Below, piece after piece: positions 1-34,959 of a DNA stretch of 34,959 bases (position 1 is the stretch's first letter; each line of letters starts with the position of its first letter). The DNA is from Myxococcus sp. (GTDB taxonomy: Bacteria; Myxococcota; Myxococcia; Myxococcales; Myxococcaceae): assembly GCA_014879945.1 (NCBI GenBank), contig JACSRE010000096.1, positions 1-34,959 on the forward strand. The letters are read 5' to 3'. The translations under genes and the position numbers were made by a program. The notes under the pieces are model-generated. The model was not told where the DNA came from. It did no database searches and saw only the letters and a program-made list of their open reading frames with translations.

Positions 1-75
1 CTCACCAGCCCCGCGGTGGTGGACGTCATTCAGCGTCGGCAGATCGAGCTGGTCCGGTACCGCGACCTGTCCTGA
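1..75 (+). CDS. 3' end of an unidentified plus-strand gene (partial)
   Basis: The first frame is open from the window edge for 24 codons and ends in TGA. Nearly every third position is G or C, as in the confirmed genes of this window, so this is probably the C-terminus of a gene that begins upstream. The visible tail (ending VRYRDLS) has no recognisable motif and no function can be assigned. The stop codon lies inside the first copy of a 16-bp tandem duplication. The gene would converge on the minus-strand lipoprotein gene that ends at 333. Confidence 0.5.
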   Translation, partial: LTSPAVVDVIQRRQIELVRYRDLS

Positions 76-91
76 CCGCGACCTGTCCTGA
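60..91. repeat. 16-bp perfect tandem duplication over a stop codon
   Basis: The unit ccgcgacctgtcctga occurs twice back to back, and the first five bases of a third copy follow. Each copy carries the TGA that ends the upstream partial gene, so the duplication leaves the protein unchanged. The rest of the gap up to 332 has no convincing gene. A G/C inverted repeat at 289-294 and 304-309 lacks a T-tract. Confidence 0.8.
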
Positions 92-332
92 CCGCGGCCG
101 CTGGCGCCGCGCGGCACGGTGACGTGCTTGACCGCGCGCGAGGCCGTCTTCGTTTGGCCGCAGCCCTCGACCCACCGACGCCTCGGCGACGAGGGCCACC
201 CCGCACCCTGGCGGCCTCGTGCCGTTTCTGCGGAGAGCCTGACGAGAGCTCGCTCAGTCAGACTGGTCCCGCGTCGGGCGGGAGCCGAGGCCCCTGGGGA
301 GTCGGGGCCAGGCAGGGGTGGGCGGCCCGGCG

Positions 333-2885
333 CTACTCGATGCCTGGCTCACACGCGCACGTGGCCTGCTTGCACGTCAGGCCGGCGCCGCAGGTGTTGC
401 CGCAGTTGGGCATGCAGACGCAGGCGCGGGCGTTCGGATCGCACATGAACGGCGCCACGCAGGTGCCTCCGCACGGGTCGCCGTTGGCGTCGGGGCTGTT
501 GTCGATCCAGTAGCGGTACGAGACCGCGACCTTGGCGCCCATGGCGGGGCGGCAGGTGCCGTAGAAGACGATGCGGCGGGTGGCGGAGTCGATGTCCCAG
601 CCGTTCATGCGGCTGCGGGGCACGTCGGCGGTGTTGCAGGCGCCGGCGGTGCGGTTGGCCTCGATGGCCACCTTGATGGTGGCCGAGATGGGCGGGCGGT
701 TGAGCTGCCGGCCGGTGCCGCCGATGGCCGCGCTCAAGATGGCGTCGATGATGGCCTCTTGCCGCGCGCGCTGGGTGGCGTTGGGCGTGGGCACGTTGAA
801 GTCCAGAATGCTGCCGAGCACGCCGCCGGTGAGCTGCACCACGGTGCCGTAGGTCGCGGGGTTCGCCTCGCGGGTGCCGTCACCACACTCCTGCCCGGCC
901 GGGCACGCGATGCCGTGCGCGAGCACCTGTCGGCCAGCGAAGGTCGCCTGCAGCGAGGTGGTGAACTGCTGCGCCGAGGTGTTCGACTGATCTCGGGTGT
1001 CGGAGAGGAAGATGAGGTTGACGTTGGCGTCGGCGCGGAACGGCCCTCGAGGCTGCGAGCCGGTGCGATCGATGAAGCTGCGGGCCGAGGGGAAGCCGCT
1101 CTCGGTGCCGTTTCCCGAGGTGCCGAACCAGGTCGCGCTGTTCTGATCGAACCAGCCAGCCATCACGCTCGCGGTTGACGTCCAGTCGCGGGTCGACCCA
1201 CCCGAGTAGTAGCCGGTGGTGACCGCCGCCGCGCGCCAGTCGAGGCCGGCCGACGCGAGCTTCGCGCCAAACAGGCTCCCGGCGTTTCGAACGGCGTCCT
1301 GCGAGGAGCCCATCGAGCAGCTGTCGTCAACCACCCACAGGAAGTCGACCTTGGCGTTGGCGGTCGCGTCGAAGGCCTCACACTGGGTCGCGGTGAGATC
1401 GCCCGACTGCGCCAGGGCGGTGCCGCCGCCGACGTCGTCGAGCTGGAAGAGCGCTGCGCCGTTGAACAGCGCGGTCGGAATCGCGGCGATGATGGTGACG
1501 GCGCGGGTGGCGGTGCGGCGCACGTAGACCGCCTGCACCTTGAAGGGGCCGGTGGTGCCTCCCGCGCCCATCAGCAGGCCGCCCGCGGTCATGCCGAGGA
1601 AGCGACGCGCGAGCTCGTTGACGAAGTCCTTCGAGTCGCGGTTCGAGGCGACGTCATAGCTGGCGCGCACCGCGCCGAACCCGTCCCACGTGGTGAAGGT
1701 CTGCGTCAGCGGCGTGGCGATGGTGCCGATGCCGGCCAACGCGGTGCGGCCGGTGGCCTCTTCGGCCGAGGCCGTCGCGCCCACGCCCATGGTCTTCGAG
1801 ATGGCGATGCCGCCGATCTTCGTGGTGGGGTTGTAGAAGACGACGCCGCGTTCGTCGTTGGCGAGGGTGAGCTTCACGATCTCGGTGAACTCGGGCACCA
1901 GGGCCACCTGCACGTCAGCCGCGCCCGAGCTGTGGAACGAGACGGGCCGCAGGTTGGCGGTGGAGCAGGCCTGCTGCGCCGGGCCCATGGCGTCGAGCAT
2001 GTCATTGGGGTTGAGCTCGCCCATGTCCACGCGGCCGTTGGAGTTGGTGTCTTCGGCGCCGTCGGCGATGCCGTCGCCGTCGGTGTCGGCTGAGCAGGCG
2101 TTGGTGCCGGTGGCCGTATCGGCGTCGAACGTCGTCGCGTTGTAGGTGCAGCCGCGCGGGTCGGCGCCGGGAGGCACCAGCTTGCCCTCGACGCCGTCCG
2201 ACAGGCCGTCGCCGTCGGTGTCTTTCAACGTCGGGTTGGTCGCGCAGCCAGCCGCCATGTCGACGACCTCCTGCTTGTCGGAGAAGCCGTCGCAGTCGGT
2301 GTCGACGCGCAGCGGGTTGGTCTCGGTCGCCTGGCGCAGGCCGTCCTGGTTGGTGTCTTCGACGCCGTCGCTGAGGCCGTCGCCGTCGGTGTCCTTCAGC
2401 GTCGGGTTGGTCTTGCTGGCCGGGTCGGCGTCAGGCTGGAAGGACGCGCCGCAGGTGGCGTTGGGCGTGGTCGTCTTGCCCATCTCGAGGCCGTCGGGCA
2501 GGCCGTCCATGTCGGTGTCGCTGTTGCACGGGTCGGTGCGGGCGTTGTTGCCGTAGTCGGTGCCGTACTCTTCTTGATCCGACAGGCCGTCGCAGTCGGT
2601 GTCACGGGTGGCGTTGTCTGCCGCCATGGGGTCGCAGCCGGTCACGATGGTGGAGCCACCGCCAGTGCCGCCGCTCCCACCGGCGCCGCCGCCGACCGAC
2701 CCGCTCCCGCCCGAGCCGTTGCCAGTGCCAGTCCCGCCACCGGTGAGCGTGCTGCCGGCGCGACATTGACCGCCCACGCAGGCCTGGCCCGAACCACACT
2801 CGGCGGTGGTGGTGCACGGCCGGGTCGGCTGGGTGCAGGAGACGACGCCAGCGCTGAGCAGCGCGACGAACGAGAGACGCGTCAT
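333..2885 (-). CDS. VWA-domain lipoprotein with thrombospondin type 3 calcium-binding repeats
   Basis: A predicted cell-envelope lipoprotein of 850 residues. The start at 2885 is preferred over an upstream ATG because AAGGAG (2895-2900) sits nine bases before it and the protein then opens with a lipoprotein signal ending in VVSC. A Gly/Ser/Thr-rich linker follows. Roughly residues 95-300 carry several DTDGDGLSDG-type motifs, the calcium-binding signature of TSP3 repeats, interspersed with cysteines. Around residue 518 the motif DDSCSMG fits the DxSxS metal-ion-dependent adhesion site of a von Willebrand factor A domain, which extends to about residue 740. The last 50 residues form a cysteine-rich tail with at least ten Cys. 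This architecture recalls the Myxococcus gliding lipoprotein CglD, but orthology cannot be judged from one sequence. A role in calcium-dependent adhesion or surface interaction is inferred. It lies 67 bp downstream of the methyltransferase gene. Confidence 0.85.
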   Translation of the reverse strand: MTRLSFVALLSAGVVSCTQPTRPCTTTAECGSGQACVGGQCRAGSTLTGGGTGTGNGSGGSGSVGGGAGGSGGTGGGSTIVTGCDPMAADNATRDTDCDGLSDQEEYGTDYGNNARTDPCNSDTDMDGLPDGLEMGKTTTPNATCGASFQPDADPASKTNPTLKDTDGDGLSDGVEDTNQDGLRQATETNPLRVDTDCDGFSDKQEVVDMAAGCATNPTLKDTDGDGLSDGVEGKLVPPGADPRGCTYNATTFDADTATGTNACSADTDGDGIADGAEDTNSNGRVDMGELNPNDMLDAMGPAQQACSTANLRPVSFHSSGAADVQVALVPEFTEIVKLTLANDERGVVFYNPTTKIGGIAISKTMGVGATASAEEATGRTALAGIGTIATPLTQTFTTWDGFGAVRASYDVASNRDSKDFVNELARRFLGMTAGGLLMGAGGTTGPFKVQAVYVRRTATRAVTIIAAIPTALFNGAALFQLDDVGGGTALAQSGDLTATQCEAFDATANAKVDFLWVVDDSCSMGSSQDAVRNAGSLFGAKLASAGLDWRAAAVTTGYYSGGSTRDWTSTASVMAGWFDQNSATWFGTSGNGTESGFPSARSFIDRTGSQPRGPFRADANVNLIFLSDTRDQSNTSAQQFTTSLQATFAGRQVLAHGIACPAGQECGDGTREANPATYGTVVQLTGGVLGSILDFNVPTPNATQRARQEAIIDAILSAAIGGTGRQLNRPPISATIKVAIEANRTAGACNTADVPRSRMNGWDIDSATRRIVFYGTCRPAMGAKVAVSYRYWIDNSPDANGDPCGGTCVAPFMCDPNARACVCMPNCGNTCGAGLTCKQATCACEPGIE

Positions 2886-2952
2886 AGTCGAGGACTCCTT
2901 GAAAGTTCTGCGGTCGCGAACGAAGGCGACGGCCCCTTTAGACGGCGCGACT

Positions 2953-3609
2953 CTACGCACACTCCGCGACGAAAAGCACATGGGGGGTGGTGTATCCCCG
3001 AGTGAGCGAAGCACTCTCGACGAGTGAGAAACCTGTCTCCTGGAGTGCTCGCTCCAGCGTCGCGCGGGGCTCGAAGCCGATCGCGCCGCTCTCGTGCGTT
3101 CGGCGCAGCAGCTTCACCATCACCTGCTCCTGCAGCAGCGCCTTCTTCGCGCGCCAGGAGCCGTCGTTCTCGGCCTCTTTGAGCACCAGGCGCCCACCCG
3201 GCACCAGGAGCGCGCGGCAGGCCGAGAGGAACGACGGCCACTGGGCCGGCGGGAGCAGGTACAGCACGTCAGCGACGAAGAGCGTGTCGAAGCTGGCGGG
3301 GCGGCGCTGGGCGAGCGACTCCACCGTGCCGGTCTCGAGCGTGACGTTCGAGAACGCGCCGATGGAGCGCCTGGCCCAGTCGATCTTCCGCGCGTCGGGG
3401 TCGAGCCCGAACACCTGGCGCTCGGGGAAGCCGACGGCCAGGAGCGCCACCAGCACGCCGTGCCCGCAGCCGATGTCGGCCAGCCGCGTGCCCTTCGCCT
3501 TCGACGCCATCACCTCGAGGGGCGCCGAGAACAGGCGGGCGTGCACGAAGAGGCGCTCGGCGACCGGCAGACCCGAGAACGCCGCGAGCGCGGGGTGGAA
3601 GCCGCGCAT
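2953..3609 (-). CDS. Class I SAM-dependent methyltransferase
   Basis: A 218-residue cytoplasmic protein with a seven-beta-strand methyltransferase fold. Motif I (LADIGCGHGVLVAL, around residue 45) binds S-adenosylmethionine, the acidic strand-2 end (VFGLDPDARKIDWAR) contacts the ribose, and a motif-IV-like FDTLFVADVLYLLP and post-motif LVPGGRLVLKE follow. The substrate cannot be inferred. Its ATG shares one base with the fadJ stop codon (TGATG), so it is almost certainly translated from the fad operon transcript by coupled reinitiation. That suggests a substrate linked to lipid or acyl-CoA metabolism, but this is inference from position only. Confidence 0.85.
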   Translation of the reverse strand: MRGFHPALAAFSGLPVAERLFVHARLFSAPLEVMASKAKGTRLADIGCGHGVLVALLAVGFPERQVFGLDPDARKIDWARRSIGAFSNVTLETGTVESLAQRRPASFDTLFVADVLYLLPPAQWPSFLSACRALLVPGGRLVLKEAENDGSWRAKKALLQEQVMVKLLRRTHESGAIGFEPRATLERALQETGFSLVESASLTRGYTTPHVLFVAECA

Positions 3610-5804
3610 CAGTAGAAGCGCTTGCCCGTCTTGACGAGCTCGGCGAACAACGGCGCCGGCGTGAAGCGAACGCCGTGACGCTCCTGGTAGTGCTCGAGGC
3701 GCTGGAGCGTGCGCCCCAGGCCCTGCGACTCGGCGTGACGGAAGGGCCCGCCGAGGAAGGGCGGGAAGCCGAGGCCGAAGATGGCGCCGATGTCTCCATC
3801 GCGGGGCGAGCGGAGAATGCCCTCACCCAGGCAGCGCACCGCCTCGTTCACCATCTGCAGCACGCAACGCTCGGCCATCTCGGCGCGATCGACCCGCTTG
3901 CGCTCCACGCCCCTGGGCATCATCAGGTAGATCGACTGGTCGACCTCTTTCTTCTTGCCCGACTCGTACGTGTAGAAGCCCTTCTTCGCCTTGCGGCCGA
4001 GCCGGCCGTCGGCCACCAGCGCGTCGGTCGTCGCGGGCGCGAGCATGCGATCGCCGTAGGCCTCGTGCATGATCTTCGAGACCTTCGCGGCGACGTCGAT
4101 GCCCACCTCGTCGAGCAGCGTGATGGGCCCGACGGGGAAGCCGAAGTCGGTGAGCGCGCGATCGAGCTCGGCGATGTCGGCGCCTTCGGCCAGCAGGAAG
4201 GCGGCCTCGTTGAGGTACGGCGCGAGGATGCGTGAGGTGTAGAAGCCGACGCCGTCGTTCACCACGATGACGGTCTTGCCCTGCTTCTTGCCCACCTCGA
4301 CGCAGGTGGCGGTGACCCAGTCGGCGGTGCCCTTGTGGGTGATGATCTCCAGCAGGGGCATTTTGTGCACCGGGCTGAAGTAGTGCATTCCGATCACCGT
4401 CTCGGGGTGGCGCGAGGCCTCGGCGATCTTCGTGATGGGGAGCGACGAGGTGTTCGACGCGAAGATGACGTCGGGCCGGCCGGCGGCCTCGACCTCCTTG
4501 AGCACCTGGTGCTTGAGCTTCAGGTCTTCAAAGACCGCCTCGATCACCACCTCGGCGCGCTTGAAGCCCGAGTAGTCGGTGGTGCCGGTGACGAGGGCGA
4601 GCTGTCGATCGCGCTCCCGCCAGGTGAGGCTCTTGCGCTTGACGCGCTCGTCGTAGAGCCCGCGCACGTACGCCAGCGCGCGGCCGACGCCGGCGTCGTC
4701 GCGGTCCTTCAGGCGAACGGGAATGCCCTGGAGCGCCGTGGCGACGTACGCGATGCCGCCGCCCATCAGCCCCCCGCCGACCATGCCCAGCCTGGTGACG
4801 GGCCGCGGCTTGAGCTCGGGGTTCTGGGTGCCGTTGTCCTTCTTCAGCGCCGTGGTGGCGAAGAAGATCTCGACCAGCCGCTTCGAGACGTCTGACACCA
4901 CCAGCTCGCCGAAGGCCTGCGCCTCGGCCTCGAGCCCGGCTGGCAGGCCCTTGTCGAGGCCCGTCTTGATCACCTCGAGCGCCTTCTCGGGCGCGGGGTA
5001 GCGGCCCTTCGTCTTCTTCAGCAGCTCCTTCTTCGCTTGATCGAAGAGCACCTTCCGGCCGACCGGGTTGTCTTCGAGCGCGAGCTCGGCCCAGGCCTTC
5101 TGATCCGACAAGCCGCGCAGCACGTCCTTGAACGAGCGGCTCTTGGCGACGCCCGAGAGGCCCCGGGTGCGATCGAGCTTCAGCTTGCCCTCGGCCATCT
5201 CGAGCGCGCGGCGCAGCGCCACCTGCCTGAGGATGGGCGTGGGCACCACCTCGTCCACGACGCCCAGCTTCAGCGCCTTCTTCGCCTTGAGCGACTTGCC
5301 GGTGAGGATGAGATCGAGCGCGGCCTGCGCGCCGATGAGCCTGGGCAGCCGCTGCGTGCCACCAGCGCCGGGGATGAGGCCGAGCTGCACCTCGGGCAGG
5401 CCGAGGGAGGTCTTCGGGGTGTCGGTGGCGATGCGGTAGTCGCAGGCGAGCGCCCACTCGAGGCCGCCGCCCAGGCACGCGCCGTTGATGGCGGCGATCA
5501 CCGGCTTCTCGAACGCGTCGAGGCGATCGAACCCGGCCTGGCCCTGGCGACAGAGCGCGACCGCCTCGGCCGCCGTCTTGAGCGTCGAGAGGAAGTCGAT
5601 CTTCGCCCCGGCGATGAAGCTGTCTTTCTTGCCCGAGATGAAGACGATGGCGCGGGCGGCGTCGTCGGCCGCGGCCTTGGTCATCAGCGCCTCGAACTCC
5701 TGGCTGATGGCGGGCGAGAGGGTGTTCACGGCCTCACCCTCGATGTCGAAGGTGATGACGGCGACCTCGCCTTCGAGCTCGTACGCGAAGCTGGGAGTGC
5801 TCAT
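3609..5804 (-). CDS. fadJ: Fatty-acid oxidation multifunctional protein: enoyl-CoA hydratase / 3-hydroxyacyl-CoA dehydrogenase
   Basis: A 731-residue alpha subunit of the beta-oxidation complex. It hydrates trans-2-enoyl-CoA and oxidises the L-3-hydroxyacyl-CoA product with NAD+. The N-terminal crotonase domain shows GACLGGGLEWALACDY (about residue 114) and GLPEVQLGLIPGAGGTQRLP (about 135), the oxyanion-hole and catalytic-Glu segments. The dehydrogenase domain begins with the glycine-rich NAD-binding stretch GMVGGGLMGGGIA (about 338) and has GMHYFSPVHKMPLLEII (about 475) with the catalytic His. Length agrees with FadB/FadJ proteins (roughly 710-730). The start at 5804 opens on MSTPSFAYELEG; the frame stays open upstream, but that stretch lies over the thiolase gene. 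The start overlaps the thiolase stop (ATGA), and the stop overlaps the methyltransferase start. FadJ is preferred over FadB because the adjacent thiolase resembles FadI. Confidence 0.93.
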   Translation of the reverse strand: MSTPSFAYELEGEVAVITFDIEGEAVNTLSPAISQEFEALMTKAAADDAARAIVFISGKKDSFIAGAKIDFLSTLKTAAEAVALCRQGQAGFDRLDAFEKPVIAAINGACLGGGLEWALACDYRIATDTPKTSLGLPEVQLGLIPGAGGTQRLPRLIGAQAALDLILTGKSLKAKKALKLGVVDEVVPTPILRQVALRRALEMAEGKLKLDRTRGLSGVAKSRSFKDVLRGLSDQKAWAELALEDNPVGRKVLFDQAKKELLKKTKGRYPAPEKALEVIKTGLDKGLPAGLEAEAQAFGELVVSDVSKRLVEIFFATTALKKDNGTQNPELKPRPVTRLGMVGGGLMGGGIAYVATALQGIPVRLKDRDDAGVGRALAYVRGLYDERVKRKSLTWRERDRQLALVTGTTDYSGFKRAEVVIEAVFEDLKLKHQVLKEVEAAGRPDVIFASNTSSLPITKIAEASRHPETVIGMHYFSPVHKMPLLEIITHKGTADWVTATCVEVGKKQGKTVIVVNDGVGFYTSRILAPYLNEAAFLLAEGADIAELDRALTDFGFPVGPITLLDEVGIDVAAKVSKIMHEAYGDRMLAPATTDALVADGRLGRKAKKGFYTYESGKKKEVDQSIYLMMPRGVERKRVDRAEMAERCVLQMVNEAVRCLGEGILRSPRDGDIGAIFGLGFPPFLGGPFRHAESQGLGRTLQRLEHYQERHGVRFTPAPLFAELVKTGKRFY

Positions 5805-7102
5805 GCTCGCTCCAGGACGACGGCGGCGCCCAGACCACCCTGGGCGCAGACGGTGACGAGGGCCGTGCCCAGATCGCGGCGCTTCAGCTCGCGCAAGACC
5901 TGGTGAATGATCCGCGCGCCGGTGGCAGCGAACGGGTGGCCGATGGCGATGGAGCCGCCAGTGACGTTGAGCCGGGTGCGATCGACCTCGCCGAGCGGCG
6001 CCTTGCGGCCGAGCTTCTCGGCGAACGACTTCGAGGCGAAGGCCTGCAGGTTCGAGGCGATCTGCGCGGCGAAGGCCTCGTGCATGTCCACGAGGTCGAT
6101 GTCTTTGAGCGTCATGCCGGCGCGGTCGAGCGCGATGGGCGCGGCGTAGGCGGGGCCCTGGAGGAGCTGCTCCGCCGGGTCGGTCGCGGCGAAGGCGTGG
6201 GAGCGCAGGTACCCGAGCGGCTGGTACCCGAGCGCCCTGGCCTTCTCTTCGCTCATCAAGAGCAGCGCGGCGGCGCCGTCGGTGAGCGGTGAGGCGTTGC
6301 CGGCGGTGACGGTGCCGTACTTGCGATCGAAGACCGGCTTGAGGGCCGAGAGCGCCTCGAGCGAGGTGTCGTCGCGCACGATGTTGTCCTTGTCGGCGAC
6401 CACCTGGAACTTCGGCGGCACCAGCACGTGCATCACCTGGCCGTCGAAGTAGCCCGACCTCCACGCGTGGGCGGCGTTCTGGTGCGAGGCGAGCGCGATC
6501 TCGTCCTGGTCCTTGCGGGTGATGCCGTTCTCCTTCGCCATCTTCTCGGCCGAGTCGCCCATCGAGAGGCCGGTGGTGAACTCGGCGATGGCCGGCGGCA
6601 CGGGGATGAGGTCTTTCGGAGACAGCTTCTGAAACGGCTTCACGCGCGCGGCCAGCGTGCGCGCGCGGGAGGACTCGGCGAGCGCGTGGGCGAGGGGCCG
6701 GCTGGTGAAGATCGGCGGGTCGCTCATCGACTCGGTGCCGCCGGCGATGGCGACGTCAGACTGGCCGAGGGCGATGGCGTTGGCGGCGTTCACCATGGCC
6801 TGAACGCTGGTCGCGCAGGCGCGGGCCACCGTGTACGCCTCGATCTTGCGCGGCAGGCCCGAGGTCAACACCACCTCGCGCGCGATGCTGGCGGCGGTGA
6901 GCCCGGGGATGACCTGGCCGAACACCACGCTGTCGATCTCGTTGGGGTCGAGCTCGCTGCGCTGCACCAGCTCCGAGACGACCATGCGGCCGAGCTCGAG
7001 CGCGGTCAGCTCCGCGAACACCGTCGCCGCCTTCACGAAGGGCGTCCGCAACCCGCTCACGATGGCCACCCGACGGGGCCCGTTCGATGCTGCCTTCGCC
7101 AT
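5801..7102 (-). CDS. fadI: Acetyl-CoA C-acyltransferase (3-ketoacyl-CoA thiolase)
   Basis: A 433-residue thiolase that cleaves 3-ketoacyl-CoA to acetyl-CoA and a shortened acyl-CoA, the last step of beta-oxidation. The acylated cysteine is C96 in ARACATSVQAM. The C-terminal half has the GGSIAIGHPFAATGAR motif with H389 and the second catalytic cysteine C419 in VCAQGGLGAAVV. Length is that of FadI-type thiolases. The ATG at 7102 is chosen because AAGGAGG (7107-7113) stands four bases upstream and the protein then begins directly before the thiolase fold (RRVAIVSGLRTPF). It is the first gene of the operon fadI-fadJ-methyltransferase. A sigma70-like promoter lies just upstream at 7137-7165. Confidence 0.94.
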   Translation of the reverse strand: MAKAASNGPRRVAIVSGLRTPFVKAATVFAELTALELGRMVVSELVQRSELDPNEIDSVVFGQVIPGLTAASIAREVVLTSGLPRKIEAYTVARACATSVQAMVNAANAIALGQSDVAIAGGTESMSDPPIFTSRPLAHALAESSRARTLAARVKPFQKLSPKDLIPVPPAIAEFTTGLSMGDSAEKMAKENGITRKDQDEIALASHQNAAHAWRSGYFDGQVMHVLVPPKFQVVADKDNIVRDDTSLEALSALKPVFDRKYGTVTAGNASPLTDGAAALLLMSEEKARALGYQPLGYLRSHAFAATDPAEQLLQGPAYAAPIALDRAGMTLKDIDLVDMHEAFAAQIASNLQAFASKSFAEKLGRKAPLGEVDRTRLNVTGGSIAIGHPFAATGARIIHQVLRELKRRDLGTALVTVCAQGGLGAAVVLERA

Positions 7103-7136
7103 GCATCCTCCTTGGGGTGACGCGACGAACGGAGGA

Positions 7137-7165
7137 CTTGTAGGGACCGCTGATTGGCGGGTCAA
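7137..7165 (-). promoter_or_regulatory. Candidate sigma70-type promoter of the fadI operon
   Basis: On the minus strand TTGACC (5 of 6 consensus bases) is followed after exactly 17 bases by TACAAG (4 of 6). Transcription would start near 7130, about 28 bases before the fadI ATG and just ahead of its ribosome binding site. No clear FadR-type operator palindrome was seen. The rest of the gap 7103-7311 holds nothing convincing. Confidence 0.5.
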
Positions 7166-7311
7166 CGAGTTTGACGCAACGCGCCGAGGCGCCCTCGAGC
7201 CTCCTCAAGGCACCGGGGCTGGCACCACGCTGAGCTCTTCATGAGCGCGAGGGCCAACGGCAGCGCTCGGAGCTTCATGGGTGCGCTCTCCTCTCGACCG
7301 AGCCCAGCGGG

Positions 7312-9586
7312 CTACCTGGGAAACGAGGGCGTGAGCGTCACCACGCCCTTCCCTGCTTCACCGACGAAGAGCGCGCCGTTGGCCTTCGAGTCCCAGACCG
7401 TCTTGTCGCCGTCGCGGCGAATGGCCTTGAACTCGAACGCCCCGCCCAGCGGCAGCTCGACCGTCGCAGGCAGCCGCACGGCCTTCGCCGGGTTCCAGTC
7501 ACCCAGCTCAGGGCCGCTGCCGACCACCAGCGCGCCCGCCGGGCCCTCGAAGGTGATGGCGCGCTTCTTCACCCCGGTGCGCCACTGCGGCTCGGACGAC
7601 GCCTCGAGCGCCGCGAACGCGCCGGGCTTCACCGCGCTGACGAACACGCCCAGCGACGGCCGCTTCCAGCCGCCGGGAGGAACCAGCTCCCTGGTCGCCT
7701 CGCCCCACGGGCCTGCGGTGAAGGTCGGCCGCACGCCGGCTCGGCCCACCGCGACGACCGCGAGCTGCGAGTCGGTGACGCGCCCCAGCACCACGCCATC
7801 ACTCGTCACGCTCAGCACCACCGGCACCCCTTCGGCCAGGGCCGGGTTGGCCTTGCGCGCGCCGAGCCAAAAGGCGATCTCGGCCTTGAGCGGGTGCGGC
7901 GTGAAGGTCATCGACTTGCGGTTGTCGGGCTCCTTCGGGCCCTCCATGCCCACCTCGGTGCCCCAGATGAGCGACGGCACGCCCCGCGCGGTCAGCAGAA
8001 ACGCCAGGGCCGCGCGCACCTTCTCTACGTCGCCGCCGCACACGCTGGCGATGCGCGGCAGGTCGTGGTTGTCGAGCAGCGTCACCAGCTGCGACGGGTC
8101 CGGGTAGCGGCGATCGTTGGTCAGCACCGCGGCCAGCTTCGCCGGCGACTCCTGGCGGCAGAAGACGTCGCCCATCGCGAAGCCCAGGGGGAAGTCGAAC
8201 ATCGAGGTGAAGCCGCCGCCCTTCCACGCCTGGGCCACCAGCGAGGGGTCGCCGTCGAGCAGCTCGCCCAGCATCATGAAGTTCGGGGGCGCCGCCGCCT
8301 TCAGCTCGGCGTTCCACTTCGCCCAGAACGACAGGGGCAGGTGCTTGACGGCGTCGAGGCGGAACCCGTCAGGCCGTGCCTTCTCGAAGCCACCTCCGAG
8401 ACGCGTCGGTGAGGAACTTCGACACCTCGGGGCGCTCGGTCGCGAAGTCGGGCAGCCCGTGCGCGTCGAAGGTCGTCAGCTGCACCGGGTCGTTCCAGTC
8501 GGTGATGCCGCCGTTGTGGTGGAACCAGTCGGGCTTCGCGCTCACCAGCGGCGCGTCGGGCCCCACGTGGTTCAGCACCAGGTCGAGCACCAGCTTCATG
8601 TCGCGGCGGTGCAGCTCGTCCGACAGCTGGCGGAGCGTCGCCTCGTCTCCCAGCCGCGGCTCCACCGTGTCGAGCTCCCACGTCCAGTAGCCGTGGAAGG
8701 AGCCGTAGCCGTGCCACTTGGTGGTGCGCATGCCGTACACGGGCGAGAGCCAGACGGTGTCGACGCCCAGCTCCTGCAGCCAGTCGAGCCTCGAGAGCAG
8801 GCCCTTCAGATCGCCGCCGTGAAAGGCGTGCGGATCTCGAGGGTCGGCGTCGCCGTCGTTCGCGCGATCGCCGTTGGCAAACCGATCGACCATCACGAAG
8901 TAGATCGACCTCGGCGAGGCGCGGCGCCCCGAGGGCTTCGGCTCGTCTTTCGGCTTCGGCTCGTCTTTCGGCTTTGCCTTCTGCGGCACCAGCTGCCCCG
9001 GCGAGAGCTGCTGAAACGAGGCCGGCGCGTTCGGGTCGGCAGCCGCGGGGGCCGCGGAGGGCACCAGGAGGCCGTCGATGAGCCCCCCGAGGCGGCTGGC
9101 GAGGTCGGACGAGGCGGCGTTGATGGCCGCGCGCTGCTTCTCGTGGTCGTACTGGAGGATGACGGGCAGCTCGAAGGCGTCGCGCGCCTCGACGCCGCCG
9201 TTCTTCGAGACCGTCAGCGCCGTGCCGACCTCCCAGCGGTAGCGCCCGTCGAGCTGCGAGAAGAAGTGCACCCGCAGCTCCACCAGCAGCACATAGGGCG
9301 CGTCGGGCTGCCAGGCCTTGAGCGCGGCCTTGCGGGTGTCGGTGATGCGCTGGCCCTTGAGCACCTCGAAGGGCGCCTCGACCACGCCGAGGTTCCGCTC
9401 CTCGAGCGCCCTGGCGACCGCCTCTTTGAGCGCGTCGGGCGCGGTGGTGGCGTCACCGGAGTACGTCGGATCGACGACGTAGCCGACGACGATGGGCGTG
9501 GCGCTCTCGAGGCGCTGGCGGGGCACCTTCGGAATGCACGAGAGCGTGAGCAACAGCACGACGAGCCAGACGACCCGGGCCGACAT
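7312..9586 (-). pseudogene. GH13 alpha-amylase lipoprotein with C-terminal starch-binding domain, interrupted by a frameshift
   Basis: Two overlapping frames together encode one protein of about 757 residues. Frame A starts at ATG 9586 with a lipoprotein signal (LTLSC) and an unrecognised domain of about 180 residues. A KPKDEP-repeat linker and the first half of a GH13 barrel follow, including region I DLVLNHVG (D335 to H340), and it ends at TGA 8369-8371. Frame B carries on at once with region II DGFRLDAVKH (nucleophile Asp, codon 8354-8356), region III MLGELLDG (acid/base Glu, near 8262), region IV LLDNHDLPRI (near 8060) and a CBM20/48-like end (LGDWNPAKAVRL), stopping at 7312. Total length is one base off a multiple of three. 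The shift lies between about 8372 and 8405. It is either a real mutation removing both catalytic residues or a sequencing/assembly error. The start overlaps the porin stop by one base (TGATG), and the gene is the last of the starch cluster. Confidence 0.85.
8934..8969. repeat. 18-bp perfect tandem repeat in the amylase linker
   Basis: The unit ggcttcggctcgtctttc occurs twice in tandem with a few bases of a third copy. On the minus strand it encodes the charged, proline-rich KPKDEP hexapeptide twice, forming a flexible linker between the N-terminal domain and the GH13 domain. The perfect copies suggest a recent duplication or an unstable copy number. Confidence 0.85.
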
Positions 9587-11076
9587 CAGAACCACCCTTC
9601 CGACTCGAGCGAGATGAGGTGATGCCACGCGATCGTCGTCGAGGGGCTGAAGACGTTGAACTGATCGATGCGCTCGGCGAAGGCGTTGCCGAAGGCGGCG
9701 TGCATGGTGCTGTACTGAAAGCCGTAGAGCAGGCGAATCGACGGCCGGGTGTAGATGCCGCGCCCCGTGGGGTTGAGCACCAGGCCGGTCTTCACCTGCA
9801 CGGTGTTGCGCACGTTCTGATCGCCGAACTCGAGGCCGCGGGTGTCGGGCAGGCCCGACGTCGAGCGGAAGATCGAGTCGAAGGAGCCGCGAAAGAGGTT
9901 GCCGTTGAGCGAGCGCTCCTGGGCGAGCGAGCCCTCGAGGAGCACGTGCACCACCCGCGTCAGGTACAGCTGGAAGCGCGCCACGCCCGAGACGTACTGG
10001 CGGTTCATCTCGCTGGCGGCGATGGTGTCGGCGAAGTCGCGGTCGGTGCCGTAGAGGCCGGCCACGGCGAGATCGAGCCGATCGGTGATGAGGTTGAGCT
10101 GCACCTCGTCGCCCAGCTGCAGCACGTAGCGGTCGCGGGTGAGGTCGGCGGTGTAGACGGTGACCGACTGCCCCATCCACGAGTCGGTGTAGAAGTTCTG
10201 CGGGTGCAGGCGTTGGTAGCGCGCGAAGAAGTTGTTCCACCGCACCGGGCCGAAGCCGCCGAAGCCCAGGTAGCCCACCGCGCGCCAGCTCGTGTTCAGG
10301 GCTGACGCCTGCTGGGGCGGCTGGAACTGATCGAACATGCCCGGCCGCTCTTCGAGGTACCGCCGCAGCACCTCGCGCCTGGCGAAGTCTTCGTAGCGGA
10401 CGTTGGGCGTCACGTACGACGAGAAGCGGTTGCCGGCGATGAAGGGCTCGAGGCCCAGCTGCCCGCCGCCGCCGAACTCGAAGTGATCGTTGACGTGCAC
10501 CCGCACCGCGCCGCCCGCGGTGAGGATCGGCACGTACTGGGTGCCGCGGCTGGTGAAGCCCGAGTCGCCCACGGTGAGCAGCACGTCGACGTGCTCGCTC
10601 AGGTACCGCCCCGACAGCCCGATGGTGTCTTCGAAGAGCTGCGCCGGCCGGAAGTCGTAGAGGCCCAGATCGCCGAAGAAGAACTGCTGGGTGCCGAGCT
10701 GCCAGACGATGTTGGGCGCCAGGATGTTGCCGGCGCGCGCGTACAGCTGCGAGAGGCGGAAGTTGCTCAAGAAGCCGTTGAGCGGGTCGGCGGTCGACAC
10801 CGTGCCGCCCTCGATGCGCGCGTGCAGGCTGGCCCAGATGTCGGTGGTGCCGGGGGGCGCCTGCAGCAGGTCGAGCTTCATCTCGAGCGCCGCGTAGGTG
10901 CCCTCGTTCAGCAACCGGCCATAGAGGTTCCAGAAGCCCAGCCGCCCGTTGCCGCCCTGGAAGTCAGGGCGCGCGCTGATGCGGAAATAGCCACCGGCGC
11001 TGACACGGCTGTCGGGCGCCTGCGCGAAGGCCAGGCCAGAGACGACGAGGAGAGCGACGAAGAGTGAGCGAGGCAC
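9586..11076 (-). CDS. Outer-membrane carbohydrate porin, LamB-like
   Basis: A 496-residue protein with a cleavable signal peptide (cleavage near LAFAQA) and a body of alternating polar and aromatic residues typical of outer-membrane beta-strands. It ends in Phe (ESEGWF), the C-terminal signature recognised by the BAM machinery. Internal stretches such as WQLGTQQFFFGDLGLYDFRP and RLLYGFQYSTMHAAFGNAF resemble sugar-specific porins of the maltoporin type. The best-fitting role is diffusion of maltodextrins into the periplasm, since the flanking genes encode starch-degrading lipoproteins and a maltose-type importer is nearby; substrate is inferred from context. The start is GTG at 11076; no ATG is available near the signal peptide and no strong ribosome binding site is visible. 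Its stop overlaps the amylase start. OprB-type or other carbohydrate porins are alternatives. Confidence 0.75.
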   Translation of the reverse strand: MPRSLFVALLVVSGLAFAQAPDSRVSAGGYFRISARPDFQGGNGRLGFWNLYGRLLNEGTYAALEMKLDLLQAPPGTTDIWASLHARIEGGTVSTADPLNGFLSNFRLSQLYARAGNILAPNIVWQLGTQQFFFGDLGLYDFRPAQLFEDTIGLSGRYLSEHVDVLLTVGDSGFTSRGTQYVPILTAGGAVRVHVNDHFEFGGGGQLGLEPFIAGNRFSSYVTPNVRYEDFARREVLRRYLEERPGMFDQFQPPQQASALNTSWRAVGYLGFGGFGPVRWNNFFARYQRLHPQNFYTDSWMGQSVTVYTADLTRDRYVLQLGDEVQLNLITDRLDLAVAGLYGTDRDFADTIAASEMNRQYVSGVARFQLYLTRVVHVLLEGSLAQERSLNGNLFRGSFDSIFRSTSGLPDTRGLEFGDQNVRNTVQVKTGLVLNPTGRGIYTRPSIRLLYGFQYSTMHAAFGNAFAERIDQFNVFSPSTTIAWHHLISLESEGWF

Positions 11077-11124
11077 GCGGGCCGAACAGATAGCCCACGC
11101 CCCGCTCGGCCCCCAGCCTCGAAT

Positions 11125-11475
11125 TCAGAGCCGGTCGAGCGCCGCGCGCAGCCGCCCGATGGAGTCGGACAGCCGCATGTCGGGCTGCTCGAAGCGCAGG
11201 CCCATCGCCGAGTCGGTGGCCCACATCACGCGCCCGAGCACCTCGATGGGCTCCCGTGAGGTGGGCAGCTCGAGCCGCACCGGCACCAGGCTCATCGGCG
11301 TCAGCGGACAGGTGGTGGCCACGCCGACCCCGCCCTCGCTGACATCGCGGGCTTCATCGGCCAGGCGCAGGCTGCTGCTCGAGACCACCTGCACGGGAAA
11401 GGTGGCCGGCACGCGGTCGTGCCGGCGTGCCTGGGTGTAACCGGGTCGTCTGCTCACGTAGATTTCGACGTTCAT
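11125..11475 (-). CDS. Small PilZ-domain protein
   Basis: A single-domain protein of 116 residues. The c-di-GMP-binding signature of PilZ is present in two parts: an RRHDR motif near residue 20 (RxxxR class) and DVSEGGVGV (D/NxSxxG class) near residue 44. The C-terminal half has the VLGRVMWATDSAMGLRFEQP strand pattern of the PilZ barrel. ATG 11475 is chosen because GGAGG (11480-11484) lies four bases upstream. It sits between the isoamylase and porin genes on the same strand, so a c-di-GMP-linked role in this locus is possible but unproven. The 142-bp gap upstream contains an AT-rich TAAAAT (11592-11597, minus strand) without a matching -35 box. Confidence 0.85.
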   Translation of the reverse strand: MNVEIYVSRRPGYTQARRHDRVPATFPVQVVSSSSLRLADEARDVSEGGVGVATTCPLTPMSLVPVRLELPTSREPIEVLGRVMWATDSAMGLRFEQPDMRLSDSIGRLRAALDRL

Positions 11476-11617
11476 AGGGCCTCCCCCCAGGGGTCGCTGC
11501 AGGCCCTCGGTTGTCCCAAAGTCGAGCGCCGCCGCCAAGCCCCCCTGTGTCGAAAACCAGTGACAGTGGGCGGGGTTACGACGTGAGCGCTATTTTACAC
11601 CACCTGCTTAATCAGCC

Positions 11618-14074
11618 TCACTTCGACTCGAGAATGACGACGCTGCGCGGCTTGAGGGTGTACTGGCCGGAGACCGGCGTGGGCGCGGTGAGCCAGATGT
11701 TGTTCGACTTGCGGGGGGGCAGGCTCATGGTGGAGAGGGTCGCCGCCTCGTCCCAATAGGCCTGGGTGTCGACGACGCGCGTCCACATGCGGCCGCCCGG
11801 CAGGGTGAAGGGCACGTCGAAGGTCTCGCCGTTGATGAGGATGGCGAGCTCGGGGCCCCTGGTCTTGTCGTAGTAGTGGAGCATGAGCTGCTTGGAGCCC
11901 CAGTTGGGCGGCTCGGTGTTGCCCGGGCTCTTCCACGAGAAGGGCGCCGCGGCGCCCTCACCCGGGCCGTACTCGGTGGGCGCGAAGGCGTACGCGTGAT
12001 CCTTGCGGAACTGGATGATGCTCTTGACGAAGTCGAACATGCGGTGCCGGTGGTCCTGGGCCTGGTAGCTGCCCCAGTCCATCCAGTTGGCCTCGTTGTC
12101 GGCGCGTGACGAGTAGGCGTTGTTGTTGCCCAGCTGGGTGCGCTGCCACTCGTCGCCCATGTAGATGAGCGGCGTGCCGTGGCTGATCATCATCGCCACG
12201 TAGAGGTTGCGCATGATCTGCCGCTTCATGCCCTCGTCCTGGCCCCAGTCGCGGGAGCGGTTGTTCGACTCGCCCGACACCTTCTCGCACCACGACGAGT
12301 TGGGCTCGGTGCAGCAGATGGGGTTGAGCGGGCCGCAGCCGTTCTGCTTGTTCGCGTACGAGAGCAGATCGTACATGGTGAAGCCGTCGTGCACGGTGAC
12401 GAAGTTCACCGAGTGGTACGGCTTGCGGTTGTTCCAGCGGTACCAGTCCGACGAGCCGGTGAGGAAGAAGCCGCCGTCCTTCACCTCGGTGGAGTTGAGG
12501 CGGAAGTTGTCGTCGTTCCAGAAGGCGCGCCACCAGTCACGGAAGCGGCCGTTCCACTCGCTCCAGCCGTGCCCGGGCTTGTTCGACGACGCGGGGAAGA
12601 GGCCGATGCGGGTGCCGAAGCCGTTGGCGAGCTCGTTGTTGTTGGGCCCGTTGAAGCTCTTGCCGAGATCGTAGCCGCCGGCCGCCCAGGGCTCCGAGAT
12701 GAGGCGGGTGTTGTACTTCTGGAGCAGCGGGTCGTCGGCGATGTCCTGCAGCACGGTGTTCTTCGGGTCGTCCCACACCCAGTACTCGCCGTCACGCTCG
12801 CCCAGCACCGGGGCGAGATCGAAGCGGAACCCGTCGACGTGCATCTCGTCGACCCAGTAGCGCAGCGAGTCCATGATCAGCCGGCGAAACGGCTTGTGGT
12901 TGGGGCGCGTCTGGTTGCCGACGCCCGAGTTGTTCCAGTACTGCTTGCGGTTGTTCGGATCGAGCCCGTAGTACGCGTTGTTGTCGAAGCCGCGCATGGT
13001 GAAGAGGCCCACCACCTCTTCGGGGTCGAAGTTGGTGAGCGACGCGTTGGTCACCCACGGGTCGGGGTTGAAGTCGAACTCGAGCTTCTGGCGCCAGAAG
13101 CCGCCCTCGCCGGTGTGGTTGTAGACGACGTCGAGGTAGACCTCGATGTCCTGCTTGTGGAGCTCGTCGATCATCCACTTGAACTCGTCGATGATCTCGG
13201 CGCCCTCGCGCTTCCACGAGTAGGTGTTCTCGGCGATGAAGAAGCTCAAGGTGGAGTAGCCCCAGTAGCCGCCGTCGACCGGCTTCTCGAAGGGCGGCAT
13301 GATGTGAATGCCGGTGACGCCGAGCTCCTTCAGGTACGCCGCCTTCTCGCCCAGGCCGCGCCAGGTGCCGGGGTGCTCGACGCCCGAGGCGGGGCTGGCG
13401 GTGAAGCCCTTGGGGTGCAGCTCATACATGATGATGTCGTTCCACCGGTGGCCGGGCGTGGTCGCGATCTGCCGCTTCTCGCGGTAGGCGCGCTCGTTCT
13501 CGCTCCACACGTAGGTGCTCTTGACCACCACCGACTTCGAGGCCGCCGCGTAGGTGGACTCGGTGCGCTTGGGGCCGGTGGCGACGCTGCCCTTGCTCCA
13601 GTCGTGATCGCGGTGGAGCGCCTTGCCGTACGGGTCGAACAGCAGCTTGTTCGGGTTCATGCGGTTGCCGTCGGCGTCGACGTCGGCCTTGAAGCCCTTG
13701 ATGGTGCCGGGCACGAAGTCGGGCTGGTAGGGCCAGTTGGGGCCGAAGGTGATGAAGCCGTAGTGCTGCCCGACGCCGATGCCTTCGACGTACAGGTTCC
13801 ACACGTCGCCGAAGCGCTTCATGGGGAACTGGCGGGTGGCGGTGTTCGACTCGGGGTTGTCGAACAGCAGCAGCTCGATGCGCTCGGCGCGCTCGGAGTA
13901 GACGGCGAAGTTGATGCCCTTGTCGATGAGCGTCGGGCCCATGTGCGAGAGGTTCTCGATGGCCTGGGCGTTGAGCGACGGCGCCTTGTCTTGCGTCTGG
14001 TACAGCCGGGCGCTGGTGCCAGGGGTGCACGAGAGGGCGAGGAACGAGACGAAGAGAAACTGAATGAGGCGCAT
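11618..14074 (-). CDS. Isoamylase-type glycogen/starch debranching enzyme, lipoprotein
   Basis: An 818-residue enzyme expected to hydrolyse alpha-1,6 branch links of amylopectin or glycogen. The signal ends in LALSC (Cys16), so it is probably lipid-anchored outside the cytoplasm, unlike cytoplasmic GlgX. An N-terminal CBM48-like beta-sandwich (about 40-170) precedes the GH13_11 barrel. The barrel has region I LDVVYNHTGEGG (about 316-325), region II GFRFDLAP (nucleophile about D419), region III ISEPWA (E461) and region IV TVHDGF (D563). The C-terminus is a short beta domain (TPVSGQYTLKPRSVVILESK). ISEPWA is typical of isoamylases such as the secreted Pseudomonas enzyme. The catalytic set is complete. 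It is the first gene of the minus-strand starch cluster. No strong promoter was found in the 83-bp gap upstream. Confidence 0.9.
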   Translation of the reverse strand: MRLIQFLFVSFLALSCTPGTSARLYQTQDKAPSLNAQAIENLSHMGPTLIDKGINFAVYSERAERIELLLFDNPESNTATRQFPMKRFGDVWNLYVEGIGVGQHYGFITFGPNWPYQPDFVPGTIKGFKADVDADGNRMNPNKLLFDPYGKALHRDHDWSKGSVATGPKRTESTYAAASKSVVVKSTYVWSENERAYREKRQIATTPGHRWNDIIMYELHPKGFTASPASGVEHPGTWRGLGEKAAYLKELGVTGIHIMPPFEKPVDGGYWGYSTLSFFIAENTYSWKREGAEIIDEFKWMIDELHKQDIEVYLDVVYNHTGEGGFWRQKLEFDFNPDPWVTNASLTNFDPEEVVGLFTMRGFDNNAYYGLDPNNRKQYWNNSGVGNQTRPNHKPFRRLIMDSLRYWVDEMHVDGFRFDLAPVLGERDGEYWVWDDPKNTVLQDIADDPLLQKYNTRLISEPWAAGGYDLGKSFNGPNNNELANGFGTRIGLFPASSNKPGHGWSEWNGRFRDWWRAFWNDDNFRLNSTEVKDGGFFLTGSSDWYRWNNRKPYHSVNFVTVHDGFTMYDLLSYANKQNGCGPLNPICCTEPNSSWCEKVSGESNNRSRDWGQDEGMKRQIMRNLYVAMMISHGTPLIYMGDEWQRTQLGNNNAYSSRADNEANWMDWGSYQAQDHRHRMFDFVKSIIQFRKDHAYAFAPTEYGPGEGAAAPFSWKSPGNTEPPNWGSKQLMLHYYDKTRGPELAILINGETFDVPFTLPGGRMWTRVVDTQAYWDEAATLSTMSLPPRKSNNIWLTAPTPVSGQYTLKPRSVVILESK

Positions 14075-14157
14075 CAGGGCTCGCGAAGAAGAGGAGTCTG
14101 CCGTCGTGCTGTACCAGATGCGGCGTGTACGGGCATAGCCGCCCGCCGGTTCCCCGC

Positions 14158-15093
14158 TCAGTCACAGGCCGCGAGGGCGTCGGCCCAGGCCACCCGGCCG
14201 GCTTCGTCGAGCCGCTCGGCGAGGGCACGCCGTGAAGCGCAGACCCGCTGAACGTGCCGCGACCAGTCGGCCCGCCCGCGGGCCACGTCGAGCCGGAGCT
14301 TCGCGCGCAGCCCATCACGGCACCGCGCGGCCTCTGGGTCGAGCTCGCTGCCGGGGCACACCGGCGTCAGGTGCGGGTCGCTGGCGTTGGCGTCAACCGG
14401 CCGGTAGCGCTCGACCGGGTCGTCGTCCGCGAAGAGCGAACGGAAAGAAAAGAGCCCCAGCGCGTCGGTGCCTCGCTGAACCAGCGCCGACGAAGAGCGG
14501 TCCTCCGCCTTGTTGCGCGCGTGACATGCCGCGCAGCCATTGATGCGCGCCAGGTGCTCGGCGGCCTGGGCGCGCTGCGGCGGGTCGGCCGGCGCGTCGA
14601 AGCGGCGGGTGAGTACCTGCTCCGCGAGCACCTGCCCTGCCCGCGCGTCATCGCCACACGGCCACCGCAGCCCGGCCAGCGCCCCCGCCGCGGGGCGCAG
14701 CACCACGCAGGAGAGACCTGCGCCGCGCCACTCGAACTCCCGCACGTCGAGCACCCGCCAGTCGGCGGCGGGCTCGTCGTCGGCGTCGGTGCTCCCCGCG
14801 AACTCGACACGGCTGGCGATCGCTCCGACTGGCATCACCAGGGACGCGCGCCCCCGCTCGTCCACCATCGTCGGCAGCGTGGCGCCCGTTGGCAACCGCA
14901 GCGCGACGAGAATGTGGGCCCGGCGATCGGCTGAGGTGGGCGGCCTCACTGGGGTCACCAGGCGCAGCACCTCCGCCCCGCTCCACTGGCGAGGCTCGGC
15001 CGAGGCGGTCACCCACTCCATGCCCTCCGGCACGCTGGGCGCGCTCCGGCAGCAGGCCAGGAGCATGACCGGGAAGAGCGCCAGCGGCCTCAT
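14158..15093 (-). CDS. Single-haem c-type cytochrome-like lipoprotein
   Basis: A 311-residue predicted lipoprotein (signal MRPLALFPVMLLAC) with one haem attachment motif CAACH at C187/C190/H191. No methionine occurs between the motif and the C-terminus, so the usual His/Met axial pair is impossible; candidate sixth ligands are the histidines in DPHLTP and WSRHV. The first 180 residues look like a beta-rich domain and are not recognised. Four further cysteines follow the haem motif, perhaps as disulfides. ATG 15093 overlaps the stop of the upstream gene by four bases (ATGA), indicating translational coupling. An envelope redox or sensing role is plausible; the substrate is unknown. Confidence 0.7.
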   Translation of the reverse strand: MRPLALFPVMLLACCRSAPSVPEGMEWVTASAEPRQWSGAEVLRLVTPVRPPTSADRRAHILVALRLPTGATLPTMVDERGRASLVMPVGAIASRVEFAGSTDADDEPAADWRVLDVREFEWRGAGLSCVVLRPAAGALAGLRWPCGDDARAGQVLAEQVLTRRFDAPADPPQRAQAAEHLARINGCAACHARNKAEDRSSSALVQRGTDALGLFSFRSLFADDDPVERYRPVDANASDPHLTPVCPGSELDPEAARCRDGLRAKLRLDVARGRADWSRHVQRVCASRRALAERLDEAGRVAWADALAACD

Positions 15094-15800
15094 GGCAAGA
15101 GCACCTCGAGGCGCGCGCGCTCTCGCGGCGAGAGCAGCCCCAGGCCCCGCAAGGCGTCGGCTTCGGAGGCGAGGGCCTCTCGCGAGAGCTCGGGCAGGTC
15201 CTTCGACCACGCGCCCGACTGCAGCACCTCGACCACCACGAGGGCCGCGAGCGACGGCTCGACGAGCACCAGCGACTCGGTCGAAACCGAGCGCCCCAGC
15301 AGCCACGTCTCTGCGTGGGGCGCAGGCTCGCCGCGGCTTCGGCCGTCTCGCTCCACCTCGTTCGAGAACTGCTTGACCGCGAAGGTGTAGTGGCGAACCA
15401 CGAGCCCCCGCGCCTCGCCGGCGCTCGCCGACGACAGCGCGAGGTGTCGCGTCCACGCGAAGTCGGCCAGCTCGACCAGCGCGGGCGGCGCGCGCCGCTG
15501 CTCGAGGAAGGCCGGGAAGTGCTCGGCCGCGCGCGCCGGCTGCCAGTGCGCGGGCGGGTGCGCCGCGAGGTACGCGTCACGGAGCGCTGGGTACGAGCCC
15601 GGCTGCGCAGCCACCCGAACCGCCGCGTAGAACTCGTCGATCGCCTGGGCCTGTTGCCGCTGGGCGAGCGTCGCGTACAGCCCCAGTCGCGCGGTGCCCG
15701 AGGCCGACGGGCCCAACACGGCCTCGACCTCGCGCGCGGTGCGCTGGCCGTTCAAGAGACCCGAGAGCTGCGCGAGGAACTGGTCGAGGCCAGGCTTCAT
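15090..15800 (-). CDS. HvfC/BufC-like protein (DUF2063 family)
   Basis: A 236-residue protein with no signal or membrane segment. The pattern LGLYATLAQRQQAQAIDEFY, then ALRDAYLAAHPPAHW, HFPAFLEQ and LVELADFAWTRHLAL follows the consensus of HvfC/BufC proteins, often annotated as putative DNA-binding domain proteins. Family members usually act with a DUF692 partner (HvfB/BufB) in copper-related RiPP maturation; no such partner or precursor peptide is visible here. Instead it is coupled by a four-base overlap to a c-type haem lipoprotein. The DNA-binding label of this family is not supported by a recognisable helix-turn-helix here. The assignment rests on visual pattern matching. Confidence 0.6.
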   Translation of the reverse strand: MKPGLDQFLAQLSGLLNGQRTAREVEAVLGPSASGTARLGLYATLAQRQQAQAIDEFYAAVRVAAQPGSYPALRDAYLAAHPPAHWQPARAAEHFPAFLEQRRAPPALVELADFAWTRHLALSSASAGEARGLVVRHYTFAVKQFSNEVERDGRSRGEPAPHAETWLLGRSVSTESLVLVEPSLAALVVVEVLQSGAWSKDLPELSREALASEADALRGLGLLSPRERARLEVLLP

Positions 15801-15812
15801 GCGAACCGGTCC

Positions 15813-16367
15813 ATGCGGCTGGTTCACGACGGGCTCCCGCAGAGCGGCGACGATCGGCTGCTCGCCGGAGCCGTCGGCCCTGTGCTGCCCTCGTTGCTGT
15901 GCGACGCCGCCATCGAGGTGACCCCAGGTTGGCCGATGGAGCTCCGGGAGGTGACGGCAGAGACAGGCGGAGACGCGCTGCGACGAGGGGAGCTCGACGC
16001 GGTGCTGACGCACCTCCCGCTTCGAGGGCCCGGCCTCGACGTCCTGCCCTTGCCGGCGCTCGAGGTCGTGCTGGCCGGCCCGCCGCGAACCCAAAGAGCC
16101 AGGGTGGCGTGTCTCGACGGAGCGCCCTTTCAGCGCGCCGACGCGCAGCTTCGCGCCCCGAGCCTCGCGCTCCTCACGAGCCTCAGCGAGCGGTTGGCGT
16201 TGGTGGCCTGGTTGCCGAAGGTCTGCGTGCCGGCGTCGTGGGTGGTGCTGGAAGAGGGCAAGCCGGTCGAGGCGAGCTTGTGGACACGCGAGTACCCGTC
16301 GTCGGCGCCAGCGCACCTGCTGACGCTCCGCGCTCGGCTCGCGGCCCGACTCAGGGGCGCGCCCTGA
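15813..16367 (+). CDS. LysR substrate-binding-domain-like protein without HTH
   Basis: A 184-residue protein whose sequence (MELREVTAETGGDALRRGEL, then DAVLTHLPLRGPGLDVLPLP) resembles the effector-binding half of LysR-type regulators. The C-terminal APAHLLTLRARLAARL matches the family's end helix. The N-terminal winged helix-turn-helix is absent: the frame is open further upstream, but that stretch is antisense to the DUF2063 gene and shows no HTH. The start at 15813 is 12 bp from the divergent start at 15800, so any promoter must lie inside the neighbouring coding sequence. It may be a truncated regulator or a free-standing ligand-binding domain. Confidence 0.55.
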   Translation: MRLVHDGLPQSGDDRLLAGAVGPVLPSLLCDAAIEVTPGWPMELREVTAETGGDALRRGELDAVLTHLPLRGPGLDVLPLPALEVVLAGPPRTQRARVACLDGAPFQRADAQLRAPSLALLTSLSERLALVAWLPKVCVPASWVVLEEGKPVEASLWTREYPSSAPAHLLTLRARLAARLRGAP

Positions 16368-16454
16368 CCGACCACGCGCACACCTCGTGACGCCGGGCGT
16401 CGGCGCTGCAGAAAGACGCACCGCCCCGCCCGCGCTCAAGTACCTTCCCCGGCC

Positions 16455-17516
16455 GTGTCTGGGCTGCGACTGGTCGGCATCAAGAAGAGCTACGGCGACA
16501 ACCCCGTGGTGAAGGGGGTCGATCTCGAGGTCGCGCCGGGCGAGTTCCTGGTGATGGTGGGCCCCTCGGGCTGCGGCAAGACGACGTTGCTGCGCGTCAT
16601 CGCCGGCCTCGAGCAGGTGGACTCGGGCCAGGTGCTCGTCGACGGCAAAGACATGACCAACGTGCCGCCGCGCGATCGCGACGTGGGCATGGTGTTTCAG
16701 AGCTACGCGCTCTACCCGCACATGACGGTGCGCGAGAACCTGGCCTTCGGGCTCGAGCTGCGGAAGATGCCGCGCGCCGACATCGACGCCCGCGTGGCCG
16801 AGGCCGCCCGCATGCTCGAGCTGGGGCCGCTGCTCGACCGCAAGCCCAAGGCCCTCTCGGGAGGCCAGCGCCAGCGCGTCGCCATGGGCCGGGTGATCGT
16901 TCGCCGCCCGCAGCTGTTCCTCTTCGATGAGCCGCTCTCGAACCTCGACACCGCGCTGCGCGTGCAGATGCGCGGCGAGCTGGCCCGCCTGCACCGGCAG
17001 CTGGGCGTGACGATGATCTACGTCACCCACGATCAGGTCGAAGCGATGACCCTGGCGACGCGGGTGGCCGTCTTCCACAAGGGCGTCTTGCAGCAGCTGG
17101 GGCCGCCGCTCGAGCTGTACCACCGGCCGGCCAACACCTTCGTCGCCACCTTCCTCGGCTCGCCCTCGATGAACCTGCTCGACGCGCGTCGCGACGGCGG
17201 CGCGTTCGTCGGCACCGGCTTCACCCTGCCCTCGGTGGGCGACGCGACCGGAGAGGTGAAGCTGGGCCTGCGTCCTCAAGAGCTGATCGTCGCCACCGAC
17301 GGCCCCTTCTCGGGCGAGGTCGAGGCGGTCGAGCGGCTGGGCTTCGATGGCTACGCCTTTCTGAAGACCGCCTCGGGGCCGCTGACGGCGCGCTTCGACG
17401 GCACGCTCCCGGTGGACGTGGGGCAGCAGGTGAAGGTGAAGGCGCTCAACGACGCGCTGCACGTCTTCTCGACCGACGGCGCGAAGGCGCTCTGGCACCC
17501 CGAGGCCCATCGGTGA
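16455..17516 (+). CDS. malK: Sugar ABC transporter ATP-binding protein, MalK/UgpC type
   Basis: A 353-residue ATPase that powers sugar uptake as a dimer on the cytoplasmic face of the permeases. Walker A is GPSGCGKT (36-43), the Q-loop is MVFQSYALYPHMTVREN, the signature is LSGGQRQR (from 134), Walker B is LFLFDEPLSNLD (near 155) and the switch His is in VTHDQVEAM. A C-terminal TOBE/regulatory region (about 235-353), typical of the MalK/UgpC/MsmK group, is present. The start is GTG at 16455, giving the usual short N-terminus. Its stop overlaps the next gene's GTG by four bases, so the three transporter genes form one coupled operon. Maltodextrin as substrate is inferred from the neighbouring amylolytic genes. 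Confidence 0.88.
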   Translation: MSGLRLVGIKKSYGDNPVVKGVDLEVAPGEFLVMVGPSGCGKTTLLRVIAGLEQVDSGQVLVDGKDMTNVPPRDRDVGMVFQSYALYPHMTVRENLAFGLELRKMPRADIDARVAEAARMLELGPLLDRKPKALSGGQRQRVAMGRVIVRRPQLFLFDEPLSNLDTALRVQMRGELARLHRQLGVTMIYVTHDQVEAMTLATRVAVFHKGVLQQLGPPLELYHRPANTFVATFLGSPSMNLLDARRDGGAFVGTGFTLPSVGDATGEVKLGLRPQELIVATDGPFSGEVEAVERLGFDGYAFLKTASGPLTARFDGTLPVDVGQQVKVKALNDALHVFSTDGAKALWHPEAHR

Positions 17517-19672
17517 AGGCGTGGGCGCTGCTGGTCGCGCTGCTCGCCGTCGAGGCCCTCGCCGACCGGCCCCTCAAGCTCTGGCACGCGTACCGGGGTG
17601 GCGAAGAGCAGGCCATCGAAGCGGCGGTGAAGAAGTTCTCGGCCGAGACCGGCGTGCAGGTCGAGCTGCTCTCGGTGCCCTACGACGCCTTCTCGTCGAA
17701 GCTGACCAGCGCGATCCCCCACGGCGCCGGCCCCGACGTCTTCATCTTCGCGCACGAGCGGCTGCGTCAGTTCCACCGCCTCAAGGTGGTGGCGCCCACC
17801 ACCACGCGCCTGGCGCGCGACCGCTACTTCGCCAGCACCGTCGACGCGCTCGAGGTCGACGGCGAGCTGTACGGGTACCCGCTGTCGCTCAAGACGCTCG
17901 CGCTCTTCATCAACACGGCGCTGGTGACGACCGCGCCGACGACCACCGACGAGCTGCTCCAGCAGCTGGCGACGGTGACCGACCCGGCCAACCACCGCTT
18001 CGGGCTCGCCTACGCCGCCGGAGACTTCTACCTGCACGCGCCCTTCGTCTTCGGCTTCGGCGCGAAGCTCTTCGACGAGGCCGGCCGCGCGACGCTCGAC
18101 ACGCCGGGCATGGCGAGGTCGCTGGCCTTCGTGAAGTCGCTCCAGGACCGCGGCTTCATGCCCAAAGAGGTCTCGGGCGCGCTGGTGAAGTCGCTCTTCA
18201 ACGACGGGCGCGCCGCGATGGTGATCTCGGGCCCCTGGTTCACGGGAGAGATCGACAAGTCGGTGTCGTACCGCATCGCGCCGCTGCCGACGGTGAGCGA
18301 GACGGGGCTGCCGCTGGCGCCGTGGCTCGGGGTCGAGGCGGCGATGGTGTCGGCGCGCTCGTCGAACCCGGAGCAGGCGCACGCGCTGGCGAAGTACCTG
18401 TCGCTCGGCGAGGCCACCTTGCTGCGCGTCGACCCGGGCGGCCAGATCCCCGCAGAGAAGGCCGCCTACGACCGCCCCGAGGTGCAGAAGGACGCGATCA
18501 TCTCGGCCTTCCGGGACGTGGCCGAGCGGGCGATGCCCACCCCCAACACCCTCGAGATGGCGCGCGTGTGGGAGCCGATGAAGCTGGCGCTGCGCGGGGT
18601 GCTCCAGGGCGAGGTGTTGCCCGAGCAGGCGGGCGCGTTGGCCGAGCGCCGCTTCCGCGCGCTCAACCGCGAGCGGCCCGCCGACGCGAACCCGGCGCCC
18701 TACCTGGCGCTGCTGGTCGCCGCGCTCGCCGCCTTCGCCGGGTGGCAGTGGAAGACGCGGGGCCCCGCGCAGGCGTTCGCCAGGCGCTACCCCGAAGCGG
18801 CCCGCGGGCTGACCTACGTCGCGCCAGCGGCGGTCGGCATCGGCGTGCTGATCATCATTCCCTTCGCAGTCGGCATCTCGCTGGCCTTCTTCCACCACGA
18901 CGCCGGCGAGTACTCGTTCGTGGGCCTGGCCAACTTCGTCGACATCGTCACCTCGAAGGGCTACCGCGTCACCGAGCCGCTCTCGTTCTGGTTCACCCTC
19001 GCCGTCACCATCGCGTGGACGTTCGTGAACGTGGCGCTGCACGTCAGCCTGGGCCTGTTCCTCGCCATCTTGCTCAAGGACCCGCTGCTCAAGCTGCGCG
19101 GCGTCTACCGCGTCATCCTCATCGTGCCGTGGGCGGTGCCCAACTACATCACCGCGCTGATGTGGAAGGGCATGTTCCACCAGCAGTTCGGCGCCATCAA
19201 CGGGCTGCTGGCCGCGGTGGGGCTCGAGCCGGTCAGCTGGTTCACCCACTTCTCGACCTCGTTCGCCGCCAACGTCATCACCAACACCTGGCTGGGCTTC
19301 CCCTTCATGATGGTGGTGTCGCTGGGCGCGCTGCAGTCGATCCCCCAGGATCTCTACGAGGCGGCCGAGGTCGACGGCGCCTCGAAGTGGACGCAGTTTC
19401 GCCGCATCACCCTGCCCCTGCTGAAGCCCGCGCTGCTGCCGTCGGTCATCCTCGGCTCGGTGTGGACGTTCAACATGTTCAACATCATCTACCTGGTGTC
19501 GGGCGGGGAGCCGGGCGGCGCGACCGACATTCTGGTGAGCGAGGCCTACCGCTGGGCCTTTCAGCGCAACGAGCAGTACGGGTTCGCGGCCGCGTACTCG
19601 GTGCTCATCTTCTTCGTGCTGCTGGCGTGGACGCGGGTGACGAAGCGGCTCTCGGGCCCGGAGGCGGCGTGA
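17513..19672 (+). CDS. Fused sugar-binding protein and ABC permease (MalE-MalF type)
   Basis: A single 719-residue frame joins two normally separate importer subunits. Residues 1-17 form a signal peptide (cleavage possible after ALA). About 18-390 form an extracellular solute-binding domain of the MalE/UgpB class (LKLWHAYRGGEEQAIEAAVK, GPDVFIFAHERL, DGRAAMVISGPWF). An extra transmembrane segment at about 397-413 would return the chain to the cytoplasm. From 433 on comes a MalF-like permease with six hydrophobic segments and the EAA loop YEAAEVDGASKWTQFRRITL (615 on), which docks the ATPase. The frame is continuous with consistent codon use, so this is a genuine fusion rather than a missed stop. 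The start is GTG in a GTGA overlap with malK, and the stop overlaps the malG start in the same way. Binding protein and translocator are thus produced one to one. Confidence 0.9.
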   Translation: MKAWALLVALLAVEALADRPLKLWHAYRGGEEQAIEAAVKKFSAETGVQVELLSVPYDAFSSKLTSAIPHGAGPDVFIFAHERLRQFHRLKVVAPTTTRLARDRYFASTVDALEVDGELYGYPLSLKTLALFINTALVTTAPTTTDELLQQLATVTDPANHRFGLAYAAGDFYLHAPFVFGFGAKLFDEAGRATLDTPGMARSLAFVKSLQDRGFMPKEVSGALVKSLFNDGRAAMVISGPWFTGEIDKSVSYRIAPLPTVSETGLPLAPWLGVEAAMVSARSSNPEQAHALAKYLSLGEATLLRVDPGGQIPAEKAAYDRPEVQKDAIISAFRDVAERAMPTPNTLEMARVWEPMKLALRGVLQGEVLPEQAGALAERRFRALNRERPADANPAPYLALLVAALAAFAGWQWKTRGPAQAFARRYPEAARGLTYVAPAAVGIGVLIIIPFAVGISLAFFHHDAGEYSFVGLANFVDIVTSKGYRVTEPLSFWFTLAVTIAWTFVNVALHVSLGLFLAILLKDPLLKLRGVYRVILIVPWAVPNYITALMWKGMFHQQFGAINGLLAAVGLEPVSWFTHFSTSFAANVITNTWLGFPFMMVVSLGALQSIPQDLYEAAEVDGASKWTQFRRITLPLLKPALLPSVILGSVWTFNMFNIIYLVSGGEPGGATDILVSEAYRWAFQRNEQYGFAAAYSVLIFFVLLAWTRVTKRLSGPEAA

Positions 19673-20514
19673 AGCGCTCGGGCCTGACGGTGGCGCTGAT
19701 CCACATGGGCCTGGTGCTGGCCTGCGCGGCGTCGCTCTACCCGGTGCTGTGGGTCGCCAAGCTGGCGCTCTCGCCGACCCAGTCGCTGTCGCTGTCGATC
19801 AACCCGCTGCCCGAGGCGATCACCCTCGAGCACTTCCGCGACGTGCTCTCGTCAACCGACTCGCAGGGGCGCTGGCTGTTCGGCCGGCAGCTCTTCGCCT
19901 CGGTCTTCGTCTCGGGCCTCACCACGCTGGTGGGCCTGTCGCTGGCGGTGACGGCCGCCTACGCGCTCTCGCGCTTCCGCTTCCCCGGCAAAGACGCCGG
20001 CATGCAGACCCTGCTGGTGACGCAGATGTTCCCCGCGACGCTGATGCTGGTGCCGCTCTACGGGCTGCTCCAGGCGCTGGGCCTGCTCGACTCGTGGGGC
20101 GGCCTGGTGCTCGTCTATTCGACCTCGTCGCTCCCCTTCTGCGTGTGGATGCTCAAGGGCTACTTCGACACCATTCCCCGGGAGCTCGAAGAGGCCGCCG
20201 TGATGGACGGCGCGTCGCCCTGGCAGGTGTTCTGGAAGGTGGTGCTGCCGCTGGCCCGCCCCGCGCTCGCGGTGACCGCGCTCTTCAGCTTCATGACGGC
20301 GTGGAACGAGTTCATCCTCGCCGCGACGCTCATCAACGACGCCGCGCGCTTCACCCTGCCGGTCGCGCTCCAGCAGTACGTGGGTGAGTGGAAGACCGAG
20401 TGGGGCCACTTCGCCGCCGGGGCGCTGCTGGTGTCGGCGCCGGTGATGGCCCTGTTCTTCGCGCTCCAGAAGTTCCTCGTGGGCGGGCTCACCGCGGGGG
20501 CCGTGAAGGGTTAG
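19669..20514 (+). CDS. malG: Sugar ABC transporter permease, MalG type
   Basis: A 281-residue inner-membrane permease with six predicted transmembrane segments. The EAA loop LEEAAVMDGASPWQVFWKVV (near 175) contacts the ATPase. Other family marks are AYALSRFRFPGKD before segment 3, MFPATLMLVPLYGLL, and the C-terminal LVGGLTAGAVKG, close to the classic end of MalG-type proteins. It completes the importer with the ATPase and the fused binding-protein/permease. The GTG start overlaps the previous stop (GTGA). No intrinsic terminator is evident after the stop codon, so transcription may continue into the lipoprotein gene 40 bp downstream. Confidence 0.9.
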   Translation: MKRSGLTVALIHMGLVLACAASLYPVLWVAKLALSPTQSLSLSINPLPEAITLEHFRDVLSSTDSQGRWLFGRQLFASVFVSGLTTLVGLSLAVTAAYALSRFRFPGKDAGMQTLLVTQMFPATLMLVPLYGLLQALGLLDSWGGLVLVYSTSSLPFCVWMLKGYFDTIPRELEEAAVMDGASPWQVFWKVVLPLARPALAVTALFSFMTAWNEFILAATLINDAARFTLPVALQQYVGEWKTEWGHFAAGALLVSAPVMALFFALQKFLVGGLTAGAVKG

Positions 20515-20554
20515 GCGTGCACGTTTCGGCGGGGTGCTGCATCTTCCCGCCGAC

Positions 20555-21307
20555 ATGATCCGACTCCTCCTGCCCTGTCTGTTCCTCGTTGGTTGCGCCA
20601 CCGCGAAGTCCGCCGCCTACGAGAACCTGCGCGCCCTCGAGAAGCAGCAGAACTACGCCGAGATGGTGGGCCGCCTCAAAGACGTGCAGCCCGTGGAGCG
20701 CGACGAAGAGTGGGAGGGCTTCGTCGAGCGCGCCAGCCTCAAGGAGCTGAGCGTCGAGCTGAAGGACGCCCGGGCCGCGGAGCACCTGCTCGCCACCATC
20801 GACGCGCAGCTCGAGAGCTACCCCTCGCTCAAGAAGTCGGCGGCCTGGTGGCAGAAGCGCGCCGACGTCGGCGTCACCGCCTTCAAGTGGACGTACTCGA
20901 ACTACCGCCACGCCACGAGCGACGAGCAGTGGGTGCCGAAGATCGTCGCCTTCGTCGAGAAGGACACCACGACGAAGGGCCTCGCCCAGCGCTTCGCCAG
21001 AGACGTGGTGGCGGCGCGGCTGGTGGCCTCGAGCGCCTGGCCCCTCTACGCCCTGGCCTTCCAGCGCGACGGCGACGCGGTCTGCGCCGACCCGAAGCTG
21101 GTGGACGTGGTGATCGAGCTCATCGACTACAAGAGCTGGCTCGACGAGGTGAAGCCGCTGGTGACGACCCGCTGCGCGGCCCAGCTGAAGAAGCCCGTCG
21201 CCGAGAAGCTCAAGAAGAACGACAGCACCTCGTTCCGGGTCGCCGCGTGCCAGGTGCTCGCCGGGCAGGCCGACGTGAGCGACGCGCTGAAGATCTGCGC
21301 CGACTGA
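20555..21307 (+). CDS. Hypothetical lipoprotein
   Basis: A 250-residue protein starting MIRLLLPCLFLVGCATA, with a clear lipobox (LVGC). The mature part is mostly helical, rich in Lys/Glu/Ala and contains two Cys near the C-terminus. Helix pairs such as NLRALEKQQNYAEMVGRLKD suggest tetratricopeptide-like or HEAT-like packing, but no motif is strong enough to name. ATG 20555 is preferred over an upstream ATG at 20534 because only the later start places the hydrophobic signal at the N-terminus. No function can be assigned; position downstream of the sugar importer may be incidental. Confidence 0.75.
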   Translation: MIRLLLPCLFLVGCATAKSAAYENLRALEKQQNYAEMVGRLKDVQPVERDEEWEGFVERASLKELSVELKDARAAEHLLATIDAQLESYPSLKKSAAWWQKRADVGVTAFKWTYSNYRHATSDEQWVPKIVAFVEKDTTTKGLAQRFARDVVAARLVASSAWPLYALAFQRDGDAVCADPKLVDVVIELIDYKSWLDEVKPLVTTRCAAQLKKPVAEKLKKNDSTSFRVAACQVLAGQADVSDALKICAD

Positions 21308-21352
21308 CGAGTTTGTGGCGCCCGCCGCCCGGGGGCGTCACCATCAGCGCCG

Positions 21353-22432
21353 ATGTTCCGCGCGCTGGGCCTCGCTCCGCTCTCCATCACCCCGCTGGCC
21401 GCGCTCGACCCGAAGGGGCTGCGCGTGTTCCGGGCCGAGCACGGGTGGCTGCTCGAGACCGACGGCGCCCAGGTGAGCGTGCGGCGGCGGCTGGGCAGCG
21501 AGGTGCTGGTGCCCGCCCAGAGCCGGTACCAGCTCGAAGACGGCGACGTGCTGTGGAGCCCCGTGGGCGGCGCCCACCTCGAGGCCGCGCCGACGCATCG
21601 CGAGCTGGAGCTCGAGCGGCGCGCGGTCGATGAGTGGGAGCGCTCGGCGCACTGGGCGGTGCTGGCCGACCGGCTGCTCGATCACGGCGATCCCCTGGGC
21701 GGGCAGCTCACCGCGCAGCTGGGCCACCGCGCCGCGACGCCGCTCTCGCCGCACACCTGGGTCGGCACGCACTGGCGCCACGGGGTGCTCCGGCGCGTCT
21801 CGATCACCCGGCCCGAGTGGGCGCACGCCGTCGCGTGGCGGGAGGCGCTGCTCGAGGTGCTGGTCTCGCGCGAGGCCCGCTTCCTCGAGGAGCTCTCGCT
21901 CGATCTCCCGCGGCTCGAGCCCGACGCGTCGGCCGCCGAGCTGACGGCGCTCTCGAACGACCTCCTCACGCTGCCCTTCCCGCGGTGGCTGACGCGCCTC
22001 CACTTCGGCGTGATGCCCGAGCCGCCCCCGCTGGTGACGCCCCAGGCGCTGCACGAGCGCACCCCGCGGCTGGCCCGCGCCCCCCTGTTCCGCCGCACCG
22101 AGCGCGCGCGGTTGGTGGTGGAGCAGACGTCTGACGCCATCGCCCTCGAGGGCTTCGACGGTGATGGGCTGGAGCTGGCCGAGGGGCTGCGGGTGCGCGT
22201 CTTCCCCCGCAAGGTGCGCTTCGAGCGGCCGGTCTGGCCGCGCTACGACTCGTGGCCCTCGTGGGACTTCGCCTTCCACGACGGGCGCTGGTTCCTCACG
22301 TGGCGCCACGGCGCGCCGCGCAGCGACGAGCTCAAGATCAACGGCATGGAGTTCTTCAACGCCGCGCTGGTGCCGGGCGATCGCCTCGAGCTGATGGAGC
22401 ACCTGGTGCTGCGCTTCGAGCCGCGCGACTGA
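21353..22432 (+). CDS. Protein with TIGR02996-like segment and FHA-like ends
   Basis: A 359-residue cytoplasmic protein without signal or membrane segments. Around residues 92-128 the stretch ERSAHWAVLADRLLDHGDPL resembles the TIGR02996 domain found in myxobacteria and planctomycetes (consensus like WLVYADWLEERGDPRGE). The last 60 residues (DELKINGMEFFNAALVPGDR, then LELMEHLVLRFEPRD) have the NG...L.pGD.l..g...LRF pattern of the end of a forkhead-associated domain. The first 75 residues (VSVRRRLGSEVLVPAQ, then QLEDGDVLW) look similar in style. If FHA-like, it may read phosphothreonine signals, but the canonical Arg/Ser/His/Asn set is not obvious. The gene lies 45 bp after the lipoprotein gene. 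Confidence 0.65.
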   Translation: MFRALGLAPLSITPLAALDPKGLRVFRAEHGWLLETDGAQVSVRRRLGSEVLVPAQSRYQLEDGDVLWSPVGGAHLEAAPTHRELELERRAVDEWERSAHWAVLADRLLDHGDPLGGQLTAQLGHRAATPLSPHTWVGTHWRHGVLRRVSITRPEWAHAVAWREALLEVLVSREARFLEELSLDLPRLEPDASAAELTALSNDLLTLPFPRWLTRLHFGVMPEPPPLVTPQALHERTPRLARAPLFRRTERARLVVEQTSDAIALEGFDGDGLELAEGLRVRVFPRKVRFERPVWPRYDSWPSWDFAFHDGRWFLTWRHGAPRSDELKINGMEFFNAALVPGDRLELMEHLVLRFEPRD

Positions 22433-22474
22433 GCCCCCTGTTGCGCGACGCAGGGAGGTTGGTACACGGCGCCC

Positions 22475-25400
22475 ATGCGCCTTCGCCTCGCCGTGCTCGG
22501 AGTGCTGCCCCTCGCCTTCGCCTGCCCTGGCCCGACGAACCGGCCTGACGCCGGCGCCGCCATTCCGCCGACGGTGATGTCGGTCTCGCCGACGAGCGGC
22601 CCGATGACAGGCGGCACCACCGTCACCATCAACGGCTCGCGCTTCGTCGACGGCGCCACCGTGACGTTCGGCGACGCGCCCGGGGTGCAGGTGGTGGTGC
22701 AGAACGCGCTGCGGCTCACCGTGCGCACCCCCGCCGTCACCAACGCAGGCCGCGTGGCCGTCACCGTCACCAACCCCGACGGCGCCAGCGGCGCGCTGCC
22801 CGACGCCTTCACCTTCGAGGCGCCCGCGGGGCGCACCATCACCGAGGCGATCGTCACCCTGCCCGCCGACACCACCGATCGCACCGGCGCCGCCATGGTG
22901 CAGGTGGGCGTGAACGCGCAGGTCGAGGTGCCGATGGTGACGAAGGGCGCAGGCCAGGGCACGGGCGTTCGGGGCCAGGTGGGCTTCGCGCGCACGCTCT
23001 CCACGCCGCCCTCCGACGCCGACTTCACGTGGACCGACGCCACGTACTCGGCCGACGCCGACGGCGCGATGGCCGGCGACACGGCGCGCGACGTCTACGG
23101 CGCGACGGTGACGGTACCTGGCGCGACGACGACCGGCGTGACGTACCGCCTGGCCGCCCGCTTCTCGACCGACAACGGCGCGACCTGGCGGCTCGCCGAT
23201 CGCGACGGCCTCGCCAACGGCGTTCAGGAGGCGCAGCTCGCCCGCCTCGCCGTCGAGCCCAGGGGCGTCGACTGGTGTCGCATGGGTGGCCGCACGCCCG
23301 CGATGGCGCCGCCCGTCGTCACCCTGCGCGGCACCCAGACGGGCCCCACCATCTTCGCGCAGGTCTTCTCGATGGGCCGCACCGAGCCGATGGGCGCGGG
23401 CGCCGGCGTGAAGGGCCAGCTCGGCTACGGCGCGATGGGCACCAGCCCCTCGACGTGGACGTGGGTCGACGGCGCCTACAACGTGGACGTGGGCAACAAC
23501 GACGAGTGGCAGGCGACGCTGCCCAACCCCGGAGAAGGCACCTACCGCTTCGCCTGGCGCTTCAACCTCGACGACGGCGCCTTCACCTACTGCGTCAACG
23601 ACGGCCCCTCGCCCACCCCGTTCAACGAGGCGCAGTCTGGCACGCTGACGGTCTCGACCCCGGGCGTCGACAGCTGCGTGCTCCAGTTCCCCAACGCGGC
23701 GCAGGCGCTCGTCGGAGAGGCCGGGCCGATCGCGTACGGCCGGGTCTTCGCCGGCGGCATCACCGATCGGCTCGACGGCGGGGCGCCCGCGATGATCACC
23801 ATGGAGCTCGGCACCGGCCCCGGCGGCGTCATGCCCGATCAGGCCTCGTGGAGCTGGGGGCCGGCCACCTTCAACGTCGAGGTGATGGGCGGCGGCGCCG
23901 AGTTCCAGGCGCGCCTGCCCGCCTCGCCGCTGGGCACCTACGCCTTCGCCTTTCGCGCGCGCCTGGCCTCGGGGGCGTACACCTACTGCGATCTCGACGG
24001 CAGCCAGAACGGGTTCCAGAACAACCAGACCGGCGTCTTCCGGGTGGCGCCCTTCAGCTTCGACGAGTGCCGCCTGCAGTTCCCCGCGGCGCTGACGACC
24101 TACCAGGGCCGCCCCAGCGAGCTGGTGTTCGGCCAGGTGTTCGCGCCGGGCGTGACGTCGGTCGCGGCCGACGCAGGAGCGCCCGCCGGCCTCGAGGCGG
24201 AGCTGGGCTTCGGGCCCGATGGCGGCGACCCGTCGGCGCCTGACGCCGGCTGGTCGTGGACGGCGGCGACCTTCAACGTGCCGGTGATGGGCGGCGGGGC
24301 CGAGTACCAGAGCCGCCTCACCGGGCCGGCGCCGGGCGCCTACAGCTACGCGTACCGCGTGCGCTACCAGAGCGGCGCGTGGACGTACTGCGATCGTGAT
24401 GGCGCCTCGAACGGCTACCAGGCCGCCCAGGCCGGCGGGCTCACCGCGCGGGCCTTCGACGTCGACGAGTGCTTCGTGGACACCACCGCCCTCACCTCGG
24501 CGCCCTCGATGCCGCTGGCGACGCCGTACCTGGCGCGGGTGCGGGTGCCGACGTTGACCGAGGCGATGGGCCAGGGCGCAGGGGTGACGGCCGAGATCGG
24601 CTACGGCCCCATCGGCTCGCTGCCCTCGACGTGGACCTCGTGGACCGCCGCGGCCTTCGACGCCGACGCGATGGCCTTCGATCGCTACGCCGGGAGCTTC
24701 ACGGCGCCGGGCGCGCTGGCGACCTACGACGTGGCCTTCCGCTTCCGCGTGGGCGCGCGGCCCTTCGTGTACTGCGATCGCGACGGGCAGCAGAACGGCT
24801 ACTCCAGCGCGATGGCGGCGCAGCTGACGGTCTCGAACTCGGTGGCCATCTCGGCCTGCCAGCTGCTCACCCCCAGCGCCTTCATGCTCGCCAGCGGCAG
24901 CCCCTTGAGCGTGAGCGTGAACGTCGCGGGCACCGGCACGGCGGCTCCAGGCGCGGCGCCCGGGCTGCGGGCGCAGATCGGCATGGGCGCGCAGGACGAC
25001 GCGTCGACGAGCCCGCTGTGGGGCTGGGCCAACGCGACCTACCTCAACGACGTGAGCGGCCGAGACGTCTACGGGCTCACCTTCCAGCCGTCGTACACGG
25101 GCCTGCGCGCGGTCTCGGCGCGGGTGTCGGCCGACGACGGCATGACGTGGACGTACTGCGACCTCAACGGCTCGGATCAGAACGGCTACGAGGTGTCGCA
25201 GCAGTACAACGTGACGGTGGAGCGCCACACCTCGATTCAGTTCTGCAAGCTGCAGTTCCCGTACACCGTGTCGCTCGACGCGGGCACCTCGCGGGTCTAC
25301 GGGCAGGTGTTCCAGAGCGGGCTGACGCCCGACGCCGGCGCGCCCGTCCGCGCCCAATTCGGCATCGGCGCGCGCAACAACGAGCCCGCGCTGGCCTGGC

Positions 25401-25645
25401 AGTGGAGCCCCGCGCCCTTCCTGGGCTTCGGCCTTCCGCCCGACCAGAACAACAACGAGTACGCGGTGGACTACCGGCCCGACGCGGGCAACCCGAACTA
25501 CGCCTTCCGGTTCAGCCTCGATGACGGGGGCACCTGGTGCTACGCCGACAACGACGGCAACGGCGCCAACGGCCTGGGCAACGCGTGGGACGGCTTCCGC
25601 GGAGACCTCACCGGCACCCCCAACCTCGGTGTCGTCACCCCGTAG
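22475..25645 (+). CDS. IPT/TIG-domain lipoprotein with seven cysteine-paired repeats
   Basis: A 1056-residue predicted surface lipoprotein (signal ends LAFAC, Cys17). An IPT/TIG immunoglobulin-like domain occupies about residues 30-115 (VMSVSPTSGPMTGGTTVTIN, then GSRFVDGATVTFGD). It is followed by seven repeats of about 130 residues. The repeat-opening cysteines of repeats 2-7 are C268, C401, C532, C666, C795 and C924. Each repeat then has an A.LGYG segment, a W.W..A.YN strand and a closing G.YTYCD.DG.QNGY motif. Repeat 1 (from about 122) lacks both the opening Cys and the closing Cys (TWRLADRDG), which suggests the two normally form a disulfide. In repeat 7 the closing Cys is moved by one (TWCYADNDG). 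The repeat unit is not one I can name; acidic DxDG elements hint at calcium binding. The codon pattern matches its neighbours. A role in surface display or adhesion is inference. Confidence 0.85.
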   Translation: MRLRLAVLGVLPLAFACPGPTNRPDAGAAIPPTVMSVSPTSGPMTGGTTVTINGSRFVDGATVTFGDAPGVQVVVQNALRLTVRTPAVTNAGRVAVTVTNPDGASGALPDAFTFEAPAGRTITEAIVTLPADTTDRTGAAMVQVGVNAQVEVPMVTKGAGQGTGVRGQVGFARTLSTPPSDADFTWTDATYSADADGAMAGDTARDVYGATVTVPGATTTGVTYRLAARFSTDNGATWRLADRDGLANGVQEAQLARLAVEPRGVDWCRMGGRTPAMAPPVVTLRGTQTGPTIFAQVFSMGRTEPMGAGAGVKGQLGYGAMGTSPSTWTWVDGAYNVDVGNNDEWQATLPNPGEGTYRFAWRFNLDDGAFTYCVNDGPSPTPFNEAQSGTLTVSTPGVDSCVLQFPNAAQALVGEAGPIAYGRVFAGGITDRLDGGAPAMITMELGTGPGGVMPDQASWSWGPATFNVEVMGGGAEFQARLPASPLGTYAFAFRARLASGAYTYCDLDGSQNGFQNNQTGVFRVAPFSFDECRLQFPAALTTYQGRPSELVFGQVFAPGVTSVAADAGAPAGLEAELGFGPDGGDPSAPDAGWSWTAATFNVPVMGGGAEYQSRLTGPAPGAYSYAYRVRYQSGAWTYCDRDGASNGYQAAQAGGLTARAFDVDECFVDTTALTSAPSMPLATPYLARVRVPTLTEAMGQGAGVTAEIGYGPIGSLPSTWTSWTAAAFDADAMAFDRYAGSFTAPGALATYDVAFRFRVGARPFVYCDRDGQQNGYSSAMAAQLTVSNSVAISACQLLTPSAFMLASGSPLSVSVNVAGTGTAAPGAAPGLRAQIGMGAQDDASTSPLWGWANATYLNDVSGRDVYGLTFQPSYTGLRAVSARVSADDGMTWTYCDLNGSDQNGYEVSQQYNVTVERHTSIQFCKLQFPYTVSLDAGTSRVYGQVFQSGLTPDAGAPVRAQFGIGARNNEPALAWQWSPAPFLGFGLPPDQNNNEYAVDYRPDAGNPNYAFRFSLDDGGTWCYADNDGNGANGLGNAWDGFRGDLTGTPNLGVVTP

Positions 25646-25690
25646 GCGGGCTCGTCAGGCCTCGAAGACTGGCGAGTCGGTGGATCGCGG

Positions 25691-25719
25691 TTGACACACG
25701 GGGCCTCGAAACGTAGAAA
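25691..25719 (+). promoter_or_regulatory. sigma70-type promoter of the tRNA-Val/tRNA-Asp unit
   Basis: A perfect -35 TTGACA is followed after exactly 17 bases by TAGAAA (4 of 6 match to TATAAT). Transcription would start near 25726, about 20 bases before the first tRNA. Strong consensus promoters are normal for stable RNA genes. Confidence 0.75.
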
Positions 25720-25746
25720 CCGCGCGGTCGAAAGCAGGGCTGAGCA

Positions 25747-25818
25747 GGGCGGATAGCTCAGCGGTAGAGCGTCGCCCTTACACGGCGAGGGTCGCAGGTT
25801 CGAAACCTGCTCCGCCTA
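25747..25818 (+). tRNA. tRNA-Val (anticodon TAC)
   Basis: A complete cloverleaf can be folded: acceptor GGGCGGA/TCCGCCT with one G-T pair at the end, D-stem GCTC/GAGC, anticodon stem TCGCC/GGCGA around loop CTTACAC (anticodon TAC at 25779-25781), and T-stem GCAGG/CCTGC with TTCGAAA. The discriminator is A at 25818. The 3' CCA is not encoded and must be added enzymatically. It shares a transcript with tRNA-Asp 36 bp downstream. Confidence 0.95.
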
Positions 25819-25854
25819 AGCTGAGGTAGGACAAGTGAATAAGCAGCTCCATTT

Positions 25855-25928
25855 GGGGAGTTAGTTCAGCTGGTTAGAACGTCGGCCTGTCACGCCGAAG
25901 GTCAGGGGTTCAAGTCCCCTACTCCTCG
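25855..25928 (+). tRNA. tRNA-Asp (anticodon GTC)
   Basis: The cloverleaf folds with acceptor GGGGAGT/ACTCCTC (one G-T pair), D-stem GTTC/GAAC, anticodon stem TCGGC/GCCGA around loop CTGTCAC (anticodon GTC at 25889-25891), and T-stem AGGGG/CCCCT with TTCAAGT. The discriminator is G, an identity base for aspartate. CCA is not encoded. It is the second gene of the two-tRNA unit and is followed directly by an intrinsic terminator. Confidence 0.95.
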
Positions 25929-25937
25929 CAGAGAACG

Positions 25938-25975
25938 AGCCCCGGAAGCCGAAAGGTTTCCGGGGCTTGTCTTTT
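25938..25975 (+). terminator. Intrinsic terminator after the tRNA unit
   Basis: A near-perfect hairpin of 13 pairs: AGCCCCGGAA at 25938-25947 pairs with TTCCGGGGCT at 25958-25967. The stem is extended by one G-T and two C-G pairs that close a GAAA tetraloop at 25951-25954. It is followed by TGTCTTTTC. It is the clearest rho-independent terminator in the window. The following 213 bases up to the next gene show nothing else. Confidence 0.9.
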
Positions 25976-26188
25976 CAGAAGCAGGGGCCGCGACGGCTCC
26001 AACCCCGAACTCGAACGTGCCAATCGCGTGACTGCCTCCGCCGCGGAAGACGTGCTGGTGGAGCCCGCCGAAGCAACGGAAGAGGAGCACCACGAGTTGC
26101 ACGGACCGCACGCCGTCGACGGCTGCGTCGCGCACCCGCACCACGGTTCTCTCTTCTCGCCTCAGCCGACGCGTGCGACGCAGAGCCC

Positions 26189-26788
26189 ATGCCGCCCGTC
26201 ACGGTCGACCCCGCCAAGGTGCACGAGTTCGCCGACGCCGCCCGGTTCTCGCGCTGGCTCGCCAGGCACCACGCGAGCGAGACCGAGGTGTGGATCAAGC
26301 TCGACAAGGTCGACTCGGGCCTCGCCTCAATCACGCCACGCGAGGCCATCGACGTCGCCCTCTGCTGGGGGTGGATCGACGCCATCAGGAAGCGCTTCGA
26401 CGAGCGCAGCTACCTGCAGCGCTACACCCCGCGAGGCAAGAAGAGCACCTGGAGCCAGATCAACGTCGACAACGTCGCGCGGCTCGTCGCCAGCGGTCAG
26501 ATGACCGCACACGGCCTGCGTGAGGTGGAGGCCGCGAAGGCCGACGGCCGCTGGGCGCGCGCCTACGGGAGCGGCAAGGGCTTGAAGACCCCCGACGAGC
26601 TCCAGGCCGCGATCGACGCCAACCCTCGAGCGCGTCAGGCCTTCGCGACGCTCAGCGCGCAGAACCGCTTCGCCCTCGCCTTTCGGGTGCACAACCTCAA
26701 GACCGAGGCCGGCAAGAAGAAGCGCGTCGCGGCGTTCGTCGAGATGCTCGCGCGCGGCCAGACCCCGTACCCGCAGCGCAAGAAGTGA
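26189..26788 (+). CDS. YdeI/OmpD-associated family protein
   Basis: A 199-residue soluble protein of the YdeI family. Diagnostic segments are FADAARFSRWLARHHASETE, VWIKLDKVDSG, the strongly conserved AIDVALCWGWIDAIRKRFDE, and QRYTPRGKKSTWSQINVDNV. The C-terminal half is helical and ends in a basic tail (YPQRKK). Family members have been linked to protection against antimicrobial peptides or bacteriocins and to general stress, but no biochemical activity is established. ATG 26189 is used because conserved family sequence begins within a few residues of it. The gene converges on the M28 peptidase gene with only six bases between the stops. Confidence 0.85.
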   Translation: MPPVTVDPAKVHEFADAARFSRWLARHHASETEVWIKLDKVDSGLASITPREAIDVALCWGWIDAIRKRFDERSYLQRYTPRGKKSTWSQINVDNVARLVASGQMTAHGLREVEAAKADGRWARAYGSGKGLKTPDELQAAIDANPRARQAFATLSAQNRFALAFRVHNLKTEAGKKKRVAAFVEMLARGQTPYPQRKK

Positions 26789-26794
26789 GCAGAC

Positions 26795-29077
26795 TCACGG
26801 GAGCCTCACCTTCGAGAAGCCCACCGTGGTGTCGCCAGTCTGCGAGGGCGTCGCGTTGGGTGGCCGCGCGGCGATCAGCGGGGCAGCGTCGTGAGGCAGT
26901 TGGTAGCGCTGCTGCGCCACCCAGACGTCGACCGGCCGCATCGAGTCGAAGTGCAGCGTCACCGCCGTGCCCCCGCAGTCGCGCGTGCAGCAGGCGTAGA
27001 GGGTGCCGGCGTTCGCGCCGCTCGAGGCCTTGGGCGTGTACCCGAACCCATCGACCTCGAGGCGCGTCAGCCCCGCGCCGCGGGGGATCACCACGAAGCG
27101 CCGATCGGCCTCGAGCACGTCGTCGAAGACCAGCCGCACGGCCCGCCCCTGCCCTTCGACGGTGGTGGTGAACGACGCGGTCGGCGGCGGGCTCCGGGTG
27201 GGCCCGGCCTCGGCGATGAAGGCTTCGCTGAAGGCCACCGGCCAGGCGCGCTCACGGGTCTCTGAGAACGGCGCCACTTGCTTGAAGGTGGTCGGGAGCG
27301 CGCCCGGAGTGTCGATGACCCAGCGGCCTCTGCCGGCGACGTGATCGTCCACCCAGGTGAGGTTGAGCCGCTGCGGCGCGTCGGGGCTGTACGCCGGCAC
27401 AAGCCCCGCGGTGAACGCGGCGCCGAGCGCCAGCGCGGCCAACAGGCTCGCGGTGAGAAGCCACGCCCGTCGGCTCCATTCGAGCGCCGCGAGCAGCGGG
27501 AGCGCCGACACCGCGGCGAACCCCACCGGCACCGTGAACGCCGGGTGCAGCGACAAGCCCTGCACCGGCTCCAACAGCCGGGCGAGCGGCAGCCAGTGGA
27601 GCAGCGCGGCGAACGACGCGACGGCGAGCGCGAGAGTCCCCGCCAGCCCGCGCCAGGCCTCGGCCCGACGGCTCTGCCCCAGCACCAGCGGCGCGGCGAC
27701 GAGCGCCGGAAAGAGGAACATCGGGCTCGCGCCAGGCGCCAGGACGGCGGTGAGGGCGGCCAGCCCCGCCAACCAGCTCCACGCCGACAACGCCATCAGC
27801 CGCGGGCCCGCGGCACGCGAGGCCAGCACCGTCACCGCGCCGACCCCGAGCGCGAGCGCTCCACGGAGGACCGCTGGCGTGGCGTACGAGGGGTCGGCGT
27901 TGCCCGACACCTTCGCGGCCAGCGCGTGCAACGCCCAGCCCAAGAGCGCGCCCCCTCCCACCACGAACAACGGGGCGCCCCCGGCGAGCAGCCGGCGGCC
28001 CAGCGTGCTCGGCACCCCACGAGACACCACGGCCGACACGAGGATCATCAACAGCGCCAGCGCGCCCAGCGGCGGCGCCCACGCCTGCGGCAGGCGCGGC
28101 ACGAAGACGCCCAACACCGACCACGAGATCGAGTCGTCGCCCTCGAGCGCGGCGAAGTCGGCCTCGAGCAGGCCCTCGGTGATGGCCAGCAGGTTGTCGC
28201 CCTGGTGTTGCAGCGTCGCCGCGCTGACGTTGGCCCGGCGGTCGAGCGGCGTGTGGTAGTGCGCGCCGTTCTCGAGGAACGCGAGGTTGAACGAGGTGAG
28301 GCCCGCGTCGATGAAGAGCGTCAGGTCGGTGTCGTTGGGCAGCTTCTTGTAGACGAGGTTCGAGAGCGAGCTCGTCATCGGCAGCGGCGCGCGGCGGGCG
28401 TAGAGCGAGATCAACGGACCATCACCGCCGCTGGTCTGAAACAGGCTGCTGAGGCCCGAGGTGCCCCGCGCCTCGACGTTCACCACCGCGCCGATCCGGG
28501 GCCTGGCCTCGGGGTTCGACAGGTACGCCTGAGCGCCCAGGAGGCCCGCCTCTTCGCCATCGGTGATGAGCGCGAACACCGGGTGCCTCGTGGCGAGGCC
28601 CCGGGCCTTCAGCACCCGAAGGGTCTCGAGCACCGCGGCGACGCCCGAGAGATCGTCTCCGGCGCCCGGGCCGGCGGGCACGGAGTCGTAGTGGGCGAGC
28701 AGCGCGACCGCGGGGCCGTCACCCTCGACGATGGGCGCGACGATGTTCTCGACGGTCGCGCACGAGAAGACGTCGTACCGGGTGGAGCCGCGACACCCGC
28801 GGCCCCGCTCGACCCGGGCCGTCACCCCGAGCGCCGCGAACTCGGCGAGCACTCGATCGCGCACCGCTGCGTTCTCAGGCGTCGACACCGGGTGCGGCAG
28901 CTCGGGATGCCCGAGCAGTCGAGCGAGCGTGGCGTCGGCGCGGGCGGCCGAGAAGGTGTCGAGCGGCGCGTCGAGGCCACGAACGACCGGCGAGGGCACC
29001 GCGAGGTTCCAGAGCGCGACGGCCGCCGCCACCGGGAGCACCAGGCGCACCACCACCGCGAGCGGCTTTGGGCTCAT
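26795..29077 (-). CDS. Membrane-anchored M28-family metallopeptidase
   Basis: A 760-residue zinc peptidase. An N-terminal hydrophobic segment (about 8-28) anchors an extracytoplasmic M28 domain. Its zinc ligands appear in order: H129 (LLAHYDSVPAG), D141 (GAGDDLSGV), the Glu pair near 175 (ITDGEEAGLLG), the acidic residue in VVNVEARGTSG, and the His in ENGAHYHTPLD near 276. After about residue 320 there are roughly eight hydrophobic segments and then a soluble C-terminal domain of about 160 residues. This layout resembles the M28 proteins related to eukaryotic ER/vacuolar aminopeptidases. It probably removes N-terminal residues from exported peptides; the specificity is unknown. The PEGA-protein gene ends 20 bp upstream on the same strand. 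Confidence 0.85.
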   Translation of the reverse strand: MSPKPLAVVVRLVLPVAAAVALWNLAVPSPVVRGLDAPLDTFSAARADATLARLLGHPELPHPVSTPENAAVRDRVLAEFAALGVTARVERGRGCRGSTRYDVFSCATVENIVAPIVEGDGPAVALLAHYDSVPAGPGAGDDLSGVAAVLETLRVLKARGLATRHPVFALITDGEEAGLLGAQAYLSNPEARPRIGAVVNVEARGTSGLSSLFQTSGGDGPLISLYARRAPLPMTSSLSNLVYKKLPNDTDLTLFIDAGLTSFNLAFLENGAHYHTPLDRRANVSAATLQHQGDNLLAITEGLLEADFAALEGDDSISWSVLGVFVPRLPQAWAPPLGALALLMILVSAVVSRGVPSTLGRRLLAGGAPLFVVGGGALLGWALHALAAKVSGNADPSYATPAVLRGALALGVGAVTVLASRAAGPRLMALSAWSWLAGLAALTAVLAPGASPMFLFPALVAAPLVLGQSRRAEAWRGLAGTLALAVASFAALLHWLPLARLLEPVQGLSLHPAFTVPVGFAAVSALPLLAALEWSRRAWLLTASLLAALALGAAFTAGLVPAYSPDAPQRLNLTWVDDHVAGRGRWVIDTPGALPTTFKQVAPFSETRERAWPVAFSEAFIAEAGPTRSPPPTASFTTTVEGQGRAVRLVFDDVLEADRRFVVIPRGAGLTRLEVDGFGYTPKASSGANAGTLYACCTRDCGGTAVTLHFDSMRPVDVWVAQQRYQLPHDAAPLIAARPPNATPSQTGDTTVGFSKVRLP

Positions 29078-29096
29078 GTCGTCTTTCGACCGCGCG

Positions 29097-29579
29097 TCAC
29101 TTCGTTCGGCCCTCGGCCGCTTCGCGCTCGAGATCTTCGTCGACGAACTCGGCCGGCACGCTGGGGATGAGGGGACCGTACGGGTGCAGCGGCCCGTCGT
29201 CCTCCTCGTAGAGATCGATGTCCATCGAGCCGGCGTCGATGACCCCGCCGTCGGAGCGCCGCTTGAGCTTCCGACGCACCAGGGTGACCGCGACGCGCGC
29301 CTCGACCCCCCCGGGGAACGAGCCCTTCCAGGTGCGGTAGCCCGGCAGCGAGAGCTCGAACAGCACCGGCTCCTTCGGCCAGGTGTTGTCGCCGAACCAC
29401 GGGGTCGCTCCGACGTTCTTGCCCTCGATCGAGAGCGCCGCGCCCGCCGGGGTGGTCACGATGCTCAGGGTGCCCCCTCGCTGCGCCCCCCGCGCGGAGC
29501 TTTGCTGGAGCCAGAAGGCCGCGCCGCCGACCAGCAGCAGCCCGACCAGGCCGATCACGATCACCACCCGGGCGTTCAT
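29097..29579 (-). CDS. Membrane-anchored PEGA-domain protein
   Basis: A 160-residue protein with an N-terminal transmembrane anchor (VVIVIGLVGLLLVGGAAFWL) and a PEGA-type beta-sandwich from about 37 to 105 (TLSIVTTPAGAALSIEGKNV, then PVLFELSLPGYRTWKG). The C-terminal 50 residues are acidic and low in complexity. PEGA domains are small extracytoplasmic modules, often linked to S-layers or myxobacterial kinases; here the domain stands alone. ATG 29579 gives a proper anchor directly at the N-terminus; a longer open frame upstream has no support. It is co-oriented with the downstream M28 peptidase gene and divergent from uridine kinase, leaving a 139-bp shared upstream region with no clear promoter. 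Confidence 0.8.
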   Translation of the reverse strand: MNARVVIVIGLVGLLLVGGAAFWLQQSSARGAQRGGTLSIVTTPAGAALSIEGKNVGATPWFGDNTWPKEPVLFELSLPGYRTWKGSFPGGVEARVAVTLVRRKLKRRSDGGVIDAGSMDIDLYEEDDGPLHPYGPLIPSVPAEFVDEDLEREAAEGRTK

Positions 29580-29718
29580 GGGCCGTACTGTGCCCAACTC
29601 CGGGCCACACCTCATGTTTTCCCTTCGCTTCAGCCGCGGCCATGGGTGGCATGCGACGGCCTGCTCCCCGGCGCAGTGGCCCATGGCGTGCCCGGCGGGC
29701 CTGCGGTACGCGCGGCCC

Positions 29719-30427
29719 ATGCTCGCTGCCCGCGCCGATCGACCCGAAGCCGTTGCGTTGGCCGAGCTGACGACCGGCGATGGCGTCGAGCAGTGGAAGG
29801 CCACGCTGCGCGCGGGCCGGCGCCTGCTCATCGGCGTCGCGGGGGGCTCCGGCTCAGGCAAGACGACCCTCGCGCACCACCTCGCGCAGACCTTCGGCGA
29901 CGAGCTCAGCTGCCTCGTCATGCAGGACTCGTTCTACATCGACCAGTCGGCGCGCTTCGACGGCGACGGCGGCAGCGTCAACTTCGACCACCCCTCGAGC
30001 CTCGACTTCGAGCTGCTGGAGGCGCAGCTGCGCGCGCTCCGGGCGGGCCAGCCCGTCGAGGTGCCGCACTACGACTTCGCGACCCACCGGCGCCTGGCCA
30101 GCACCACCCCGCTGGCCTCACGCGCGCTGATCGTCGTCGACGGCACCTTGATCCTCGACGCGCCCGGGGTGCGGCCCTTGTTCGACGTCGCCGTCTTCGT
30201 GGAGTGCCCGGAAGAGGTGCGCTTCGCCCGCCGCCTCGAGCGCGACGTGCGGGAGCGGGGGCGGACGCCCGACGGCGTTCACCGGCAGTTCCACCGGCAG
30301 GTCAAGCCGATGCACGACGCGTGGGTCGAGCCCTCGAAGGTGCACGCCGACGTGCGGGTGGGCGGCCTCGAGCCCATCGCGGCGTCGATGCAGCGGGTGC
30401 TCGCGCGCGTGTCGGTGGACGAGCGGC

Positions 30428-30444
<17 letters not shown>
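29719..30444 (+). CDS. udk: Uridine/cytidine kinase-type protein
   Basis: A 241-residue P-loop kinase expected to phosphorylate uridine or cytidine in pyrimidine salvage. The P-loop is GVAGGSGSGKTTLAHHLAQ (about 43-60), followed by the family motifs MQDSFYID, NFDHPSSLDFELL, VPHYDFATHRR and DGTLIL. The lid-like RRLERDVRERGRTPDGVHRQ is present. ATG 29719 is the most likely start; alternative in-frame ATGs upstream would add a poorly conserved leader. It has about 30 residues more than typical Udk before the P-loop. Its last 17 bases overlap the convergent nadC 3' end. Confidence 0.85.
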
Positions 30445-31297
<853 letters not shown>

Positions 31298-31306
31298 GTC
31301 GGCGCC

Positions 31307-34300
31307 TCAGCGCTTCCTCTTGCCGGCCGGCTTCCGGGTCGCGGCCGCCTTCTTCGACACGACCTGCTTCTTCGGGGCCGGCTTCTTCGCGGGTGTCGGC
31401 TTCTTCTTCGGCGCCGGCTTCTTCGCAGGCGTCGGCTTCTTCCTTGGCGCAGCCTTCTTCTTCGGTGCGGCCGCCGTCTTCTTCGCCGGAGCCGGCCTCT
31501 TCTTCGCCGCCGGCTTGTCGTCTTCCTGCTTGGCGGCGTTGAACTCGCGCACGGCGTCATCGACCAGGCCCATGTTCATGTAGGCCACGCCGAGATCGCG
31601 GTGATCCTGCGACGAGAGCCCCTCCTTGGTGCCCTCGCGGAGCTTGTCGAGCGCCTCACGCACCTGCTGATCGGGCTCCCCGGGCGGCACCGTCATGTCC
31701 GACAGCTCGTCCTTGAGCTCTTCGCCCAGGTTGACGGGCCCCGCGGCCGGCGGCGCGACCCGGACCTCGACGGGGGCGATGCGCTTGAGGTTGTCGTGCA
31801 GCTTGCCCACGCGGCTCTCGAGCTCGGCGATGCGGGCCTTGTCCTTCTCGACGACGTCGGCGGGGGCGCGGGTGGCGTAGTTCGGGTTCTCGAACTTCTT
31901 CTGAATCTGCGCCCGCTCGGCCTCCGACTTGCCGATCTCCTTCTTGAGGCGCTCGCGCTCCTCGGCGAGATCGACCAGCCCGGCGAGGGGCACGAAGATC
32001 TCCATCTGGTGGCGAATCTCGGCGGCCGCCTGCGGAGGCTTGGTGCCGAGCTTCTCGACCGTCAGCTTGGCCAGGCCGGCCAGGGGCATCACGTAGTGCC
32101 GGTAGGTGTCGAGCGTCTGCCGCACGGTGGCGTCGCCGCTCTGCACCGACGCGGCGATGCGCAGCGAGGGCGCGAGGTTCGACTCACCGCGAATGGTGCG
32201 AATGCCCTCGATGGCGGTGATGACGGGCGCCATCAGCGCCTCGGCGGCCTCGTCGCGGAGCCGCTCGTCGGGCCTGGGGTACTCGGCGATGGCGATGGAG
32301 TCGACCGCGTGCGCCATCGGCAGCTTCTGCCAGATCTCTTCGGTGATGAACGGCGCGAACGGGTGGAGCAGCCGCAGCACCCGATCGAGGCAGAACACGA
32401 AGGTCGCGCGGGTCGAGGTCTTGGCGGCGTCGTCGTCACCGTAGAGCGAGCCCTTCGAGAGCTCGATGTACCAGTCGCAGAGCTCGCCCCAGATGAACTG
32501 GTAGAGCGTCGAGGTGGCGTCGCTGAAGGCGTAGCGCTCGAGCGCCTCGTTCGTCTCACGCACCGCGCGATCGAGCCGCGACAGCAACCACCGGTCGGCG
32601 AGGCTGAGCGCGCGCTCCTTGATGAACACCCGGCCGTCGTCCTGGAAGTCGCCCAGGTTCATCATGCCGAAGCGGGTCGCGTTCCACAGCTTGTTGCAGA
32701 AGGCCTTGTAGCCGCCGATGCGATCGATCGAGAGCTTGATGTCGCGGCCCTGCTGGGTGAGCGCGGCGAGGGTGAAGCGCAGCGCGTCGGCGCCCATGGG
32801 CTCGAGGCCCCTGGGGTACTTGTTCTTGATGCTGGCGGGCAGGCGCTCGGCCGGCGCGCCCTGAATGATGTCGAGGGGGTCGATCACGTTCCCCTTCGTC
32901 TTCGACATCTTCTCGCCCTTCTCGTCCCGCACCATCGCGTGCAGGTAGACGGTGCGGAACGGCACGTCGTCCATGAAGTGCAGGCCCATCATCATCATGC
33001 GGGCGACCCAGAAGAAGATGATGTCGTGGCCGGTCTCCATCACCGAGTTCGGGTACCAGGCCTTCAGGTCGGGCGCGTTGACGTCGGGCCAGCCGAGCGT
33101 CGAGAACGGCCACAGCGCCGAGCTGAACCAGGTGTCGAGCACGTCGGGGTCCTGCACCCACTGGCCTTCGGCGGGCGGCTCCTTCGACACCACCGGCGTC
33201 GCGTTCTCGAAGTCGACCTGGCTGTCGGCGCCGACGGGGAACCACGCGGGGATCTGGTGGCCCCACCACAGCTGCCGAGACACGCACCAGTCCTGAATGT
33301 TCTCGAGCCAGCGGTTGAAGGTCGCCGTCCACATGTCGGGCACGAAGACGGTGCGGCCGTCGGCCACCGCCTGGAGCGCGCGCTCGGCCAGGGGCTTGAC
33401 CTTCACGTACCACTGGCGTGACAGGCGCGGCTCCACCGGCACGCCGCTGCGCTGCGACTTCGCCAGGGGCAGCTTGTGCGGCTTCTCTTCGACGAGCAGC
33501 TCGAGGGCCGTCAGATCTTCGAGCACCTTCTTGCGCGCGGCGAAGCGCTCGAGCCCCTGGTACGGCCCGCCGTTCTCGTTGACGTAGGCCGTCTCGGTGA
33601 AGATGTTGATCATCGGCAGGTCGTTGCGGAGCCCGGTCGCGTAGTCGTTGTGATCGTGCGCGGGCGTCACCTTCACCACGCCGGTGCCGAACTTCGGGTC
33701 GACCAGGATCGGGTCGGCGATGATGGGGATCTTCCGGTTCACCAGCGGCAGCACCACGTTCTTGCCGATGAGGTGCTGGTAGCGCTCGTCGTCGGGGTGC
33801 ACCGCCACCGCCGTGTCACCCAGCATCGTCTCGGGCCGGGTGGTGGCCACCACCAGCTTCTCGGTCGAGCCCTCGACGGGGTACGCGATGCTCCACAGCG
33901 TGCCGTTGGTCTCTTCGTTGTCGACCTCGAGATCGGACAGCGCCGTGCGCAGCACCGGGTCCCAGTTGATGAGCCGGTTGGCGCGGTAGATGAGCCCTTC
34001 TTGGTGGAGGCGAACGAAGACCTCTTTCACCGCCTCGGACACCCCGTCGTCCATGGTGAAGCGCTCGCGCGACCAGTCGAGCGAGGCGCCGAGCAGGCGG
34101 TGCTGCTGGCCGATGCGCTCGCCGTACTGCTGCTTCCAAGCCCACACGCGCTTGAGGAACTCTTCGCGCCCGAGATCGTGCCGAGACTTCTTCTCGGTCT
34201 TCATCAGCTCGCGCTCGACCACCATCTGGGTCGCGATGCCGGCGTGATCGGTGCCCGGCAGCCACAGGCAGTTGAAGCCGCTCATCCGCTTCCACCGCGT

Positions 34301-34501
34301 GAGGATGTCTTGAATCGTCGCGGTCAGCGCGTGGCCCAGGTGCAGGCTGCCGGTGACGTTGGGCGGCGGCAGCACGATGGAGAAGGGCGGCTTCTTCGAG
34401 TGGGGGTCGGCCTTGAAGAGGCCGTCGTCCAGCCACTTCTTCGACCAGCGCGCTTCCACCTCGGTGGGCTCGTACGACTTCGACAGCTCTTCAGAACTCA
34501 T
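31307..34501 (-). CDS. valS: Valine-tRNA ligase with TPR-like and histone-H1-like C-terminal extension
   Basis: A 1064-residue class I synthetase that charges tRNA-Val. The HIGH-type motif [14 protein letters not shown] is near residues 52-58 and KMSKTKGN near 529-536. The CP1 editing domain ([20 protein letters not shown]) and the C-terminal coiled coil ([19 protein letters not shown]) that binds tRNA are present. A normal ValRS would end near residue 920. Here a further 145 residues follow in frame: an acidic linker, a TPR-like helix pair ([20 protein letters not shown], about 960-990) and a tail of about 70 residues made almost only of Lys, Ala and Pro, with two copies of [12 protein letters not shown]. 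No stop or frameshift separates them. The ribosome binding site AGGAG precedes the ATG by five bases. nadC follows nine bases after the stop. Confidence 0.95.
   Translation of the reverse strand: [1064 protein letters not shown]
31367..31438. repeat. 36-bp tandem repeat in the valS tail
   Basis: Two copies of a 36-bp unit with about three mismatches encode [12 protein letters not shown] twice on the minus strand. The surrounding sequence (31310-31510) is a more diverged series of Lys/Pro/Ala codons. Synonymous differences between the copies suggest the duplication is not very recent or is under coding selection. Confidence 0.8.
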
Positions 34502-34544
34502 GGTGCTCCTACGCCGGTGGAACGGGTGCAGCGCAAAGAAGAAC

Positions 34545-34571
34545 GGCGCCGACTCACGAGAAGTCGACGCC
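34545..34571 (-). terminator. Probable terminator between the response-regulator-like gene and valS
   Basis: An inverted repeat pairs GGCG (34545-34548) and CGACT (34550-34554) with AGTCG (34562-34566) and CGCC (34568-34571), with one mismatch in the stem and a seven-base loop. On the minus strand it is followed by GTTCTTCTTT, a moderately T-rich run. It lies 42 bp after the upstream gene's stop and before the valS start, so it probably ends that transcript. Confidence 0.5.
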
Positions 34572-34613
34572 GCCTTTCAAGCACAACTGACCCTCAAGAC
34601 AACCGCAGCGACG

Positions 34614-34959
34614 TCAGGCGAGGCCCTTGGCCTCACGCTCCTTGATGAGGCGCTCGAGCTCTTCGCGAATGATGGTCTCGGCGAGCTGGGGCACGACCTC
34701 CCAGGCGATCTTCTCGATGACGTCCTTCGAGGCGGCCGAGAGGGCCGCGCGCAGCTGCGCCTCGCCGCCGTCGGCCGGCTTGTCGTCGAGCGAGAGCGTC
34801 TCGTGGCGCTGGAGCGGCTGCTGGTGCTGGGGCGCCATGGGGCGGCCCTGCATGGGGCCTCCGGGCGGCGGCGCGCCGAGGCCGAACGGGTCGCGGCGGG
34901 CCTGCATCGGTGCACCCGGGAGCGGGGCGCCGCCGGGTGGGCGCGGCAGGCCGGGGGCC
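34614..34959 (-). CDS. C-terminal part of a Pro/Gly-rich, response-regulator-like protein (5' end outside window)
   Basis: The frame is open to the window edge, so the ATG at 34907 is probably internal. The visible 114 residues begin with a Pro/Gly/Ala-rich linker (APGLPRPPGGAPLPGAPMQA, continuing to about HQQPLQ). They end in a conserved helical module, AASKDVIEKIAWEVVPQLAE followed by TIIREELERLIKEREAKGLA. A WEVVPxLAExxIxEE tail of this kind closes many myxobacterial and other deltaproteobacterial response regulators that carry an N-terminal receiver domain; the receiver would lie beyond 34959. The function of the tail is unknown. The assignment is by recall of the motif, not by alignment. 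Confidence 0.65.
   Translation of the reverse strand, partial: APGLPRPPGGAPLPGAPMQARRDPFGLGAPPPGGPMQGRPMAPQHQQPLQRHETLSLDDKPADGGEAQLRAALSAASKDVIEKIAWEVVPQLAETIIREELERLIKEREAKGLA

Follow-up and report, generated by a model that had tools for sequence, protein, structure and literature searches.

The repeat gene and its surroundings

The window, a stretch of 34,959 nucleotides of Myxococcus sp. (contig JACSRE010000096.1), contains an ORF on the forward strand, 22475-25645, which encodes a protein of 1056 amino acids (Table 1). From its sequence, the product is predicted to be an outer-membrane lipoprotein. Most orthologues having an intact N-terminus likewise carry a Cys after a signal peptide. 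The residue at +2 of the lipobox Cys is P, not Lys; Lys at this position was reported to mark inner-membrane lipoproteins of M. xanthus (PMC3222651). After the TIG domain, seven repeats of about 130 amino acids each extend nearly to the C-terminus. All seven repeats can be aligned (163 columns), and profile matches are found across the phylum with E-values down to 1e-50; thus, the pattern is far beyond chance.

The gene lies in a maltodextrin uptake locus, which the earlier reading of this DNA, made from the sequence only, had missed and which is the best clue to function. The MalE-MalF type fusion is a single ORF of 719 amino acids, and relatives keep the fusion with 50-75% identity over nearly the full length. 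The small predicted lipoprotein between MalG and the repeat gene is found in near genera, and so is the gene just upstream of the repeat gene, with 70-76% identity. The alpha-amylase gene shows a frame change near 8385 (frames -3 to -1) and is intact in relatives such as L055, so that the frameshift is either a sequencing error or a broken gene. At 333-3014 on the reverse strand, a predicted Cys-rich lipoprotein carries a DxSxS motif, which may indicate a VWA-like domain, as well as bacterial TSP3 repeats of the calcium type. Promoter and terminator scans found nothing.

Table 1. Features of the repeat lipoprotein gene and of the maltodextrin locus in the window
Feature	Coordinates	Strand	Evidence
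Alpha-amylase with CBM20 tail	7312 to about 9622-9784	-	Pfam Alpha-amylase, CBM_20
LamB-like outer-membrane porin	9586..11076	-	Pfam LamB E 6.6e-4, below curated cut-off
CBM48 + GH13 debranching-type enzyme	11618..14074	-	Alpha-amylase E 3e-21, CBM_48 E 7.8e-11
MalK-like ABC ATPase	16455..17516	+	Pfam ABC_tran E 8.7e-36; TOBE_2; OB_MalK E 1.2e-5, just below cut-off
MalE-MalF type fusion (solute-binding domain + permease)	17513..19672	+	SBP_bac_1 E 7.6e-30, BPD_transp_1 E 6.4e-21
MalG-like permease	19651..20514	+	Pfam BPD_transp_1 E 7.5e-23
Small predicted lipoprotein between MalG and repeat gene	20534..21307	+	No Pfam match; kept in L073, L080, L081
Gene without Pfam match, ending 43 bases upstream of repeat gene	21353..22432	+	
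Signal peptide and lipobox Cys (aa 1-17, LAFA-C)	22475..22525	+	Sequence
IPT/TIG domain (aa 32-114)	22568..22816	+	Pfam PF01833 E 1.6e-13; NCBIfam NF058597 E 7e-12
Repeat 1, without both cysteines	22832..23260	+	Alignment of seven repeats; profile match
Repeat 2, predicted disulfide C268-C373	23261..23659	+	Sequence, alignment, coupling, tree
Repeat 3, predicted disulfide C401-C505	23660..24052	+	Sequence, alignment, coupling, tree; AF2 model of repeats 3-4
Repeat 4, predicted disulfide C532-C639	24053..24454	+	Sequence, alignment, coupling, tree; single-domain AF2 model
Repeat 5, predicted disulfide C666-C767	24455..24838	+	Sequence, alignment, coupling, tree
Repeat 6, predicted disulfide C795-C895	24839..25225	+	Sequence, alignment, coupling, tree
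Repeat 7, terminal form (CY for YC), predicted disulfide C924-C1022	25226..25621	+	Sequence, alignment

Conservation of the locus

The tandem form of the repeat belongs to a conserved myxobacterial starch or maltodextrin uptake locus. The repeat gene and MalG are on the same contig, less than 7 kb apart, in at least 38 genomes of four families, f1 (the window's own), f7 (G155), f8 (G157) and f10 (G163), counts that are inflated by kinship inside f1. In family f11, the repeat gene adjoins an amylase gene and, in G006, the porin gene, and MalG is found elsewhere. Linkage to mal or amylase genes is thus seen in five families, and gene order varies; the repeat gene is located upstream of MalG in L055 and downstream elsewhere. 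Among 195 genomes, the porin is present in 60 of the 71 that have at least three repeat matches versus 8 of the 124 others; shared ancestry inflates this association, but the pattern still spans several families. G057, G058 and G192 carry their tandem repeats on other contigs than the mal genes, and the tandem proteins of L045, L050, L079 and L091 do not adjoin mal genes.

The protein behind MalG in G163 has TIG and a single repeat. In L116 (12209-14677, family f10), the protein behind MalG has TIG and one repeat lacking Cys, followed at the C-terminus by a different domain without a Pfam assignment. This C-terminal domain was suspected to bind carbohydrate, but Pfam finds only TIG in the protein.

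A predicted disulfide within each repeat

The cysteines are at positions 17 (lipobox), 268, 373, 401, 505, 532, 639, 666, 767, 795, 895, 924 and 1022. Outside C17, there are exactly twelve, one pair per repeat in repeats 2-7, with one Cys near the start and one near the end of the repeat at a spacing of 98-107 residues. The closing motifs of repeats 2-6 are TYCV, TYCD, TYCD, VYCD and TYCD, and that of repeat 7 is WCYAD. Repeat 1 has EAIV and WRLADRDG at the matching places and no Cys at either. The sequence-only reading had described six repeats with the pair and a first repeat lacking both, and the positions of all cysteines confirm this exactly. The CY form occurs in 21 of 217 domains and in the final repeat of many orthologues. 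It shifts the Cys by two residues, so the Cys stays on the same face of the beta-strand. CY instead of YC is a terminal-repeat signature of the tandem orthologues that is kept across genera.

It had also been proposed that the paired loss reflects a disulfide inside the repeat, and several results support this. Of 305 distinct domains in which both positions are readable, 274 have both cysteines, 30 have neither and one has a single Cys. The first set comprised 217 domains, 174 with both cysteines and 28 with neither; a few apparent single-Cys cases were checked by hand, of which two were alignment trims and one was real (L044). On a FastTree phylogeny computed with the Cys columns masked, the first Cys was lost 7 times and the second 8 times, and all seven losses of the first Cys fell on branches that also lost the second, when 0.1 coincidences were expected. 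Mean-field DCA (448 domains, effective depth 212) placed the Cys pair at rank 1 among all column pairs at least 5 apart. Furthermore, single-copy domains keep both cysteines (e.g., L033, L034, L042 and L049), indicating that the bond is within one domain. Disulfides across repeat borders, from the end of one repeat to the start of the next, were considered and rejected, because they would leave C268 and C1022 unpaired and are contradicted by the single-copy domains as well. In summary, each repeat except the first is very probably held by one internal disulfide, as judged from cysteine parity, co-occurrence, the tree and coupling. Some relatives (L043 and L046) have a second, optional Cys pair at alignment columns 32 and 39; these cysteines, seven columns apart, also occur together, with coupling rank 9.

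Fold and structural neighbours of the repeat

The sequence-only reading had suggested that the fold of one repeat be predicted. AlphaFold2, given an alignment of the locus relatives, modelled repeat 4 alone as an all-beta domain with a pLDDT of 96.2 and a pTM of 0.89; the model of repeats 3-4 was also all-beta (pLDDT 95.8). The model can be confidently assigned to the Ig-like / E-set beta-sandwiches, with matches to Fn3, PD-1, GlgE-N and SorT Ig-like domains in support. The first Cys is in the first strand. The second is in a short strand between the long RF..DGG hairpin and the DxDGxxNGY loop, directly ahead of the latter. In this loop, which the sequence-only reading had described as possibly of calcium-binding type, D107 is conserved in 97%, D109 in 67% (N in 21%) and G110 in 83% of domains, and mean-field DCA found a D109-Q119 coupling within it, which suggests that the loop is a compact turn. 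The closing hairpin looks like an Asp-box and has weak matches to Pfam BNR.

A structure search with two repeats returned generic Ig and Fn3 chains with large rmsd and was superseded by the single-domain search. The best 18 matches of the single-repeat model are all N-terminal domains of alpha-glucan-active enzymes, with Z 8.6 to 9.8, and come from three GlgE enzymes, TVA I and a cycloalternan-forming enzyme, five different proteins in all. GlgE 5lgw gave Z 9.8 (101 aligned, rmsd 2.8, 18% identity), TVA I with maltohexaose 1uh2 gave Z 9.6 (109 aligned, rmsd 3.8, 9% identity) and the cycloalternan-forming enzyme 5i0d gave Z 9.3. PD-1 (Z 8.5) and sulfite dehydrogenase domains (Z 8.2) came next, a modest margin of about 1. 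Domain N of TVA I is reported to act as a starch-binding domain (reference 34 of PMC9781549). The models are thus suggestive of structural kinship with starch-binding N-domains, although membership is not established.

Spread of the domain and library searches

Of 195 Myxococcota genomes, 118 contain the domain according to a search with a profile built from the seven repeats, which the sequence-only reading had also suggested. Proteins with tandem copies have 3-9 of them and are mostly lipoproteins that bear a TIG domain. Where the domain stands alone, it is usually C-terminal in large secreted proteins with lamin-tail, Big_5, EGF, TIG and other domains; elsewhere it is ahead of an endonuclease/exonuclease/phosphatase domain. 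Nearly all named records that contain the domain are from Myxococcota or former Deltaproteobacteria, and the viral contigs and plasmids searched contained no relatives. A record titled Comamonas sp. KCTC 72670 (L083) has a Myxococcus-type mal locus with the repeat protein, which suggests that the record is mislabelled or contaminated. The source genome has just one further copy of the domain (L002); it lies ahead of an endonuclease/exonuclease/phosphatase domain, and the gene directly before it encodes PLD-like and CBM20 starch-binding domains.

None of 73 members reached a cut-off in Pfam or NCBIfam, and membership in families of these libraries was rejected since all matches were sub-threshold. 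Choice-of-anchor J (NF038128) matched 3 of the 73 members with a best E of 0.0032, and scored 12.1 bits for the whole protein against a cut-off of 30 bits. A PDB sequence search with profiles gave no convincing relatives, and a literature search found no paper on this lipoprotein. It had been suggested that this may be an undescribed surface domain; it is new to the libraries searched, whereas its fold, an Ig-like sandwich, is common. A domain found in over half of the examined Myxococcota genomes is nameless in these libraries.

A proposed role in alpha-glucan capture

We lean, somewhat beyond an even chance, towards the view that the protein is an alpha-glucan-holding surface lipoprotein of the maltodextrin uptake locus. 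The model is built on computed domain boundaries, fold class, coupled cysteines and conserved locus linkage. A lipid anchor and a TIG domain would carry a rod of seven Ig-like sandwiches on the cell surface, six of them each closed by a disulfide from the first strand to the strand of the closing WTYCD motif. We infer the outward orientation from the absence of Lys at +2, an absence that speaks for the outer membrane but does not give the side. The repeats would act as weak starch-binding modules and keep alpha-glucan within reach of the porin and of the secreted amylase, in a division of labour with the amylase. Maltodextrins would then enter the periplasm and be taken up by the ABC transporter. 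Against a starch role, the repeat belongs by sequence to no known carbohydrate-binding family. Against starch specificity, the domain is also part of lamin-tail, EGF, TIG and nuclease proteins that are encoded away from starch loci.

The main rival is a pure spacer. Tandem Ig-like sandwiches often serve as spacers. The repeats could be a passive scaffold, that is, a disulfide-locked stiff stalk which binds no sugar and positions the amylase, the porin or another partner. Ig-like spacers were proposed in glycan loci of Bacteroidota (PMC11216935), and both the range of copy number from 3 to 9 and the single C-terminal copies in unrelated secreted proteins are consistent with such a stalk. However, the protein of the starch locus consists almost entirely of repeats and bears no further functional domain, residues D107, R95 and W62 stay conserved, and the nearest folds are N-domains of alpha-glucan enzymes. 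We regard a pure spacer as unlikely, at roughly one chance in four. An unrelated job such as adhesion or predation, with mal adjacency only through shared inheritance in one lineage, is more doubtful still. The TIG and Ig-like tandem architecture is common in adhesins and the tandem proteins of L045, L050, L079 and L091 lie away from mal genes, but the linkage to mal or amylase genes holds in five families with differing gene orders, and tandem proteins track the porin across genomes. A periplasmic lipoprotein passing maltodextrins from the porin to the MalE-F transporter is very improbable even though the ABC transporter genes are the nearest operon neighbours, because a rod of 1000 amino acids is long for this role, MalE is already fused to MalF, and the +2 residue is not Lys, which speaks for the outer membrane without giving the side.

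Going further, the repeat may represent a new starch-binding module family that current libraries lack, in a Myxococcota Sus-like surface starch-capture system where a porin and a MalEFGK-type ABC transporter take the place of a TonB-dependent SusCD pair. We put this forward tentatively, at a little less than even odds. Since the tandem form is tied to the maltodextrin locus, an anonymous lipoprotein becomes a testable candidate for starch capture.

Comparison with known domains and systems

GlgE domain N (PF11896) is the top structural match of the repeat. In profile-profile comparison, it shares only the NDEYxAxLxxPxxGxYxYA motif (23 columns, P 8e-4, probability 24% in hhalign), and one of 73 members matches PF11896, with E 0.0073, short of the curated cut-off. 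With 179 positions in Pfam, the N/S region of GlgE exceeds the repeat in length, and it is part of a glycogen-building enzyme, not of a secreted repeat protein. N-domains of the CBM34 type, as in TVA I and maltogenic amylases, are Ig-like sandwiches of similar size. Unlike them, the repeat is in tandem, predicted to be disulfide-bonded and unattached to a glycoside hydrolase. The CBM34 profile (PF02903) had no match with E up to 1 in 73 members, and CBM34 is nearly absent from Myxococcota (1 of 146 genomes). The dimerisation domain of Mo-co oxidoreductases (PF03404) is also Ig-like, and that of SorT (4pw3) aligned with the repeat at Z 8.2 (101 aligned, 18% identity); its Pfam match to the repeat protein is weak, with E 0.016 under the curated cut-off, and there is no molybdenum-enzyme context.

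The closest known counterparts in layout are SusE and SusF of Bacteroides, surface lipoproteins whose tandem beta-sandwich modules keep starch in the vicinity of an amylase and of an importer in the outer membrane (PMC8288039, PMC11216935). The repeat protein shares with them a lipoprotein signal, repeated beta-sandwich modules and a gene position alongside an amylase and an alpha-glucan importer. It differs in that the importer is a LamB-like porin with a MalEFGK-type ABC system, and all the repeats, of which a protein has up to nine, belong to a single homogeneous family with a predicted disulfide in each. Neither SusE/SusF nor their CBM domains gave a Pfam or PDB sequence match of note, and SusE/SusF were absent among the structural matches listed. 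In its proposed role, the repeat lipoprotein would be an analogue, and probably not a homologue, of SusE and SusF. Myxococcota are known mainly for predation. If its members also capture starch in this way, the phylum would have a separate answer to the problem that Bacteroidota solve by SusE and SusF.
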